From Rhodococcus sp. 105337 (GTDB lineage Bacteria > Actinomycetota > Actinomycetes > Mycobacteriales > Mycobacteriaceae): a stretch of 64,000 bases of DNA. The translations under genes and the position numbers were made by a program. This document shows positions 1 through 64,000 of the stretch, in pieces. The notes beneath the pieces were generated by a model that made no database searches, had not been told where the DNA came from, and worked only from the letters and a program-made list of their open reading frames with translations. Location of the stretch: contig NZ_JABAGQ010000001.1 in the NCBI RefSeq assembly GCF_012844225.1, positions 248,001 through 312,000 on the forward strand, read 5' to 3'. The stretch's first letter is position 1. Every line of letters begins with the position of its first letter.

Positions 1-990
<990 letters not shown>

Positions 991-1048
991 TCAGTGCCCG
1001 CGACGGACGACCAGGGAGTGTCGTTATTCCCGGTCTCACCGTCCCGAC

Positions 1049-1075
1049 CTGGCACTCACGTGTTGCGAGTGCTAA
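1049..1075. promoter_or_regulatory. CIRCE operator, proximal copy (HrcA site)
   Basis: The inverted repeat reads ctGGCACTC, nine bases, GAGTGCTAA. It matches the CIRCE consensus TTAGCACTC-N9-GAGTGCTAA perfectly in the right arm and in GCACTC of the left arm, with two mismatches at the outer left end. It lies about 107 bp before the groEL start codon, within the expected 5' untranslated region. HrcA binding here should repress groEL at normal temperature. Confidence 0.85.
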
Positions 1076-1083
1076 GTGCATTC

Positions 1084-1110
1084 TTAGCACTCGGGGGTGG
1101 TGAGTGCAAG
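1084..1110. promoter_or_regulatory. CIRCE operator, distal copy, over the presumed groEL promoter
   Basis: TTAGCACTC, nine bases, GAGTGCAAG: the left arm is a perfect consensus match and the right arm has two end mismatches. It starts 8 bp beyond the first copy. On the minus strand it overlaps a plausible promoter, TTGCAC (1109-1104), a 17-base spacer and TAAGAA (1086-1081), so HrcA bound here would block polymerase directly. The promoter assignment is inference. Confidence 0.85.
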
Positions 1111-1132
1111 ATTACAGGCACTCACCACCCCC
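1093..1132 (-). terminator. Perfect 15-bp inverted repeat after the secreted-protein gene
   Basis: The arms gggggtggtgagtgc (1093-1107) and gcactcaccaccccc (1118-1132) are perfectly complementary around a 10-base loop, a very stable GC-rich hairpin. It starts 33 bases after the stop codon of the upstream minus-strand gene and has no U tract, which is common for actinobacterial terminators. Its inner arm shares GAGTGC with the distal CIRCE copy, so terminator and operator overlap. It could instead be an extended regulator-binding site. Confidence 0.55.
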
Positions 1133-1164
1133 GTCACAGTGCAGCGGAAAAACGCGGAAGAAAG

Positions 1165-1692
1165 TTATCGGCGCGTAGAACCGACACCCACGGCGCACCA
1201 CTGACCGGTCGCCGTGTTGACCGCGAACGACTGGGCACCCACGCAGGTCACGCCGGTCGTATCGGCGGTCGCGCCCGAGCCCCAGCCCGCGACCGACACC
1301 GTCATGGCCGGTCCCTCGGCCCACGAATGACTCAGCCCGCCGCCGAGCGCGTACGCGTAGGAGCGGCCGCCGTCGGCGGCCCCGCTGAGAGCGGTGCCGA
1401 ATCCGGTTGCGTGGGACTCGGCAGCTCCCCCTCGCTCCGCGACGGACACCGCGGTGCCGCTGTCGGCAGCCGACGCGCGCGCCGTCGCGCCCGGAGCGGC
1501 GGTCGCGCCGCAGCTCGCGGCGTCCGAGACGAGGATCTGGTTTGCGGACGGCGGAGACAGACACGTCACCGGAGCGGCTGCCGCGGTCCCGGTCCCCATG
1601 AAAGCGGCCGACGCCACGCCGAGGGCGACGAGCACACCGGCGCGTGCGACACGGCGGCCGGAGAGAACGGAACGGAAGGATCGAATGGACAA
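1165..1692 (-). CDS. Secreted Ala/Gly/Ser-rich protein of unknown function
   Basis: 175 residues. The N-terminus has Arg residues, a hydrophobic stretch (about residues 17-32) and an alanine-rich AAAAP site near residue 40, a typical Sec signal peptide. The mature part is small and low in complexity, rich in Ala, Gly, Ser and Thr. Its four cysteines fall as two near the N-terminal end (VTCLSPP and ASCGAT) and two near the C-terminal end (GVTCVG and QWCAVG), suggesting two disulfides outside the cell. Proteins of this style are common in the Mycobacteriales, but I do not recognise the family and assign no function. The ATG at 1692 follows AGGAGTGCTCTTTGTCC. It is transcribed towards groEL and separated from it by the hairpin and operators. 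Confidence 0.7.
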   Translation of the reverse strand: MSIRSFRSVLSGRRVARAGVLVALGVASAAFMGTGTAAAAPVTCLSPPSANQILVSDAASCGATAAPGATARASAADSGTAVSVAERGGAAESHATGFGTALSGAADGGRSYAYALGGGLSHSWAEGPAMTVSVAGWGSGATADTTGVTCVGAQSFAVNTATGQWCAVGVGSTRR

Positions 1693-1812
1693 AGAGCACT
1701 CCTCTGCGCTGGATTGCCTCTACAGGAGACGGTGAGGGCTGATCCCCCGGCGGTAGGGTACCGATCACACCGGACGGGCGCGAGGAACCACCTCACAGGT
1801 GGACGGGCCTCC

Positions 1813-2589
1813 TCAGAGGGCGTCGAGCAGTGCCGGCAGATCGGCCACCGAGTCGATCACATGGTCGGGCTCGTCCACCGAGAGATCGAGCACCGACTGG
1901 CGAAACTTCCCGGTACGTACCAGAACTCCGGTCATACCGAGTCGCTGACCGGGAACCACCTCACCCGCGAGGTCGTCACCGACCACGACGATGGAGTCGG
2001 GTTCCGCGCCCATCAGGTCCGCCGCGACGAGGAACCCGCGCATCGAGGGCTTGCCTACCGTCACCGCGGTCCGGCCGGTCAACTCCTCGAGCCCGGCGAG
2101 GTACGACCCGGTGTCGAGGCGCAACCCGTCGTCCGTCTGCCACGACATCGCCCGGTGCATCGCAACGACAGGCACTCCGCCGAGCATCAGGTCCGCGACC
2201 CTGCTCAGCGAGCGGTGGTCGTAATGACGACCTGCTCCACCCAGGACGACGACCTCGGGATCGACGTCGTCCTGCACGATGCCCTCGAGATCGTCCTCGA
2301 TATCACCGTCGTTCAGTACCCAGCAGCGGCGACCCGGGTAGGTCTGCCGGACGTATTCCGCGGTGAGTCCCGCGGCCGTCACTATTTCGTCCGGATCGAC
2401 CGGCATTCCCAGATCGGTGAGCGAGCGCGCGATCGCGGAGCGCGTGCGCGAAGTGGTGTTGGTGAGAAATGCCCGGGTCACGCCGTCCTCGCGCAACCGG
2501 GCCAGCACGTCGGCGGCCCCCGGCACCGGCTTCCACGAGGTGACGATCACGCCCTCGATGTCGAACAGAACTCCACCCACGTCACTCAT
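1813..2589 (-). CDS. HAD superfamily (subclass IIA) hydrolase, LHPP-like
   Basis: 258-residue cytosolic phosphatase-type protein. Motif I is LFDIEGVIV near residues 8-16: the nucleophile Asp10 is kept, but the usual second Asp of DxD is Glu12. Motif II is FLTNTTSRTR. Motifs III/IV are the VGKPS lysine and VVVGDDLAGEV. The capping module between II and III is typical of subclass IIA. Variants with a substituted second acid are known in the phospholysine/phosphohistidine phosphatase (LHPP)-like branch. That makes a small phosphoester or phospho-amino-acid substrate more likely than a sugar phosphate, but the substrate is not determined. It lies between htpG and the secreted protein with no obvious functional link. 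Confidence 0.8.
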   Translation of the reverse strand: MSDVGGVLFDIEGVIVTSWKPVPGAADVLARLREDGVTRAFLTNTTSRTRSAIARSLTDLGMPVDPDEIVTAAGLTAEYVRQTYPGRRCWVLNDGDIEDDLEGIVQDDVDPEVVVLGGAGRHYDHRSLSRVADLMLGGVPVVAMHRAMSWQTDDGLRLDTGSYLAGLEELTGRTAVTVGKPSMRGFLVAADLMGAEPDSIVVVGDDLAGEVVPGQRLGMTGVLVRTGKFRQSVLDLSVDEPDHVIDSVADLPALLDAL

Positions 2590-2653
2590 GAACCGACCCT
2601 ATCGATGACGTGGCGGGCAGAGCCAGGGGGGCGGAAGCGGACGTCGGTTCCGC

Positions 2654-2719
2654 ACCGCCCCCCGGGCCCGATCACACCGCCCCCCGGGCCCGATCACACC
2701 GCCCCCCTGGGCCCGACTA
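2654..2719. repeat. Three tandem 22-bp repeats ending in the htpG stop codon
   Basis: The unit accgccccccgggcccgatc plus two more bases occurs at 2654-2675 and 2676-2697. A diverged third copy at 2698-2719 runs into the last codon and stop of htpG. Each unit holds the palindrome CCCGGG/GGGCCC, so the transcript downstream of htpG can fold into repeated GC hairpins. A termination or mRNA-end role is possible but unproven. Confidence 0.7.
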
Positions 2720-4642
2720 CACCGTGCGGGCGAGGCGGTCGGCGAGGAGCCGGGTGAAGCGCGCCGGGTCCTCGACCTCACCGCCTTCGGCGATCAGCGC
2801 CATCCCGTACAGCAGTTCCGCGGTCTCGGCGAGCGCGGGATCGTCGTTGCGTTCCGCGTGCGCCGTGCGAAGACCCGAGACGAGCGGATGTCCGGCGTTG
2901 AGTTCGAGGATGCGCTTGGTTCGCGGGATCGGCTGGCCCGATGCCCGGTACATGCGCTCGAGCGCCGGCGACATGCTGAAGGTGTCGCCCACGATGCAGG
3001 CGGGCGATGTCGTGAGGCGCGACGAGAGCCGCACCTCCTTGACGTGTTCGTCGAGGGTGTCCTTCATCCACGTCAGGAGGTCGCCGAACTCTTTCTCCTG
3101 CTCCTCGCGTTCGGCTTCGGCTGCCTTCTTCTCGTCGTCGGTGTCGAGATCGACCTCGCCCTTGGCGACGGAGCGGAACGGCTTGCCGTCGTACTCGGGA
3201 ACCGACGTCACCCACATCTCGTCGACCGGGTCGGTCAGCAACAGCACCTCGATGCCCTTCGCCGCGAACGCCTCCATGTGCGGGGAGCTTTCGAGCAGCT
3301 GCCGGGACTCGCCGGTGATGTAGTAGATCTCGTCCTGGCCGTCCTTCATCCGTTCGACGTATCCGGCGAGCGTCGTCTGCTCGTCGTCACTCGCCGTCGA
3401 GTCGAAGGACGCGATCTCGAGAAGCGTGTCGCGGTTGTCGGTATCGGAGATCAGGCCTTCCTTGAGGACGCGGCCGAACTCGTTCCAGAAGGTCCGGTAC
3501 TTCTCGGCGTCCTGCGTCGCCATGTCCTTGACCGTCGACAGGACCTTCTTCGTGAGCCGGCGGCGGATCGCGCGGATCTGCCGGTCCTGCTGCAGGATCT
3601 CGCGGGAGACGTTGAGCGAGAGGTCCTGCGCGTCGACGACACCCTTGACGAACCGCAGGTACTCGGGAACGAGATCCTCGCAGTCGTCCATGATGAAGAC
3701 GCGCTTGACGTAGAGCTGGATGCCTGTCGTCCGCTCCCGGGCGAACAGGTCGAACGGTGCATGGCTCGGAATGAAGAGCAGCGCCTGGTACTCGAAGGTC
3801 CCCTCCGCGCGCATGGGAATGATCTCGAGGGGTTCGTCCCATGCGTGCGCGACGTGCTTGTAGAACTCGGTGTACTCCTCGTCGGACACCTCGTCCCGCG
3901 AGCGCGCCCACAGTGCCTTCTGCGAATTGAGCGTCTTGGTCTCGACGCCGACCTCGTCGGTACCGTCCTCACCCTTGGTGGTGCGCGTGACCTCCATACG
4001 GATCGGCCAGGCGATGAAGTCGGAGTACTTCTTGACGATCTCCTCGAGCTTCCACTGCGAGGTGTAGTCGAAGAGGTGGTCGTCGGCATCCTCCGGCTTG
4101 AGGTGGAGGGTGACGGACGTGCCCTGCGGGGCGTCGTCGACGGTCTCGATCGTGTAGGTGGATTCTCCGCTCGATTCCCACCTGGTTCCCGAGGGTTCGC
4201 CCGCCTTGCGGGTGACCAGCGTGACCTTGTCGGCGACCATGAACGAGGCGTAGAAACCGATGCCGAACTGGCCGATCAGTTCCTGGGATGCGGCGGCGTC
4301 CTTGGCTTCGCGCAACTTCTGCCGCAGTTCACCGGTGCCCGAACGCGCGAGCGTGCCGATCAGATCGACGACTTCGTCGCGCGTCATGCCGATGCCGTTG
4401 TCCCGGACCGTGAGGGTGCGGGCCTCCTTGTCGACCGCGAGTTCGATGTGCAGGTCGGACGTGTCGACCTGCAGATCCTTGTCGCGGAAGGACTCGAGCC
4501 GGAGCTTGTCCAGCGCATCGGAGGCGTTGGAGATCAACTCACGAAGGAACGTGTCCTTGTTGGAGTAGATCGAGTGGATCATCAGATCGAGCAGTTGGCG
4601 CGTTTCGGCCTGGAACTCACGCTGTTCGACGTGTGTGCTCAT
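2717..4642 (-). CDS. htpG: Hsp90-family molecular chaperone HtpG
   Basis: 641-residue cytosolic ATP-dependent chaperone, the usual full length for bacterial Hsp90. The N-terminal GHKL ATPase domain shows LRELISNASDALDKLR, DNGIGMTRDEVVD and GQFGIGFYASFMVADKV. The middle domain includes LYVKRVFIMDD and LPLNVSRE-like LSLNVSREILQQDR. The C-terminal dimerisation domain ends GEVEDPARFTRLLADRLARTV. The open frame extends 108 codons upstream, but the ATG at 4642 is chosen because the family begins at MSTHVEQREFQAET and it follows AAGGGGACAAGA. It is probably a single-gene transcript. Its stop codon overlaps the third copy of a 22-bp tandem repeat. Confidence 0.96.
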   Translation of the reverse strand: MSTHVEQREFQAETRQLLDLMIHSIYSNKDTFLRELISNASDALDKLRLESFRDKDLQVDTSDLHIELAVDKEARTLTVRDNGIGMTRDEVVDLIGTLARSGTGELRQKLREAKDAAASQELIGQFGIGFYASFMVADKVTLVTRKAGEPSGTRWESSGESTYTIETVDDAPQGTSVTLHLKPEDADDHLFDYTSQWKLEEIVKKYSDFIAWPIRMEVTRTTKGEDGTDEVGVETKTLNSQKALWARSRDEVSDEEYTEFYKHVAHAWDEPLEIIPMRAEGTFEYQALLFIPSHAPFDLFARERTTGIQLYVKRVFIMDDCEDLVPEYLRFVKGVVDAQDLSLNVSREILQQDRQIRAIRRRLTKKVLSTVKDMATQDAEKYRTFWNEFGRVLKEGLISDTDNRDTLLEIASFDSTASDDEQTTLAGYVERMKDGQDEIYYITGESRQLLESSPHMEAFAAKGIEVLLLTDPVDEMWVTSVPEYDGKPFRSVAKGEVDLDTDDEKKAAEAEREEQEKEFGDLLTWMKDTLDEHVKEVRLSSRLTTSPACIVGDTFSMSPALERMYRASGQPIPRTKRILELNAGHPLVSGLRTAHAERNDDPALAETAELLYGMALIAEGGEVEDPARFTRLLADRLARTV

Positions 4643-4691
4643 TCTTGTCCCCTTCGGCAGCAGAACTTTCGAACGGGATCTTAGGACGTGT

Positions 4692-5945
4692 TTACGCCGG
4701 TGAGCGGGGCGCCCCCGCACCGGGATCGATCCGGAACGGGCCGTCGACGCTCGGGGAGACCGGGAAGTCGAAGATCGAGGTCGGGATGTAGACGGTCGCG
4801 CACGAGTTCGGGATGTCGACGACTCCCGACAATCTGCCTTCGATGGGCGCGGCGCCGAGCAGAAGATAGGCCTGTTCCGGGGTGTAACCGAACTTGGTGA
4901 GGTAGTCGATGGCGTGCAGACACGCGCGCTGGTACGCCAGTTGCGAATCCAGGTACCGCTGTTCACCGTCGAGCGTCACCGACGTTCCGGAGAACGCCAG
5001 CCACTCCGAGAACTGCGGGTCGGTGTTGCCCGGCATGAAGATCGCGTTCTCGCTCACGCCGTAGGTCGTCATCCCGCCGGGAATGATGTCGACGCGAAGA
5101 TCGATGAACCCGCCCATCTCGATGGCGCCGCAGAACGTGATCTCGCCGTCGCCCTGGGAGAAGTGCAGGTCACCGACCGACAGATTCGCGCCGTCGACGA
5201 ACACGGGATAGAAGATGCGGCTGCCCTTGGTGAGGTTCTTGATGTCCTGGTTGCCGCCGTTCTCGCGCGGCGGTGCGGTACGAGCGCCCTCCCCCGCGAC
5301 CCGATCGAACTCGGGGCCTGTCAGAGCACCGAGAATCGCCCCGTTCGGTTCCGGCGGAAGCGCCAGTGGCGGAACACGCTCCGGGTCGGTCGCGATGAGT
5401 GCGGCCTCGCGCGTGTTCCACGTCGAGAGCAGGTCGTGCGACGGGGCCGTGCCCATCAGTCCCGGATGCACGATGCCCGTGAAAGACACGTGCGGAATAT
5501 GCCGGCTCGTTGCCGTCTGACCGGAGAAATCCCAGACCGCCTTGTACGCGTCGGGGAACTGGTCGGTGAGGAACCCGCCGCCGTTCGGCTTGGCGAAGAT
5601 GCCGGTGTACCCCCAGCCCTGTCCCGCGAGCGGCCCGGAATCCTCCTGCGGGATGGGCCCGAGGTCGAGAATGTCGACGATCAGCAGATCCCCGGGTTTC
5701 GCACCTTCCACCGCGAACGGCCCGGACAACGCGTGCACGGTGTGCAGCGGAGCATTGCGGATGTCGTCGGCGCTGTCGTCGTTGTGGATCTCGCCGTCGA
5801 ACCACTCGCGGCAGTGCACCCGGAACGAGTCTCCCGGCTTGACCGTCGCGACGGGCGGAATGTCGGGGTGCCACCGGTTGTGGCCGATCTTCTCCTGCTC
5901 GGTGAACTTGCGAGTGGAGTCGAGCGGGAAGATGACGTCGGGCAA
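4692..5945 (-). CDS. fmdA: Formamidase, acetamidase/formamidase family
   Basis: 417 residues; hydrolyses formamide or short aliphatic amides to the acid and ammonia in the cytosol. Family landmarks are the N-terminal HNRWHPDIPP, DFHFSQGDGE-like VGDLHFSQGDGEITFCGAIE, MGGFIDLRVDIIPGGM and the C-terminal YTPEQAYLLLGAAPIEGRLSG. Length and order match the FmdA proteins of methylotrophs and actinomycetes. This family is unrelated in fold to the nitrilase-type formamidase near 54 kb, so the window holds two independent formamidases. A zinc-ribbon FmdB gene lies just upstream on the same strand, the classic pairing for nitrogen-regulated amide use. The ATG at 5945 follows CCAGGAGGTTCCCTTGCCC. Confidence 0.92.
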   Translation of the reverse strand: MPDVIFPLDSTRKFTEQEKIGHNRWHPDIPPVATVKPGDSFRVHCREWFDGEIHNDDSADDIRNAPLHTVHALSGPFAVEGAKPGDLLIVDILDLGPIPQEDSGPLAGQGWGYTGIFAKPNGGGFLTDQFPDAYKAVWDFSGQTATSRHIPHVSFTGIVHPGLMGTAPSHDLLSTWNTREAALIATDPERVPPLALPPEPNGAILGALTGPEFDRVAGEGARTAPPRENGGNQDIKNLTKGSRIFYPVFVDGANLSVGDLHFSQGDGEITFCGAIEMGGFIDLRVDIIPGGMTTYGVSENAIFMPGNTDPQFSEWLAFSGTSVTLDGEQRYLDSQLAYQRACLHAIDYLTKFGYTPEQAYLLLGAAPIEGRLSGVVDIPNSCATVYIPTSIFDFPVSPSVDGPFRIDPGAGAPRSPA

Positions 5946-6010
5946 GGGAACCTCCTGGAGTGAGCACCGGGGGCTGAGCGACCGGGGGTGCGAGCCGTAT
6001 TCCGGCCAGG

Positions 6011-6301
6011 TCAGGGCCGGGGAAGCATTCGATGACGAGGATCGGTGGTGACCGGACGCGGTGGCGTGCGCGGACTACCGGGTATCGCACCCGACACCAC
6101 AGCGGGTTCGGACGCGGTGCGCGCGGTGGAATCGAGCACGCGCATCGCCGCCGTGCGGCCGCGCCCGAGTCGTGGCGCGGTCACCGCGCGCAGTGACTCG
6201 GCGGCACACGCGGGGCATGCGGTGGTGGGGCGGACGTCGCTCATCGGAGCGGATACGTCGAACGGACCGCAGTCGACGCAGCGGTATTCGTAGAGCGGCA
6301 T
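6011..6301 (-). CDS. fmdB: FmdB family zinc-ribbon regulatory protein
   Basis: 96-residue protein beginning MPLYEYRCVDCG, the standard FmdB start. It has a CxxC pair at residues 8-11 and a second CPAC pair at 29-32 that together form a zinc ribbon; the C-terminal two thirds are Pro, Arg and Thr rich and probably disordered. FmdB proteins accompany formamidase/acetamidase genes and are thought to regulate them, without a defined mechanism. A longer frame exists upstream, but the ATG at 6301 fits the family and is preceded by GCGCGAAGGGTTGTTGCCG. The gene ends 65 bases before fmdA in the same direction, so co-transcription is likely. Confidence 0.85.
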   Translation of the reverse strand: MPLYEYRCVDCGPFDVSAPMSDVRPTTACPACAAESLRAVTAPRLGRGRTAAMRVLDSTARTASEPAVVSGAIPGSPRTPPRPVTTDPRHRMLPRP

Positions 6302-6479
6302 CGGCAACAACCCTTCGCGCATGGGACTGCGCCGACCGTAACCGACAATCCCCCGCGACACCGGTCTCCGGCGAAACTCGTTACCCGGCAGTAACACTCC
6401 CGTTGCTCACCGCGATTCGCGGCGCGCGCCGCCGGGGTCCATCATGGTGGCGGGGTCACTCGAACGACGGGAGTGCGTC

Positions 6480-7718
6480 ATGGCAGTTCGTCGGGTGGTG
6501 GTTGTCGGCGCGGGCATGGTCGGGCTGTCGACGGCGTGGTTCCTCCAGGAACACGACCTCGAGGTGACGGTGCTGGACCGTACCGGCGTGGCAGCCGACG
6601 CCTCGTGGGGCAATGCCGGTTGGCTCGCCCCGGCACTGACATTGCCGCTGCCGGAACCGTCCGTGCTGAGGTACGGGCTTCGTTCGGTGCTCACGCCGTC
6701 GTCGCCGGTATACGTGCCTTTCACCACCGACCTGCGGCTTCTGCGGTTCCTCGCGGATTTCGCCCGGCACTGCACCACGCGGCGCTGGAAGCGCTCGGCG
6801 GAGATCTTCGCCCGCACCGACCGGATCGCACCCGAGGCGTACGACGTCCTCGCAGCCGGCGGCGTGGCCGAACGGACACGGCAGGCAGACCCGTTCCTCG
6901 CCGCGTTCACGAGCGAATCCGACCGCGACCACCTGATAACGGAGTTGGACCACTCACGGGCAGCAGGCGGAGAGGTCGACTTCGATCTGCTGGATGCGGA
7001 CAGCCTGCACGCGCTGGCCCCGGCGCTCGGCGACCCGGTGTGCGCGGGGTTGCGCATCCGGGGGCAGCGGTTCCTCGATCCGCCCCGCTTCATGTCGGCG
7101 CTCGCCGAGTCCGTTCGCGTCCGGGGCGGAGAGGTGGTGGCGGGCTACGAGGTGACGGCGGTACGCGACTCGGGTGGCACGGTCGAGGTCGTCTCGGCGG
7201 ACGGGCGGCGGGCGGGCGCCGATGCCGTCGTGCTCGCAACCGGAGCGCGGCTCGATGCGCTTGCGCGTCCGTTCGGTGTCCGCACGCGGGTGCAGGCCGG
7301 GCGCGGTTACAGCTTCACCGTTCGTCCGGAGGAGCCAGTCGACCATCCCGTCTACTTCCCTGCCCAGCGCGTGGCGTGCACGCCGCTGCACGACCGGCTC
7401 CGCATCGCCGGAATGATGGAGTTCCGCAGTCCCGACGCCCCGCTCGATCCGCGGCGGATCACGGCGATCGTCGACGCGACCCGTCCGCTCCTGCCGCGGA
7501 TCGACTGGGACCGGCGGCACGAGGAGTGGGTGGGGTCGAGGCCCTGCACCGCCGACGGTCTGCCCCTGATCGGAGGCACACGTTCACCTCGGGTCTTCGT
7601 TGCGGGCGGGCACGGCATGTGGGGCGTCGCGCTGGGACCGATGACGGGCCGGATGCTGGCGAATGCGATTACCGGACATCAGGATCCGTTGTCGGCGCAT
7701 TTCGATCCGCTGCGTTGA
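6480..7718 (+). CDS. FAD-dependent oxidoreductase, D-amino-acid dehydrogenase (DadA) type
   Basis: 412-residue flavoprotein of the DAO superfamily. A Rossmann FAD-binding motif VVVGAGMVGLSTAWFLQ sits at the N-terminus and the acidic end of the second strand reads VTVLDRTG. SWGNAGWLAP is the DadA-type signature, and the C-terminal flavin motif is VFVAGGHGMWGVALGPMTGR. These features indicate oxidative deamination of a D-amino acid or a related amine with electrons passed to the membrane; the exact substrate is unknown. The ATG at 6480 is preferred over an earlier in-frame start because it follows ACGGGAGTGCGTC and begins at the Rossmann strand. Its 3' end overlaps the convergent PadR gene by 50 bp. 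Confidence 0.85.
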   Translation: MAVRRVVVVGAGMVGLSTAWFLQEHDLEVTVLDRTGVAADASWGNAGWLAPALTLPLPEPSVLRYGLRSVLTPSSPVYVPFTTDLRLLRFLADFARHCTTRRWKRSAEIFARTDRIAPEAYDVLAAGGVAERTRQADPFLAAFTSESDRDHLITELDHSRAAGGEVDFDLLDADSLHALAPALGDPVCAGLRIRGQRFLDPPRFMSALAESVRVRGGEVVAGYEVTAVRDSGGTVEVVSADGRRAGADAVVLATGARLDALARPFGVRTRVQAGRGYSFTVRPEEPVDHPVYFPAQRVACTPLHDRLRIAGMMEFRSPDAPLDPRRITAIVDATRPLLPRIDWDRRHEEWVGSRPCTADGLPLIGGTRSPRVFVAGGHGMWGVALGPMTGRMLANAITGHQDPLSAHFDPLR

Positions 7719-8238
7719 CCGCTCCGCCGAGTCGCTCGTCCATGCCGCGAAGCCAGCTCAGGACCGCGCGCTCGTACGCGATGCCGAATTCCACGGTAGC
7801 GGCCGGATAGTCCGGCAGTACGTGGCTTGCCAGCAACTGTTCGTACTCGGCAAGTTGCCGTTCGTGCTCGGCCCGATAGTGGGCGAGGATCTCGACCAAC
7901 CTGTGCGCCGGCAGATGCTCGGCGAAAGCCACGGTGAGCAGAAGAGGATGCCGGATGTTCTCCGGCCCGGGATCACGCTCGAGCCAGTCGGCGAACGCGC
8001 GCCGGCCGTCGTCGGTGAGAGCGTAGGGCTTGCGGGCTCGCGGTCCCGTCTCTCCCGCTTCGATCAGGCCGTCGCGTTCCATCGCCGAGAGTTCTCGATA
8101 GACCTGGCTGGTGGTGAGCGACCAGAACTTCCCGATTCGCTCCTGCGCCGTGGTGACAAGGTCCCAACCCGTTTTGGGGCCTTCGTGGAGAAACCCCAGG
8201 AGGGACGCCGCTGTGGCGTTGAGGGGACGTCCGGCCAT
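7669..8238 (-). CDS. PadR family transcriptional regulator
   Basis: 189 residues. The N-terminal winged helix runs from ATAASLLGFLHEGPKTGWDLV through FWSLTTSQVYRELSAMERDGLI, the conserved PadR recognition helix region. The C-terminal part is a long helical PadR dimerisation domain (AEHERQLAEYEQLL). The ATG at 8238, with AGGA nine bases upstream, starts the typical MAGRPLNATAAS N-terminus; the frame upstream is not conserved. It is divergent from the DUF1707 membrane protein gene, and the 107-bp gap holds palindromes that are probable PadR operators. It likely represses itself and that gene in response to a small hydrophobic or phenolic ligand, by analogy with the family. Confidence 0.9.
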   Translation of the reverse strand: MAGRPLNATAASLLGFLHEGPKTGWDLVTTAQERIGKFWSLTTSQVYRELSAMERDGLIEAGETGPRARKPYALTDDGRRAFADWLERDPGPENIRHPLLLTVAFAEHLPAHRLVEILAHYRAEHERQLAEYEQLLASHVLPDYPAATVEFGIAYERAVLSWLRGMDERLGGAVNAADRNAPTTDPDVR

Positions 8239-8266
8239 GCGTTTTTCCTGTCGTCGAGGGGTTGAC

Positions 8267-8317
8267 ATTCCACTGTGGCATATCCACCATGGACACACCG
8301 ACATTCCACAATGGAAT
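8267..8317. promoter_or_regulatory. Three TCCA-N3-TGGA palindromes, probable PadR operators
   Basis: In the divergent gap between padR and the DUF1707 gene, the boxes are ATTCCActgTGGCAT (8267-8281), a core TCCAccaTGGA (8283-8293) and the perfect ATTCCAcaaTGGAAT (8303-8317). All share TCCA-N3-TGGA symmetry. A TTGACA-like hexamer at 8262-8267 touches the first box. The arrangement fits cooperative repression of both promoters, but regulator identity is inferred from position alone. Confidence 0.6.
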
Positions 8318-8345
8318 CTCCCTCGGAATCCTCCTGGAGGACCCC

Positions 8346-8840
8346 ATGTCCACCGAGAATCTGCGGATATCAGAACCCGAGCGCGCGCGGTACGTCGACG
8401 AACTCGTCCGTCATGTCGGCGCCGGTCGCCTGACGGTCGACGAATTCGACCGGCGAGCAGCCCGTATCTACGCGTCCGACACCGTCGCCGAAGCACGCGA
8501 ACAGTTCACCGGCCTTCCGGTGAGCATGTCGCCGGAACGCCCCTCGGCGGCCGGCCGCTCCCGCCGCCGGCTTTCGGCACACCAGCGCATCGAGTGGTCC
8601 ATATGGGCGAGTGTGGGCGCGATCAACGTCCTGGTCTGGGTACTCGTCTCGCTCGCCACGACCTCGCTGGTCTACCCGTGGCCGATCTGGGTGATCGGAC
8701 CGTGGGGACTCGTACTCCTCACCCGAACGGTGCTCGGCATCGAGAGCCCGTCGCACGCGCACGCCCTGCGGCACGTACGCGCTCTCAGTGGCCCCGGCGG
8801 AACTTACGGAAGTCCCAGCTGGCGATCGACTCGGGGGTGA
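8346..8840 (+). CDS. DUF1707 and 2TM-domain membrane protein
   Basis: 164 residues. The N-terminus (LRISEPERARYVDELVRHVGAGRLTVDEFDRR) is a DUF1707/SHOCT-like domain with the usual short helical pair. A linker and two hydrophobic segments follow (about residues 85-105 and 112-130), giving a small inner-membrane protein with its N-terminal domain in the cytosol. The ATG at 8346 follows CTGGAGGACCCC, a strong ribosome binding site. Such genes are very often divergent from PadR regulators, as here, which points to envelope-stress or drug-responsive control. No enzymatic function is known. Its 3' end overlaps the convergent PNPOx gene by 56 bp, so the true C-terminus contributes little conserved sequence. 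Confidence 0.8.
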   Translation: MSTENLRISEPERARYVDELVRHVGAGRLTVDEFDRRAARIYASDTVAEAREQFTGLPVSMSPERPSAAGRSRRRLSAHQRIEWSIWASVGAINVLVWVLVSLATTSLVYPWPIWVIGPWGLVLLTRTVLGIESPSHAHALRHVRALSGPGGTYGSPSWRSTRG

Positions 8841-9270
8841 CCCGGAGCCAGGCATGCCGCCCGTCGGCAACGAATTCGTCTCTGCCCGTGTATTTCCGGG
8901 CGAACGCCAGTTCGACCCCGTGAAGCGTGCCGTCCGGATCCGTTCCGCGGGGCACATCACCGACAGCCCGTACGGCGCCTCGGATCTCCACTCCCCGCAG
9001 GTCTCCGAACTCGACCCCGCCGTCGACGACGACGGCAATACGCGGATCGCGCTCGAGATCGGTCCACCGCTGGCTTCGCACCACCGAATTGAGCCAGACG
9101 AAAGTCCCGTCCCACACGAACCACAGCGGAGCCACATGCGGACTGCCGTCCTTACCGACGGTCGCGACCCGGCACGTCCTCTCTTCCGAGAGAAAGGCGT
9201 CGATCTCCTCTGCGGTCATGGCGATCGCCCGACCCCGCCGCTGCTGCCGGACCACTCCGTCTGACGTCAC
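8785..9270 (-). CDS. Pyridoxamine-5'-phosphate-oxidase-fold (F420/flavin) protein
   Basis: 161 residues with a split beta-barrel fold. The signature run is MTAEEIDAFLSEERTCRVATVG, then GSPHVAPLWFVWDG and DLERDPRIAVVVDGG. This is the layout of actinobacterial PNPOx-like proteins that bind F420, FMN or haem, and true pyridoxamine oxidase activity is unlikely. The cytosolic role is probably reduction of an unknown substrate. The GTG at 9270 follows TTGGGAGGCTCGT; the internal ATG at MTAEEI is an alternative start. The gene is divergent from the nuclease-helicase gene and convergent with the DUF1707 gene. The presence of an F420-dependent dehydrogenase (fgd1) near 60 kb makes F420 a plausible cofactor. 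Confidence 0.8.
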   Translation of the reverse strand: MTSDGVVRQQRRGRAIAMTAEEIDAFLSEERTCRVATVGKDGSPHVAPLWFVWDGTFVWLNSVVRSQRWTDLERDPRIAVVVDGGVEFGDLRGVEIRGAVRAVGDVPRGTDPDGTLHGVELAFARKYTGRDEFVADGRHAWLRVTPESIASWDFRKFRRGH

Positions 9271-9282
9271 ACGAGCCTCCCA

Positions 9283-9295
9283 AGAATCGTATTCT
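9283..9295. promoter_or_regulatory. Small palindrome AGAAT-N3-ATTCT in the divergent gap
   Basis: A 13-bp symmetric element lies 12 bp upstream of the PNPOx start codon and about 100 bp before the nuclease-helicase start. A TACGAT box overlaps it on the minus strand. It could be an operator or part of the PNPOx promoter; the evidence is only symmetry and position. Confidence 0.3.
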
Positions 9296-9398
9296 CCATT
9301 TTGGGATAGATGCTCTCACCGCAACGGCGCCGACACAACGGCAACCGTGTCGGCGGTCTCTGCGATAGTCGGTGACATCACACGGGGGAGGCGGCGCG

Positions 9399-12300
9399 AT
9401 GTTCCTGCTCGACAACGTACTGGTCTACAGTGCCCGCGATCTCGCTGCCGCAGCCTCGTGCGAGTTCGCCGTGCTCTGCGAACTCGACGCCGTTCTCGGG
9501 CTCGCGCAGCAGGCCCCGGCTGCCGACGATCCGATGCTCGAACGCACCGCGCGACTCGGCAGTCGTCACGAACAGCGGATACTTGCCGACTTCCGTGCCG
9601 AACACGGGTCCTGCGTCGTCGAGATCCCCCGCCCCGAGTACACGACAGGTGGGCTGGCCGAGGCTGCCCATGCCACCCTCTCGGCCGTCCGCGACGGTGC
9701 CCCCGTCGTCTACCAGGGCGCGTTCTTCGACGGGCGCCTCGTCGGGTTCTGCGATTTCCTCGTCCGGGAAGGCGACGCCTACGCGGTATACGACACCAAG
9801 CTCTCCCGGCACGCCAAGGTCGAGGCGCTGCTGCAACTCGCCGCGTACGCCGATGCACTCGAGGGCAGCGGGGTGCCCGTCGCCACGCACACCCGTCTGA
9901 TTCTCGGTCAAGGAATCGTGTCCTCCCACTCGTACGCCGATATCGCCCCGGTATACAAGCGTCGGCGTGCCCATCTGGAGACACTCGTCGACGAGCACCG
10001 CCGCGTCGGCGCACCCGCCCGGTGGGAAGCGGGGCACCACACTGCCTGCGGACGATGCGACACGTGCCGCTCACATCTCCGGACGCACCGCGACCTCCTG
10101 CTCGTCGCGGGGATGCGGGCCACCCAGCGCGCACGCCTGCGCACCGGCGGGGTGTCGACCATCGACGACCTCGCCGCGCGGAGCGAGCCGGTGGAAGGGT
10201 TGTCGCACCGGGCATTCGGATCGCTGCGTGCGCAAGCCAGGGCACAGCTCACGCAAGAGCGGACGGGTACCCCGTTCGCCGAGGTATTCGACGCCGCTCC
10301 TCTCGGCTCGCTTCCCGCACCCGACGACGGCGACATCTTCTTCGACTTCGAAGGCGATCCGCTGTGGTGCGAGGACGGCAACCCGGACTGGGGGCTCGAG
10401 TATCTGTTCGGAGTCGTCGAAGGCCGCGCAGGAACCCTTGCCTTCCGCCCGTTCTGGGCGCACAACCGCAGCGACGAGCGACGGGCGCTGCTCGACTTTC
10501 TCGAATACGTCGCCGAACGCCGCCGGAAACACCCGAGAATGCACGTCTACCACTACGCGGCATACGAGAAGTCTGCGTTGCTCCGACTGGCCGGGCGGCA
10601 CGGAGCCGGAGAAGACGCGGTCGACCAACTCCTACGTGACGGCGTACTCGTCGACCTGTATCCCCTTGTGCGGGGGTCGATCCGGATCGGAGCATCGTCG
10701 TACAGCATCAAGAAGCTCGAACCGCTGTACATGGACGGCCGCGGAGGAGACGTGGTCGATGCCGGTGCCTCGATCGTCGCGTACGCCGACTACTGCGACC
10801 TGCGCGACGCAGGACTGTCGGATCGGGCGCAGCAGATGCTCGACTCCATTGCCGCATACAACGAGGCCGATTGCGTCTCCACGGTGAAATTGCGGAACTG
10901 GCTGCTCGACCGGGCCCGCGAACACGGCATCGCGCCGACGGGCGCTGTCCACGATGAAGCGAGGCCGGAAGCCGAACCGCGCCCGGAGGAAACGCGTCTT
11001 TTCGCCTACGCGGGCGACGCAACGACGGGCAATCGCACCCACGACCAGCAAGCGGCCGCGCTCATGGCGGCCTCGCTCGGATACCACCGCCGTGAGCGGA
11101 AACCGTTCTGGTGGGCGCATTTCGATCGGCTGGCGGCGCCGGCGGACGAATGGGCCGACACCGGCGACACCCTGATCGCGTCGTCGGTCACGCTCGACGC
11201 CGACTGGCACAAGGCCACGCCGCGACAGCGAAAATTGCGACGGCGTGTGCGTCTCGTCGGCGATTTCGATACCGGAAGCACACTGCGGCCGAAGGACAAG
11301 GTGTTCCTGCTGTACGAGTCTCCCGGCCCGGAGGGACTGCCCAGCGGAGGCGCGGGCACTCGGTCGTGGTCGAGCGCCGAGGTGGTGGAACGGACGGTCG
11401 ACCCGCATTTCCACGATGTGCTCGTCGTCGAGGAACTGCTGCAGGGCGACGAGCACTCGTCGCTGCCGATGGCGGTGACGCCCGGAAGCCCGATCCCGTC
11501 GACCAGCCTCGAGGCTGCGATCGAATCGGCCGCCTCGGCAATGTGCGACCAACTGCCCACACTCCCCCGCACGGCGGCCGTGGACGTGCTGCGCCGCATC
11601 CCGCCGCGTACCCGGTCGGGGGCCGGGCTGCCCGAGGTAGAGGACGCCGATTTCGCGGCAGCGATCACCGCCGCGGTTCTCGACCTCGACGAGTCGTACC
11701 TGGCGGTGCAGGGCCCACCGGGCACCGGAAAGACCTACACCGGATCGCGGGTCGTCGCAGCGCTGGTGCGCGAACACGGATGGCGCATCGGCGTGGTCGC
11801 CCAATCGCACTCGGTGGTCGAGAACATGCTGGACGGCATCGTCGCTGCCGGCGTCCCCGGAGACCGGGTGGTGAAGGCCAAAACCAAGACCGCCGACCCG
11901 GCGTGGACCGCGGTGCCCGATGCCCGGAGTGTGGCCTCGTACCTGAACGCGAGCGAGGGTGGATGCGTCGTCGGCGGTACGGCATGGGATTTCACCAACC
12001 CGCAGTGCATCGAGCCCGGCAGTCTCGATCTGCTCGTCGTCGACGAGGCGGGACAGTTCTGCCTGGCGAACACGGTTGCGGTCGCTCGCGCCGCACAGAA
12101 CCTGTTGCTCCTCGGCGACCCCCAGCAGTTGCCCCAGGTCAGCCAGGGGACACATCCTGAAGCGGTGGACGAATCCGCTCTCGGGTGGCTCGCGGAAGGA
12201 CACGGCGCACTCCCCGCGGAGCGCGGTTACTTCCTGTCGCTGACATGGCGCATGCATCCGGACCTCTGCGCGCGAGTGTCCGACCTGTCGTACGACGGCA

Positions 12301-12878
12301 GACTGCTGTCCAAGACAGAGGTGACGTCCGCGCGGGCACTCGACGGGGTGCTGCCCGGCGTCCACACGGTCCGGGTCGACCATCGGGGCAACGCCACCTG
12401 CTCCGAGGAGGAGAGCACAGAAATCGTCGGACAGGTCGACAAGTTGCTGGGTGCTGCATGGACGGGCGACCCCGATATGCCGGCGCGTCCCCTCGACGAG
12501 GCCGACATCCTCGTCGTGGCGCCGTACAACGCGCAGGTCGCCTCCATCCGCACGGCACTGTCCGCTGCCGGTCTCGAGCGCGTCCCCGTCGGAACCGTCG
12601 ACAAATTCCAAGGGCGACAAGCGGCGGTGGTCCTGGTATCGATGACCGCGTCTGCGCTCGAGGACGTTCCTCGGGGCATGTCGTTTCTGTTGTCGAGGAA
12701 CAGGCTGAACGTGGCCCTGTCGCGTGGGCAGTGGTGCGCGATCGTCGTGCAATCGGGAGTTCTGACCGACTACCTTCCGACAACTCCCGACGCGCTCGCC
12801 GAACTCGGCGCATTCCTTCGCCTCACCGGCGGTTGCGATGACCCGGCTACGCCGCCACGCCCGGAGGCGCGCCGGTGA
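9399..12878 (+). CDS. RecB-like nuclease / DEDD exonuclease / SF1 helicase fusion (TM0106 family)
   Basis: 1159-residue cytosolic nucleic-acid enzyme. Residues 1-240 form a TM0106-type RecB-like nuclease: SCEFAVLCELDA, the PD-(D/E)XK core with D132 and K134 (YDTKLSRHAK), then QLAAYADAL. A cysteine cluster, ACGRCDTCRSH, resembles the Fe-S cap of AddB/Cas4-type nucleases. Around residue 316, DIFFDFEGDPLW is an RNase H-like DEDD exonuclease motif. The C-terminal half is a UPF1/Dna2-like superfamily 1 helicase: Walker A GPPGTGKT (from residue 772), Walker B DEAG (882-885), VDKFQGRQA and RNRLNVALSRG. A role in DNA or RNA repair is inferred; no partner genes are adjacent. The ATG at 9399 follows GGGGGAGGCGGCGCG. 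Confidence 0.88.
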   Translation: MFLLDNVLVYSARDLAAAASCEFAVLCELDAVLGLAQQAPAADDPMLERTARLGSRHEQRILADFRAEHGSCVVEIPRPEYTTGGLAEAAHATLSAVRDGAPVVYQGAFFDGRLVGFCDFLVREGDAYAVYDTKLSRHAKVEALLQLAAYADALEGSGVPVATHTRLILGQGIVSSHSYADIAPVYKRRRAHLETLVDEHRRVGAPARWEAGHHTACGRCDTCRSHLRTHRDLLLVAGMRATQRARLRTGGVSTIDDLAARSEPVEGLSHRAFGSLRAQARAQLTQERTGTPFAEVFDAAPLGSLPAPDDGDIFFDFEGDPLWCEDGNPDWGLEYLFGVVEGRAGTLAFRPFWAHNRSDERRALLDFLEYVAERRRKHPRMHVYHYAAYEKSALLRLAGRHGAGEDAVDQLLRDGVLVDLYPLVRGSIRIGASSYSIKKLEPLYMDGRGGDVVDAGASIVAYADYCDLRDAGLSDRAQQMLDSIAAYNEADCVSTVKLRNWLLDRAREHGIAPTGAVHDEARPEAEPRPEETRLFAYAGDATTGNRTHDQQAAALMAASLGYHRRERKPFWWAHFDRLAAPADEWADTGDTLIASSVTLDADWHKATPRQRKLRRRVRLVGDFDTGSTLRPKDKVFLLYESPGPEGLPSGGAGTRSWSSAEVVERTVDPHFHDVLVVEELLQGDEHSSLPMAVTPGSPIPSTSLEAAIESAASAMCDQLPTLPRTAAVDVLRRIPPRTRSGAGLPEVEDADFAAAITAAVLDLDESYLAVQGPPGTGKTYTGSRVVAALVREHGWRIGVVAQSHSVVENMLDGIVAAGVPGDRVVKAKTKTADPAWTAVPDARSVASYLNASEGGCVVGGTAWDFTNPQCIEPGSLDLLVVDEAGQFCLANTVAVARAAQNLLLLGDPQQLPQVSQGTHPEAVDESALGWLAEGHGALPAERGYFLSLTWRMHPDLCARVSDLSYDGRLLSKTEVTSARALDGVLPGVHTVRVDHRGNATCSEEESTEIVGQVDKLLGAAWTGDPDMPARPLDEADILVVAPYNAQVASIRTALSAAGLERVPVGTVDKFQGRQAAVVLVSMTASALEDVPRGMSFLLSRNRLNVALSRGQWCAIVVQSGVLTDYLPTTPDALAELGAFLRLTGGCDDPATPPRPEARR

Positions 12879-12982
12879 CCCGCGACACAATGTCCGCTAC
12901 GATCGACGCACATCTGTAACCGGAAGTATCAGATATCGGCGCCGGTAGACCGGAACCGAACCGACGAGCACAGGAGTCCCCC

Positions 12983-13447
12983 GTGTCCCAGACCCTCGAA
13001 GCCACCGTCGACATCGCCGCATCACCCGAGCGTGTATGGAGTGTGATCTCCGACCTGAAGCGCATGGGCGAGTGGAGCCCGCAGTGCCGAAAAATGATCA
13101 TTCGGGGTGGCACCGTCGCGCGCGGCACCAAAACGATCAACATCAACAAGAAGGGCCTGCTCGTGTGGCCCACCACCTCGAAGGTCATCGCCTTCGAACC
13201 CGGACGCGAACTGCGGTTCCGCATCAACGAGAACCGGTCGATCTGGTCGTTCACCCTGGAGCCCACGGCGACCGGAACGCGGATCGTGCAGCGTCGCGAA
13301 GCACCGCAGGGCACCAGCAAGGTGTCGCAGACCCTCATCAAATACGTTCTGGGGGGCAGCGAACCGTTCGACGACGACATGATCCAGGGAATGAACGCGA
13401 CCCTCGCACGCATCAAGAACGAGGTCGAAGCCGGAGCCACCGTCTGA
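12983..13447 (+). CDS. SRPBCC (polyketide cyclase-like) family protein
   Basis: 154 residues with the START-like helix-grip fold. ATVDIAASPERVWSVISDLKRMGEWSP forms the first strand and helix, FEPGRELRFRINENRSIWSFTLEP the sheet, and MIQGMNATLARIKNEVEA the long C-terminal helix. These proteins bind a hydrophobic ligand in a central cavity; no catalytic residues can be assigned. The GTG at 12983 follows CAGGAGTCCCCC. It lies between the helicase fusion and psd on the same strand, with a 104-bp gap before it and a 123-bp gap after, so it may be independently transcribed. The function is unknown. Confidence 0.8.
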   Translation: MSQTLEATVDIAASPERVWSVISDLKRMGEWSPQCRKMIIRGGTVARGTKTININKKGLLVWPTTSKVIAFEPGRELRFRINENRSIWSFTLEPTATGTRIVQRREAPQGTSKVSQTLIKYVLGGSEPFDDDMIQGMNATLARIKNEVEAGATV

Positions 13448-13570
13448 CGCTTCGGCTCCGCGCATCCCCGACGTCGCTCACGTACCCTGTGGTAGCCCAA
13501 GGCCTTGCGGCCGGGTAGCCCGCGGCCCCCGGCCGTGGCGACACACCGAACGCGACACATAAGAGGAGCC

Positions 13571-14299
13571 GTGGCACGTAAGCCGTCCCCCGCCGGAGAA
13601 CCCCCCACCAGCGGTATAGCCCACGTCGTCGATCTGGTCCGGCACGTGATTCCGCCGCTCCACCCCGGAGGCGTCCCGTTCGTCGCCGCGCCCCTGGCGG
13701 TAGCCGCTCTCGGCCGCCGCCACAAGTGGGTGCGGCGCGCCGGCCTGGCGTCTGCGGCTGCCACAGCCACCTTTTTCCGGCATCCGCATCGGGTACCGCC
13801 GAACCGGGTCGGCGTCGTCGTGGCTCCCGCCGACGGCGAGGTCGCGCTCGTCGATACCGCAGCGCCTCCCGCCGAACTCGGCCTCGGCACAGAGCCCCGC
13901 CCGCGGGTGAGCATCTTCCTGTCGGTGCTGGACGTGCACGTACAGCGCAGCCCCGTCGGCGGCACCGTACGAAAGGTCGTGCACACGCCGGGCAAGTTCC
14001 TCTCCGCCGACCTCGCCGATGCGAGCGAAGTGAACGAGCGCAACAGCATGCTGCTCGAAACACGGGACGGGTGCGAGGTCGCGGTCGTGCAGATCGCCGG
14101 CCTGCTCGCCCGCCGGATCGTGTGCGACGCACAGATCGGCGACACCCTTCCGATCGGCGACACGTACGGCCTCATCCGCTTCGGGTCGCGCGTCGATACC
14201 TACTTCCCGCCCGGGAGCACACTGCTCGTCGAGCGCGGCCAGCGCACAATCGGCGCCGAGACGGTGATCGCGCAGTTGCCGACTACGCCGCTGTCGTGA
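13571..14299 (+). CDS. psd: Phosphatidylserine decarboxylase
   Basis: 242 residues; converts phosphatidylserine to phosphatidylethanolamine at the membrane. The pyruvoyl prosthetic group arises by self-cleavage at Gly205-Ser206 in RFGSRVDTY, the actinobacterial form of the LGST motif. [19 protein letters not shown] and [20 protein letters not shown] are family signatures. The GTG at 13571 follows AAGAGGAGCC; the frame continues upstream without conservation. The stop overlaps the GTG of pssA by four bases (GTGA), so the two sequential enzymes of the pathway are translationally coupled. The order psd-pssA-AAA ATPase matches Rv0437c-Rv0436c-Rv0435c of M. tuberculosis. Confidence 0.95.
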
Positions 14300-15213
14300 A
14301 TCCTCCCGGTCCGGCAGTCCGCCCGGCCCCGGTTCGGAAGACCCGTAACCGGCCGCAGGTGGTCCGCCTACTCCCCAGTGTCATCACGATTCTCGCGTTG
14401 TCGGCGGGTCTGTCGGCGGTGAAGTTCGCACTCGACGGACAACTCGGCACCGCCATCGGACTTGTCGGCGCTGCCGCCGTCCTCGATTCGCTGGACGGCC
14501 GCATCGCGCGCATGCTCGATGCGACCAGCAAGATCGGCGCCGAACTCGATTCGTTGTCCGACGCCATCGCCTTCGGTGTCGCGCCCGCACTCGTCCTGTA
14601 CGTGACGCTGCTCGACGGCAGCGCGTTCGGCTGGATCGTCGCGTTGCTGTACGCAGTGAGCATCGTGCTGCGACTGGCCCGATTCAACACACTGCTCGAA
14701 GACGACAGCGTGCCGGCGTACGCGCGCGAGTACTTCGTGGGCGTGCCGTCCCCTGCGGGCGCGCTCGTCGCGCTCGCTCCGGTCGCCGCCTACATCCAGT
14801 GGGGTGACGGCTGGTGGTCGTCGATGCCGCTCGTCGCGGTGTGGACCTTGATATCGGCGGCCCTGATCGTCAGCCGGGTACCCACCCTCGCGATGAAGTC
14901 CGCATCGGTGCCCGCGCGGCTGGCCGTGCTGCTCCTCGCCCTCGTCGCCGTCGCGGCTGCTGCGCTCGTCACCTACCCGTTCGTCCTGATGATCGTGCTC
15001 GTGGGCGTCTACCTGCTGCACATCCCCTTCGCCATCCGATCCAAGCGTTGGGTCGCGGCGCGGCCCGAGACATGGGACATCAAACCGGCGGAACGACGCG
15101 CGATCCGTGCCCGAACCCGTGCCGCTCGGCCACACCGCGCGGGCGCCCGCCGGGTGACCACGACAGCACGGTCGGCGACGCGCCTGGGCCTGCGTCGTCC
15201 CCGCGGGGAGTGA
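14296..15213 (+). CDS. pssA: CDP-diacylglycerol-serine O-phosphatidyltransferase
   Basis: 305-residue integral membrane enzyme making phosphatidylserine from CDP-diacylglycerol and serine. The CDP-alcohol phosphotransferase signature is complete: [18 protein letters not shown] followed by AELDSLSD, giving DGxxAR, G and two catalytic Asp. About seven hydrophobic helices follow, with a basic C-terminal tail of roughly 50 residues rich in Arg. The start is the GTG at 14296, four bases inside the end of psd; the longer frame from 13726 only overlaps psd. Coupled expression with psd makes phosphatidylserine and consumes it in one unit. Confidence 0.95.
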
Positions 15214-15221
15214 GCACGTTC

Positions 15222-15227
15222 TAGGCT
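15222..15227 (+). promoter_or_regulatory. -10 box TAGGCT for a leaderless AAA ATPase transcript
   Basis: TAGGCT is followed by six bases and then the GTG start codon at 15234, with no purine-rich ribosome binding site between. This spacing places transcription initiation at or next to the start codon, as in leaderless actinobacterial mRNAs. It implies the ATPase gene has its own promoter 9 bases after pssA. Confidence 0.5.
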
Positions 15228-15233
15228 CGGCGC

Positions 15234-17423
15234 GTGACCTCTCCACAACTCGCGCTGACCGTCCGACTCAACACCTCCGCGGCCGACGCGCGCCGCGGCG
15301 TCGTCCGCCTCCACGCGGAGGCTCTCGCCGCTCTGGGGATCCGGGAATGGGACGCGATCGCGCTGGTGGGGGCACGGCGCACCGCCGCGGTCGCGGGCCT
15401 CGCGCCACCCGGGACACCCACCGGCACGATCCTGCTCGACGACGTGACGCTGTCGAACACCGGACTCCGTGAGGACGCCACGGTCGTCGTCGAATCCGTC
15501 ACCGTGTACGGCGCCCGCACCGTGACGGTCACCGGATCTGCACTCGCGCGACAGTCGATTTCCGACGCCACGTTGCGACAGGCCCTGCTCGGCAAGGTCC
15601 TCACCGTCGGTGACGCGGTCTCCCTGCTCCCCCGTGACCTCGGTCCGGGAACGAGCAGTGCCGACACGACGCGGACGCTGTCCCGAACGTTCGGGGTGGC
15701 GTGGACGTCGGAACTGCTCACCGTGACCACGGTCGATCCTCAGGGTCCGGTGAGCGTGCAGCCCAACAGCGCGGTCACGTGGCGAAGTGGCGCCGGAACC
15801 GGTGGGGGCACCGCTCCCGTCGTCGTCCACGACGCGGGGATCACCCGCACTCCCGACCCGGCCCCCGCTCCTCCGCCGCCTCCGGTGGAAGACCTCGTCG
15901 GCGTACAGCCGCAGGTCGCCAAGCTCAGCGAATGGCTCACCCTCGCGCTCGACGAACCCGAACTGCTCCGGACGCTCGGTGCGTCGCCGCACCTGGGCGT
16001 ACTGGTGACCGGCCCCGCCGGCGTCGGCAAAGCGACGTTCGTGCGCTCGGTCCTCGCGAGCAGGCGGGTCTTCGAACTCGACGGTCCCGGCATCGGCGCG
16101 CTCGCGGCCGACGAGCGCCTGCGCCGCGTCGCCGCCGCCGCACAGGACGTCCGCAGTGGTGGCGTCCTGCTGGTCACCGATGCCGATGCGCTTCTTCCCT
16201 CCGACGCCGAGCCCGTCGCCACGCTGATCCTGGAGGAACTCCGGCGCGCGGTGGACACCCCCGGTGTCGCACTCGTCGTCACGACCGCCCATCCCGACGA
16301 CCTCGACGCCCGGGTCCGCGCGCCCGAAATCTGCGATCGTGAGCTGTCGCTGCCACTACCCGACGGCACCACGCGACGCGCGTTGCTCGAGGTGCTGCTG
16401 CGCACGGTTCCGTCGGCAGACCTCGACCTGCCGGCAGTCGCCGGCCGTACCCCGGGTTTCGTCGTCGCGGACCTCGCCGCACTGTGCCGCGAGGCCGCAC
16501 TCCGCGCGGCCTCCCGCGCGAGCCGCGCCGCGGACGAGCCGAAACTCACCCAGGACGACCTGATCGGTGCCCTCGAGGTCATCCGCCCGCTGTCGCGATC
16601 GGGAACCGAGGAGCTCGCGATCGGCAGCGTCAGCCTCGACGACGTCGGTGACATGGTCGAAACCAAGCAGGCACTGACGGAAGCCGTGCTGTGGCCGTTG
16701 CAGCATCCCGATTCGTTCGCCCGGCTCGGGGTCGATCCGCCGCGAGGTGTGCTGCTCTACGGGCCGCCCGGCTGTGGGAAGACCTACCTGGTCCGGGCAC
16801 TCGCCGGCACCGGACAGCTGAGTGTGCACGCGGTCAAGGGCGCCGAGCTGATGGACAAGTGGGTCGGTGCGTCGGAGAAGGCCGTGCGCGAACTCTTCCA
16901 GCGTGCCCGCAACTCCGCCCCGGCGCTCGTGTTCCTCGACGAGGTCGACGCACTCGCACCGCGGCGCGGGCAGAGTTCGGATTCGGGTGTCGTGGATCGG
17001 GTCGTCGCGGCACTGCTGACCGAGCTCGACGGCGTGGAACCGCTCCGGGACGTCGTCGTGGTGGCCGCGACGAACCGTCCGGATCTCATCGATCCGGCAC
17101 TGCTGCGTCCCGGCAGGCTCGAACGGCTGGTGTTCGTACCGCCGCCCGACGCCGAGGCCCGCGCCGCCATCCTCGAAACGGCCGGCCGGTCCGTCCCGCT
17201 GGCCGACGACGTGAACCTTGGGGACCTCGCCCGGCAACTCGACGGGTATTCGGCGGCGGATTGTTCCGCACTGTTGCGTGAGGCCGCGCTCGCCGCGATG
17301 CGCCGCAACGTGGATGCCGCGGTGGTGACCTCCGAGGACATGGCCGTGGCGCGCGACAAGGTGCGTCCGTCACTCGACCCGGTGCAGGTCGAGCACCTGC
17401 GCACGTACGCCGAGGGTCGCTGA
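15234..17423 (+). CDS. Double AAA ATPase of the CDC48/VCP type
   Basis: 729-residue cytosolic ATPase, the likely homologue of Rv0435c. Residues 1-190 form a substrate-binding region of CDC48 type (double-psi barrel-like, with LNTSAADARRGVVRLH). AAA domain D1 has GPAGVGKAT, but its Walker B reads VLLVTDADALLP without the usual DE pair, so D1 may bind but not hydrolyse ATP. Domain D2 is canonical: GPPGCGKTYLVRAL, ALVFLDEVDALAP, and the second-region-of-homology NRPDLIDPALLRPGRLERL. Such proteins unfold or extract substrates. The GTG at 15234 fits the leaderless promoter just before it. The next gene starts two bases after its stop, so the pair is probably co-transcribed. Confidence 0.88.
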   Translation: MTSPQLALTVRLNTSAADARRGVVRLHAEALAALGIREWDAIALVGARRTAAVAGLAPPGTPTGTILLDDVTLSNTGLREDATVVVESVTVYGARTVTVTGSALARQSISDATLRQALLGKVLTVGDAVSLLPRDLGPGTSSADTTRTLSRTFGVAWTSELLTVTTVDPQGPVSVQPNSAVTWRSGAGTGGGTAPVVVHDAGITRTPDPAPAPPPPPVEDLVGVQPQVAKLSEWLTLALDEPELLRTLGASPHLGVLVTGPAGVGKATFVRSVLASRRVFELDGPGIGALAADERLRRVAAAAQDVRSGGVLLVTDADALLPSDAEPVATLILEELRRAVDTPGVALVVTTAHPDDLDARVRAPEICDRELSLPLPDGTTRRALLEVLLRTVPSADLDLPAVAGRTPGFVVADLAALCREAALRAASRASRAADEPKLTQDDLIGALEVIRPLSRSGTEELAIGSVSLDDVGDMVETKQALTEAVLWPLQHPDSFARLGVDPPRGVLLYGPPGCGKTYLVRALAGTGQLSVHAVKGAELMDKWVGASEKAVRELFQRARNSAPALVFLDEVDALAPRRGQSSDSGVVDRVVAALLTELDGVEPLRDVVVVAATNRPDLIDPALLRPGRLERLVFVPPPDAEARAAILETAGRSVPLADDVNLGDLARQLDGYSAADCSALLREAALAAMRRNVDAAVVTSEDMAVARDKVRPSLDPVQVEHLRTYAEGR

Positions 17424-17424
17424 C

Positions 17425-18606
17425 GTGTCTCCCGCCTCGACGGCCGTGCGGCTCGCCGATCCGGTGTCCACGCTCGCCGCGGTCGCTGCTGCGGCGGCGG
17501 CCGTCATGGTGCTCGCCGTCGGTGACTCCGTCCTGCCCGCGGGTACGAGCAACGACTACACGCCGGTGATCACCGCGGTGCTCGCGGCGCTGGCCGCGAC
17601 CGGGCTGCAGCGTTCGGGTTCGCGGCGGACCGCGTGGGCGATCGGGGCGGGTGCCGTTCTGGTGCTCGGCTCGGTGCGGTACATCGTTCCGGTCGACGCA
17701 TCGTCCGAGACGCTCGCCGTCGTGGGATTCGTGGCGGCCGCGACCACCGGTGTGCTGCTCGGCTCGGCGGCCGCCGGGGCGTGGGGTTCGGCGAGCGGCC
17801 AGTGGGCGCTCGTCGCCGGGGCCTGGTCGGCTTTTCTCACGGCAGCGGCCGTGGGTGCGGTGGTGCCGGTCGCGGTGATGCGCTGGACTGTGCCGCAGTG
17901 GCTGCTGGTGCTCGCACTCGTCACGCTGGTCGGCGCCGCGATTACCGCCCGGCCCGGGATGCGCGTGCAACGGCTGGACCCACGGGTGTCCGTCATCGCG
18001 GTCGTGGCCGCCGGTGTCCTCACGCTCGGCTACCGGCTTCTCGGTGATCTCGTCACGTCGCAGGCGGCCGAAACCGCCGTGCGGATGTGGCTCGTCGTGG
18101 TTGTGGCCCTCCTTGCGATCGTGATCGCAGCCGAGATCACCGCCCGCCTCCTCCCGCCGGGCAACGACCGGTTCGTGCTCGCCGCCACCGGGGCGGTCGC
18201 TGCGGGATATCCGATCGTTGTCGAACTGTGGGCGGGCGCATCTCGGTGGGTTCTCCTGGTCACGGTCGGTGCCGTACTCGTGGGGGTTCGTCTCGCCCGG
18301 TACTTCCCCAGCCCACTCGCCGGATTCGCGGTCGCGATGGTCGTGTCCGTGGCCGCGGTCTGGTTTCCCGAAGAGATCGGCGAGGGAATTCCGCTCGTGG
18401 TGCGTGCCGCGCTCGTCGCCGCCGGGACCGCTCTCGCCCTCGCCGCGTCACTGCCGGGATCGGCATCGATCGCGGCGCTGGGGCTCGCGCTCCCCGTGCC
18501 GGCCGCGGCAGTGATCGGAGCGGTGTGGGTGTTGCCGGCCGACCCACGGTGGATCGTGCTCGCGCTCGCCGCGACCGTCGGCGCGTGTGCGTGGCAGGTG
18601 CGGTAG
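17425..18606 (+). CDS. Polytopic membrane protein, unknown function
   Basis: 393 residues made almost entirely of Ala, Val, Leu and Gly-rich hydrophobic segments; I count about 12-14 membrane spans with very short loops. No transporter signature, cofactor motif or catalytic residue stands out. The GTG at 17425 begins one base after the stop of the AAA ATPase, so the two are translationally linked and may act together, for example with the ATPase serving a membrane substrate. That link is inference from spacing. A modest inverted repeat follows immediately after the stop. Confidence 0.7.
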   Translation: MSPASTAVRLADPVSTLAAVAAAAAAVMVLAVGDSVLPAGTSNDYTPVITAVLAALAATGLQRSGSRRTAWAIGAGAVLVLGSVRYIVPVDASSETLAVVGFVAAATTGVLLGSAAAGAWGSASGQWALVAGAWSAFLTAAAVGAVVPVAVMRWTVPQWLLVLALVTLVGAAITARPGMRVQRLDPRVSVIAVVAAGVLTLGYRLLGDLVTSQAAETAVRMWLVVVVALLAIVIAAEITARLLPPGNDRFVLAATGAVAAGYPIVVELWAGASRWVLLVTVGAVLVGVRLARYFPSPLAGFAVAMVVSVAAVWFPEEIGEGIPLVVRAALVAAGTALALAASLPGSASIAALGLALPVPAAAVIGAVWVLPADPRWIVLALAATVGACAWQVR

Positions 18607-18887
18607 CCCGATCGGCCTATCGGGTGCCCGGGCGACTCTCCAATTCGATGACAGGTACATCCAATTCGGCGAACCGCGCAGGCACGTGATGCGAAGGGCG
18701 TTTCCACCCGATTCGCAAGCGTGCGAAGCCAACCGTTAAGATGGACTCATTCCGTTTCGCCTACTAGAGGCAGAACGAACGCATGTCGGGGCGTCCCGCG
18801 TTTCGGCATTGTGCCGTATTTCTTGACAAACGTGTTACGCCGCACAGTCAGACACCGCCGCCTGGCTCGACCCCGACGGAGTGCCTT
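18607..18887. other. 281-bp gap before the Mrp operon; small hairpin at its start
   Basis: A 6-bp inverted repeat CCCGATcggcctATCGGG (18607-18624) follows the stop of the membrane protein directly and may be a weak terminator. The rest has no convincing gene. An ATG at 18783 is in frame with mrpA but would add 35 residues that lack hydrophobic character. Somewhere here lies the mrp promoter; I see no known riboswitch and no clear -35/-10 pair. Confidence 0.4.
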
Positions 18888-21725
18888 TTGCTCGCCATAC
18901 TCTTCGCTCACGCGGTTGCCGCTCTGCTGGCGCCGTCTCTGGTCAGAGTCATGGGGAGAAACGCCTTCCTGCCGCTGGCACTCGTGCCGCTGGGCAGCCT
19001 GGGCTGGGTCATCGCGAACTGGGGAACCGAGCAGCGGGTGCAGATCCCGTGGGCGACCTCGCTGTCGATGGATATCGACCTCCGGTTCGATGCGCTCGCC
19101 TCGATCATGTGCCTGCTGGTGCTCGGCATCGGATCGCTGATCCTGCTCTACTGCTCCCGCTACTTCGACGACGACGAACCTCGGCTCGGGCTGTTCGCCG
19201 CGGAGATGGTCGCCTTCGCCGGAGTGATGTTCGGCCTGGTCGTCAGCGACAACATGCTGCTGCTCTACACCTTCTGGGAACTGACGACCGTGTTGTCGTT
19301 CCTGCTGGTCGGCCACTACGCGGAGCGAGCATCGAGCCGCCGTGCGGCGACGCAGGCGCTCCTGGTCACGACCGCCGGCGGTCTCGCAATGCTCGTCGGC
19401 ATCATCATCCTCGGGCAGATGGTGGGCAGCTACAACCTGTCGGCGGTCGTGGAGGCTGCTCCGCACGGTTGGCTGGCGGGGGTTGCCATCGTGCTCGTCC
19501 TCATCGGCGCGCTGTCGAAGTCGGCCGTGGTCCCCCTGCACTTCTGGCTGCCCGGCGCGATGGCGGCACCCACCCCGGTGTCCGGTTACCTGCATGCCGC
19601 CGCCATGGTCAAGGCCGGCATCTACCTCGTCGCAAGGCTGGCGCCCGGATTCGCGGACAGCGCCGCATGGCGACCGATCGTCATCGGACTCGGTCTCGCC
19701 TCGATGATCCTCGCCGGCTGGCGAGCGTTCCGGGCCTTCGACCTCAAACTGATCCTCGCGTTCGGCACGGTCAGTCAGCTCGGCTTCCTCACCGCACTCG
19801 TCGGGATCGGCAGTCGTGAAGCGGCACTGGCCGGGCTCACCATGGTGATTGCGCACGCGATGTTCAAGGCATGCCTGTTCATGGTCGTGGGCGTCATCGA
19901 CCACTCGACGGGCACCCGCGACATCCGCAAGCTCGCCCACCTCGGCAAGGCGACGCCGCTGCTCGCCGGAGTCGCGGTACTGGCCGCTGCCAGCATGGCC
20001 GGGCTACCACCGCTCATCGGCTTCGTCGCGAAGGAAGCTGCGCTCGAGGGCGCACTCGTCGCCGACGTCCTGCCCGAGTGGGCGAGGGTGGCCACCACCG
20101 CCGGCATCGTGGTCGGTTCGATCCTCACGCTCGCCTACAGCATCCGGTTCATCTGGGGCGCGTTCGGCCGCAAGCAACTCAAGCGCCCGAGTCCGGCGGT
20201 GCAGAACGTGCACGCCCCCGGGTGGCTGCTGATGTCGGCGCCCACCGCGCTTGCCGTCGCCGGTCTCGCCGCCGGGTTCGGCGCGTCGTGGATCGACGGG
20301 CTGGTCACCCCCTACGCCGACACGCTCCCGTCCGGGCTCTCGAAGACCTACCATCTCGCGCTGTGGCACGGGCCGACGTTGCCGCTGGGTCTCACGGCAG
20401 TGGTGATCGCGGGCGGTACGGCACTGTTCCTCGCGCACCGCACCATCGCGCGACTCAAGTTCGAGCATCCGCCCCTCGGCAACGCCGACCGGATGTACGA
20501 CGCGACGCTGCGCGGCATGGACCTGTTGTCGCTGCGGCTCACCGGCTTCCTCCAGCGGGGTTCGCTGCCGCTCACCCAGGCGACGATCCTCGTCACGCTC
20601 ACGTTGCTCCCGACCATTCTCATGTTCGTGTTCGGGGTGGGCACCATGCCGGAGACGCGCCTCTGGGACACCCCGTGGGAGCTGGCGGTCGGCGTGATCG
20701 TCGCCGGTGCCGCGATCACCGCAACCGTGCTGCGCAACCGCCTCGGCGGCGTTCTGGTCGTCGGCGTCACCGGCTACGGCCTCGGTCTGCTCTTCGCGAT
20801 GCACGGAGCGCCCGACCTCGCCTTGACGCAGTTCCTCGTCGAGACCGTCACCCTCGTGATGTTCGTGTTGGTGCTGCGGAAGCTGCCTCCCGAGTCCGAC
20901 CCGGCAACCGATGCCCAGAGCAGGCTGCCGCGGGCACTGCTCGGCATCGCCGTCGGCCTGGTCGTGACGGGTATCGGTGTCTACGCGGTCGCCGCGCGCA
21001 GCGCCGACCCCATCTCGTTGCTGCTTCCCGACGCCGCGTACAACATGGGCGACGGCAAGAACGTCGTCAATGTGCTCCTCGTCGACATCCGTGCCTGGGA
21101 CACCCTCGGTGAGATCTCGGTGCTGCTGGTCGCCGCGACGGGCGTCGCCAGCCTGGTGTTCCGAACCCGCCGCTTCGGCACCGCACCCCGCGTGTCGGAT
21201 GCGCCCGCCGCGCAGCTCGATGCGGCATCGGCGAACAACGACACGACGTGGCTGCTGGGCGGTGACCTCATCGATCCGCGATACCGGTCGCTGGTCCTCG
21301 AGGTCACGACCCGTCTGGTGTTTCCCACCATGATGGTGCTGTCGGTGTACTTCTACTTCTCCGGGCACAACGCCCCCGGTGGCGGTTTCGCCGGCGGGCT
21401 CGTCGCAGGCTTGGCGCTCGTGCTGCGTTACCTGGCCGGAGGACGCTACGAGCTCGGAGAGGCGGTTCCCATCGACGCCGGAAAGATCCTCGGTCTCGGT
21501 CTCACCCTCGCCGCCGGCACGGCCCTGGTGTCCGTGCTGCTCGGCGCCCCGGCGCTGTCGTCGGCGACCCTGCAGTTCACCCTGCCGGTGCTCGGCGACA
21601 TCAAGATCGTGACCGCCCTGTTCTTCGATCTCGGCGTGTACCTGATCGTCGTCGGACTGATCCTCGACGTGCTGCGCAGTCTCGGCGCGCGACTCGACGC
21701 CGAGGTCGTGGGGGCAAAGCGATGA
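18888..21725 (+). CDS. mrpA: Mrp Na+/H+ antiporter subunit A, fused to subunit B
   Basis: 945-residue membrane subunit of the multisubunit cation/proton antiporter, related to complex I NuoL. The N-terminal part has the proton-channel signatures DNMLLLYTFWELTTVLSFLL, GALSKSAVVPLHFWLPGAMAAPTPVSGYLHAA with its key Lys, and LAFGTVSQLGF. The last ~140 residues (VTTRLVFPTMMVLSVYFYF, HNAPGGGFAGGLVAGLALVL) are an MrpB domain, and no separate mrpB exists. I choose the TTG at 18888: it starts the usual LLAILFAHAVAALLAPSLV-type N-terminus and has CGGAG six bases upstream, whereas the ATG at 18783 has neither. The stop overlaps mrpC by ATGA. Confidence 0.93.
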   Translation: MLAILFAHAVAALLAPSLVRVMGRNAFLPLALVPLGSLGWVIANWGTEQRVQIPWATSLSMDIDLRFDALASIMCLLVLGIGSLILLYCSRYFDDDEPRLGLFAAEMVAFAGVMFGLVVSDNMLLLYTFWELTTVLSFLLVGHYAERASSRRAATQALLVTTAGGLAMLVGIIILGQMVGSYNLSAVVEAAPHGWLAGVAIVLVLIGALSKSAVVPLHFWLPGAMAAPTPVSGYLHAAAMVKAGIYLVARLAPGFADSAAWRPIVIGLGLASMILAGWRAFRAFDLKLILAFGTVSQLGFLTALVGIGSREAALAGLTMVIAHAMFKACLFMVVGVIDHSTGTRDIRKLAHLGKATPLLAGVAVLAAASMAGLPPLIGFVAKEAALEGALVADVLPEWARVATTAGIVVGSILTLAYSIRFIWGAFGRKQLKRPSPAVQNVHAPGWLLMSAPTALAVAGLAAGFGASWIDGLVTPYADTLPSGLSKTYHLALWHGPTLPLGLTAVVIAGGTALFLAHRTIARLKFEHPPLGNADRMYDATLRGMDLLSLRLTGFLQRGSLPLTQATILVTLTLLPTILMFVFGVGTMPETRLWDTPWELAVGVIVAGAAITATVLRNRLGGVLVVGVTGYGLGLLFAMHGAPDLALTQFLVETVTLVMFVLVLRKLPPESDPATDAQSRLPRALLGIAVGLVVTGIGVYAVAARSADPISLLLPDAAYNMGDGKNVVNVLLVDIRAWDTLGEISVLLVAATGVASLVFRTRRFGTAPRVSDAPAAQLDAASANNDTTWLLGGDLIDPRYRSLVLEVTTRLVFPTMMVLSVYFYFSGHNAPGGGFAGGLVAGLALVLRYLAGGRYELGEAVPIDAGKILGLGLTLAAGTALVSVLLGAPALSSATLQFTLPVLGDIKIVTALFFDLGVYLIVVGLILDVLRSLGARLDAEVVGAKR

Positions 21726-22369
21726 TGACCGCGAACCTCACCCTGATGGGCGTCGTCGGCGTGTTCGCCGCGTGCGGTGTCTACATGCTCCTCGAACGCA
21801 GCATCATCAAGATGCTGCTGGGGCTGCTCCTCATCGGCAACGCCATCAATCTGCTGATCCTCACGCTCTCCGGCCCGTCGGGCAAAGCCCCGATCGTCGG
21901 CACGGAGAGCGACTTGCACGAGGACATGGCCGACCCGCTGGCCCAGGCGATGATCCTGACGTCCATCGTGATCACGATGGGTATCGCGGCGTTCGTGCTG
22001 GCCCTGACGTACCGGTCGTACACGTTCCGTGCTCGCGACGAGATCGAGAACGACCCCGAAGACACCTTGGTGTCGCGGCGGCGCAGTCCGGCGGAAGCGC
22101 CGGTGCGCGACCGCTCCGACGACCCGCTCACCGGCGAGCCCAGCAAAAGCGGCGACGCCTTCGACGCCGAAGGCAACCCGATTCCCCTCGAGGCACTCAC
22201 CAACATCGAGGACCTCGAGGTGTACGAAGACCTGCACGACGGCGATTTCGACGACCCCACCGACTCCGCGTACGACCCGATCCACAACGGTGCGGAACCG
22301 CACACCAGCGGTTCGGGCGAGGACAGCGACCGGCACGACGACACGCACGGAGAGGGTGACCGCCGATGA
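21722..22369 (+). CDS. mrpC: Mrp antiporter subunit C with long acidic C-terminal tail
   Basis: 215 residues. The first ~105 are a standard MrpC, homologous to NuoK, with three membrane helices (GVYMLLERSIIKMLLGLLLI, ILTSIVITMGIAAFVLALTY). The remaining ~105 residues form a hydrophilic tail rich in Asp, Glu, Ser and, at the end, His (DSDRHDDTHGEGDRR). MrpC proteins normally end soon after the third helix, so the tail is an addition on the cytosolic side with no recognised domain. A pH-, cation- or metal-sensing role is possible but speculative. The start overlaps the mrpA stop and its stop overlaps mrpD, so synthesis is coupled. Confidence 0.92.
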   Translation: MMTANLTLMGVVGVFAACGVYMLLERSIIKMLLGLLLIGNAINLLILTLSGPSGKAPIVGTESDLHEDMADPLAQAMILTSIVITMGIAAFVLALTYRSYTFRARDEIENDPEDTLVSRRRSPAEAPVRDRSDDPLTGEPSKSGDAFDAEGNPIPLEALTNIEDLEVYEDLHDGDFDDPTDSAYDPIHNGAEPHTSGSGEDSDRHDDTHGEGDRR

Positions 22370-23955
22370 TATTGACCTCGGCCGCCCTCATCCCGCTGCC
22401 CGTCCTCATCCCGCTGCTCGCAGCCGCCGTCACCCTGATCCTCGGCCGCCGGCCGCGTGCCCAGCGCGGAATCACCGTGTTCGCGTTGGTCGCGACGCTC
22501 GTCGTCGCGGTTGCGCTGCTGTACTTCGCCGACCGTGACGGCATCGAAGTGATGCAGGTCGGCGGGTGGGAAGCGCCCATCGGTATCTCCCTGGTGGTCG
22601 ACCGTCTCGCCGCGCTGATGCTCGTCGTGTCGGCGATCGTCTTGCTGTCGGTGATGCTCTTCGCGGTCGGGCAGGGCATCCACGACGGCGACGAACAACA
22701 GCCGGTCTCCATCTTCCTGCCGACCTACCTCGCTCTCACCGCGGGCGTGAACATCGCGTTCCTCGCCGGTGACCTCTTCAATCTGTTCGTCGGATTCGAG
22801 GTACTTCTCGCGGCATCGTTTGTGCTGTTGACCATCGGGGCGAGCGCCGACCGCGTCCGGGCCGGTGTCTCGTACGTGATGGTGTCGATGGTGTCGTCGA
22901 TGGTGTTCCTCGCCGGCATGGGGTTCGCCTACGCCGCGACGGGCACCTTGAACCTCGCCCAGATGGCGGTCCGGATGGACGACGTGCCCGAAGGCACCCG
23001 TGCGGCGATCTTCGGCGTCCTGCTCGTCGCGTTCGGCATCAAGGCGGCGGTGTTCCCGTTGTCGTCGTGGCTTCCCGACTCGTACCCCACCGCTCCCGCA
23101 CCCGTCACCGCCGTGTTCGCCGGGCTGCTCACGAAAGTGGGTGTCTACGCGATCATCCGTGCCCACACCCTGCTGTTCCCCGGGGGTGAACTCGACGGGG
23201 TGCTGATGGTTGCGGGCCTGCTGACGATGGTCGTCGGCATTCTCGGCGCGATCGCCCAGAACGACATCAAACGTCTGCTGTCGTTCACCCTGGTCAGCCA
23301 CATCGGCTACATGGTGTTCGGTATCGCGCTGTCTTCCGAGACGGGCCTGGCCGGCGCGGTGTTCTACGTGGGCCACCACATTCTCGTGCAGACGACCCTG
23401 TTCCTCGTCGTCGGCCTGATCGAGCGGCAGGCCGGTTCGGCATCGCTGCGCCGCCTCGGCGGGCTCGCCCTCGCCAGCCCGCTGCTCGCAGTGTTGTTCC
23501 TGATCCCGGCGCTCAATCTCGGCGGCATCCCGCCGTTCTCCGGATTCATCGGCAAGGTCGCGTTGCTGCAGGCCGGCGCCGAGGACGGCTCGGTTCTCGC
23601 GTGGCTGCTCGTCGGCGGCAGCGTGCTGACCAGTCTTCTCACCTTGTACGTCGTGGCGCGGATCTGGACGAAGGCGTTCTGGCGGGCCCGCGCCGACGCT
23701 CCCGAGGGCGAACTCGCCGACATCGGTCCCTCCGCGCTCATCGACGAATCCGAAACGGACATCCTTCTCGAGGAGCGCGAGGACGTGGGCAAGATGCCCC
23801 GCGCGATGCTCGTGCCGACCATCTGGCTCGTGACGATCGGCGTGTCGCTGACGGTGTTCGCGGGTCCGCTTCTCGACATCAGCCACCGCGCCGCCGAGAA
23901 CCTGCTGGACCGCTCGGTGTACATCGAAGCCGTGCTGGGAGGTGACGGACGATGA
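22366..23955 (+). CDS. mrpD: Mrp antiporter subunit D
   Basis: 529-residue membrane subunit homologous to NuoM/N that carries a second proton pathway. Signatures are GDLFNLFVGFEVLLAASFVLL with the key Glu, FGIKAAVFPLSSWLPDSYP with the channel Lys, and KRLLSFTLVSHIGYMVFGIAL. A cytosolic loop near residues 440-480 is acidic. The ATG at 22366 overlaps the end of mrpC, and the stop overlaps mrpE by ATGA. Together with A and C it forms the ion-translocating core. Confidence 0.95.
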   Translation: MILTSAALIPLPVLIPLLAAAVTLILGRRPRAQRGITVFALVATLVVAVALLYFADRDGIEVMQVGGWEAPIGISLVVDRLAALMLVVSAIVLLSVMLFAVGQGIHDGDEQQPVSIFLPTYLALTAGVNIAFLAGDLFNLFVGFEVLLAASFVLLTIGASADRVRAGVSYVMVSMVSSMVFLAGMGFAYAATGTLNLAQMAVRMDDVPEGTRAAIFGVLLVAFGIKAAVFPLSSWLPDSYPTAPAPVTAVFAGLLTKVGVYAIIRAHTLLFPGGELDGVLMVAGLLTMVVGILGAIAQNDIKRLLSFTLVSHIGYMVFGIALSSETGLAGAVFYVGHHILVQTTLFLVVGLIERQAGSASLRRLGGLALASPLLAVLFLIPALNLGGIPPFSGFIGKVALLQAGAEDGSVLAWLLVGGSVLTSLLTLYVVARIWTKAFWRARADAPEGELADIGPSALIDESETDILLEEREDVGKMPRAMLVPTIWLVTIGVSLTVFAGPLLDISHRAAENLLDRSVYIEAVLGGDGR

Positions 23956-24500
23956 TGAAACGCGCCAACGTCGTCAGGCTGTTCGTGCTCGGCTGGATGA
24001 CCTTCGTGTGGGTGCTGCTGTGGGGCACCTTCAGTATCGCCAACATCCTCGGCGGACTGGTCGTGTCGATCATCGTCATGGTGCTGCTACCGCTCCCGCG
24101 CGTTCCCGTCGAGGGCAGAGTGCACCTGTTGTCGGCAGTCCGGCTGGGCATGTACATCTTCATCGAATCGATGCGCTCGACGGTGTCCGTGGGCTGGCTC
24201 GCGATCCGTCCGGCGCCACCTCCGGTGACCGGTGTCCTGCGCTGCCGTCTGACCATCAAGTCCGACCTGGTGCTCACACTGTGGACGGACATCATGAACA
24301 ACATCCCCGGCACGATGGTTCTCGAGATCGACCAGGTGCGCCGCATCGTGTACGTCCACGTCCTGGACGTGAGCACCGACCGCGCGGTGTCGGACTTCTA
24401 CCGTTCGGCACGACTGATCGAACGCCTCCTGATCAGGACGTTCGAGCGCGATTCCGAATGGCAGCCGAGCCCCTGGCGAAGCGGAACGGAGAGTATCTGA
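23952..24500 (+). CDS. mrpE: Mrp antiporter subunit E
   Basis: 182 residues of the MnhE family: N-terminal membrane segments (VRLFVLGWMTFVWVLLWG, GGLVVSIIVMVLLPLP), then the conserved soluble part with VEGRVHLLSAVRLGMYIFIE and PGTMVLEIDQVRRIVYVHVLDV. It is needed for assembly and stability of the Mrp complex. The ATG at 23952 overlaps mrpD by four bases and its TGA overlaps the ATG of mrpF by one base. Confidence 0.93.
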   Translation: MMKRANVVRLFVLGWMTFVWVLLWGTFSIANILGGLVVSIIVMVLLPLPRVPVEGRVHLLSAVRLGMYIFIESMRSTVSVGWLAIRPAPPPVTGVLRCRLTIKSDLVLTLWTDIMNNIPGTMVLEIDQVRRIVYVHVLDVSTDRAVSDFYRSARLIERLLIRTFERDSEWQPSPWRSGTESI

Positions 24501-24760
24501 TGACCGTGCTGCTGGTGATCTCCGGCGTGCTCTTGTTCGTGTCGGCGGTCCTGATCTGTTACCGGGCCTTCGGCGGCCCCAATTCGCTCGACCGGTTGGT
24601 CGGTGTCGACGCCCTGCTGGCGATCGCGATCTGCGGGCTCGCCGTCTGGGCGGTCTACAGTCGCGACACCACCGTCGCGCCCGCGATCGTCGCGCTGGCG
24701 CTCGTCGGATTCATCGGGTCGGTATCCATCGCCCGCTTCCGGGTGCGTGACGAACAATGA
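24500..24760 (+). CDS. mrpF: Mrp antiporter subunit F
   Basis: 86-residue protein with three membrane helices, the normal MrpF size. The conserved middle reads CYRAFGGPNSLDRLVGVDAL and includes the membrane Asp. A much longer frame from 23942 only overlaps mrpE and is rejected. The start overlaps the mrpE stop by one base and the stop overlaps mrpG by four, in keeping with the rest of the operon. Confidence 0.93.
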   Translation: MTVLLVISGVLLFVSAVLICYRAFGGPNSLDRLVGVDALLAIAICGLAVWAVYSRDTTVAPAIVALALVGFIGSVSIARFRVRDEQ

Positions 24761-25089
24761 GCACAGTTCTCGACCTGATCGGCCACATCCTGATTCTCAT
24801 CGGGGCAGTCGTCTCGTTCACCGCGGCGATCGGGGTGGTGCGCTTCCGCGACACCCTCTCGCGGATGCACCCCGCGACGAAGCCGCAGGTGATCGGGCTC
24901 CTCTTCGTGCTCGGCGGGGCGATGCTGATCCTGCGCGGGTCGGTGGATATCTGGATGATGGCGCTCGCCGGCATGTTCATGGTGCTTACCGCACCGGTGA
25001 TCGCGCACCGGGTGGGACGCATCGCCTACCGGGAACAGCTCGGCCGGGACGGACTGCTCGAAGAGGAGTTCCCCGGCGACGGAACCTGA
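24757..25089 (+). CDS. mrpG: Mrp antiporter subunit G
   Basis: 110 residues, last gene of the antiporter operon. The family core RFRDTLSRMHPATKPQVIGL lies between the first and second of three membrane helices. LTAPVIAHRVGRIAYRE marks the end of helix three. With this gene the complex is complete (A-B fusion, C, D, E, F, G), so the cell can use it for sodium or potassium extrusion and alkaline pH homeostasis. The convergent gene downstream ends 13 bases away, with no clear hairpin in the gap. Confidence 0.93.
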   Translation: MSTVLDLIGHILILIGAVVSFTAAIGVVRFRDTLSRMHPATKPQVIGLLFVLGGAMLILRGSVDIWMMALAGMFMVLTAPVIAHRVGRIAYREQLGRDGLLEEEFPGDGT

Positions 25090-25102
25090 CCGGCGGGGGC
25101 GT

Positions 25103-26224
25103 TCAGGCCCGTAGTTCGTCGACCAGCGAGTCCACCACGGCCACGAGATCGCCTCCCGTAGCCTCCGCGAGACGTCGCTGCCGTTGATACGACGCTCCGC
25201 GCACCGGGATGTCGGCGACCCGCGCCAGTTCGTCGGCGCACCCGAGCCGGGCAGCGGTCGGTGTGATCTGCTCGAGCAGGTCGTGCAGGTCGTCGGTGAC
25301 GAGGCGTTCGTGACATTCGGGGTCCAGGATCACCTCGGCCTCCAGCCCGTACCGCGCCGCGCGCCACTTGTTCTCCTTGACGTGCCACGGCTGCAGGATC
25401 GGAAGGTCTTCACCGCGCTCGAGACACTCGTCGAAGTAGACGACGAGCGAGTGGACGAACGCGACGAGTGCCGCCAGTTCGGCGCGGTTGGTGATGCCGT
25501 CGAAGACCCGCACTTCGATCGTGCCCCATTTGGGGGCGGGCCGGATGTCCCAGTGCATCCCACCGGGAGTGTTGATGACCCCGGATTTGAGTTGATCCTC
25601 GATGAAGCGTTCGTACTGCGCCCAGTCGGAGAAGTGGTAGGGCAGACCGGCGGTGGGCAACTGCTGGAACATCAGTGCCCGGTTGCTGGCGTAACCGGTG
25701 TCGTATCCCGCCCAGATCGGCGACGACGCCGACAACGCGAGCATGTGCGGATACTTCACGAGCAGGGCGTTGAGGATCGGAATGACCTTGTGCGGCGACG
25801 ACACGCCGACATGGACGTGCACCCCCCAGATCAGCATCTGCCGGCCCCACCAGCGGGTGCGATCGATCATTTCGTCGTAGTGCGGGGCGCTCGTGACGAT
25901 CTGGTCCGTCCACTGCGCGAACGGGTGGGTGCCCGCGCACATCAGATCGACACCGTGCGGGTCCGCGGCGCGGCGCAACAGCGACAGCGATTCGGAGAGG
26001 TCGTCGACCGCTTCGCCCACCGTGTCGTGGACGTCGGTGACGAGTTCGACCGTATTCCGCAGGAACTCCTTCGTCAGACGCGGTGTCTCACCTGCGATCC
26101 TGCCGACGGAGTCGAACACGTCCGCTGCACTGTTCGACAGATCGCGGGTGGTCTTGTCGACCAGGGCGATCTCCCACTCCACGCCTACTGTCGGACGGGG
26201 AGAACCCGGAAACTCGACTGCCAC
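25103..26224 (-). CDS. Carboxylate-amine ligase, glutamate-cysteine ligase family 2 (YbdK type)
   Basis: 373-residue ATP-dependent ligase fold, probable homologue of Rv0433. Conserved blocks are TVGVEWEIALVD at the N-terminus, FLRNTVELVTDV, LMCAGTHPFAQW, WGVHVHVGVSS with metal-binding His, and WDIRPAPKWGTIEVRVFDG. The family joins glutamate to an amine, and E. coli YbdK has weak glutamate-cysteine ligase activity. Actinobacteria of this group use mycothiol, so the true substrate is uncertain. The GTG at 26224 is chosen because an upstream TTG at 26242 lies inside the hairpin that ends sodC. The gene order next to sodC is the same as in M. tuberculosis. Confidence 0.85.
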   Translation of the reverse strand: MAVEFPGSPRPTVGVEWEIALVDKTTRDLSNSAADVFDSVGRIAGETPRLTKEFLRNTVELVTDVHDTVGEAVDDLSESLSLLRRAADPHGVDLMCAGTHPFAQWTDQIVTSAPHYDEMIDRTRWWGRQMLIWGVHVHVGVSSPHKVIPILNALLVKYPHMLALSASSPIWAGYDTGYASNRALMFQQLPTAGLPYHFSDWAQYERFIEDQLKSGVINTPGGMHWDIRPAPKWGTIEVRVFDGITNRAELAALVAFVHSLVVYFDECLERGEDLPILQPWHVKENKWRAARYGLEAEVILDPECHERLVTDDLHDLLEQITPTAARLGCADELARVADIPVRGASYQRQRRLAEATGGDLVAVVDSLVDELRA

Positions 26225-26241
26225 GATTCGATCCAACCACA

Positions 26242-26276
26242 AGGGCCCCGCGAACCGATCATGCCCGCGAGGCCCT
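26242..26276 (-). terminator. Hairpin terminator after sodC
   Basis: Arms agggccccgcg (26242-26252) and cgcgaggccct (26266-26276) pair over 11 bases with one mismatch around a 13-base loop. It lies 40 bases after the sodC stop and just before the ligase gene. It has no U tract, as is usual for intrinsic terminators in GC-rich actinobacteria. Confidence 0.55.
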
Positions 26277-26315
26277 GTGAGTGGAATTACCGCGTGTGCG
26301 GTCTCCGGGGAAACG

Positions 26316-26972
26316 TCACTCGATTACGCCGCACGCTTGGCGGGCGCCGAGGTTGTCCTCGTGCACGACCACCGAGGTACCTTCTTCACCCTGCAGATCC
26401 TCGAGGGTGAACGCGTTCGTGGTCACGGTCGTGGTGGCCGTTCCGTCTTCGTGGACGACGACCGACACCAGGTCACCGCTCTCCGGGACGGAGGTGCTGC
26501 CTTCGACCTGCAGGTGCGGGCCGGCGGACAGGAATGCTCCCGGTGCGCCACCCGTGGGAGCGACCGACTCGGGTTCGCACTTGCCGACCGCGTGGACGTG
26601 GACACCGTGGTAGCCGGGCGCAAGTCCCTCCACGTCGATCGTGACCTGCACGCCGCCGTCCTGTTCGGCGAAGGACACGGTGCCTGCATCAGCGCCGTCG
26701 ACCGCCTTCAGGCCGGCGGTGAGAGTGGCCGCACCTGCGGCGCCGCCGCCCTGCGCGCTGCCGGCCTGCGCTCCGCCTGCTCCGGATTCGCTGCCGTGGG
26801 AGTCCCCGTGGGAGTCGCCGGGGGCAGCGGAACCGGTCCACACCGGCGGTGTCGTACCCGGCACGTCGGTCGGTTCCTCGTTGTTCGAGCATGCGGTCAG
26901 GCCGACGGCAGCGATCGCGACAATCGGGGCCAGAGCACGCCAAGACATGCGACGGGTGGAACTGGAGACCAT
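26316..26972 (-). CDS. sodC: Copper superoxide dismutase lipoprotein
   Basis: 218-residue exported dismutase converting superoxide to peroxide and oxygen at the cell surface. The lipobox VGLTAC puts the lipidated Cys at residue 28, followed by a Gly/Ser/His linker. The barrel keeps the copper ligands HVH (GYHGVHVHAVGKC), a later GPH and a C-terminal VVVHED, with Cys pairs at GKCEPE and RQACGVIE. The zinc loop is shortened: the usual HGxHxGDLP segment reads VPESGDL. Zinc ligands appear to be missing, as reported for M. tuberculosis SodC. The ATG at 26972 follows AAGGAGCGGTTTG. It is flanked by the same neighbours as Rv0432. Confidence 0.92.
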   Translation of the reverse strand: MVSSSTRRMSWRALAPIVAIAAVGLTACSNNEEPTDVPGTTPPVWTGSAAPGDSHGDSHGSESGAGGAQAGSAQGGGAAGAATLTAGLKAVDGADAGTVSFAEQDGGVQVTIDVEGLAPGYHGVHVHAVGKCEPESVAPTGGAPGAFLSAGPHLQVEGSTSVPESGDLVSVVVHEDGTATTTVTTNAFTLEDLQGEEGTSVVVHEDNLGARQACGVIE

Positions 26973-27087
26973 CAAACCGCTCCTTCGAAGTGCCGAAAAG
27001 TAAACCGATCATAGCCGGGACCCCGCGCGCCGCTCCTGCCCTGCTACCGGAAAGCCCGATCGGTCGCGTGCGGCACCGTCGGTCCGT

Positions 27088-27687
27088 CTACGACGCAGCG
27101 ACGATGACGATCACGCCTGGGGCTTCGTCGGCAAGTCCCGGAAGGCGAGGTTGCGCGGAGACGCCGAGCGCGTCGGCGACCTCGAGCGCGGTTTCCTCCT
27201 CGCCGGGTGTCGTCCCGTAGTACACGGTGGTCATACCGACGGTGCCGTTGCTGTAGTTGCCCGTGTCCTCGATCGTGAAGCCTTCGTCCTCGAGCAGACT
27301 TGCCGTCTGGGCGGCGAGGCCGGCGACGTTGCTGTTGTTGAGGACGCGGACGGGCGCCGGAGTTGCGGGCGCTTCCGCCGCCGACGATTCGGGGGTGGTG
27401 GCGGCCGGGGCAGCCGACGTCGCAGCGGGTGGCTGCGCTGCGTTGGGTGCCGCCGATGCCGCGCCGCCGAACGCACTCGCGGCCGACGCCGACGGAGCGG
27501 CCTCGGAGGGTTCGCTGCTCGCGGTGGTGGTCGCCTCGTCGTCGGAGCCGCCGAGTGACGCCATCCCGATCCCGGCGAACAGAATTGCGAGGGAGATCAA
27601 CACCATCGCGAAGGCCCGGAGGGGTGGCCCCGACGACGAGGGTGCTCGGTTGGGTTTCTCGGCGGTTCTGCTCACGCGTTCGACCAT
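27088..27687 (-). CDS. Membrane-anchored LytR C-terminal-domain protein (Rv0431-like)
   Basis: 199 residues. A cytosolic basic N-terminus precedes one membrane helix (LRAFAMVLISLAILFAGIGM). A long Ala/Ser/Pro/Thr-rich linker follows, then a C-terminal LytR_C domain: VRVLNNSNVAGLAAQTASLL, GFTIEDTGNY and TTVYYGTTPGEEETA. It is therefore an extracytoplasmic domain on a flexible stalk. The domain also occurs on cell-wall ligases of the LytR-CpsA-Psr group and may contact the wall, but this protein lacks the catalytic part. Its place between sodC and the DUF3263 gene is that of Rv0431 (tuberculin-related peptide) in M. tuberculosis. The ATG at 27687 is chosen at MVERVSR. Confidence 0.82.
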   Translation of the reverse strand: MVERVSRTAEKPNRAPSSSGPPLRAFAMVLISLAILFAGIGMASLGGSDDEATTTASSEPSEAAPSASAASAFGGAASAAPNAAQPPAATSAAPAATTPESSAAEAPATPAPVRVLNNSNVAGLAAQTASLLEDEGFTIEDTGNYSNGTVGMTTVYYGTTPGEEETALEVADALGVSAQPRLPGLADEAPGVIVIVAAS

Positions 27688-27719
27688 AGTTGGCCGACGG
27701 TTCACGCGCTGACGCTCGG

Positions 27720-28079
27720 CTAACGCGTCGTTTCGAATCCGAGGCGTCGTGCGGCGCGTGCCTTCTGGCGGCTCGCCCGGAGCCGACGGAGCCGTTTGAC
27801 CAGCATGGGATCGGCGGCAAGAGCTTCCGGCCGGTCGACGAGCGCGTTGAGCACTTGGTAATAGCGGGTCGCGGAGAGGCCGAACAGTTCCTTGATGGCT
27901 TCTTCCTTGGCGCCGGCGTACTTCCACCACTGCCGCTCGAAAGCCAGAATGTCGTGGTCGCGCCGGCTCAGGCCGTCGTCTCCGATTGCATTCGGATCAG
28001 CCGCGCCGGCGATCTCGTCGTCACTGCGCTGGGGCTCTGCACCGGACCGGCCCCCATCGTGCGCTGCTGCGCCGTCCAT
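27720..28079 (-). CDS. DUF3263 family DNA-binding-like protein (Rv0430-like)
   Basis: 119-residue protein. The core [28 protein letters not shown], then [21 protein letters not shown], is the DUF3263 domain and resembles a helix-turn-helix. The N-terminal 40 residues are acidic and probably disordered and the C-terminus is very basic ([12 protein letters not shown]). A regulatory or nucleic-acid role is plausible but not shown. The ATG at 28079 follows GAGGAGTGAC. Thirty-two bases separate its stop from the LytR_C gene, so the pair likely forms one unit, as Rv0430-Rv0431 do. Confidence 0.8.
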
Positions 28080-28194
28080 GTCACTCCTCGAAGCCCGGAT
28101 CACTCGGGCGACAATTACACCTGTGTGTTTCCGACCGTAATTCAACCACGCGGTTCCGACACGTACCGGCCCGACGAGCACCTCGGACGCGCAC

Positions 28195-28200
28195 TATCCT
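28195..28200 (+). promoter_or_regulatory. -10 box TATCCT for a leaderless def transcript
   Basis: TATCCT ends eight bases before the def ATG at 28209, with no Shine-Dalgarno sequence between (gttccacc). The spacing puts the transcription start at or next to the start codon. Confidence 0.45.
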
Positions 28201-28208
28201 GTTCCACC

Positions 28209-28805
28209 ATGGCCATTCTTCCGATCGTCATCGTCGGCGACCCCGTCCTGCACAACCCGACCGAACCGGTGACGGAATCCCCCGCCGAGCTCGCTCAGTT
28301 GATCGCCGACATGTACGAGACGATGGATGCCGCGAACGGGGTCGGGCTCGCCGCCAACCAGGTCGGCGTCGCCAAGCGCCTGTTCGTCTACGACTGCCCC
28401 GACCGGGACGAATCCGGGCACGTCGCGCGCCGCCGGGGAGTTGTCGTCAACCCGGTACTCGAGACGTCCGAGATCCCCGAGACGATGCCGGACCCGGAGG
28501 ACGACCTCGAAGGGTGCCTGTCCGTGCCCGGCGAGAACTTCCCGACCGGCCGCGCCGAGTGGGCGAAGGTCACCGGAACGGACGCCGACGGCAACCCCGT
28601 CGAGATCGAGGGCCACGGCTTCTTCGCGCGCATGCTGCAACACGAGGTCGGCCACCTCGACGGGTACCTCTACGTCGACGTGCTGATCGGCCGCAACGCG
28701 CGCGCAGCCAAGAAGACCATCAAGCGTGCCGGATGGGGAACTCCCGGTCTGACGTGGATGCCCGGAACGGTCGAGGACCCGTTCGGGCACGACGATGACG
28801 ACTGA
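28209..28805 (+). CDS. def: Peptide deformylase
   Basis: 198 residues; removes the formyl group from N-terminal formyl-methionine of new proteins in the cytosol. All three metal-site motifs are present: [10 protein letters not shown] (residues 44-53), EGCLSVPG with the metal Cys, and QHEVGHLDG with HExxH. The C-terminus is extended and very acidic (GHDDDD), as in actinobacterial deformylases. The open frame extends upstream, but the ATG at 28209 gives the standard [14 protein letters not shown] start. The stop lies 11 bases inside the GNAT gene, so the two are co-expressed, like Rv0429c-Rv0428c. Confidence 0.95.
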
Positions 28806-29784
28806 CGAACCTGCCGTACCCGCAGTACCGCTCGGCAGCCGTGTGGTGCTGCGCTATCGCCTCCCCGCGGGATACAGCCATCCCATGACCGATGTGATCG
28901 GCGAACTCGTCTCGATGGAACCGGTCGTGGCGGTGCGCACCGCGGACAAGCGACTTGTGCAGGTCTCGCCGAGCGCCGTGGTGGCCGTGAAGCAGATCGC
29001 CGCACGACCGATCCGGACCTCCGAGATCCGGTCGCTCGAACATGCCGCCGCAGCCGGATGGCCAGGCCTGGAGCAAGCGTGGATCGACGGCTGGTTCCTG
29101 CGGGCGGGCGGCGGTTTCACCGGCCGCGCCAACTCGGCGACCCCGATCGGGGCTCCCGGCACCGTCGCGGACCCTGCCGATCCCGAGGTGCGGGCACGCC
29201 TGCGCGACTGGTTCGCCGCGCGTGGCCTTCCGCTGCGTCTCCTCCTCCCCGACCGGCTGGCCCGGATTCCGCAGGGCTGGCCCACCGGCGACAGAGTGGT
29301 CGTGATGGGTGCGGATCTCGAGAACGTGCCGCTGCCGGAGGGGCCGGTACCCGTCGCGGTCGCCGGGGAACCGGACGAGGAATGGTTGTCGCTGTACCGG
29401 AACGGCACGGTTCCCCCGGTCGGGCAGGCCGTGCTCGGCGCCGTCGCCGCCGGAACCCTCGGATTCGGCCGGATCGGAGCGCCCGGGCAACCGCCACTCG
29501 CCATCGGGCGGGCCGCGGTGACCCATGCCCCGGACGGTCGCCGCTGGGTGGGACTCTCCGCGGTGGAGGTCGCCCCCGAGCACCGGCGCCGCGGCCTCGG
29601 GACCCTGCTGTGCGGGTCGCTGCTCGCCTGGGCCCGCGACGCCGGAGCCACCCATGCCTATCTGCAGGTCCACGACGAGAACGTGGCCGCGCGCACGATG
29701 TACCGGGAACTCGGGTTCGTCGACCATCACCACTACACGTACGCGACCGAACCGCCGGCTCCGTCGTCCGCCGATCGCGCGTAA
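28795..29784 (+). CDS. GNAT family N-acetyltransferase (Rv0428c-like)
   Basis: 329 residues. The N-terminal ~65 residues ([34 protein letters not shown]) resemble a small barrel domain. A divergent middle part follows, then a C-terminal GNAT domain with the acetyl-CoA loop [22 protein letters not shown] and the end [17 protein letters not shown]. It transfers an acetyl group to an unknown amine. The ATG at 28795 overlaps the end of def by 11 bases. Linkage to deformylase suggests N-terminal or ribosome-associated acetylation, but that is only suggestive. Confidence 0.85.
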
Positions 29785-29806
29785 CCGTCGCGTCGTACCC
29801 CTGCCC

Positions 29807-29812
29807 TAGAGT
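29807..29812 (+). promoter_or_regulatory. -10 box TAGAGT for a leaderless xthA transcript
   Basis: TAGAGT ends six bases before the GTG at 29819. No ribosome binding site lies between, so a leaderless transcript starting at the codon is likely. This supports 29819 over the GTG at 29813, which overlaps the box edge. Confidence 0.55.
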
Positions 29813-29818
29813 GTGGGC

Positions 29819-30631
29819 GTGCGATTGGCAACGTGGAATGTGAACTCGGTCCGGGCCCGGACCGACCGGATCGTCGACTGGATGCAGCGGACAGGCACCG
29901 ATGTGCTCGCCATGCAGGAGACGAAGTGCAAGGACGAGCAGTTCCCGACGGAGCGGTTCGAAGAACTGGGCTACGAGGTCGCGCACGTCGGGTTGAGCCA
30001 ATGGAACGGCGTCGCCATCGTTTCCCGTGTCGGCCTGGAGGACGTGCAGGTCGGTTTCGAAGACCAGCCCGGCTTCTCCAAGGATCCCGAGATCTCTCCC
30101 GCGCTCGAAGCCCGCGCGATCGGCGCGACGTGCGGCGGTGTGCGGGTGTGGAGCCTGTACGTGCCCAACGGCCGCGACCTCAACGATCCGCACTACGCCT
30201 ACAAACTCGACTGGCTGGCGAAGCTGCGGGCCGACGCGCAGGCGTGGCTCTCCGCCGATCCCGATCAGCAGATCGCCCTCGTCGGCGACTGGAATGTCGC
30301 ACCCACCGACGACGACGTCTGGGACCCCGCATTCTTCGAAGGCAAGACGCACACCTCGCAGCCCGAGCGCGACGCCTTCCATGCGTTCGCCGACGCCGGG
30401 TTCACCGACGTGGTGCGCCCGCATGCGCCGGGCCCCGGGGTGTACACGTACTGGGATTACACGCAGTTGCGGTTCCCCAAGAAGCAGGGCATGCGGATCG
30501 ACTTCGTGCTCGGTTCTCCCGCGTTTGCCGCACGGGTCACGGGCGCCGAGATCGACCGCAACGAGCGCAAGGGCAAGGGCGCGAGCGACCACGCTCCGGT
30601 CATCGTCGATCTGGCGGACGAACCCGCGTAG
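29819..30631 (+). CDS. xthA: Exodeoxyribonuclease III / AP endonuclease
   Basis: 270-residue DNA repair enzyme that cuts the backbone at abasic sites and degrades 3' ends. ExoIII landmarks are TWNVNSVRAR, the metal Glu in MQETKCKD, LYVPNGRDLNDPHYAYKLDW, the catalytic GDWNVAP with Asp and Asn, and the C-terminal MRIDFVLGSP and GASDHAPVIVDL with the catalytic Asp-His. The GTG at 29819 gives the usual MRLATWNVNS start. It corresponds to Rv0427c and follows the GNAT gene after a 34-bp gap that holds its own promoter. Confidence 0.94.
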   Translation: MRLATWNVNSVRARTDRIVDWMQRTGTDVLAMQETKCKDEQFPTERFEELGYEVAHVGLSQWNGVAIVSRVGLEDVQVGFEDQPGFSKDPEISPALEARAIGATCGGVRVWSLYVPNGRDLNDPHYAYKLDWLAKLRADAQAWLSADPDQQIALVGDWNVAPTDDDVWDPAFFEGKTHTSQPERDAFHAFADAGFTDVVRPHAPGPGVYTYWDYTQLRFPKKQGMRIDFVLGSPAFAARVTGAEIDRNERKGKGASDHAPVIVDLADEPA

Positions 30632-30709
30632 CGAAGGTTGGTGTCCCGGAGTTCGGCGTCTCGGAGTTCCGTGGCAGGGAGCCGGGCTGTGAGTCCGGCT
30701 GCGAGGAGG

Positions 30710-31072
30710 TCAGGCACCCCGCCTGCGCGCGACCGGACCGGGCGAGACCACGACGTTCTCGTAACCGCCGTGTGAGTCGAGGTAGCGCTGGACATAGGTG
30801 CAGATCGGCCGGACCCGCCAGCCGCGTTTCCGTGCGATATCGAGGGAGCCGCCCACCAGGACGGCCGCGAGTCCGCGGTGACCGAAGTCTTCCACGATCA
30901 CGGTGTGCATGAAGTCCACGATCGGATCGCAGGGCCCGGGCACTCCGGACGGGCAGTTGGTGTCGTAGTAGCCGAGTATGCCGACGAGATCTCCGTTGAG
31001 CCGCAGTTCGAAGCGGTTCTGGTCGGCGTTGTCGGACACATCGGCGCTCGGCGTACTGGTGTCCAAGAGCAT
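30710..31072 (-). CDS. Small GNAT acetyltransferase, YjdJ/NATD1 type
   Basis: About 120 residues. The minimal GNAT fold is seen in NRFELRLNGDLVGILGYYD, FMHTVIVEDFGHRGLAAVLV (acetyl-CoA loop) and RKRGWRVRPICTYVQRYLDSH, the hallmark order of the NATD1/YjdJ group. Substrate unknown. The start is uncertain: the ATG at 31072 has its only GGAG directly adjacent, while a TTG six bases further in is correctly spaced from it. Upstream, a good minus-strand -10 box TATAGT (31118-31113) is flanked by GTGTTC direct repeats. The gene faces xthA convergently, across a 78-bp gap with no clear terminator. Confidence 0.75.
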   Translation of the reverse strand: MLLDTSTPSADVSDNADQNRFELRLNGDLVGILGYYDTNCPSGVPGPCDPIVDFMHTVIVEDFGHRGLAAVLVGGSLDIARKRGWRVRPICTYVQRYLDSHGGYENVVVSPGPVARRRGA

Positions 31073-31210
31073 CTCCAAGCGATGTTTTCCTGATCGAACT
31101 GTGACCTGGAACACTATAGAACACGTTCCTGCAAGAACCTCCGGGCTCCCATTCTTTCGTGACGGGCCCGCCGTGGAGCCGCTGCCGAGGGTGAGCCCCC
31201 ACAGCCTCGG

Positions 31211-31216
31211 TAGGGT
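31211..31216 (+). promoter_or_regulatory. -10 box TAGGGT for a leaderless thiD transcript
   Basis: TAGGGT is followed by seven bases and the GTG start at 31224, with no ribosome binding site. This is the typical leaderless layout and sets the start codon of thiD. Confidence 0.55.
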
Positions 31217-31223
31217 GAGCGCC

Positions 31224-32069
31224 GTGGAACTTCTGCCCTTGTCAGCTGCCGGTGAAACGCCGGTTCGCGCCCTCACCATCGCCGGCACCGACTCCGGCGG
31301 CGGCGCCGGCATCCAAGCCGACACCCGGACCATGGCGATGTGCGGTGTGCACGCGTGCGTCGCGGTCGCCGCGGTCACGGTGCAGAACTCGGTGGGAGTA
31401 GAGGGGTTCCACGAGATTCCTGCCGAGACCGTCGCCGCACAGGTTCGGTGCGTCGTCGACGACATCGGCATCTCGGCTGCCAAGACCGGAATGCTCCCGT
31501 CCACCTCGATCATCGAAGCCGTCGCCGCAGTGTGCACCGAGATGGGCATCGGCCGCGATCTGCCGGTACCGCTCGTCGTCGACCCGGTATGCGCATCGAT
31601 GCACGGCGACCCGCTGGTCCATGCCGATGCACTCGACGCGATCCGTTCGGTGTTGATCCCGCGGGCCACCGTCGTCACCCCGAATCTGGACGAGATCCGT
31701 CTCATCACGGGCATCGACGTGGTGGACGACCCGTCGGCGCGGCGCGCGGCCGAGGCCCTGCACGCGCTCGGTGCGCAATGGGCCATCGTCAAGGGCGGGC
31801 ATCTGCGCACGTCGTCGTCGAGCACCGATTTGTTGTTCGACGGGGATCGGTTCCTCGAATTCACCACCCCCCGGATCGACACGGGCAACGATCACGGCGG
31901 CGGCGACACCCTGGCCGCCGCGATCGCCTCGGCTCTCGCACACGGCCGGTCGGTGCCCGACGCGGTGGCGTTCGCGAAGGAGTGGATCACCAAGTGCCTC
32001 GAATGGTCGTACGACCTGGGGCGCGGACACGGACCGGTCAACCCGTTGTGGCGGCTACAGGAGAAGTGA
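31224..32069 (+). CDS. thiD: Hydroxymethylpyrimidine (phosphate) kinase
   Basis: 281 residues; phosphorylates hydroxymethylpyrimidine (phosphate) in thiamine synthesis. The ribokinase-fold motifs are ALTIAGTDSGGGAGIQAD at the N-terminus, TVQNSVGVEG, and KTGMLPS. The catalytic loop reads GNDHGGGDTLAAAIASAL, where many enterobacterial ThiD proteins have GTGC; the Asp in GGGD is the likely base. The GTG at 31224 is set by the promoter spacing. There is no TPP riboswitch before this copy. In M. tuberculosis thiD (Rv0422c) also sits a few genes from thiG-thiS-thiO-thiE, and that broader arrangement is kept here. Confidence 0.92.
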   Translation: MELLPLSAAGETPVRALTIAGTDSGGGAGIQADTRTMAMCGVHACVAVAAVTVQNSVGVEGFHEIPAETVAAQVRCVVDDIGISAAKTGMLPSTSIIEAVAAVCTEMGIGRDLPVPLVVDPVCASMHGDPLVHADALDAIRSVLIPRATVVTPNLDEIRLITGIDVVDDPSARRAAEALHALGAQWAIVKGGHLRTSSSSTDLLFDGDRFLEFTTPRIDTGNDHGGGDTLAAAIASALAHGRSVPDAVAFAKEWITKCLEWSYDLGRGHGPVNPLWRLQEK

Positions 32070-32085
32070 CCGCAGCCGGTGCCGG

Positions 32086-33609
32086 TTACTCGGTGAACGC
32101 CTCGCGTGCCTGCACTCGTGCGTCGCCGACGGGCACCCCGTCCGGCCCATCCACCGACAACGCGTAGAACGCCGTGCCGTACCCGACGGCCGCCGCGGCT
32201 GCGGCGAGCGCGTCGCGGTCCACGTTCGCGACGTCGTCCTCGGCGGTGTGGTAGTTCGGGTCGAATGCCTTACCGCCGGTACCGCCCCACAGCTCCGCCT
32301 GTTCGGCGGTCTTCACATCGTCTGCACCGCTGAACACCCCACCGGCGGGAATGCCGACGGCGACGAACGGTCCGTAATCGGACCTGCCGTCGAAATCGGT
32401 GCCCGACACGGTGATGCCGCGCTCCGCGAAGAATTGTGCGAACGTCCGCTCGATCCCCGCCGATCCCTCCGGCCCGGGACCTTCCCCTTCGCCGTCGGAG
32501 TCGTCTCCGTCGAAGACGAGGTACCCGGGGTTCGGGGAGCCGAGCATGTCGAAGTTGAGATACAGCGCGATGTCGCGGCGTTCGTCGTCGGACAATCCGT
32601 CGATATAACGAGCGGATCCGACGAGCCCGGCTTCTTCCGCTCCCCAGAATGCGAAGCGCACCTTGTTGGCAACATCCGGTTCCGCGCCGAGTTGCAGTGC
32701 GGTTTCGAGCACGGAGGCGACTCCCGTGCCGTTGTCGTTGATGCCGGGCCCCTCCGGGACGCTGTCGAGATGTGCGCCGACGACCACCACATTGTCGGCC
32801 GCGCCGGTGGAGGTCTCGGCGATCACGTTGCACGAACGCTGCCTCTCGGTCGTGGTGTCGAGAGTCAGATTCACCGAGGATGCCCCTGCGACCGTGTCGG
32901 CGTCCTGCCGGGCGAGTCCTCCGACAGGTATCCGGGGTTTCTCGTCTTCGGCGAGTCCCGCATCGGACAGCGGCCCGTCCTCGTTGTTGACGACCAGCAC
33001 TGCGGCCGCTCCCCGATCCGCGGCGACCTGCTCCTTCACCGAGAACGTGCACGCACCGCGGTCGACGAGTACCGCCGATCCGGAGACGTCGAGGCCGTCG
33101 TAGTCGGTGGGCTCACAGCCCGGCGTCTCGTCGGCCGGAATCCGCACGGGGCGCACGGTGAGTCCGTCCGGCCCGGTCGAGGGCGAGAAGCCCAGCGCGC
33201 GCACGCCCACGGGGGTGCCGTCGATGTCGAGGGTCTCGGTCTCCACGTCGAACCCGGTCACGTCGAATTCCGGTGTCTGCACCTCGAACCCGGCGTCGCG
33301 CAACCGGCCGGCGACGTAGTCGACACTCGCGTCGTATCCGGGGGTGCCGAGCGCGCGGTTGCCGTCGTTCTCGCCGGCGATGCGTTCGAGTTCGCTCAGA
33401 TGTGCGGTGACCGCCTCGATCTGCACCCGGTCGGCGATCGCGTACGGGTCGAGCGACGGCGGTGCCTGCCCGCTGGGGGAATCGACGCTGCCGGAACCCC
33501 CGCTGCCGGAACCACCGCCCTCGGTACTGTCGTCGGCCGCACATCCCGCGACCGACAGGACCGCTACCGCGATCGACAACCCCGCCCGTCCCCACCGTCC
33601 GCGCGCCAT
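32086..33609 (-). CDS. M28 family aminopeptidase lipoprotein (LpqL-like)
   Basis: 507 residues. A lipobox LSVAGC gives a lipidated Cys at residue 23, then a Gly/Ser-rich linker. A PA domain (about residues 130-260) is inserted in an M28 zinc peptidase: VVVGAHLDSVPEGPGINDNGTG supplies the first metal His and the bridging Asp, WGAEEAGLVGS the catalytic Glu pair, FDMLGSPNPGYLVFDGD the next ligand and the C-terminal NYHTAEDDVANV the last His. It should release N-terminal residues from peptides outside the cell. It matches LpqL (Rv0418) in type and in neighbourhood (thi genes). Confidence 0.9.
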   Translation of the reverse strand: MARGRWGRAGLSIAVAVLSVAGCAADDSTEGGGSGSGGSGSVDSPSGQAPPSLDPYAIADRVQIEAVTAHLSELERIAGENDGNRALGTPGYDASVDYVAGRLRDAGFEVQTPEFDVTGFDVETETLDIDGTPVGVRALGFSPSTGPDGLTVRPVRIPADETPGCEPTDYDGLDVSGSAVLVDRGACTFSVKEQVAADRGAAAVLVVNNEDGPLSDAGLAEDEKPRIPVGGLARQDADTVAGASSVNLTLDTTTERQRSCNVIAETSTGAADNVVVVGAHLDSVPEGPGINDNGTGVASVLETALQLGAEPDVANKVRFAFWGAEEAGLVGSARYIDGLSDDERRDIALYLNFDMLGSPNPGYLVFDGDDSDGEGEGPGPEGSAGIERTFAQFFAERGITVSGTDFDGRSDYGPFVAVGIPAGGVFSGADDVKTAEQAELWGGTGGKAFDPNYHTAEDDVANVDRDALAAAAAAVGYGTAFYALSVDGPDGVPVGDARVQAREAFTE

Positions 33610-33649
33610 GGGCAGAGCGTAATCGACCGGTGGGGTCCGCGCGTGGTGC

Positions 33650-34432
33650 TCAGGCGTCCCGCTTGTTCACCACGACCAGTGACACAGCGAACACCACAGC
33701 CGTGAAAACCGCAAAATACACGAGGGAACCCCATGCACCCCAGTGGAATTCGATGCCCTGCTCCATGCTGAGGAAGTTGTTGGCGTTGGCGAAGGGCAGG
33801 AACGGTTGGATTTCACGTCCGACCGATCCGAACAATCCGAACAGCGACTCGATGAGCAGTGGCCACAGCAGCAGCAGCGCGATCGTCCCGGCGGACTGGC
33901 GCAGCAGCGTACCGACACCGATCGCGAGCACCACACAGAGGAACGCGTAGAGCGGAATTCCGTAGATCGCCCGCCACGCCGGCTCGCCGCTGAGTACGAG
34001 ATCTCGTCCGGCATCCGGTCCCGCCAGCATCTTCGCGAGAAGGAACGACGCGAGACCGAGCACGCCGGTGAGAATCGCGCCGAGCACACCGATGAGCGCG
34101 GCCTTGACCGTCAGGAGGAGCGTCCGGTTGGGCGTGGCCTGGAAGGTCGTGCGGATGACGCCGAACCGGTATTCGCTGGTGACCGACAGTGCTGCCAGGA
34201 TCATCAGCACCAACACGCCGAATCCCGTGACACCGCTGACGGCGACATCGACGGTGGGATAGAACTGCATCACTTCGTCGTCCGCGGTGAGCGAACTGCG
34301 CGCGACCGAACCGAGAACCGCGGCCAGGCCCAGCCCGAGCGCGACGATCACCACCGTGCACCACAACGGCGACTGCACCGAGGTGAGTTTGATCCGTTCG
34401 GCCCGCAGCGTGTCGAGCACGGTCCCCGCCAT
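33650..34432 (-). CDS. ABC transporter permease (ABC-2 type)
   Basis: 260-residue membrane protein with about six spans. RAERIKLTSVQSPLW at the N-terminus, then an extracellular loop, SEYRFGVIRTTFQATPNR and the C-terminal VVNKRDA are typical of actinobacterial drug or lantibiotic-immunity-type ABC-2 permeases. It pairs with the ATPase whose stop overlaps its start (TGATG). The ATG at 34432 is preferred over the GTG at 34435 because GGCGGA is then correctly spaced. Substrate unknown; probable export of a toxic compound or an envelope component. Confidence 0.85.
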   Translation of the reverse strand: MAGTVLDTLRAERIKLTSVQSPLWCTVVIVALGLGLAAVLGSVARSSLTADDEVMQFYPTVDVAVSGVTGFGVLVLMILAALSVTSEYRFGVIRTTFQATPNRTLLLTVKAALIGVLGAILTGVLGLASFLLAKMLAGPDAGRDLVLSGEPAWRAIYGIPLYAFLCVVLAIGVGTLLRQSAGTIALLLLWPLLIESLFGLFGSVGREIQPFLPFANANNFLSMEQGIEFHWGAWGSLVYFAVFTAVVFAVSLVVVNKRDA

Positions 34433-35361
34433 CACAGTCCGCCTTTCATGACGTCGTCGGTTCCGGTGCCGTGGAATTCCACGTGGCCCCCGGTGAGTTT
34501 CATGAATGCGTCTTCGAGCGACGCGTTACGGCTGGACAGTTCGTGCAGCACGAGTGATCGCGACGCGGCGAGTTCACCGACCTCGGCAATGCCCACGTTC
34601 GGCACCAGCAGCGCCCCGTCCTCTTCGCGGACGGTGTACCCCCGCTCGGTGAGGGCGCTGCGCAGCTCGCCGGCAGAAGGACTGCGCACCACGACGACCG
34701 ATTCGGAGGCCCGGTCCACGAAGTCCTTCACCGACGTGTCGGCGATCAGGCGTCCCCGCCCGATGACGATCAGATGGTCGGCGGTCTGTGCCATCTCCGA
34801 CAGCAGGTGGCTCGACACCAGCACGGTGCGACCCTCTGCCGCAAGGGCGTGCATGAAGCGGCGGATCCACATGATGCCCTCCGGGTCGAGCCCGTTGACG
34901 GGCTCGTCGAAGAGCAGCACCTGCGGGTCGCCGAGCAGCGCCCCGGCGAGACCGAGCCGCTGCGACATGCCGAGAGAGAACCCACCGGCGCGCTTCCCGG
35001 CGACTTCGGTGAGACCGACCTGGCGCAGCACCTCGTCCACGCGGGAGGCCGGCAGGCCGTTGGACGCCGCGAGCCACCGAAGGTGCGCACGCGCCGTCCT
35101 GTTGGGGTGCACCCACTTCGCGTCGAGGAGCGCTCCCACCGTCTGGAGCGGCCGTGTCAGGCTGCGATACGGCTTGCCTCCGATGAGCGCGCTGCCCGAG
35201 GTCGGGCGGTCCAGGCCCAGGATCATGCGCATCGTCGTCGACTTCCCGGCGCCGTTGGGGCCGAGAAACCCGGTGACGATGCCGGGGCGGACCGTGAACG
35301 TCACATCGTCGACCGCGGTCGTGGACCCGAAGGTCTTGGTCAGTCCGGTCACTTCGATCAT
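34432..35361 (-). CDS. ABC transporter ATP-binding protein
   Basis: 309 residues. All ATPase motifs are present: Walker A GPNGAGKSTT, signature FSLGMSQRLGLAGALL, Walker B VLLFDEPVNGLDPEG and the switch His in VLVSSHLLSEM. The C-terminal ~85 residues form the extension seen in drug-resistance exporters (DrrA/BcrA type). With the permease it forms a homodimeric-type exporter. The pair sits between the LpqL-like gene and thiG, where I recall no ABC genes in M. tuberculosis, so it looks like a local insertion. Confidence 0.9.
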   Translation of the reverse strand: MIEVTGLTKTFGSTTAVDDVTFTVRPGIVTGFLGPNGAGKSTTMRMILGLDRPTSGSALIGGKPYRSLTRPLQTVGALLDAKWVHPNRTARAHLRWLAASNGLPASRVDEVLRQVGLTEVAGKRAGGFSLGMSQRLGLAGALLGDPQVLLFDEPVNGLDPEGIMWIRRFMHALAAEGRTVLVSSHLLSEMAQTADHLIVIGRGRLIADTSVKDFVDRASESVVVVRSPSAGELRSALTERGYTVREEDGALLVPNVGIAEVGELAASRSLVLHELSSRNASLEDAFMKLTGGHVEFHGTGTDDVMKGGL

Positions 35362-35411
35362 GGGCCATACTCTGCACGATCGGGACCGCGCGCGCAGCTA
35401 CCGCACCGTCA

Positions 35412-36431
<1,020 letters not shown>

Positions 36432-36435
<4 letters not shown>

Positions 36436-37496
36436 TGCGCTACCACTTCCGTAAATCGTTGAGGGGAAGCATGCTTCACCTCGGACAAGGGATCTTCGGA
36501 CAATTCTGCGAGCACCGCGTCGACGGTCAGGGGTGTGAGCAGCACGCCGTTGCGGCCGTGTCCCGTCGCGGCGATCACGCGTTCCGACAACCGCCCGATG
36601 AGCGGAAGGTTGTCCGGTGTCATGGGGCGCAGTCCCGCGCTCGCCTCGTGGAGTTCGTACTCGCCGATCGCCGGCAGCAGTGCCTCCGCATCGGCGATCA
36701 GGTCGCGCACCCCCGCGACGGTCACCTGCGTATCCGCCGCCTCGTACTGGGTGGCACCGACCACGAGACCGTCACGGCGGGGTACCAGGTAGGCGGGTCT
36801 GCCGTGGACGTTGCCCCGGATGGTGCGCTCCGGAAGCGGCGTCGCTCCGGGGCGCATCCGCAACCGCAGGATCTCGCCCTTGACGGGCCGTACCGGCAGG
36901 GCCGGCCACAACCGGGAGGAGGCGGAACCGGCCGCGAGCACCACGCGATCGGCGGCGAGGTCGGCGAGGTCGGCGACCGGCGCCTCGGAGAATCGGACAC
37001 CGGCATCGACAGCGGCACGACGCAGGGCGACGACGAGCGCCCGGTTGTCCACGGACAATTCCGCCGACGCGAGCAAACCGAGACGGATGCGAGGCCCGAG
37101 GGACGGTTCGAGGTCTCGCACCTCCGCACGGGAGAGCACCCGCATCTCGTGGCCCTGCGCCTGAACCCACTCGGCGACCGTGCGCAGGTCCGCGGCGTCT
37201 GCGGCGTCGAGAGCCACCGTCATCGACGCGGTGGAGGTCACCAGGTCGATGCCGGTCCCGGACCGGAGGAGTGCCGCGAACTCGGGCCAGCGCTGCAGCG
37301 ACGCGGCACCGAGTTCGAGGACGTGGCCTTCGCCGGGCCACCCTTCGGACAACGGGGCGAGCATTCCGCCTGCCACCCAGGACGCACCCGAACCGGGATC
37401 CGGATCGTGGACGGTGACGACATACCCCGAGCGGGCCGCGCGCCACGCGATCGACAGACCGATCACTCCGCCACCCACGACTGCCACTGTTGTCAT
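36432..37496 (-). CDS. thiO: Glycine oxidase
   Basis: 354-residue FAD enzyme that oxidises glycine to dehydroglycine (iminoacetate) for the thiazole ring. The N-terminal Rossmann motif VAVVGGGVIGLSIAW and acidic strand end VTVHDPDPGSGASWVAGGML are clear, and the C-terminal end reads VIAATGHGRNGVLLTPLT. First gene of the thiO-thiS-thiG operon. The ATG at 37496 is preceded by GAGTGAGGTGGACCG directly after the TPP riboswitch, so translation is probably shut off when thiamine pyrophosphate binds. Confidence 0.93.
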
Positions 37497-37504
37497 CGGT
37501 CCAC

Positions 37505-37598
37505 CTCACTCCCTGCGCCGGCATGATCCGGTTCAGGTCATAACGGTCGGGGCCGGCAGGCCCCCTCTCAGCCCCGTGTACCTCGGGACTCCCGTGTC
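37505..37598 (-). ncRNA. TPP riboswitch (THI element) upstream of thiO
   Basis: On the minus strand the conserved thi-box parts appear in order: CGGGAGTCC, GGGGCTGAGAGGG (pyrimidine-sensing arm), GACCTGAACCGGATCATGCC (pyrophosphate-sensing arm) and GGCGCAGGGAG closing the junction. The ribosome binding site of thiO follows within a few bases, which fits control of translation by occlusion. The opposite-strand thiE start lies just outside the element and is not covered by it. Confidence 0.92.
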
Positions 37599-37620
37599 GT
37601 ATCTCGTCTACCCGAGAGGT

Positions 37621-37626
37621 TACCGT
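37621..37626 (+). promoter_or_regulatory. -10 box TACCGT for a leaderless thiE transcript
   Basis: TACCGT is followed by seven bases and the GTG at 37634. No ribosome binding site is present and the TTG at 37628 is too close to be transcribed as a start. This promoter starts downstream of the riboswitch sequence, so thiE escapes riboswitch control. Confidence 0.5.
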
Positions 37627-37633
37627 CTTGACC

Positions 37634-38326
37634 GTGACCACCTACCGCGGCAACCATCCCGACCCCCGTGGGCGTCTCGCGACCGCCCGGCTGTACCTGT
37701 GCACCGACGCGCGCCGCGACACCGGCGACCTCGCCCGTTTCATCGACGAGGCGCTGACCGGCGGTGTCGACATCGTTCAGCTGCGCGACAAGGGTTCGGC
37801 GGGTGAGAAGAAGTACGGCCGGCTCGAGGCGCGTGACGAACTCGCAGCCCTGTCCATCCTGGCCGACGCATGCGCGCGCCACGGTGCGTTGCTGGCGGTC
37901 AACGACCGAGCCGACATCGCCCTTGCCGCGGGTGCCGACATCCTCCACCTCGGCCAGGGCGACCTGCCGGTCGAGCATGCGCGAAGCATCCTCGGCGACG
38001 ACATCGTGATCGGCCGGTCGACCGGCACCCGCGGGCAGGCGTCGCTCGCCGACATCGAAGAGGGAGTCGACTATTTCGCGTCGGGTCCGGTGTGGGACAC
38101 CCCGACCAAACCGGGTCGTCCGGCAGCGGGTCTGAGCGTGCTGCGAGAGGTCCACAAGTCGCATCCGCGCAGGCCGTGGTTCGCGATCGGCGGGATCGAT
38201 CTCGAGCGGCTGCCTCAGGTCCTCGACGCGGGCGCCACCCGGATCGCCGTCGTGCGGGCCATCACCGAAGCCGCCGATCCGCGCGCCGCCGCCGCAGCGC
38301 TGAAAGCCGCGCTGCCCACACCGTGA
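37634..38326 (+). CDS. thiE: Thiamine-phosphate synthase
   Basis: 230 residues; joins the pyrimidine and thiazole phosphates into thiamine monophosphate. Landmarks are [56 protein letters not shown] and [20 protein letters not shown]. The N-terminal extension of ~20 residues is not conserved. It is divergent from thiO, as in M. tuberculosis (Rv0414c/Rv0415). The gene ends 10 bases before the convergent Nudix gene. Confidence 0.93.
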
Positions 38327-38336
38327 ACGGCGCGCT

Positions 38337-39191
38337 CTAGAGCCACGCCAGGACAGCGGACGGGGGCAGTGTCACCGCGTTGCCGGGAAGCCGGTCACGA
38401 AGTCCGCGGTCGGCGGTGACCACGACCGTGACCCCCGGGTCGACCGCGGTCGCAGTACTTGCCGCGAGGCGGGCCAGTTCGTCGTCTCCGCTCCCCTCCG
38501 CGGTGTGCACGGGAATGCGGGCGTCGTCCGTCGCCGCACCGCGGGCAGCTCCTTCGAGGACCGCCTCGACCTGCGGCACCCACCCGAACAGGCCGTCCGG
38601 AAGCTCGACGGTCCGGGGAAGGACGGCGGCGAGATTCGCGAGCAGAGCACTCGTCGCGCCCGGACGATCCCGCCACCAGCCCGTCGGCCCGGTCGAGCCG
38701 AGGACATTCGCGGTGTCGAGCAGCATCCGTACCGGGCGGGTGCGCAGGGCGGGCCACGCCTCCGCGAAACCCGCGTGCAACGGCATCTCGCCGACCTGCT
38801 CTTCGGGCACCCAGCGGAGTTCGGTGCTCTCACCGTTGAGCGTGGTGTCGAGCGGAGCAGCAGCGTCGGCGACGACCGTGGTGTAGGTCCACCCGCCCAC
38901 CGACCCGGAGGTGACCCGCACGGCACGCACGGCGAGTGCCGTCACCTCGATCCCGGCCTCCTCGTGCGCTTCGCGGACCGCCGCGTCGACGGTGCTTTCG
39001 TGCGAGTCGCGAGCGCCGCCGGGCAGTGCCCACGTTCCGCCCTGATGACTCCACGCCGCCCGGTGCTGCAGGAGAACAGCGGGAGTCCCGTCCGGAAGCG
39101 GCGCGCGCAGGAGCAATCCGGCGGCACCGTGCCGTCCCCACCGCTTGTCACCGTCCGGCCCGACGGCCCAGCCGTCCCCGTCACCGCGCAT
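38337..39191 (-). CDS. Nudix hydrolase fused to a NYN/PIN-like domain (MutT3 position)
   Basis: 284 residues. The N-terminal half is a Nudix hydrolase with a complete box, GGARDSHESTVDAAV then REAHEEAGI, and WALPGGARD before it. The C-terminal ~120 residues are a separate domain: RMLLDTANVLGSTG near residue 155 and VVVTADRGLRDRLPG near the end are the two acidic motifs of NYN/PIN-type nucleases. It therefore combines nucleotide-diphosphate hydrolysis with a possible RNA-cutting or RNA-binding part. Rv0413 (mutT3), at the same map position, is shorter as I recall. The Nudix half suggests clean-up of oxidised nucleotides; the second half is unexplained. Confidence 0.82.
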   Translation of the reverse strand: MRGDGDGWAVGPDGDKRWGRHGAAGLLLRAPLPDGTPAVLLQHRAAWSHQGGTWALPGGARDSHESTVDAAVREAHEEAGIEVTALAVRAVRVTSGSVGGWTYTTVVADAAAPLDTTLNGESTELRWVPEEQVGEMPLHAGFAEAWPALRTRPVRMLLDTANVLGSTGPTGWWRDRPGATSALLANLAAVLPRTVELPDGLFGWVPQVEAVLEGAARGAATDDARIPVHTAEGSGDDELARLAASTATAVDPGVTVVVTADRGLRDRLPGNAVTLPPSAVLAWL

Positions 39192-39324
39192 CCTGTCCGC
39201 TCCCTGGTCCCAGCCGTCACGGAAGTGCTCGGGCGAGGAGATCCCGTGTCCGTGGTCGGCACATTCTTTCGCGTGCTGCTTATATGCTCCACAAAACCGG
39301 CAACCTGAGAAGGGGGGTTATGCG

Positions 39325-40676
39325 GTGGATATTCGCCTGACCCCTACTGTTCTACCGGTCGAGAACCACAACCAGCGTACCGAGGATCCCAAAAACCCGG
39401 TTGTACGCGCTGCCCGCCGACGCGGCAGCACGTTGCAGTCCACTCCCGTGCTCTTCGCGGTCCTCGCGGGTGTGCTCGCCGTCCTGCTCGTCGCGTCGTG
39501 CGTGGTGACGGTGCAACTCGTGGGCGCACGGCAGGACACGCACGGCCGGCTCCTCGCGACGACCGAACCGCTCGCGAACGCTTCCCAAAACCTGTACAGC
39601 GCGCTGTCCGTCGCGGACGCCGCCGCGGTGACAGGGTTCATCTCCGGGGGCATCGAGCCCGCCGAGGTTCGGGAGCGTTATCTCGACGCCCTCGCCGAGG
39701 CCTCCGACCATCTCGTGATCGCCGCGGCCGGTCTCACCGCGGACCAGGCCCACAGCACCCGCAACCTCACCGAGATCGGACGCATGCTGCCCGTCTACAC
39801 CGGGCTGATCGAGACCGCGCGCGCCAATTCGCGCGTCGGCAATCCCGTCGCCTCCGCCTACCTCGGGGAAGCGTCGTACATGATGCAGTCCGTGTTGCTT
39901 CCCGCGGCGCAGGAACTGCAGTCGGAAGGGATCTCCGCGGTCGAGGCCACGCAGCGTGCCGCGGTGCGGCCACCATGGCCGGCGATCGGACTGCTGCTCG
40001 TCACCGTCGCCGCGCTCGTCGCGGTTCACATGCTGGTCAGCCGCAAAACCCGCCGCACGTTCAATCTCGGTCTGCTGGTGGCCATCGCCGCGGCCGGGTC
40101 GCTGCTCGCCTGGCTTCTCGTCGCGGGACTGGTGTCCTCCGACGCCACCGAACGCGCCCTCGAACAGGGCGCCGAACCATTGGCGGTCCTCACGGAGAGC
40201 AGAATCCTCGCCCAGCAGTCACGCACCGCCGAAACGCTGCTGCTGGCGCAACGCCACTCCACCGGCGCGTACGACGGAACGTACGGCGAGCGGATCACCC
40301 GCCTCGGGGAACTTCTCGAACGGTACGGCGGCGCCGACCCCACCGAAGCCGGGGCCGAAGCGGTACAGCGTGCGCAGGCAGCCCGCGACGCGTGGATCAA
40401 TTCTCATGCGCGCACGACGGACGCTCTCGAACGCGGCGACTACGAGGCCGCCGTCGTCCTGGTGATCGGACCCGGCCCGGACGAATCCACCGCACAGTTC
40501 ACAACACTCGACGGTGCCCTCTCGACCGCCATCGCAGAATCACGTACCGAACTACGCGACAACGAGTCCCGTGCCTCCCGCACATTGTCGGGGCTCGTTC
40601 CGGCCGCCGTGATCCTCGTCGTCATCGCGCTCACGGGAAGCGGCATCGGACTGTGGCGACGGATCAGGGAGTACCA

Positions 40677-40680
<4 letters not shown>
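39325..40680 (+). CDS. glnX: GlnX-type membrane sensor (Rv0412c-like)
   Basis: 451-residue inner-membrane protein with four helices: about residues 36-58, 212-233, 243-266 and 425-445. Between helices 1-2 and 3-4 lie two extracytoplasmic helical domains of similar design, as in chemoreceptor-type sensors. In mycobacteria GlnX works with the amino-acid-binding lipoprotein GlnH and kinase PknG to sense aspartate/glutamate and set 2-oxoglutarate use through GarA. The three genes are contiguous here, supporting the same role. The GTG at 39325 follows GAAGGGGGGTTATGCG. The stop overlaps glnH by ATGA. Confidence 0.85.
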
Positions 40681-43938
<3,258 letters not shown>

Positions 43939-43957
43939 CAGCGGTGACGGCGGGTGC

Positions 43958-44626
43958 CTACCGCCGGCGGAAGGCACGCGTGACGAGCCAACCTTCCACC
44001 ATGCCTGCAAGAAAGACTGCGGTCACGAGCCCGTATTTGCGAGCCGGTGCAGGAATCATGGCCAGCGCATCGAATTCTCCCGCTACCGATCCACCTCCCG
44101 GAGCAGCGAACTGCTGTGGCGCACCAGTGGAATGGGATGTGTGTGTAACCGGCACGGACGCAGCCGCCGGCACCGCTTGGCCACCGGCCAGCATCGCGCC
44201 GAGGTTGACAGCGAACTGTTGCAGCACCTTGTTCGACACGGCCACGATCGCGCCCTTGCCGAACGAGACGATCTTGCCGCTGATCACCAGGTCGGTAACG
44301 AGTGTGAGCCGCGATCCGTTGCCGACCTGTTCTACGGTGATCGCTACCTCTGCCTCCGCGTCACCATTGCCGTGCGAGTCGGCACCCTTGGCCGCGAGCT
44401 TCAGCGTCCTTGCATCCCGGTCGATCTCGAGGAAACGAATGGTACCGGAGTAAGACGCACTGATCGGCCCGACCCTGACCTTGACTCCTCCGAGGAACGT
44501 GTCACCGTCCTTACCGGTGATCGCTGCGCCGGGTACACACGTCGCCACCTTTTCGACGTCATCGTTGATCAAACGAAATACGTCGTCGGCTGCCGCATCG
44601 ATGTCGAGTGAATTGGTCAATAACAC
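43958..44626 (-). CDS. CoxG-type SRPBCC protein with C-terminal membrane anchor
   Basis: 222 residues. Residues 1-145 form the CoxG/SRPBCC domain (ADDVFRLINDDVEKVATCVPGAA, GPISASYSGTIRF, GKGAIVAVSNKVLQQFAVNL). An Ala/Pro-rich linker and one C-terminal hydrophobic segment (YGLVTAVFLAGMVEGWLV) ending in RAFRRR follow. CoxG proteins tether molybdenum hydroxylases to the membrane and may deliver quinone, and the gene ends the coxM-coxL-coxS series, supporting that role. The GTG at 44626 follows ACGGAGAAATGCTGT. It is the first island gene, 19 bases from the convergent pknG stop. Confidence 0.85.
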   Translation of the reverse strand: MLLTNSLDIDAAADDVFRLINDDVEKVATCVPGAAITGKDGDTFLGGVKVRVGPISASYSGTIRFLEIDRDARTLKLAAKGADSHGNGDAEAEVAITVEQVGNGSRLTLVTDLVISGKIVSFGKGAIVAVSNKVLQQFAVNLGAMLAGGQAVPAAASVPVTHTSHSTGAPQQFAAPGGGSVAGEFDALAMIPAPARKYGLVTAVFLAGMVEGWLVTRAFRRR

Positions 44627-44651
44627 AGCATTTCTCCGTTCGGGTCTGACG

Positions 44652-45146
44652 TCAGGGCTTCAGGCAACCGGCGCAGCGACGCTGCTCGGCACAGGCATCG
44701 ATCGCCTCGACGATGGTTTGATATCCGGTGCAACGGCAGTAGTTCGACGCGACCACCTCGCGGATTTCGTCCTTGGTGGCGTCCGGATTCTCGGCGAGAT
44801 AGCCCTCGGCGAGCATCAGAAAGCCCGGTGTACAGAACCCGCACTGCAAACCGTGGTGGTCGGCGAACGCCTGTTGCAGGTCGGTCAGTATCCCGTCGCT
44901 GCCCAGCGACTCCACTGTGCGGACCTCGGAATTCTCTACCTGCGCAGCGAAGGTGAGGCACGCGCGGGCGGGCTTGCCGTCGATCAGGACTGTGCACGCG
45001 CCGCATACACCGTGCTCACATCCCACGTGCGTACCGGTCAGCCGCAGATCGTGTCTCAGCACGTCCACCAGCGTGCGGCGCGGTTCAGTGATCACCTCGT
45101 GATGCACACCGTTGACGGTCAATTCGAGCAGTTGCTTGCTGGTCAT
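44652..45146 (-). CDS. Molybdenum hydroxylase, small 2Fe-2S subunit
   Basis: 164 residues carrying both iron-sulfur clusters that pass electrons from the Mo site to FAD. The plant-ferredoxin cluster is Cys43, Cys48, Cys51 and Cys63 (GCEHGVCGACTVLIDG). The second is Cys102, Cys105, Cys137 and Cys139 (QCGFCTPG, NYCRCTGYQ). The C-terminus ends CAEQRRCAGCLKP, adding three cysteines not usual in the family. The ATG at 45146 overlaps the coxL-type stop by four bases. The family covers CO dehydrogenase, nicotinate dehydrogenase and similar enzymes; the context favours an N-heterocycle. Confidence 0.92.
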   Translation of the reverse strand: MTSKQLLELTVNGVHHEVITEPRRTLVDVLRHDLRLTGTHVGCEHGVCGACTVLIDGKPARACLTFAAQVENSEVRTVESLGSDGILTDLQQAFADHHGLQCGFCTPGFLMLAEGYLAENPDATKDEIREVVASNYCRCTGYQTIVEAIDACAEQRRCAGCLKP

Positions 45147-47524
45147 GCGATTCCCTTCGCCAAAGCGTGCTGAACGGCTACAGGTGTGATGGGCGTGTTG
45201 TTCAGTTCCACACCCGTGCTCCGCAAGCCGTCATTGACGGCATTGAGGACTGCGGCAGGTGCACCGATCGTCCCTCCCTCACCGGCACCCTTGGCACCGG
45301 ATTCGGTGAACAGACAGGGGGTTTCGAGATGGTGGATCCCGACCTCCGGTATCTCACAGGCTGTCGGTACCTTGTAGTCGATAAAGCTCGCGCACAACGG
45401 GTTCCCGTTGTCGTCGTACGAGACCTGCTCGAACAACGCACCCGCTATGCCCTGGGCGATCCCGCCACGGCACTGTCCTTCGACGACTTTCGGGTTGATG
45501 GCGACCCCGCAGTCCTCCACGCAGAAGTACCTGAGAATCTCCACTTTTCCGGTGCCCTCGTGCAGTTCCACCACGACACCGTGCGTCGCGTTGGAGAACG
45601 TTCCGTCGTTGAACACGTCGAAACTTGCAGTTGCGGACAATCCGGGATCGACGCCTTTGGGCAGCAACTGCGCGCGGAGATAGGCCACGTCCGCGATCTC
45701 CCGATAACTGACGAACTTCGAGTGGTCGTCGATCTGCCGGACGCGACCGGGGGCGAGTTCCACATTATCGCTGCGGGTCTCCAGCAGGTGCGCCGCGATG
45801 TCGCACAGTTTCCGGCCGAGTTTATCTGCCGCGACGGACACGGCGCTCCCGCCGATCGTGATCGAGCGCGAAGCGAACGAGCCGAACCCGTAGGTGATCC
45901 GGTCGGTATCGCCTTGCACGATCTTGACCTGCTCTACCTGGACACGGAGACGATCTGCGACGATCTGCGCCATCGTGGTCTCGTGACTCTGGCCATGGTT
46001 CATCGTGCCCGTGGTGGCTGACACTGTCCCGGAGACATCCATGCGGACCTCCGAGATGTCGAATCCGGGCACGACTTTCATCTTCCGTGCTGCGAATGCC
46101 GTGCTTCCATAACCAGTACGTTCACTGAAACACGAGTAGCCGATCCCGACGTGCCGGCCTTCCGCTTCCGCGCGTTCCCTGAACTCGTACCAGCCTTCGT
46201 CGCGAAGGACTTTCTCACACTCGTCGAGCGCCTCCAGGTAGGAGCCGGGGTCGTAGGTCACGTTGTTGATCCCCGTGTACGGGAACGCCGTGATCACGTT
46301 GCGACGCCTGATCTCCACCGCGTCGAGACCCAACTCCCGGGCAGCTCTCTCGAACAGCCGCTCCATGACCATCACATACTGGGGCCGGCTCACTCCGCGG
46401 TACGGCGCAGTGGGGGTCTTGTTGCTGAAGATCGACCGTCCCCGGACGCGGTAGGCAGGCACCTGGTACACACCGGGCATTTCGGCTGCGGCCATCAGCG
46501 GTTCGATGCCGGCGGTGAACGGGTAGCAGGAGTACGCACCCATGTCACAGATGACGTCGGCGTCGAGCCCGAGAATGTGCCCCTCCGCATCGAACGCCGC
46601 CCGCACGTCGTACTGCTGTTCACGCGCCAGGAACGACGCGGTCAGGGCGTCCTTGCGGTCCTCGATCCACTTCACAGGGCGCCGAAGTTTCAATGCCGCT
46701 GCTGCCACAGCGATTTCCTCGCGCCCCACCACACATTTCTGTCCGAAGCCCCCTCCCATGTCCGGAACGATCACGCGGACCTGCTGCTCCTGGAGGCCGA
46801 GACAGTGAGCTGTGACGGTGCGTACCTGGTGAGGTATCTGGGTGCAGATGTAGATGATCAACTGTTCGTCGCGATCATCCCAATGGGCGATGCATCCCCT
46901 GGTTTCGAGGGGAAGGGCGTTCTGCCTACCGGTACGTGACTGCACCGATACGACCGTGTGCGCGGCATCGAAGATCTCGTCGATGCCCTCGGTGGCGAAC
47001 ATCTGCACGTCGACGACCGTGTTGTTCACTGCTTCGTCGTGGACCAACGGAACGCCGGCCGAGAGGGCTTGGTCCGCGGACGTGATCGCGGTGACGGTCT
47101 CGTATGCCACGCGGGCTGCTTCGAGTCCGTCCTCGACCGTATAGGCGTCGTCGGCGACGACCAGAGCCAGAGGTTCACCGACGTACCGCACCCGGTCGCT
47201 GCTCAGAATCGGCATGTCGGTGGGAACGAACTCCTCGAGCGGCCGACTCAGCTCGGCCCGGATCGGTTTCAATGCGAGATCGGACGCGGTGAACACTGCA
47301 CGCACACCGTCGACGTCGAGGACATCCGACACGTCGAGCGCGGTCACCGAACCCGCAGCCACCGTGCTGCGGACGAACTGGGCGTGCAGCAGGCCGGGCA
47401 TGGAGATGTCGTCCACGAACCGGCCGCGGCCGGTGAGCAACCGCGGGTCTTCTCGACGTGCCACGGATCTTCCTACGAACTTCCCCGGGGTGCCCTCCCC
47501 ATGGCTGGGTGCAACAGTCGTCAT
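45143..47524 (-). CDS. Molybdenum hydroxylase, large Mo-cofactor subunit
   Basis: 793 residues with the catalytic molybdopterin site; water-derived oxygen is put onto a carbon next to nitrogen in substrates such as nicotinate. It begins VGRSVARREDPRLLTGRGRF as in the CoxL/xanthine dehydrogenase family. The loop near residues 372-378 is PYRGVSR, so the CO-dehydrogenase form I motif AYRCSFR is absent and CO oxidation is not indicated. The catalytic Glu lies in GAKGAGEGGTIGAP near residue 744, and GGGFGQKCVVGREE binds the cofactor. The ATG at 47524 is chosen; a longer frame is a shadow of the FAD subunit. Its start and stop overlap both neighbours by four bases. Confidence 0.92.
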   Translation of the reverse strand: MTTVAPSHGEGTPGKFVGRSVARREDPRLLTGRGRFVDDISMPGLLHAQFVRSTVAAGSVTALDVSDVLDVDGVRAVFTASDLALKPIRAELSRPLEEFVPTDMPILSSDRVRYVGEPLALVVADDAYTVEDGLEAARVAYETVTAITSADQALSAGVPLVHDEAVNNTVVDVQMFATEGIDEIFDAAHTVVSVQSRTGRQNALPLETRGCIAHWDDRDEQLIIYICTQIPHQVRTVTAHCLGLQEQQVRVIVPDMGGGFGQKCVVGREEIAVAAAALKLRRPVKWIEDRKDALTASFLAREQQYDVRAAFDAEGHILGLDADVICDMGAYSCYPFTAGIEPLMAAAEMPGVYQVPAYRVRGRSIFSNKTPTAPYRGVSRPQYVMVMERLFERAARELGLDAVEIRRRNVITAFPYTGINNVTYDPGSYLEALDECEKVLRDEGWYEFRERAEAEGRHVGIGYSCFSERTGYGSTAFAARKMKVVPGFDISEVRMDVSGTVSATTGTMNHGQSHETTMAQIVADRLRVQVEQVKIVQGDTDRITYGFGSFASRSITIGGSAVSVAADKLGRKLCDIAAHLLETRSDNVELAPGRVRQIDDHSKFVSYREIADVAYLRAQLLPKGVDPGLSATASFDVFNDGTFSNATHGVVVELHEGTGKVEILRYFCVEDCGVAINPKVVEGQCRGGIAQGIAGALFEQVSYDDNGNPLCASFIDYKVPTACEIPEVGIHHLETPCLFTESGAKGAGEGGTIGAPAAVLNAVNDGLRSTGVELNNTPITPVAVQHALAKGIA

Positions 47525-48372
47525 GACGAAACTCCTTGGGAGACCCGTGCGTCTCCGCACGCTCGGGCCACCAGCGTGCGGACGAGGGTGCGGCGATAAT
47601 CGGCGGTGTACGCGCCGTCGTCCTCGAGTTCGAGCGCGTCGGCGGCGGCCTCGGCGCAGTCGTCGAACGTGCCGCCGGCGGCCAGTACCCGTTCGGCCTC
47701 GGGTGATCGCACCGGCGTGGCCCCGACACCACCCAGTGCGACCCTCCCGCCCACGACCTCGACCCCGCGGAGATCCAGCGAAACGGCGGCTGCGACGATC
47801 GCGAAGTCGCCCTGCCGTTCCGCGAACTCCGTTACCGCGGCGTGGGGAGCCGCGTGCGGGAAGACGATCTCGACGATCATCTCGTCGAATGCCAATTCGG
47901 TGGAATAGAAACCGAAGAAGAACGAGCCCGCATCGATCGACCTCCGTCCGCGCACGCTTTCGACGACGATCACGGCGTCGAGAAGCACTGCGAGAAGGCA
48001 CCATTCCGCCGTCGCGTCGGCGTGCGCGATACTCCCGCCCACCGTGCCCCGCGTCCGGATCGGGTAGTGGCCGACCCATCGCATCGCTTCGCCGAGCACA
48101 GCGAAGTCCGCATCGAGGCCGCCCGACTCCACTTCGAGATGGGTGGTGAGCGCTCCGATGTGGAGCCCGTCGTCTTCCCTGCGAACGTAACGCAGCGCGT
48201 GAAGTGCACCGACGTCGACGAGGTGAGCCGGGCGGGCGAGACGGAAGTTCATCATGGCGACCAGTGACTGACCGCCCGCGATGATCTTCGCGTCCTCACC
48301 CAGATCGGAAAGCAACCGGAGTGCGCCCTGTACGTCGCGTGCGCGGTGATAGTCGAATCGTGCGGGCTTCAT
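47521..48372 (-). CDS. Molybdenum hydroxylase, FAD-binding medium subunit
   Basis: 283 residues with the two FAD motifs of CoxM-type subunits, IIAGGQSLVAMMNFRLA near residue 30 and TRGTVGGSIAHADATAEW near residue 107, and a C-terminal CO-dehydrogenase-flavoprotein-like domain (GGVGATPVRSPEAERVL). It hands electrons from the Fe-S subunit to NAD, quinone or another acceptor. The start overlaps the MFS gene stop by ATGA and the stop overlaps the large subunit by ATGA. The order M-L-S is intact. Confidence 0.92.
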   Translation of the reverse strand: MKPARFDYHRARDVQGALRLLSDLGEDAKIIAGGQSLVAMMNFRLARPAHLVDVGALHALRYVRREDDGLHIGALTTHLEVESGGLDADFAVLGEAMRWVGHYPIRTRGTVGGSIAHADATAEWCLLAVLLDAVIVVESVRGRRSIDAGSFFFGFYSTELAFDEMIVEIVFPHAAPHAAVTEFAERQGDFAIVAAAVSLDLRGVEVVGGRVALGGVGATPVRSPEAERVLAAGGTFDDCAEAAADALELEDDGAYTADYRRTLVRTLVARACGDARVSQGVSS

Positions 48373-49781
48373 CAGACCCGGACCTCTCCCCCGACAGCGT
48401 CGGGGGTTCCGCCGTCGATCGTGGAATCGTCTACGAGCGTGTCGAGTTCGCGGTTCTTTGTCTCGGGTGCGAAGTACGACATCCAGAGCACGGCGAACAC
48501 GACGAATGCGGTGACGATGCCGAAGGTCAGCGGCAGGCCGAGGATCGGCCACATCACCGATCCGAACAGCAACGGTGCGAAACCGGTAGCGACACGGCTG
48601 ACGGACGAGGCGTAGCCGAAGCCGGATGCGCGGATCGTCGTCGGATACAGCTCGGAGACGTAGCAGTACAGCACGGGAATCGTGAGCTGGATGACGAATC
48701 CGAAGATGCCGAGCCAGATCAGGGCGACGGACTGCACGTCCAGCATCATCGCGAACAGCACCAGCGCGGCACCGGCGACAGGTCCGGACAACCCGATGAC
48801 CCATTTACGTCCGAACACCTCGACCAAAAGCGCGGAGGTGAGCACGCCGACGATTCCGACGCCGGTCATCAGTGTCGTGCCGGCGAAGGCCGCAAACTCC
48901 CCGTAGCCTTCGGCCCGCAGGATCGAGGGCATCCAACTGAGCGCGGCATAGTAGAGCAGCATGATCGAGACGAACAACATCCATGCGGTGGCCGTGATGC
49001 CGGGGCTGTAGGTCCACACGGACTTGAGCTGCGTCCAGCCGGCCCTCAGGCCGCCGGGACCGCGCGATTCGGTTTCCGGAACGATGACGTACTCGACCAC
49101 CGGCGCACCGGTTCGCTCGACCATGTCGTCGATGACTGCACGAGCCTCGGCCTCGCGGCCGACCTTGGCGAGATAGATCGGTGACTCCGGAATGCCGCGT
49201 CGTACCCAGAAGAGCAGCAGTGCGGGCAGAACCATGAACAGCAACATGTATCGCCAGCGCACGTCGCCGTCGATCGGCACGAGGAGCGTAGCGACCACGC
49301 CGCACACGGTGGCGCCGATGGGCCACCACACGTCCATAGCCGAGAGGACCTTGCCGCGAATCTTTCGGGGCGAGAACTCGCTGACCAGTGCGTAGTCGAC
49401 GGGGATACAACCACCGAGGCCGAAGCCGGCGAGGAAGCGGAGCAGAATGAAGACTTCGAAGTTCGGCGAGAAAGCGCCGAGCACCGAGAACAGCGCGAAG
49501 ATCAGCAGCGTCAGGGAGAAGGCACGCTTGCGGCCCATCCGGTCGGCGAGAGTGCCCCACACCACGGCACCGACCGCCATGCCCACCAGGTTTCCGGTGG
49601 CGACCAGGCCCCGCTCGGCGGTGGTCAGATCCCAGTAGGTGCCGAGCAGCGGCGTCAAGAACCCGTTCAGTGCGACATCCCAGGCATCGAACATGTACCC
49701 GAGACCGCCGATGATGAAGATTTTCCCTTGCACTCCCCACTTCCAGGGGAGTTCCTGTACTACTTGGTCACCAGTTTTCAT
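48372..49781 (-). CDS. MFS transporter, sugar-porter/NiaP-like subfamily
   Basis: 469 residues with 12 predicted membrane helices. DAWDVALNGFLTPLLGTYW in helix 1, GTLADRMGRKRAFSLTL between helices 2 and 3, and YCYVSELYPTTIRASGFGY in the second half are typical of the SV2/NiaP-type carriers for small aromatic acids and niacin. In this cluster it is the obvious uptake system for the pathway substrate; nicotinate or a related carboxylate is inferred. The ATG at 49781 follows GGAGGGTTGCG. It is translationally coupled to the medium subunit of the hydroxylase. Confidence 0.88.
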   Translation of the reverse strand: MKTGDQVVQELPWKWGVQGKIFIIGGLGYMFDAWDVALNGFLTPLLGTYWDLTTAERGLVATGNLVGMAVGAVVWGTLADRMGRKRAFSLTLLIFALFSVLGAFSPNFEVFILLRFLAGFGLGGCIPVDYALVSEFSPRKIRGKVLSAMDVWWPIGATVCGVVATLLVPIDGDVRWRYMLLFMVLPALLLFWVRRGIPESPIYLAKVGREAEARAVIDDMVERTGAPVVEYVIVPETESRGPGGLRAGWTQLKSVWTYSPGITATAWMLFVSIMLLYYAALSWMPSILRAEGYGEFAAFAGTTLMTGVGIVGVLTSALLVEVFGRKWVIGLSGPVAGAALVLFAMMLDVQSVALIWLGIFGFVIQLTIPVLYCYVSELYPTTIRASGFGYASSVSRVATGFAPLLFGSVMWPILGLPLTFGIVTAFVVFAVLWMSYFAPETKNRELDTLVDDSTIDGGTPDAVGGEVRV

Positions 49782-49825
49782 CGCAACCCTCCGGCGCGGA
49801 TATGAGTGCGCTGCATCCGATTTCG

Positions 49826-51085
49826 CTATCGGACGAACGCGTAGTGGAATTTCTCGTCGTCGCTGTCGTCGAGCGGTGTGCCGCTCCAGAGCCAGTCGTA
49901 CGAGATATCGGATTCCCCAGAGAACGACGCCAGTGTCGCGTCCCGCAGCTGTTGCTCGGGTCCGTCGGGTAGGTGATAGAAGGTCTTGTTCTGCAGGCTT
50001 GCATCCTGCACCATGCGAGCGTGCCGCGCGCGACGAGATACGTAGCGCGCCAACGCTTCATCGATTCCGGCGACGGTTACCCTGCCGAGTTCTTCCGCGA
50101 GGACTGCGGCGTCCTCCATGGCTTGCGAGGCGCCCTGGGCCTGGTAGGGCAGCATGGCATGGCACGCGTCGCCCAGGAGGGCGACCCGGCCTTCGACCCA
50201 TCTCGGATCGGGCCTGCGGTAGTACAGGGCCTGGCACAGCACGTTCTCGTCGGCCTTGGCCATCATCGCGAGCGCGCGGTCGTCCCAGCCGGGGAAGGCC
50301 GCCATCAGCTCTTCGGGCCCCACCAGCCTGGGTCCTCCGTCGCGCACCTCGTCGGTGCACGGGACGAGAGCGACGATGTTGAGGTACTCCCCGTCCCTGA
50401 TCATGTAGTGGACGAGGTGACGGTCGGGGCCGTACCAGATCGTGCTCTGGTAACGGTCCACGAGCCAGCGGGTTGCGGGATCTTTGACGATGCGGTCTCC
50501 GGGAACCAGTGCACGGAAGGCCATTTCGCCCGAGAAGACCAGCGTGTCCGGTAGGCCGATGACATCGCGCACGGTCGAGCGGATGCCGTCCGCGCCGATG
50601 ACCACATCGGCCTCGTATCGTCCGCCGTTCGACGTGACTGCCACCGGGCGCGAGGGATTCGTGCGGTCGACGTCGACCACCTGTGCGTCGGTCACGAACT
50701 CCACGATGGGACCGGGGCCCTCGGGATCGAGGCACTTGACATGGATCGCCGAATGCAAATCCGCTCGATGGTAGTGCCAGTACGGCGCGTTGAACTTCTC
50801 CTTGCAGTACTCACCGAGCGAGGTGAGCGCGACAACTTTGCCGTTCTCCCATCGGCGTCGCACCTGATCCATGGGCTCGGTCTTGATGGCCTCGAGTTGG
50901 CGTCGCATTCCGAGGCCGATGAGAATCCGGCTCGCGTTCGGGGCGGTCTGGATTCCCGCGCCGACTTCGCCCAGTTCGGCCGCCGCTTCCAGGACGGTGA
51001 CCTGCAGGCCCCGATGACGCAGCGCGAGTGCCGCCGTGAGTCCGCCGAGCCCTCCGCCTGCGATCACTACTTGGATGGGTGCCAT
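49826..51085 (-). CDS. FAD-dependent aromatic monooxygenase, 6-hydroxynicotinate 3-monooxygenase (NicC)-like
   Basis: 419-residue single-component group A flavin monooxygenase. FAD motifs are VVIAGGGLGGLTAALALR with LEAAAELGEVGAGI, ADVVIGADGIRSTVR, and GRVALLGDACHAMLPYQAQG. AGIQTAPNASRILIGLG and HYHRADLHSAI resemble salicylate hydroxylase and NicC. NicC performs decarboxylative hydroxylation of 6-hydroxynicotinate to 2,5-dihydroxypyridine, exactly the substrate of the dioxygenase encoded one base upstream. That match supports the NicC role, although salicylate-type activity cannot be excluded by sequence alone. The ATG at 51085 is chosen at MAPIQVVIAGG. Confidence 0.82.
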   Translation of the reverse strand: MAPIQVVIAGGGLGGLTAALALRHRGLQVTVLEAAAELGEVGAGIQTAPNASRILIGLGMRRQLEAIKTEPMDQVRRRWENGKVVALTSLGEYCKEKFNAPYWHYHRADLHSAIHVKCLDPEGPGPIVEFVTDAQVVDVDRTNPSRPVAVTSNGGRYEADVVIGADGIRSTVRDVIGLPDTLVFSGEMAFRALVPGDRIVKDPATRWLVDRYQSTIWYGPDRHLVHYMIRDGEYLNIVALVPCTDEVRDGGPRLVGPEELMAAFPGWDDRALAMMAKADENVLCQALYYRRPDPRWVEGRVALLGDACHAMLPYQAQGASQAMEDAAVLAEELGRVTVAGIDEALARYVSRRARHARMVQDASLQNKTFYHLPDGPEQQLRDATLASFSGESDISYDWLWSGTPLDDSDDEKFHYAFVR

Positions 51086-51086
51086 G

Positions 51087-52118
51087 TCAGTTCTCCACCA
51101 ATCGGCCTTCGGTGACGACATCGATGCCGTCGATGGACACGGTGCACGAGCGCATTCCGATGTCGAGATGCGCGTAGGAGTCACGCCCGAGAACTGGGTG
51201 AGGTCCGGTCGACCAGAGGAAGCTCCCGGCGAACGCCCGGGCATCCATGCCCATGATGTCGTCCTTGCCGTACATCGCTGCGGCGAACCAGTCGCCCGAC
51301 TTCATCAGTCCCCAGCCCATGTGCGAGAGGTACCGGGCCCATTTGTCGTTGGAGTCGGCGAAGAACATGTTCAGCAATGTTGCTTCCGCTCCGCCGGTCA
51401 CCTCGTCGATGTGGCCGTTCGTCACGGTCAGAGTCGTGGGCTCGCGAACGTATTCCTTGAAGGGCAACAGAATGTCGCCTTCGGACAGGACGATCCGGCC
51501 GTTGGAGATCTCGGGCCAGCACAGCACCATGGTGCTGGGCCAGTGATCCCATCGTCCCTTGTCGTCCGCGAAGCCGACCTGGAACTCGGGCTGCGAATTG
51601 CGCAGTTCCACTGTGAGATCGGTGCCGGCCTCGTTGGTGATGCGCATGATCGATCCCTGCCGGACCAGATCGACGCCCGCTTGTACGCGCTCCTTGTCGC
51701 CTTCCTGGGGCATATTGCGGATCAGCACGTCCGGTGCGTCGCAGACGAAGATGATGCGGGTGCCCGACGCAAGGATCTCCTGCTGGATGGGTGCGTGGAT
51801 GAACCCCTCGCTCGTGAGGTCGACGACGAGATCGGCTGCCTTGAGCAGGTTCTGCGTCGCCACGCTGTTCATCACGGAGACCAGGCCGGGGCCGGCACCG
51901 GTGTGGGTGCTGGGCATCGGCGCGGCGCTACCACCCGGAACGGTCGCCGACAGCACCTGAGCGCCGAGACTCTGGGCGGCACCGAATGCGGCGGCAACAT
52001 AGTCGCCGCGACTGGCCGGTTCCGCCAGGATCACCACTTGTTCCCCGGGCCGGACCTTGCACAGTTCGAGCTGGCGCGTGAACGCGCGCAGCAGATCGGC
52101 TGATCTCAGATCGAACAT
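51087..52118 (-). CDS. nicX: 2,5-dihydroxypyridine 5,6-dioxygenase (NicX family)
   Basis: 343-residue non-haem iron dioxygenase with an M29 aminopeptidase-like fold that opens 2,5-dihydroxypyridine to N-formylmaleamate. The family blocks GRWDHWPS, EGDILLPFKEYVRE, SHMGWGLM, MGMDARAFAGSFLWSTGP and AHLDIGMR are all present. His266, His317 and Asp319 line up in position with the iron ligands reported for Pseudomonas putida NicX (His265, His318, Asp320). Length is the same as the family. It is the most diagnostic gene of the island. Its stop is one base from the monooxygenase start and its start is one base from the nitrilase stop, so all three are co-translated. Confidence 0.93.
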   Translation of the reverse strand: MFDLRSADLLRAFTRQLELCKVRPGEQVVILAEPASRGDYVAAAFGAAQSLGAQVLSATVPGGSAAPMPSTHTGAGPGLVSVMNSVATQNLLKAADLVVDLTSEGFIHAPIQQEILASGTRIIFVCDAPDVLIRNMPQEGDKERVQAGVDLVRQGSIMRITNEAGTDLTVELRNSQPEFQVGFADDKGRWDHWPSTMVLCWPEISNGRIVLSEGDILLPFKEYVREPTTLTVTNGHIDEVTGGAEATLLNMFFADSNDKWARYLSHMGWGLMKSGDWFAAAMYGKDDIMGMDARAFAGSFLWSTGPHPVLGRDSYAHLDIGMRSCTVSIDGIDVVTEGRLVEN

Positions 52119-52119
52119 C

Positions 52120-52995
52120 TCAGTTCCTCTCCAGTGTCTTCTCGGTGGTGCTCGTGTGCTCGGTTATTCCGCCGAGACGTAGCAGGTCCTGCAGGTACGG
52201 GACTTCCCGGCGGGCTTCGGAAAGCGAATTGCGGGCGACGACTGCCGCGACGGCACCGACGCTCTCGTCCAACTCGGCGATGGTGCGGCCGCGCGGGCCG
52301 ACGATGACGCTGTGCCCCGCGAACCGGGGGCCACCGCCCGTGCGGCCGGTGAGACCGGCCGCGGCGACGACGACACCGTTCTCCAGCGCCCGCGATCGCG
52401 TCAGCAGCTTCCACACGTGCAGGCGGGGATGACCGAACGCCGAGGGGACTGCGATGATGTCGGCTCCGCGGCGCGCCAGATCCCGCACCGTTTCGGGAAA
52501 TCCTGCTTCGTAGCAGATGACCACGCCGATTGTTCCGAACGGTGTGGGCACGAGGAGTCCGCTCTGCGCACCCGGGGTGAACACCGAATTTTCCTGCCCC
52601 CAGAGGAATCGCTTGTGCCCGAGGGCGAGCAGTCCGTCCGGACCGACCACGAGGGAACTGTCCGTGACGGTTCCTTCCGGGGTGCGGTGCGGGAGCGCGG
52701 TAACGAGGACGGTGCCTGTTTGAGCGGCGAGGTCGGCCAGTGCGTCGGACGTCCTGCCGGGCACCTCTTCGGCGATGGACCGGATGTCGCCCTCGAGGTC
52801 GTACCCGGTGGCGAAGAACTCCGGGAGAACGATGATGTCCGAGCCCTCGGCGGCGAGGCGGCGAACGGTTTCGGCCACCATGTCGATGTTGCGTTGCCAC
52901 TGACCGGAGCGCGATTCCGTCTGCACCACTGCGATATTGATGGTATCCACGTCGGAGGGCGCTTCGGGTGCGTCCAGCTTGCCCGCCGCGGTCAC
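52120..52995 (-). CDS. Carbon-nitrogen hydrolase (nitrilase superfamily), candidate N-formylmaleamate hydrolase
   Basis: 291 residues with the nitrilase-superfamily triad: Glu59 (IVLPEFFATGYD), Lys128 (LGHKRFLWGQ) and Cys161 (GVVICYEAGFPE). Overall layout resembles N-carbamoyl or omega-amidase branches rather than true nitrilases. In known dihydroxypyridine pathways the ring-opened N-formylmaleamate is deformylated by an alpha/beta hydrolase (NicD) and deaminated by an isochorismatase-like amidase (NicF); neither is encoded in the island. This enzyme, adjacent to nicX, is the natural candidate to act on that product. The GTG at 52995 overlaps the flavin reductase stop (GTGA). The exact bond cut is unknown. 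Confidence 0.85.
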   Translation of the reverse strand: MTAAGKLDAPEAPSDVDTINIAVVQTESRSGQWQRNIDMVAETVRRLAAEGSDIIVLPEFFATGYDLEGDIRSIAEEVPGRTSDALADLAAQTGTVLVTALPHRTPEGTVTDSSLVVGPDGLLALGHKRFLWGQENSVFTPGAQSGLLVPTPFGTIGVVICYEAGFPETVRDLARRGADIIAVPSAFGHPRLHVWKLLTRSRALENGVVVAAAGLTGRTGGGPRFAGHSVIVGPRGRTIAELDESVGAVAAVVARNSLSEARREVPYLQDLLRLGGITEHTSTTEKTLERN

Positions 52996-53624
52996 TGCGC
53001 GACCCTGTTCATGCTCGTTGTGTAGAACGGCCCGGCGAGACGGCCGAGAAAGGGGTGTTCCAGGGTATCCACGTGCAGGCTCTCCGACAGTAGACCCGGC
53101 CGGGACGTGACGGTCGTGACGGTCCCGAGTACGAGGGTGTCGGTGCCGAGGTCTATTTCGCGGAGCAGTTCGCACTCCAGCGAGATGAGCGATTCGAGTA
53201 CCGATGGTGCCGAAACGGAGTGTGACGGGATCGGTGTCGCGCCCGAGAGGGTGAACTCGTCGACGTCCGGTTCGACGGTGGCGAACGATGCGGTGACGGC
53301 TTCCACTGTGTCGGCGGCGGGGATGTTGACGACGAAATTGCCGGTCTCGCGGACGTTGACCAGGGTGTCCTTCGGCTCGCCCGGTGACCCGATGCGTTCG
53401 CCGATGGAGATCACCAGGGTCGCGGGGTTTCGTGAGGCGACGGTGAAGAAGCTGAACGGTGCGAGATTCCGAGTCCCGTCGGCGGAGACGGTAGAGACCC
53501 ACGCGATCGGCCGGGGTTGCACCGCGCACGACAGCAACTTGTACACGTCGCCTTCGGTCATGGCACCGATGTCGTAGCGGGCCCGATCCGCGACCGATGC
53601 GCGGTCACCGCTCTGGGATGTCAT
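52992..53624 (-). CDS. Flavin reductase family protein (DIM6/NTAB type)
   Basis: 210 residues with the FMN-binding split barrel of NAD(P)H:flavin reductases: AVQPRPIAWVSTVSADGTRNLAPFSFF, NPATLVISIG, KDTLVNVRETGNFVVNIP. Such proteins supply reduced flavin to two-component monooxygenases. The island monooxygenase looks single-component and no second oxygenase is present, so the partner is unclear; it might instead reduce a substrate or use another gene product. It is the first gene of the nine-gene operon. The ATG at 53624 follows CGGAGAGGCTTCACGT. The promoter and LacI-type operators lie immediately upstream. Confidence 0.85.
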   Translation of the reverse strand: MTSQSGDRASVADRARYDIGAMTEGDVYKLLSCAVQPRPIAWVSTVSADGTRNLAPFSFFTVASRNPATLVISIGERIGSPGEPKDTLVNVRETGNFVVNIPAADTVEAVTASFATVEPDVDEFTLSGATPIPSHSVSAPSVLESLISLECELLREIDLGTDTLVLGTVTTVTSRPGLLSESLHVDTLEHPFLGRLAGPFYTTSMNRVAQ

Positions 53625-53649
53625 ACGTGAAGCCTCTCCGTCGAGATGC

Positions 53650-53673
53650 GCAATTGGTTGTGCAACCGATTGC
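53650..53673. promoter_or_regulatory. Tandem LacI-type operator pair at the catabolic operon promoter
   Basis: Two abutting 12-bp palindromic boxes: GCAATTGGTTGT (53650-53661) and GCAACCGATTGC (53662-53673), each GCAA-N4-TTGY. On the minus strand they begin 9 bases after the -10 box, covering the transcription start and early leader. The same design recurs before amiF. The LacI protein encoded next door is the expected repressor. Confidence 0.7.
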
Positions 53674-53682
53674 GTCAGTCGA

Positions 53683-53712
53683 AAGATAGATGCAGCCCGG
53701 ACTAATTGTCGA
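53683..53712 (-). promoter_or_regulatory. Candidate promoter of the nine-gene catabolic operon
   Basis: Reading the minus strand: TCGACA (53712-53707), an 18-base spacer and TATCTT (53688-53683), a good fit to the housekeeping sigma factor. It directs transcription into the flavin reductase gene, and the tandem operator starts 9 bases downstream, positioned to block initiation or escape. Confidence 0.55.
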
Positions 53713-53789
53713 GGCTTCATCCCAGAATCCGGAAGCTTTCACATTGCCGTTACGTGCGCGTCACATTCCGCGCCCGGACGCCCGGCCCT

Positions 53790-54824
53790 TCACCGAATGC
53801 CGAATCCGATCCGGGCGGTGTCCACGCCGGATCCCGCCGGGCGGGGCGGCCCGTAACCTTCGCTCGTTCCGTCGACGATCTGCACGGCGTCTTCCCACGG
53901 GACCCGATAGCGGCCGGCCACGAGGTCACTCATGTAGGTGTAAGGGCAATCCGTCGCCCCGCCTGCGAGAGCGGTGTATCCACGGTGGCCCAGCTGGTAG
54001 ATGTTGTTCTCCACGCCCCACTCCCGTCGTGCAGCATCCGCCCGCGCAGGCTCGATGGTCGCGGTGACGACACGGTCGGGAGTGGAGTCACCGCGCTCGA
54101 CGATCGTTCCCTCGAAGTCGCAGACCATCGCCTCACCCATCGAGGGGATGCCGTTACCGTCGTGTCCCGCGAGACACACCGACGCGGTGTACGCAAGGTT
54201 CTGGAAGGCATTGGCTTCGTTGGTGATCCGCCAGGACTGCTTCAGAGGGAACTTGTACCCCGCGGTCCGCAGCAAGACGTTGGCTCCTCGGTAACTCGCC
54301 TCGCGCGCAACCTCGGGAAACATACCGTCGTGACAGATCAGCAGCGACAGCACCGAACCCTTCGGTCCCCGGCACACCGGCACACCGATGTCGCCGGGCT
54401 CCCACGGCTCCTTCGGGGTCCACGGATGCAGTTTTCGCACGTAAAGCGCGATTTCACCGTCGCTGTCGACGATGATCCCCGAGTTGAACGGCGCGCCGTT
54501 CGGATTGCTCTCCATCACGCTGAAGCATCCCCATACCGCGGCCTCCTTGCAGGCGAGGCGCAACCGCTCGACCTGGGGACCGTCCAGGTCGCACATGAGT
54601 TCGTCCCGGGCCCATCCGGATTTCCGGAGGCCGTGCAGCGAGTACTCGGGAAACACGACGAGGTCGAGGGCGGAGAACCCTTCCTTGGCGTCGCGCAGTG
54701 CCGCGACCACCCGATCGGTGGCTGCGTCGACGTCGGCCATTGTTTCGACCAGCGGAACCTGCTGCTGCACCAGGCCCAAAGTCAGGGAAGATGGGGACGG
54801 ATTGAGGCCTCCGAGACCGGTCAT
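53790..54824 (-). CDS. amiF: Formamidase, AmiF type (nitrilase superfamily)
   Basis: 344 residues, the length of AmiF/AmiE amidases. The triad is Glu60 (VVFPEYSLHG), Lys131 (YVRKLHPW) and Cys164 (LLICHDGMFPE), nearly the positions in Helicobacter pylori AmiF. TPKEPWEPGDIGVPVC, VENNIYQLGHRGY and TYMSDLVAGRYRVPWED match the formamidase branch more than the acetamide-preferring AmiE. It should split formamide into formate and ammonia in the cytosol. The ATG at 54824 follows AAAGGAGTACAC. It is its own transcription unit with a LacI operator pair like that of the main operon, which ties formamide to the pathway. Confidence 0.88.
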   Translation of the reverse strand: MTGLGGLNPSPSSLTLGLVQQQVPLVETMADVDAATDRVVAALRDAKEGFSALDLVVFPEYSLHGLRKSGWARDELMCDLDGPQVERLRLACKEAAVWGCFSVMESNPNGAPFNSGIIVDSDGEIALYVRKLHPWTPKEPWEPGDIGVPVCRGPKGSVLSLLICHDGMFPEVAREASYRGANVLLRTAGYKFPLKQSWRITNEANAFQNLAYTASVCLAGHDGNGIPSMGEAMVCDFEGTIVERGDSTPDRVVTATIEPARADAARREWGVENNIYQLGHRGYTALAGGATDCPYTYMSDLVAGRYRVPWEDAVQIVDGTSEGYGPPRPAGSGVDTARIGFGIR

Positions 54825-54842
54825 GTGTACTCCTTTGCCGGC

Positions 54843-54866
54843 GCAACGTGTTGCGCAATCGATTGC
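54843..54866. promoter_or_regulatory. Tandem LacI-type operator pair between amiF and lacI
   Basis: Two abutting perfect 12-bp palindromes, GCAACGTGTTGC (54843-54854) and GCAATCGATTGC (54855-54866). On the minus strand they start 10 bases after a TAAGCT box (54882-54877) and end 18 bases before the amiF start codon. They also lie upstream of the divergent lacI gene, so autoregulation is possible. Confidence 0.75.
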
Positions 54867-54932
54867 ACGCGGTGCTAGCTTAGGGGCCGAGCAAGATCAC
54901 GGCAGCACTGGCGATCGGCGGAGGGAACGACC

Positions 54933-55949
54933 GTGGTGAAAAGGACGTCGGGAAACGTGACGTTGAAAACGGTCGCCGAAGCTGCGGGCGTACACGTTTC
55001 GACGGTTTCTCGTGCGTTGCGGCGCGTGGCAGCAGGTCCCGGGTCCGCGACCGAAAGCGACCTCCGATTGTCCCGTCTCGCTCAGGAGCTGGGGTACGTA
55101 CCCAACCCCAACGCAGCAAGCCTGACGACGAAGAAGTCGACGGCGTTCGGTGTCCTCGTCCCTCACCTCACCGACATCGTCCTCTCCGCCATGTACGACG
55201 CGATCGAAGACACCGCCAACCGGGCAGGGTACGAAACCTTCGTCGCGAACACCCATGACGATGCTGCCCGGCAACGCCGACGGATCGATCTGCTCCTCGG
55301 ACGCAACGTCGACGGCCTCATCTTCGGAGACGCTCGGCTCGACAGCGCAAACCTGGACGAACTCTCCCGGCGCGGAGTGGCTTTCGTTCTCGTCAGCCGA
55401 AGATATCCCGGAGCGCTGTCGGCGACGTGTGACGACCACCTCGGCGGCCGTCTCGTCGGGGAGCACCTCGCCCGCCTCGGTCATACCCGGGTAGGGATCA
55501 TCTCCGGACCGAGGTGGGCCAGCACAGGCATCGATCGACTGGAAGGTTGTATTGCGGCACTGAACGATGCCGGAATCGACGTGCCGGCCCCCTACGTGCG
55601 CGAAGAGGGATTCGATCCTGCTGCGGGAAGGCGCGGAGCCGAAGCGTTGCTCTCGTTACCCGAGCCACCGACCGCGATCTTCGCCGCGAACGACTTCAGC
55701 GCGATCGGCGTGCTCGGAGTCCTGCGGGAGCGCTCGCTCCACCCGGGACAGGACATCGCAGTCGTCGGCTACAACGACATCTCCATCTGCAGCGAACTGA
55801 CCGTACCTCTCACGACAGTGCACAGTCCCCATCGGGAGATCGGCATGCGCGCGGCCGAGATGCTGCTCGCAGTCACCCACGGATTACCGGCGTCGTCGGT
55901 TGCATTGACTCCTCGGCTCGTCGTTCGGCAATCCACCGTCCCCGCCTAG
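54933..55949 (+). CDS. LacI family transcriptional repressor of the catabolic island
   Basis: 338 residues. The N-terminal helix-turn-helix and hinge are complete (TLKTVAEAAGVHVSTVSRAL, then SRLAQELGYVPNPNAASL). A periplasmic-binding-protein-like effector domain follows (FGVLVPHLTDIVLSAMYDAIE, RLGHTRVGIISGP, IFAANDFSAIGVLGVLRE, VVGYNDISICSELTVPLTTV). The effector is presumably the substrate or an intermediate. Known nicotinate operons use MarR- or TetR-type regulators, so LacI control is unusual here. The GTG at 54933 follows CGGAGGGAACGACC. The gene is divergent from amiF and ends 15 bases before the convergent ackA. Confidence 0.9.
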   Translation: MVKRTSGNVTLKTVAEAAGVHVSTVSRALRRVAAGPGSATESDLRLSRLAQELGYVPNPNAASLTTKKSTAFGVLVPHLTDIVLSAMYDAIEDTANRAGYETFVANTHDDAARQRRRIDLLLGRNVDGLIFGDARLDSANLDELSRRGVAFVLVSRRYPGALSATCDDHLGGRLVGEHLARLGHTRVGIISGPRWASTGIDRLEGCIAALNDAGIDVPAPYVREEGFDPAAGRRGAEALLSLPEPPTAIFAANDFSAIGVLGVLRERSLHPGQDIAVVGYNDISICSELTVPLTTVHSPHREIGMRAAEMLLAVTHGLPASSVALTPRLVVRQSTVPA

Positions 55950-55964
55950 CCGGTGTACCGGCCG

Positions 55965-57173
55965 CTACGCGAATTCCGCAGCGGCGCGGGCGATCGCGAG
56001 TTCCTCGTTCGTGGGGATGACCAAGACCTCGACCTCCGACTCGTCTGCGGAGATCCGCCGCTCCCCCTTACCGGGGGCTGCGTTGCGTTCGAGGTCGACG
56101 ACGATGCCGAGCCGTTCCAGGCCCGCGAGCGCGTCACGCCGGACATCGACATTGTTCTCGCCTACGCCGGCGGTGAAGATGATCTGATCGGCGCCACCCA
56201 ACTCGAAGACGTACGCACCGATGTACTTCCGCAACCGGTGCACATAGACGTCGTACGCGATCTTCGCGTCTTCGTCGCCTTCGTCGATGAGGTTCAACAG
56301 CGCGCGGAAGTCGTTGACACCGGAGAGACCGCGGAGTCCGGAGCGCCGGTTGAGCAGGTCGTCGATCGCGTCGACCTTCATTCCCGCGACCCGATTGAGG
56401 TGCATGACGACGCCGGCGTCGATATCGCCCGTTCGCGTACCCATGACGAGGCCCTCGAGAGGAGTCAGCCCCATCGACGTATCGATGGGACGGCCACCTT
56501 CGATGGCCGACGCGGATGCGCCGTTGCCGAGATGCAGCACGATCTGGTTCAGTTCGGCCTGGTCGCGACCGGTGAACGCTGCCGCGCGCTGTGAGACGTA
56601 TTCGTGCGACGTCCCGTGGAATCCGTATCTCCGGATGTCGTGCTCGCGAGCGATGTTTCGCTCGAGTGCGTACGTTGCGGCTGCCGCGGGCAGCGCGTGG
56701 AAGAACGCGGTGTCGAAGACCGCGACGTGCGGGATGTCGGGCAGTTCCTCGCGCGCGACCTCCATCCCGATGGCGTTCGCCGGATTGTGCAGGGGCGCGA
56801 GGATGGACAACTCGGCCACGGCCTTCACCACGTCGTCGTCGACGAGGGCAGGTTCGTGGAACACTGTGCCGCCGTGAACAACCCGATGCCCGACGGCTGC
56901 GATACCGGCTTCCTGCAGCGGCCTGCCCAGCGTCTCGAGCATGTCCAGCACCGTGCGTAAGCCGGCCCGATGGTCGCGGATCTCGCCCACCCGCTCCTCG
57001 GTTCCGGTGGTGTGGTGGAAGATGATCCGCCCCTCCGGCTCGCCGATGCGCTCGATGAGTCCGTGCGCTACAGCTTCACCGCTTTCGGGGTGAATGAGCT
57101 GGAACTTGATCGACGACGAACCCGAATTGAGTACCAATACGGTCCCCTCGGTCAACGAGGTGGATGTGCTCAC
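55965..57173 (-). CDS. ackA: Acetate kinase
   Basis: 402 residues; interconverts acetyl phosphate plus ADP with acetate plus ATP. Signatures are [87 protein letters not shown] and the C-terminal FTAGVGENN. The GTG at 57173 overlaps the pta stop (GTGA), so the two enzymes are coupled, as in Rv0408-Rv0409. The extra upstream frame is a shadow of pta. In M. tuberculosis this pair is close to pknG; here the 12-kb island lies between. Confidence 0.95.
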
Positions 57174-59254
57174 GATTCTTCTCCCTGCGCCTGAATTGCC
57201 GTGATCGCGATGGTGTTGACGATGTCCTGGACCAACGCCCCGCGCGACAGATCGTTGACCGGCTTGTTCAGCCCCTGCAGCACCGGCCCGATCGCGACGG
57301 CTCCGGCACTGCGTTGCACCGCCTTGTAGGTGTTGTTGCCGGTATTGAGGTCGGGGAAGATGAACACCGTGGCTCGCCCGGCTACCTCCGAATCGGGAAG
57401 CTTCGCGCTCGCGACGGTCGGTTCGATCGCCGCGTCGTACTGGATCGGCCCTTCCACCGCGAGGTCCGGGCGGCGCTCCCGGACGAGGGCCGTGGCGGTG
57501 CGCACCTTGTCGACATCCGCGCCCGAACCCGATTCTCCGGTCGAATACGACAGCATTGCGATACGTGGTTCGATTCCGAATTTCGCCGCCGTCGCCGACG
57601 ACGAGATGGCGATGTCCGCAAGCTGGTCGGCGGTGGGCGCGGGTACGACCGCACAGTCGCCGTACGCGAGGACCCGGTCGGACAGGCACATCAGGAAGAT
57701 GCTCGACACCGTCGACACTCCGGGCTCGGTCTTGATGATCTCGAACGACGGGCGGATGGTGTGCGCGGTGGTGTGCGCGGCGCCGGACACCATTCCGTGG
57801 GCCAGTCCGAAATGCACCATCATCGTTCCGAAATACGAGACGTCCCGCATGATTTCGGTCGCGCGGTCGAGAGTCATGCCCTTGTGCTGACGAAGCTTGT
57901 GGTACTCCTCGGCGAAGCGTTCGCCGAGTTCGGATGTGCGCGGATCGATAATCTGTGCACCGGAAATGTCCACTCCGAGCTGGGCAGCGCGCTGCCGGAC
58001 CGCGGGCTCGTCACCGAGAATCGTGAGATCCGCGATGTGCCGTTGCAGTACCCGCCCCGCAGCCCGCAGGATGCGGTCGTCCTCGCCTTCGGGAAGCACG
58101 ATGTGCCGTGGTGCACTGCGGGCACGGTCGATGAGCTGATACTCGAACATCTGCGGAGTGGTGACCGACAGCCGGGGCAGCCGCAACCGTTCCAGCAGCG
58201 CGGCAGTGTCGACGTGCTGTTCGACGAGAGCGAGCGCGGTGTCGATCTTGCGCTGCGCGCCGAGCGCCATGCGTCCTCGGGTGCGGTCCGCTGCCGAAGC
58301 GGTATCGAAGGTTCCGAGGTCGGTGGTGAGGATCGGCAGATTCGAGCCGAGACCGGACAGGAGCTGGGCGATGGCGGGGTGCGGAAGCAGTCCGCCGTTC
58401 ATGATGATGCCCGACAGCGTCGGAAAGCCATCTGCCGCATTGGCGTTGACGAGCGTCAGGATGACGTCCGAGCGGTCCGCCGGTGCGATGACGACGACAC
58501 CCTCAGTGATGCGTTCGAGAATGCGTTCGGCGGTCATGCCGCCGACCATGATGCGTAGTGCTTCCCGCTGCAGCAGGTCGGGGTCGCCGCTGTAGAGCTT
58601 GCCGCCGATCGCGGTCTGCAGTTCGGCGACGGTCGGTGCGTTGAGAATCGGCACTTCCGGCAGGGTCCATACCGGTTCCTTCCGGCCGCCGAGTGCGGCA
58701 GCGACCTCCTCGAGCGCCTCGGGTGGACACCGGTTCACGACGATGGCGCTCAGGTGCGCGTGGTGGAACGCCAGTTCGCTCGCGCACAGGTCGGCGAGGT
58801 GGGCGATCTCCTCGGGGGTGCGGCGCGCGCCGCGGAGCACCAACAGCACGGGCGCGTCGAGGTTGGCGGCGATGCGTGCGTTGTAGGCGAGTTCGCTGGG
58901 GTTGGCGATTTCGGTGAAGTCGCTGCCGACAACCACCACGGCGTCGCACCGGTCGGCGACGGCGTGGTACTTGGTCACGATGTCGCCGAGCGCCGCCTCG
59001 GGGTCGGCGTGCACTTCGTCGTAGGTCACGCCGACGCAGTCGTCGTAGCTGAGATCCGCGGTGGTGCGCTCGAGCAGCAGTTCCAGGATGTGGTCGGTGT
59101 CGCTGTCGGATCGAGCGATGGGCCGGAAGACGCCGACACGGGCGGTGGAAGCACACAACGTCTGCAGCAAGCCCAGGGCCACCGTCGACTTCCCGGTGTC
59201 GCCTTCCGGGGCTGCGATGTAGATGCTCGATACGGAATCTTCAGCAGCACTCAT
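57170..59254 (-). CDS. pta: Phosphate acetyltransferase
   Basis: 694 residues, the long form. The N-terminal ~350 residues hold a dethiobiotin-synthetase-like P-loop domain ([19 protein letters not shown]) and a DRTGG domain. The catalytic phosphotransacetylase domain begins at [19 protein letters not shown] and includes [20 protein letters not shown] and [19 protein letters not shown]. It converts acetyl-CoA to acetyl phosphate, feeding ackA. The ATG at 59254 is chosen because a TAGGGT box lies seven bases upstream and would give a leaderless mRNA; a GTG three codons earlier is the alternative. Confidence 0.94.
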
Positions 59255-59261
59255 GGTTGCC

Positions 59262-59267
59262 ACCCTA
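59262..59267 (-). promoter_or_regulatory. -10 box TAGGGT for a leaderless pta-ackA transcript
   Basis: On the minus strand TAGGGT is followed by seven bases (ggcaacc) and the ATG at 59254. No ribosome binding site lies between. The box sits just downstream of the hairpin that ends fgd1. Confidence 0.55.
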
Positions 59268-59269
59268 GT

Positions 59270-59300
59270 GCGGGGTGTCCCCGGAGAGAGGACACCCCGC
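59270..59300 (-). terminator. Perfect 11-bp hairpin between fgd1 and pta
   Basis: Arms gcggggtgtcc (59270-59280) and ggacaccccgc (59290-59300) pair perfectly around a nine-base loop. It starts 23 bases after the fgd1 stop and separates that transcript from the pta promoter. No U tract. Confidence 0.65.
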
Positions 59301-59322
59301 GTCTACTCGCGTGGGAAACCGG

Positions 59323-60336
59323 TCAGGCGAGTGCGCGCAACCGCGGCGCCAAATCCCGCTCGAACAACTCCAAAAACCGCTTCTGATCATGACCCGGCGC
59401 ATGAAACACCAGATGATTCAACCCCGCATCCACATACGCCCGCACCAACTCCACCGCCTCATCCGGATCCGACGCCACAATCCACCGCTTCGCGACCTGC
59501 TCGATCGGCAACGCATCCGCCGCCGCCTCCATCTCCATCGGATCATCGATGCTGTGCTTCTGCTCCGGCGTCAACGACAACGGCGCCCAGAACCGCGTGT
59601 TCTCCAACGCCAACTCCGGATCGGTGTCGTACGAAATCTTGATCTCGATCATCTTGTCGATCCCCGCGACATCACGCCCGGCCTTCGCCGCACCCTCCGC
59701 CACCGCCGGCAACAACTTCTCCGTATACAACTCCATGCCCTTACCCGACGTACAGATGAACCCATCCCCCGCCCGGCCCGCATACCGCGCGACCACCGGA
59801 CCACCCGCCGCGACATACACCGGAACCCCACCCTCGGGCACGTCGTAGATCGACGCCCCCTTCGTCGAATAGAACTCCCCCTCGAAATCCACCCGATCTC
59901 CCAGCCACAACTGCCGCATCAACGCCACCGACTCACGAAGACGCGCGAACCGCTCCTTGAACTCCGGCCACTGCCCGGCATACCCGGTGGCGATCTCGTT
60001 GAGTGCTTCACCGGTCCCCACACCCAGAAACACCCGCCCCGGATACAGACACCCCATCGTCGCGAACGCCTGCGCGATCACCGCCGGGTTGTACCGGAAC
60101 GTCGGAGTCAGCACCGACGTCCCCAACTGCAACCGCTCGGTCCGCTCGCCCACCGCGGTCATCCACGCCAGCGAGAACGGGGCATGCCCACCGTTGTGCC
60201 GCCACGGCTGGAAATGATCCGACACCGTCGCCGAATCCATCCCGTGCGCCTCGGCGAGCACCCCGAGTTCGACCAGCTCACGCGGCCCGAACTGCTCCGC
60301 CGACGCCTTGTATCCCAGCTTCAGTTCCTGTGCCAC
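59323..60336 (-). CDS. fgd1: F420-dependent glucose-6-phosphate dehydrogenase
   Basis: 337 residues, the standard length. It oxidises glucose-6-phosphate to phosphogluconolactone while reducing coenzyme F420 in the cytosol. Family motifs are [63 protein letters not shown] and [18 protein letters not shown]. The GTG at 60336 follows GGAGGATTTCG; the earlier in-frame start lacks one. Codon choice is unlike the neighbours: many GCG, GGG, GGT, TAT and TTG codons in place of GCC, GGC, TAC and CTC. Position next to pta-ackA equals Rv0407. Confidence 0.95.
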
Positions 60337-60436
60337 CGAAATCCTCCGACCGTCGTAGTGCAACTTCCCCCGAGTATGCCCCTCTGGTCGAGACCGGTGT
60401 GGCGCCCGAAACTCCCCCGTGGAAACCGGATGCCGG

Positions 60437-61585
60437 TCAAGCGGCGCGCAATTTCCGCAACCCCCATTCGCGCGCCAGCAGTTCGTACGAGCGCAACCGG
60501 TCCTCGTGCTTGTGCGTCACCGACGTCACCACCAGTTCGTCGGCGCCGGTCACCCGCCGCAACGAGTCGAGGCGATCGGCGACCACATCCGGCGACCCGA
60601 CGAACTGGGTGATCAGCCGATCGTCGACGACAGCGCGTTGGTCGTCGGTCAGGGGCGGCGCACTGGTGGGATCGGGATACGGCACGGCGCCGTGCCCGCT
60701 CCGGATGCTGTGGGTCCAGTGCCCGTAGGTCGAGGCCAGCTCCCGAGCGGTCGCGTCGTCTTCGGCGACGACCGCATCGGCGGACACCACGACGTACGGT
60801 TCCGACAGAACCGCCGAAGGCTGGAACGCTGCCCGGTATGCGTCGACCGCGTCGACCGTGGTGCCCGGACTCACGTGGTAGTTGGCTCCGAACGGCAGCC
60901 CGAGCCGGCCCGCCAGGTCCGCCGACGGCCCCGCACTCGAACCGAAGAGCCACACTTGAAGGTCGGCGTTCTCGCCGGGGGTGGCGTGCAGGTCCGTTCC
61001 GTCCGGTGCGGTGAACGTGCCCTGGAGGAACGCGAGGATGTCGCCGACCTGGCTGTCGAATTCCGGAGCCTGCGCTCCCGGTTGCTGCAGTACCCCGAAG
61101 CTCGCGGCCAGTCGCGACGAGGACAGCAGTGCCGCAGGCGAGAAGGGCGGCGGGATGACGAGTCCGTCCCGGACTTCGACCGGACGGGACACCGGTTCGG
61201 GTGCTGCGGACGCAGCGGCGGCGAGCGCTTCGGCCCGTCGCTGTCCCGACCTGCCCAGTCCCAGATCGATCCGTCCCGGATACAGAGCGTCGAGCGTCCC
61301 GAACGCCTCGACGATCCCGACGGCGGTGTTGTGGCCGAGTTGCACGGCGGCAGCCCCGACCCGGATCGTCTCTGTCGCAGCAGCTATGGCGCCGATCAGC
61401 ACGACCGGCGACGACGACGCGACAGCCACGAAGTGATGCTCGGCGACCCAGTACCGACGGTAGCCCCATGCCTCCGCGTGACGCGCCAGATCGATGCTGT
61501 TGCGCAGCGCCTGCGCAGCGGTCGACCCTTCACTGACCGGAGAGAGGTCGAGGATGGACAGGGGCACCGGGTTCGGCGCGCTCAT
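60437..61585 (-). CDS. Luciferase-like (LLM class) flavin-dependent oxidoreductase
   Basis: 382 residues of the bacterial luciferase-like barrel, in the MsnO8-type subgroup: [59 protein letters not shown] and [15 protein letters not shown]. It uses FMNH2 or F420 on an unknown substrate. The ATG at 61585 overlaps the stop of the DUF1684 gene (ATGA), making it the last gene of a four-gene operon with other LLM enzymes. Confidence 0.88.
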
Positions 61586-62352
61586 GCCGGTGCCCCGCCG
61601 GTACGCGGGTTTCGCTCACCTGCGTCGACTGCGAACGGCAGACGGTTCTCCGGAGGCGCGATCGGGCACGTGGCCGCGTCGGTGAAAGCGCACGGTAGGT
61701 TCGCGGCTCGCGTGAAATCCAGTACGACGCTTCCGTTCCCAGTTCGTTCTGCACGGAGAGTCCTCGCAGCCGGATAGGTGGTGACGCCACTGGTGGCGTC
61801 GGTGAACAGGATCTGCAGCGGCCCTTCGGCGTCACCGAAGGCGACGAGTTCGTGTTCGGCACCGTCGTGGCGGAAACGGACGACGCCGGCCGCACGGTGG
61901 TGGTGTTCGAGTCCGTCGACGACCGCGCCGGTGGTGACGACGCGCTCGTCGGTGAACGGGGTGAACCGTCCTGTCAGTCGCCACGCCGGATCCGGGTGGT
62001 ACGCCGGGATGTGCGTGAACGACGAGAGGGCGGGAGCCTCGCGGTCGTGGATGCGGATACCGAATCGTCCGGTGCGCTGGATGACCTCGACGAAACCTCG
62101 ATCGAACTCCACTTCCGCGCCGGGAGCACCTTCGGCGGGTTCGAGCCGTGTGATCTCCCCGTCGAGATCCCGGACCACGGTCGTGCCGGCGACGTGCCAG
62201 CGTCCCGGCACCTCCTCGAATCGTGTGGGGGTGCTGTCGAGCCAGTGCAAGGCGGTCAGGCTCAACCAGCCGAGGGGCCGACGGAGGCTTTCGTTGCGCT
62301 CGGTGTGCCACTGTTGCCAGTCGGCGACGAACCGGTCGAGTGTCGTGGTCAC
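61582..62352 (-). CDS. DUF1684 family protein
   Basis: 256 residues. The layout FVADWQQWHTERNESLRRPLGWLSLTALHWL at the N-terminus, PAYHPDPAWRLTGRF in the middle and the Cys-containing NLPCAFTDAATCPIAPPENRLPFAVDAGER near the end is typical of DUF1684. Function is not known; no signal peptide or membrane segment is seen. The GTG at 62352 overlaps the stop of the NtaA-type gene, and its stop overlaps the next LLM gene, so it is made in step with two flavin monooxygenases. That suggests it helps in the same oxidation. Confidence 0.82.
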   Translation of the reverse strand: MTTTLDRFVADWQQWHTERNESLRRPLGWLSLTALHWLDSTPTRFEEVPGRWHVAGTTVVRDLDGEITRLEPAEGAPGAEVEFDRGFVEVIQRTGRFGIRIHDREAPALSSFTHIPAYHPDPAWRLTGRFTPFTDERVVTTGAVVDGLEHHHRAAGVVRFRHDGAEHELVAFGDAEGPLQILFTDATSGVTTYPAARTLRAERTGNGSVVLDFTRAANLPCAFTDAATCPIAPPENRLPFAVDAGERNPRTGGAPA

Positions 62353-63719
62353 GATGCACGGACTCCTTCTGCGACGGTGTGCGGGTCGGCCACTCCGAGG
62401 TGGCCGCGCAAGGTGGTGGTTTCGTAGTCGGCACGGAAACTGCCGCGCTCTTGGAGAAGTGGCACGACCCGGTCGACGAAGTCGTCCAGTCCTCCGGGTG
62501 TCAGGTGCGGGACGAGGATGAAGCCGTCGCTCGCGTCGGTCTGCACATAGAGATCGATCTCGTCGGCGACCTGCTGCGGCGTCCCGACGAACTGCTGGCG
62601 TGCGGTGGTCTCGATGACGAGTTCACGGATGCTCAGGTTCTCGGCGTCCGCCTTCGCCTTCCAGGCCCGCGCGACTGCGAGCGGGTCCTTGGCGTGACGC
62701 ACCCGGCCACGGGTGATGGTGACGTTGTCTTCCGGGTCCACATCGGGCAGCGGGCCGTCGGGGTCGTAGGACGAGAGGTCCTTGCCCCAGATCTGTTCGA
62801 GGAACGCCAGGGCGGTCTGCGGACCGACCTGTTGCAGCCGGATGTGCCGGGCGCGTTCCTGCGCGTCTTCGGGCGAGTCTCCGAGTACGAATGTCGCGGC
62901 GGGGAGAATCTTCAGGTCGTCGTGGGTCCTGCCGTACTTGGCGAGCCGGCTCTTGACGTCCGTGTAGAACGCGCGCCCTTCCTCGAGGGTGCCGTGTCGG
63001 CTGAAGATGGCGTCGGCCCGGGCGGCACCGAATTCGCGGCCCTCGTCGGAGTCCCCGGCCTGCAGCAGTACGGGATGACCCTGCGGGCTGCGCGGAACCT
63101 CGAAGCGTCCGGTGATGTCGAACTGGGTGGAATGGATCTCGGCGGGCGTGATCGCCTCGTCGGATGCGAATACTCCACCGGCGCGGTCGATCACCGGGCT
63201 CCGGTCACTCCAGCTGTCCCAGAGTGTGCGGACCGCGTCGACCACCTCGTGCGCCCGGACGTATCGCTGAGAGTGATCGAGGTATCCGCCCCGCCGGAAG
63301 TTCTCACCCGTGAACGCGTCGGAGGATGTCACGAGATTCCACGCGGCCCGACCGGCGGAGAGGTGATCGAGAGTGGCGAACTGCTTGGCCAGTTCGTACG
63401 GCTCGTTGAACGTGGTGTTGATCGTGCCGGCCAGACCCAGGTGGGTGGTGGCGCCGGCCAGCGCCTCGAGCACGGTGAGCGTGTCCGGTCTGCCCACGAC
63501 GTCGAGGTCGTGGATGCGGCCGCGGTGTTCCCGCAATCGCAATCCTTCGGCGAGGAAGAAGAAGTCGAACTTTCCGCGTTCGGCAGTGCGAGCGAGATCC
63601 AGGAACGACGCGAAGTCGATCTGGCTCTTCGAGGCAGGGTCGGCCCAGACGGTCGTGTTGTTGACGCCCGGAAAGTGCGCCCCGAGGTGTACCTGTTTGC
63701 GGATCGTGTTGCGGGACAC
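62349..63719 (-). CDS. NtaA/SnaA/DszA-type FMNH2-dependent monooxygenase
   Basis: 456 residues of the LLM group that cleaves C-S or C-N bonds with reduced flavin (nitrilotriacetate, dibenzothiophene sulfone, sulfide-type substrates). Signatures are LGAHFPGVNNTTVWADP, FDFFFLAEGLRLREHRGRI, LAGTINTTFNEPYELAKQFATLDHLS, RAAWNLVTSSDAFTGENFRRGG and VLLQAGDSDEGREFGA. The GTG at 63719 has GAAGGG about 11 bases upstream. The substrate is not determined; operons like this often serve sulfur scavenging. No flavin reductase lies next to it in the window. Confidence 0.9.
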   Translation of the reverse strand: MSRNTIRKQVHLGAHFPGVNNTTVWADPASKSQIDFASFLDLARTAERGKFDFFFLAEGLRLREHRGRIHDLDVVGRPDTLTVLEALAGATTHLGLAGTINTTFNEPYELAKQFATLDHLSAGRAAWNLVTSSDAFTGENFRRGGYLDHSQRYVRAHEVVDAVRTLWDSWSDRSPVIDRAGGVFASDEAITPAEIHSTQFDITGRFEVPRSPQGHPVLLQAGDSDEGREFGAARADAIFSRHGTLEEGRAFYTDVKSRLAKYGRTHDDLKILPAATFVLGDSPEDAQERARHIRLQQVGPQTALAFLEQIWGKDLSSYDPDGPLPDVDPEDNVTITRGRVRHAKDPLAVARAWKAKADAENLSIRELVIETTARQQFVGTPQQVADEIDLYVQTDASDGFILVPHLTPGGLDDFVDRVVPLLQERGSFRADYETTTLRGHLGVADPHTVAEGVRAS

Positions 63720-63732
63720 TGGTGTCAGCCCT

Positions 63733-64000
63733 TCAGTGAGTGGGAGCGAAGCGGTTGGCGGGTCGGACGAGGCCGAGTCGGTCGCGCAGTGTGCCCGCGG
63801 CGGGTTCGACGGTCGGCCGCAGCACGGGCAGCACGTCGTCGACGAGGTGATGCACGGTGGACACCAGTGCGAGAGGCCGGAGAACGACGCCGTCCACACC
63901 GTGCACCAGCTCGAGCAGGTCCACGAAGCCGGCCGACGTTCCGCGATGGAACACGGTGCCGGGCCGGTATTCCGCACCGGTCCAGCGCTCGAGCTGAGCG
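63733..64000 (-). CDS. LLM class monooxygenase, C-terminal fragment (continues beyond right edge)
   Basis: The last 89 codons of a minus-strand gene. The stretch LERWTGAEYRPGTVFHRGTS, then the segment DLLELVHGVDGVVLRPLA and VSTVHHLVDDVLPVLRP, is the usual C-terminal end of NtaA-type LLM monooxygenases. It ends 13 bases before the start of the next gene, so it is the upstream partner in the same operon. Start and catalytic barrel lie outside the window. Confidence 0.75.
   Translation of the reverse strand, partial: AQLERWTGAEYRPGTVFHRGTSAGFVDLLELVHGVDGVVLRPLALVSTVHHLVDDVLPVLRPTVEPAAGTLRDRLGLVRPANRFAPTH

Follow-up and report, generated by a model that had tools for sequence, protein, structure and literature searches.

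A probable nicotinate or 6-hydroxynicotinate operon of Rhodococcus sp. 105337 with a putatively exchanged lower half

Described pyridine pathways and the island between pknG and ackA

In the nic pathway of Pseudomonas putida, whose regulator NicR is of the MarR type, and in the naa (nicotinamide) pathway of Alcaligenes P156, hydroxylation to 6-hydroxynicotinate is followed by formation of 2,5-dihydroxypyridine and NicX-type ring opening. The iron ligands of P. putida NicX are H265, S302, H318 and D320, and E177 is a substrate-binding residue (PMC7910607). Actinobacterial clusters, e.g. from Streptomyces, Janibacter and Embleya (L084, L127, L073), combine a NicX of the subfamily studied here with a NicD-, NicF- and NicE-like lower half. 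A further relative, the plasmid-borne 2-hydroxypyridine-type cluster of R. pyridinivorans YF3 (L074), which we take to be hpo-like, encodes a NicX homologue (40%), a carbon-nitrogen hydrolase and an Asp/Glu racemase-family protein. As for formamide, a 2024 review gives histidine and cyanide as its microbial sources, and the two mentions of 'nicotin' in it belong to a single reference on nitrilase (PMC10781810).

An eleven-gene catabolic island is present at 43958-55949 of the window, the 64,000-nucleotide stretch of DNA from the soil bacterium Rhodococcus sp. 105337 that was analyzed here. The names nitB and flavR were coined for this work. The features are, in order:

41653-43938, + strand: pknG, flanking housekeeping gene outside the island (coordinates and genus comparison)
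43958-44626, - strand: coxG, SRPBCC/CoxG protein, probable Mo-hydroxylase accessory (Pfam COXG, 53.5 bits, cut-off 22.2)
44652-45146, - strand: moS, [2Fe-2S] subunit of the Mo-hydroxylase (Fer2, Fer2_2)
45143-47524, - strand: moL, molybdopterin subunit, probable nicotinate 6-hydroxylase (best PDB match 1t3q)
47521-48372, - strand: moM, FAD subunit of the Mo-hydroxylase (FAD_binding_5, CO_deh_flav_C)
48372-49781, - strand: MFS carrier of the aromatic acid:H+ symporter type, probable nicotinate uptake (TIGR00895)
49826-51085, - strand: FAD monooxygenase, probable decarboxylating 6-hydroxynicotinate 3-hydroxylase (FAD_binding_3, PDB matches)
51087-52118, - strand: nicX, 2,5-dihydroxypyridine 5,6-dioxygenase of a divergent actinobacterial subfamily (7cn3 match)
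52120-52995, - strand: nitB, nitrilase-superfamily amidase (CN_hydrolase)
52992-53624, - strand: flavR, FMN split-barrel flavoprotein (Flavin_Reduct)
53790-54824, - strand: amiF, formamidase (NCBIfam formamidase equivalog)
54852-54869, unstranded: operator-like palindrome TGCGCAATCGATTGCACG between lacI and amiF
54933-55949, + strand: lacI, LacI-family regulator divergent from the operon (Pfam LacI, Peripla_BP)
55965-57173, - strand: ackA, flanking housekeeping gene outside the island (coordinates and genus comparison)

All genes named in an earlier note on this DNA were located in the island, most with Pfam or NCBIfam support: the S and M subunits by the domains listed, L by NCBIfam, and the two nitrilase-fold hydrolases (both CN_hydrolase), the flavin reductase and the LacI regulator by their profiles (moL and the MFS carrier were scanned against NCBIfam only, LacI in Pfam). 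The spacing of 19 and 15 bp to the flanking genes is exact by the coordinates. The flanking genes are called pknG and ackA as in that note; presumably the two are also neighbors in M. tuberculosis, as stated there. coxG had not been listed.

The comparison across the genus that the note had proposed showed an empty pknG-ackA gap in 12 of 18 genomes (21-148 bp between the aligned parts) and the island at this site in two, Rhodococcus sp. 105337 and R. coprophilus. The longest exact repeat common to both island edges is 10 bp (140 bp tested per edge), i.e. no clear scar, and the gene list and profile scans showed no integrase in the pknG-ackA interval, in line with the earlier description. With no clear scar and the R. 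coprophilus island at the same site, a recent mobile element was rejected.

For a wider comparison, 77 loci with this NicX subfamily were chosen by one of two peptide patterns. Loci with a NicD-, NicF- or NicE-like gene are called type A and loci with flavR type B, at identities of at least 38% for type-A genes and at least 40% for type-B genes, with alignments spanning more than 90 residues of the query. Draft assemblies and the use of a single genome per species limit claims of absence. Neither pknG nor ackA was found near NicX in the stretches compared at the 17 other type-B loci, so the cluster is situated elsewhere in those genomes.

A lacI homologue (52-96% identical) occurs in 16 of 18 type-B loci; among the 49 type-A loci nothing exceeded 31%, and the nic pathway differs in its regulator type as well. 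The palindrome core GCAAnCGnTTGC is kept in all eight divergent lacI-amiF gaps read, of which only those of Rhodococcus sp. 105337 and R. coprophilus are fully palindromic over the region. The operator-like palindrome has one match in the window, and 12 of 100 shuffles gave a match at 3 mismatches. Most island genes are separated by overlaps or gaps of 1-4 bp. The 'one regulon' of the earlier note fits this tight spacing and the conserved motif, and the operon is probably controlled by the divergent LacI-type regulator.

Upper half and ring opening

The island resembles the nic and naa systems in its predicted order of reactions, and differs from them in having a three-subunit Mo-hydroxylase with an FAD subunit, and CoxG. 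S, M and L subunits are all present, as expected for a Mo-dependent nicotinate hydroxylase, with nicotinate as the putative substrate. The best PDB match of moL is quinoline 2-oxidoreductase 1t3q (531 bits). A homologue 64-76% identical stands beside NicX in 43 of 49 type-A loci, and at a threshold of at least 60% identity the counts are 43/49 for type A and 10/18 for type B. The MFS carrier scores 227.5 bits against TIGR00895, under the cut-off of 418.55; homologues with 59-70% identity are present in 41 of the 49 type-A loci.

The FAD monooxygenase matches 8gsm (235.6 bits), 8x38 (235.1) and 8r2t (229.6) best. Its two best solved relatives are decarboxylating 4-hydroxybenzoate and vanillate hydroxylases. 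NicC itself follows at 162.8 (8uiq) and 160.5 bits (5eow). The label 'NicC-like' thus holds for the fold family and is otherwise loose, with 235 bits for the decarboxylating hydroxylases against 163 for NicC. Decarboxylating relatives fit 6-hydroxynicotinate, and 3-hydroxypyridine, one of the substrates considered in the earlier note, is thereby disfavored as first choice. Tropone 2-monooxygenase (8rqh, 224.7 bits), which is not known to decarboxylate, also outscores NicC, however.

nicX gave no match to any Pfam or NCBIfam model in the profile scans and aligns with P. putida NicX (7cn3) at 228 bits (E 1.6e-66). His266, His317 and Asp319 had correctly been named as iron ligands; the alignment adds the fourth, Ser303, so that all four are kept together with the equivalents of H105, H189 and R293. 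The substitutions are E177 to Gln180, E308 to Val309 and L104 to Ile107. Glutamine occupies the Glu177 position in 78 of 78 subfamily rows, and the ring-opening substrate is therefore not certain.

Lower half and its exchange among loci

No homologue of NicD, NicF or NicE was detected within the window at E 1e-3, unlike in the nic and naa systems. nitB, flavR and amiF occupy the place where these are expected, which makes them the unusual part of the island; the earlier note had seen the three genes but given them no role. The L074 cluster differs more widely, with an upper half built on a Rieske dioxygenase, plus an isochorismatase and one more dioxygenase, and with no amiF annotated in its stretch.

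The Glu-Lys-Glu-Cys residues of nitB are invariant in 14/14 rows, and its fold comes closest to those of 6ypa, a glutaramide-bound amidase, and of mouse Nit2, an omega-amidase acting on succinamate-like acids. For flavR the best folds are 3bpk, 1eje and the 2-nitrobenzoate nitroreductase NbaA (4z85). Besides the window, the alignments hold 15 of 18 type-B loci for flavR and 13 of 16 for nitB. Plasmid relatives amounted to one distant match for nitB (E 1e-30) and three partial matches for flavR (E 1e-20). A role of flavR as reductase partner of an island oxygenase was rejected: Pfam and NCBIfam scans found no oxygenase needing reduced flavin among the island genes, and where HpaB occurs (L141, L143) a second, separate reductase gene adjoins it.

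amiF scores 496.3 bits against the NCBIfam formamidase equivalog (cut-off 406) and 373 bits against B. cereus AmiF (5g3o). The cut-off was passed by all six AmiF tested, namely that of the window and those of five other type-B loci (5 of the 13 with amiF). As in AmiF of Helicobacter pylori and Bacillus cereus, the catalytic Glu60, Lys131, Glu139, Cys164 and Asp166 are kept, and the C-E-E-K tetrad is invariant in 14 rows; by equivalog score and tetrad it classes as a formamidase. In contrast to these enzymes it is encoded in a pyridine operon and its loop after Tyr190 is altered. This loop is a mosaic: all 14 type-B rows share Lys191 and Arg199, which neither of the two solved formamidases has. 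These residues could point to a carboxylate-bearing substrate, e.g. N-formylmaleamate, rather than formamide.

Type A accounts for 49 of the 77 loci (NicD-, NicF- and NicE-like genes all three in 35, two in 11, one in 3), with NicX 63-79% identical to that of the island. Type B accounts for 18 (flavR, nitB and amiF in 13, flavR and nitB in 3, flavR alone in 2). No locus has both lower sets; ten have neither, and in nine of these the contig stops no more than 10 kb from nicX. nitB and amiF had no match in the 49 type-A loci, and flavR none at E 1e-6 in 48, the exception (L149) being a distant match (39%) on the opposite strand, some 6 kb from the locus. Given this mutual exclusion and the same upper module in both types, flavR-nitB-amiF appears to replace NicD-NicF-NicE. 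On a NicX tree of 76 loci (L150, being short, was left out), three switches between the types were counted, two forced by starred branches, against a shuffled mean of 17; by this quick method the lower half would have been exchanged more than once. As a matter of comparative genomics, the swap is well supported.

flavR is also retained with altered upper halves: UbiD and a monooxygenase (L133), HpaB with its own reductase (L141, L143), HpaB (L144), or a P450/FAD monooxygenase (L145). Judged by gene content, it goes with the lower half and not the upper. Of the 18 type-B loci, five lack amiF and two lack nitB (L143, L144). Three genomes (L140, L145, L146) have nitB and no AmiF anywhere, which would allow nitB to follow NicX directly. 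At L143 another alpha/beta hydrolase adjoins flavR, plus an amidase-family gene, so other hydrolases can serve. FmdA-type formamidase (PF03069) matches occur in the genomes of L140, L143, L145 and L146, with none in that of L144; at the L140, L143 and L145 loci, the genes that were scanned include none.

Predicted route and alternatives

The order nicotinate, 6-hydroxynicotinate, 2,5-dihydroxypyridine, N-formylmaleamate put forward in the earlier note is the best reading, mostly by way of relatives (the 43 type-A loci with moL). By homology and context, the carrier would import nicotinate, the Mo-hydroxylase convert it to 6-hydroxynicotinate, the FAD monooxygenase yield 2,5-dihydroxypyridine and CO2, and NicX open the ring to N-formylmaleamate. 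The substrate is very probably nicotinate or 6-hydroxynicotinate, and flavR-nitB-amiF probably stands in for NicD, NicE and NicF, covering their work jointly. In the order we prefer, flavR would resolve the cis double bond on the open chain, by isomerization to fumaryl or reduction to succinyl, nitB would cleave the C4-acyl-N bond to give fumarate or succinate and formamide, and AmiF would convert formamide to formate and ammonia. That flavR acts on a double bond is an even call, and for formamide as a true intermediate the chances are slightly under even. Taken whole, a nicotinate operon with an exchanged lower half and this formamide-releasing order is modestly favored.

A broader proposal is more tentative and somewhat less likely than not: a second actinobacterial lower pathway for 2,5-dihydroxypyridine, with flavin split-barrel isomerization or reduction, a formamide-releasing nitrilase-family amidase and AmiF, which would bypass maleamate and maleate, be swapped as a unit with NicD-NicF-NicE and serve several pyridine upper pathways. 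Among the matches listed, no paper on a formamide route was found; the one that mentions both 'formamidase' and 'dihydroxypyridine' deals with a cyclase resembling kynurenine formamidase. If true, the proposal would at once assign roles to three protein subfamilies that have none known: N-formyl amides of C4 acids would gain an amidase, a carbon-carbon double bond would become the target of a flavin split-barrel enzyme, and a formamide source would be added to the histidine and cyanide of PMC10781810. Annotators would no longer read such genes as stray formamidases or flavin reductases, and predictors that depend on NicD, NicE and NicF would no longer miss probable nicotinate users in Rhodococcus, Gordonia and Nocardia, or probable users of other pyridines in Mycolicibacterium.

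The ordinary order of reactions might instead be kept by new enzymes, AmiF deformylating N-formylmaleamate for NicD and nitB hydrolyzing maleamate for NicF, with an unlinked maleate isomerase, a side role for flavR and no formamide. Lys191 and Arg199, which could bind a carboxylate, and the closeness of the nitB fold to the omega-amidase Nit2 agree with this, as does some NicE-family (PF17645) gene in 11 of 18 type-B genomes. In five of these a NicE-like gene (52-59%) lies apart from the NicX locus, and six have only distant ones (≤33% or no match); the genome of Rhodococcus sp. 105337 contains two remotely related Amdase paralogues (27% at best), of which one has both aligned cysteines, and two isochorismatases elsewhere. 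The unlinked NicE-like genes and these paralogues leave room for maleate as an intermediate in such genomes. The NicE comparison covered 34 loci and, for the type-A control G811, did not include three additional Amdase matches. Against the ordinary order, the other seven type-B genomes lack the family, nitB accompanies NicX in three genomes without AmiF (L140, L145, L146) in which no NicD-like gene was found at the locus, and the AmiF tested all exceed the formamidase cut-off; we consider it unlikely.

It is likewise doubtful that flavR is a helper, reducing Fe(III)-NicX to Fe(II) or a quinoid pigment from 2,5-dihydroxypyridine. Its Flavin_Reduct fold, its NbaA-type relatives and its retention with NicX at loci lacking nitB and amiF (L143, L144) would suit this, and published work reports that 2,5-dihydroxypyridine gives rise to pigment and that nicotine catabolism includes a nicotine-blue reductase (PMC9304392, PMC6214936). 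Nearly all type-A loci, however, manage with the same NicX subfamily and no flavR. Less probable still is another carboxylated pyridine or related N-heterocycle ending in the NicX substrate. The subfamily-wide Gln at Glu177, a monooxygenase not nearest to NicC, and the same lower half behind UbiD, HpaB or P450 modules would allow it. The quinoline 2-oxidoreductase-like Mo-hydroxylase and the decarboxylating-type monooxygenase nevertheless match nicotinate and 6-hydroxynicotinate, and the type-A relatives couple the same upper module to NicD-, NicE- and NicF-like genes.

The island between pknG and ackA

The putative nicotinate island fills the gap between two flanking genes:

41653-43938, + strand, pknG, left flank of the island
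55965-57173, - strand, ackA, right flank of the island

Ten genes lie on the minus strand (coxG, the Mo-hydroxylase subunit genes moS, moL and moM, an MFS carrier gene, an FAD monooxygenase gene, nicX, nitB, flavR and amiF; nitB and flavR are names coined here), with a divergent lacI on the plus strand. Adjacent genes mostly share 1-4 bp or are separated by 1-44 bp, and the flavR-amiF spacing is 165 bp. Spacers of 19 and 15 bp separate the island from pknG and ackA, as the earlier note had read them. It had also proposed comparing this gap across Rhodococcus, which was done for 18 genomes. The island was present in two, while in 12 the site was empty, with 21-148 bp separating the aligned portions of the two flanking genes; the interval was 1.13-1.16 kb in two, and the remaining genomes comprised one broken alignment (554 bp) and one without pknG within 1.5 kb of ackA. 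R. coprophilus carries the entire island at the identical site. A search for AmiF in the same genomes gave three matches, namely the window's genome (4.46 Mb), R. coprophilus (95%) and a distant relative in G402 (33%). DNA identity between R. coprophilus and the window is 91-96% at 47.0-52.5 kb and mostly 77-92% on either side, suggesting that the central part of the island may have been exchanged later between the two species.

Between lacI and amiF lies a motif with the core GCAAnCGnTTGC, shared by the window's genome and the seven relatives examined and spanning Rhodococcus, Nocardia and Gordonia; among these eight it is a perfect palindrome solely in the window's genome and R. coprophilus. 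The stretches inspected around lacI, nicX or flavR at loci L133, L134, L140 and L141 contained no such palindrome. The 18-base form occurs once in the window and, at three mismatches, 12 of 100 shuffles matched as well, so the evidence for the motif is its conservation and position.

Exchange of lower halves beside NicX

In the described pathway (PMC6403243), N-formylmaleamate is converted via maleamate and maleate to fumarate, with a deformylase and an amidase followed by a third enzyme for the last step. No homologues of these three genes were found within the window. A NicX relative was present in 25 of 397 sampled genomes of the order, the window's genome counted. In 11 of 20 regions taken from these, the monooxygenase, M and L were at least 55% identical beside a NicX of just 34-37% identity, and the carrier was found in 10 of the 11. 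The three examined (L043, L047, L053), and Embleya locus L073, contained alpha/beta-hydrolase, isochorismatase and Amdase-family (PF17645, the family of NicE) genes.

Scanning 84,980 species genomes for the NicX subfamily with two peptide patterns yielded 77 loci, which demonstrated an exclusive exchange of lower halves. Forty-nine were type A, carrying one or more of the NicD-, NicF- and NicE-like genes (all three in 35), 18 were type B, none had both sets, and 10 had neither; in nine of these ten, nicX lay no more than 10 kb from a contig end. At E 1e-6, no type-B locus matched any of the three type-A genes, and the type-A loci gave a single match to type-B genes, a 39% flavR homologue ~6 kb off on the opposite strand (L149). 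Type-B loci contained flavR (18/18), nitB (16/18), amiF (13/18) and lacI at 52% or more (16/18), and their hosts were Rhodococcus/Rhodococcoides (8), Mycolicibacterium/Mycobacterium (3), Gordonia (2), MAGs (2), Nocardia, Amycolatopsis and Streptomyces (1 each). In an 80-row NicX tree, built by a quick method and with several long branches, the A/B label needed three changes, at least two of them forced by starred branches, compared with ~17 for shuffled labels. The earliest branches were type B, given a root on three distant NicX rows.

We read this as a nicotinate island whose upper half is of a known type and whose lower half is a variant not seen before in the pathway. The genomes searched show its gene content and site, the empty sites, the exclusive lower-half exchange, the catalytic residues and how NicE-family and AmiF genes are distributed; its substrate, step order, formamide and flavR's reaction are what we infer. 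No paper on a formamide route, or on these genes in nicotinate breakdown, was found among the matches listed in the open-licence literature; most subscription papers were outside its reach, making this weak evidence of novelty. Microbial formamide is traced to histidine and cyanide in a review (PMC10781810).

NicX and the upper half

Aligned to P. putida NicX, nicX conserves His265, Ser302, His318, Asp320, His105, His189 and Arg293; the iron ligands noticed earlier are thus in place (equivalents of His265, His318 and Asp320), plus Ser302. Changes are Leu104 to Ile, Glu308 to Val and Glu177 to Gln. According to the residue roles given in PMC7910607, Glu177 contacts substrate N1 and O1. Gln occupies this position in 78 of 78 NicX-subfamily rows with either lower half, and is therefore not coupled to the exchange; 33 more distant rows have Glu (24), Gln (5) or Ser (4). 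A NicX homologue annotated 'hypothetical protein' lies in a Rieske dioxygenase/carbon-nitrogen hydrolase cluster (L074:11989-13002) on a plasmid of R. pyridinivorans YF3, a quinoline-degrading bioreactor strain, with a flavR-like gene (45% over 62%) ~8 kb away.

The best match of moL is quinoline 2-oxidoreductase (531 bits), followed by CO dehydrogenases (429 and 413 bits), and because of this proximity its enzyme likely hydroxylates adjacent to a ring nitrogen. The window's genome has six PF02738 matches overall, one with an in-frame TAG; two more Mo-hydroxylase large subunits lie near each other at G000:C2:44425-49809, one with a coxG-like gene. The FAD monooxygenase had been called NicC-like, and NicC is among its matches (163 bits), but 8gsm and 8x38 are nearer (both 235 bits), followed by 8r2t and then tropone 2-monooxygenase. 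8x38 is a decarboxylative vanillate 1-hydroxylase, and 8gsm, deposited as '4-hydroxybenzoate decarboxylase', is presumably also a decarboxylating hydroxylase. Such enzymes target a carboxylate para to a hydroxyl, the geometry of 6-hydroxynicotinate.

Candidate roles of nitB, AmiF and flavR

In nitB, 14 of 14 rows conserve the catalytic residues Glu, Lys, Glu and Cys, and its predicted structure (pLDDT 85) comes closest to a glutaramide-holding amidase and mouse Nit2. AmiF scored above the formamidase cut-off in all six proteins scanned. We propose that nitB acts on the chain produced by NicX and that AmiF would only clean up formamide. The main alternative is the reverse assignment, with AmiF as deformylase and nitB as maleamate amidase, and the altered AmiF loop (Lys191, Arg199) speaks for it. 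The genomes of L140, L145 and L146 have nitB and NicX with no AmiF anywhere, which fits nitB on the NicX product and AmiF merely clearing formamide. Both nitB and amiF are missing from L143 and L144, which counts against a strict cassette; at L143 a different alpha/beta hydrolase adjoins flavR, plus an amidase-family gene. In M. vaccae, a second AmiF relative (63%) has a frame with one TGA (L208, G803:C10:27449-28459).

The predicted structure of flavR is a flavin split barrel (pLDDT 90), nearest to 3bpk, 1eje and the 2-nitrobenzoate nitroreductase NbaA. The type-B upper half is of the Mo-hydroxylase type in 10 of 18 loci. Where it is replaced, gene-by-gene scans of L133, L141, L143, L144 and L145 found flavR retained beside NicX with UbiD, a UbiX-like flavoprotein and a monooxygenase (L133), with HpaB and its own reductase (L141, L143; L144 has HpaB), and with a P450 and FAD monooxygenase (L145). 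It is therefore not bound to any single oxygenase, and its place appears to be in the lower half. The layout of island homologues at L134 matches L133.

The maleate-to-fumarate enzyme of the described pathway is, by name, an isomerase. NicE-family genes were absent from 7 of the 18 type-B genomes (L077-L080, L093, L134, L144; the last, a 2.6 Mb MAG, counts little), six had only distant ones (33% or less, or no match), and five had a NicE-like gene (52-59%) remote from the NicX locus; all four type-A controls had a NicE-like gene. Genomes lacking NicE must handle the cis double bond another way, making flavR the candidate, which might act on it as isomerase or reductase.

In the window's genome, two tandem Amdase-family genes (G000:C10 ~23500-25100; L069:8514-10054) lie by GntR, acyl-CoA dehydrogenase and acetoacetate decarboxylase-like genes; the second has both NicE-aligned cysteines and the first lacks one. 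The Mycolicibacterium vaccae cluster (L133:7784-20298) combines the type-B lower half with the UbiD/UbiX-like decarboxylase pair, a 51% monooxygenase and an ABC importer, and its substrate is probably another carboxylated pyridine. In Amycolatopsis pretoriensis, whose genome has no AmiF, nicX, flavR and nitB lie by FAD monooxygenase, P450, SDR and AllG-domain genes (L145:4340-12333). The Gordonia desulfuricans type-B cluster (L141:5727-9225) has an ammonium transporter and HpaB/HpaC-type oxygenase genes after nicX.
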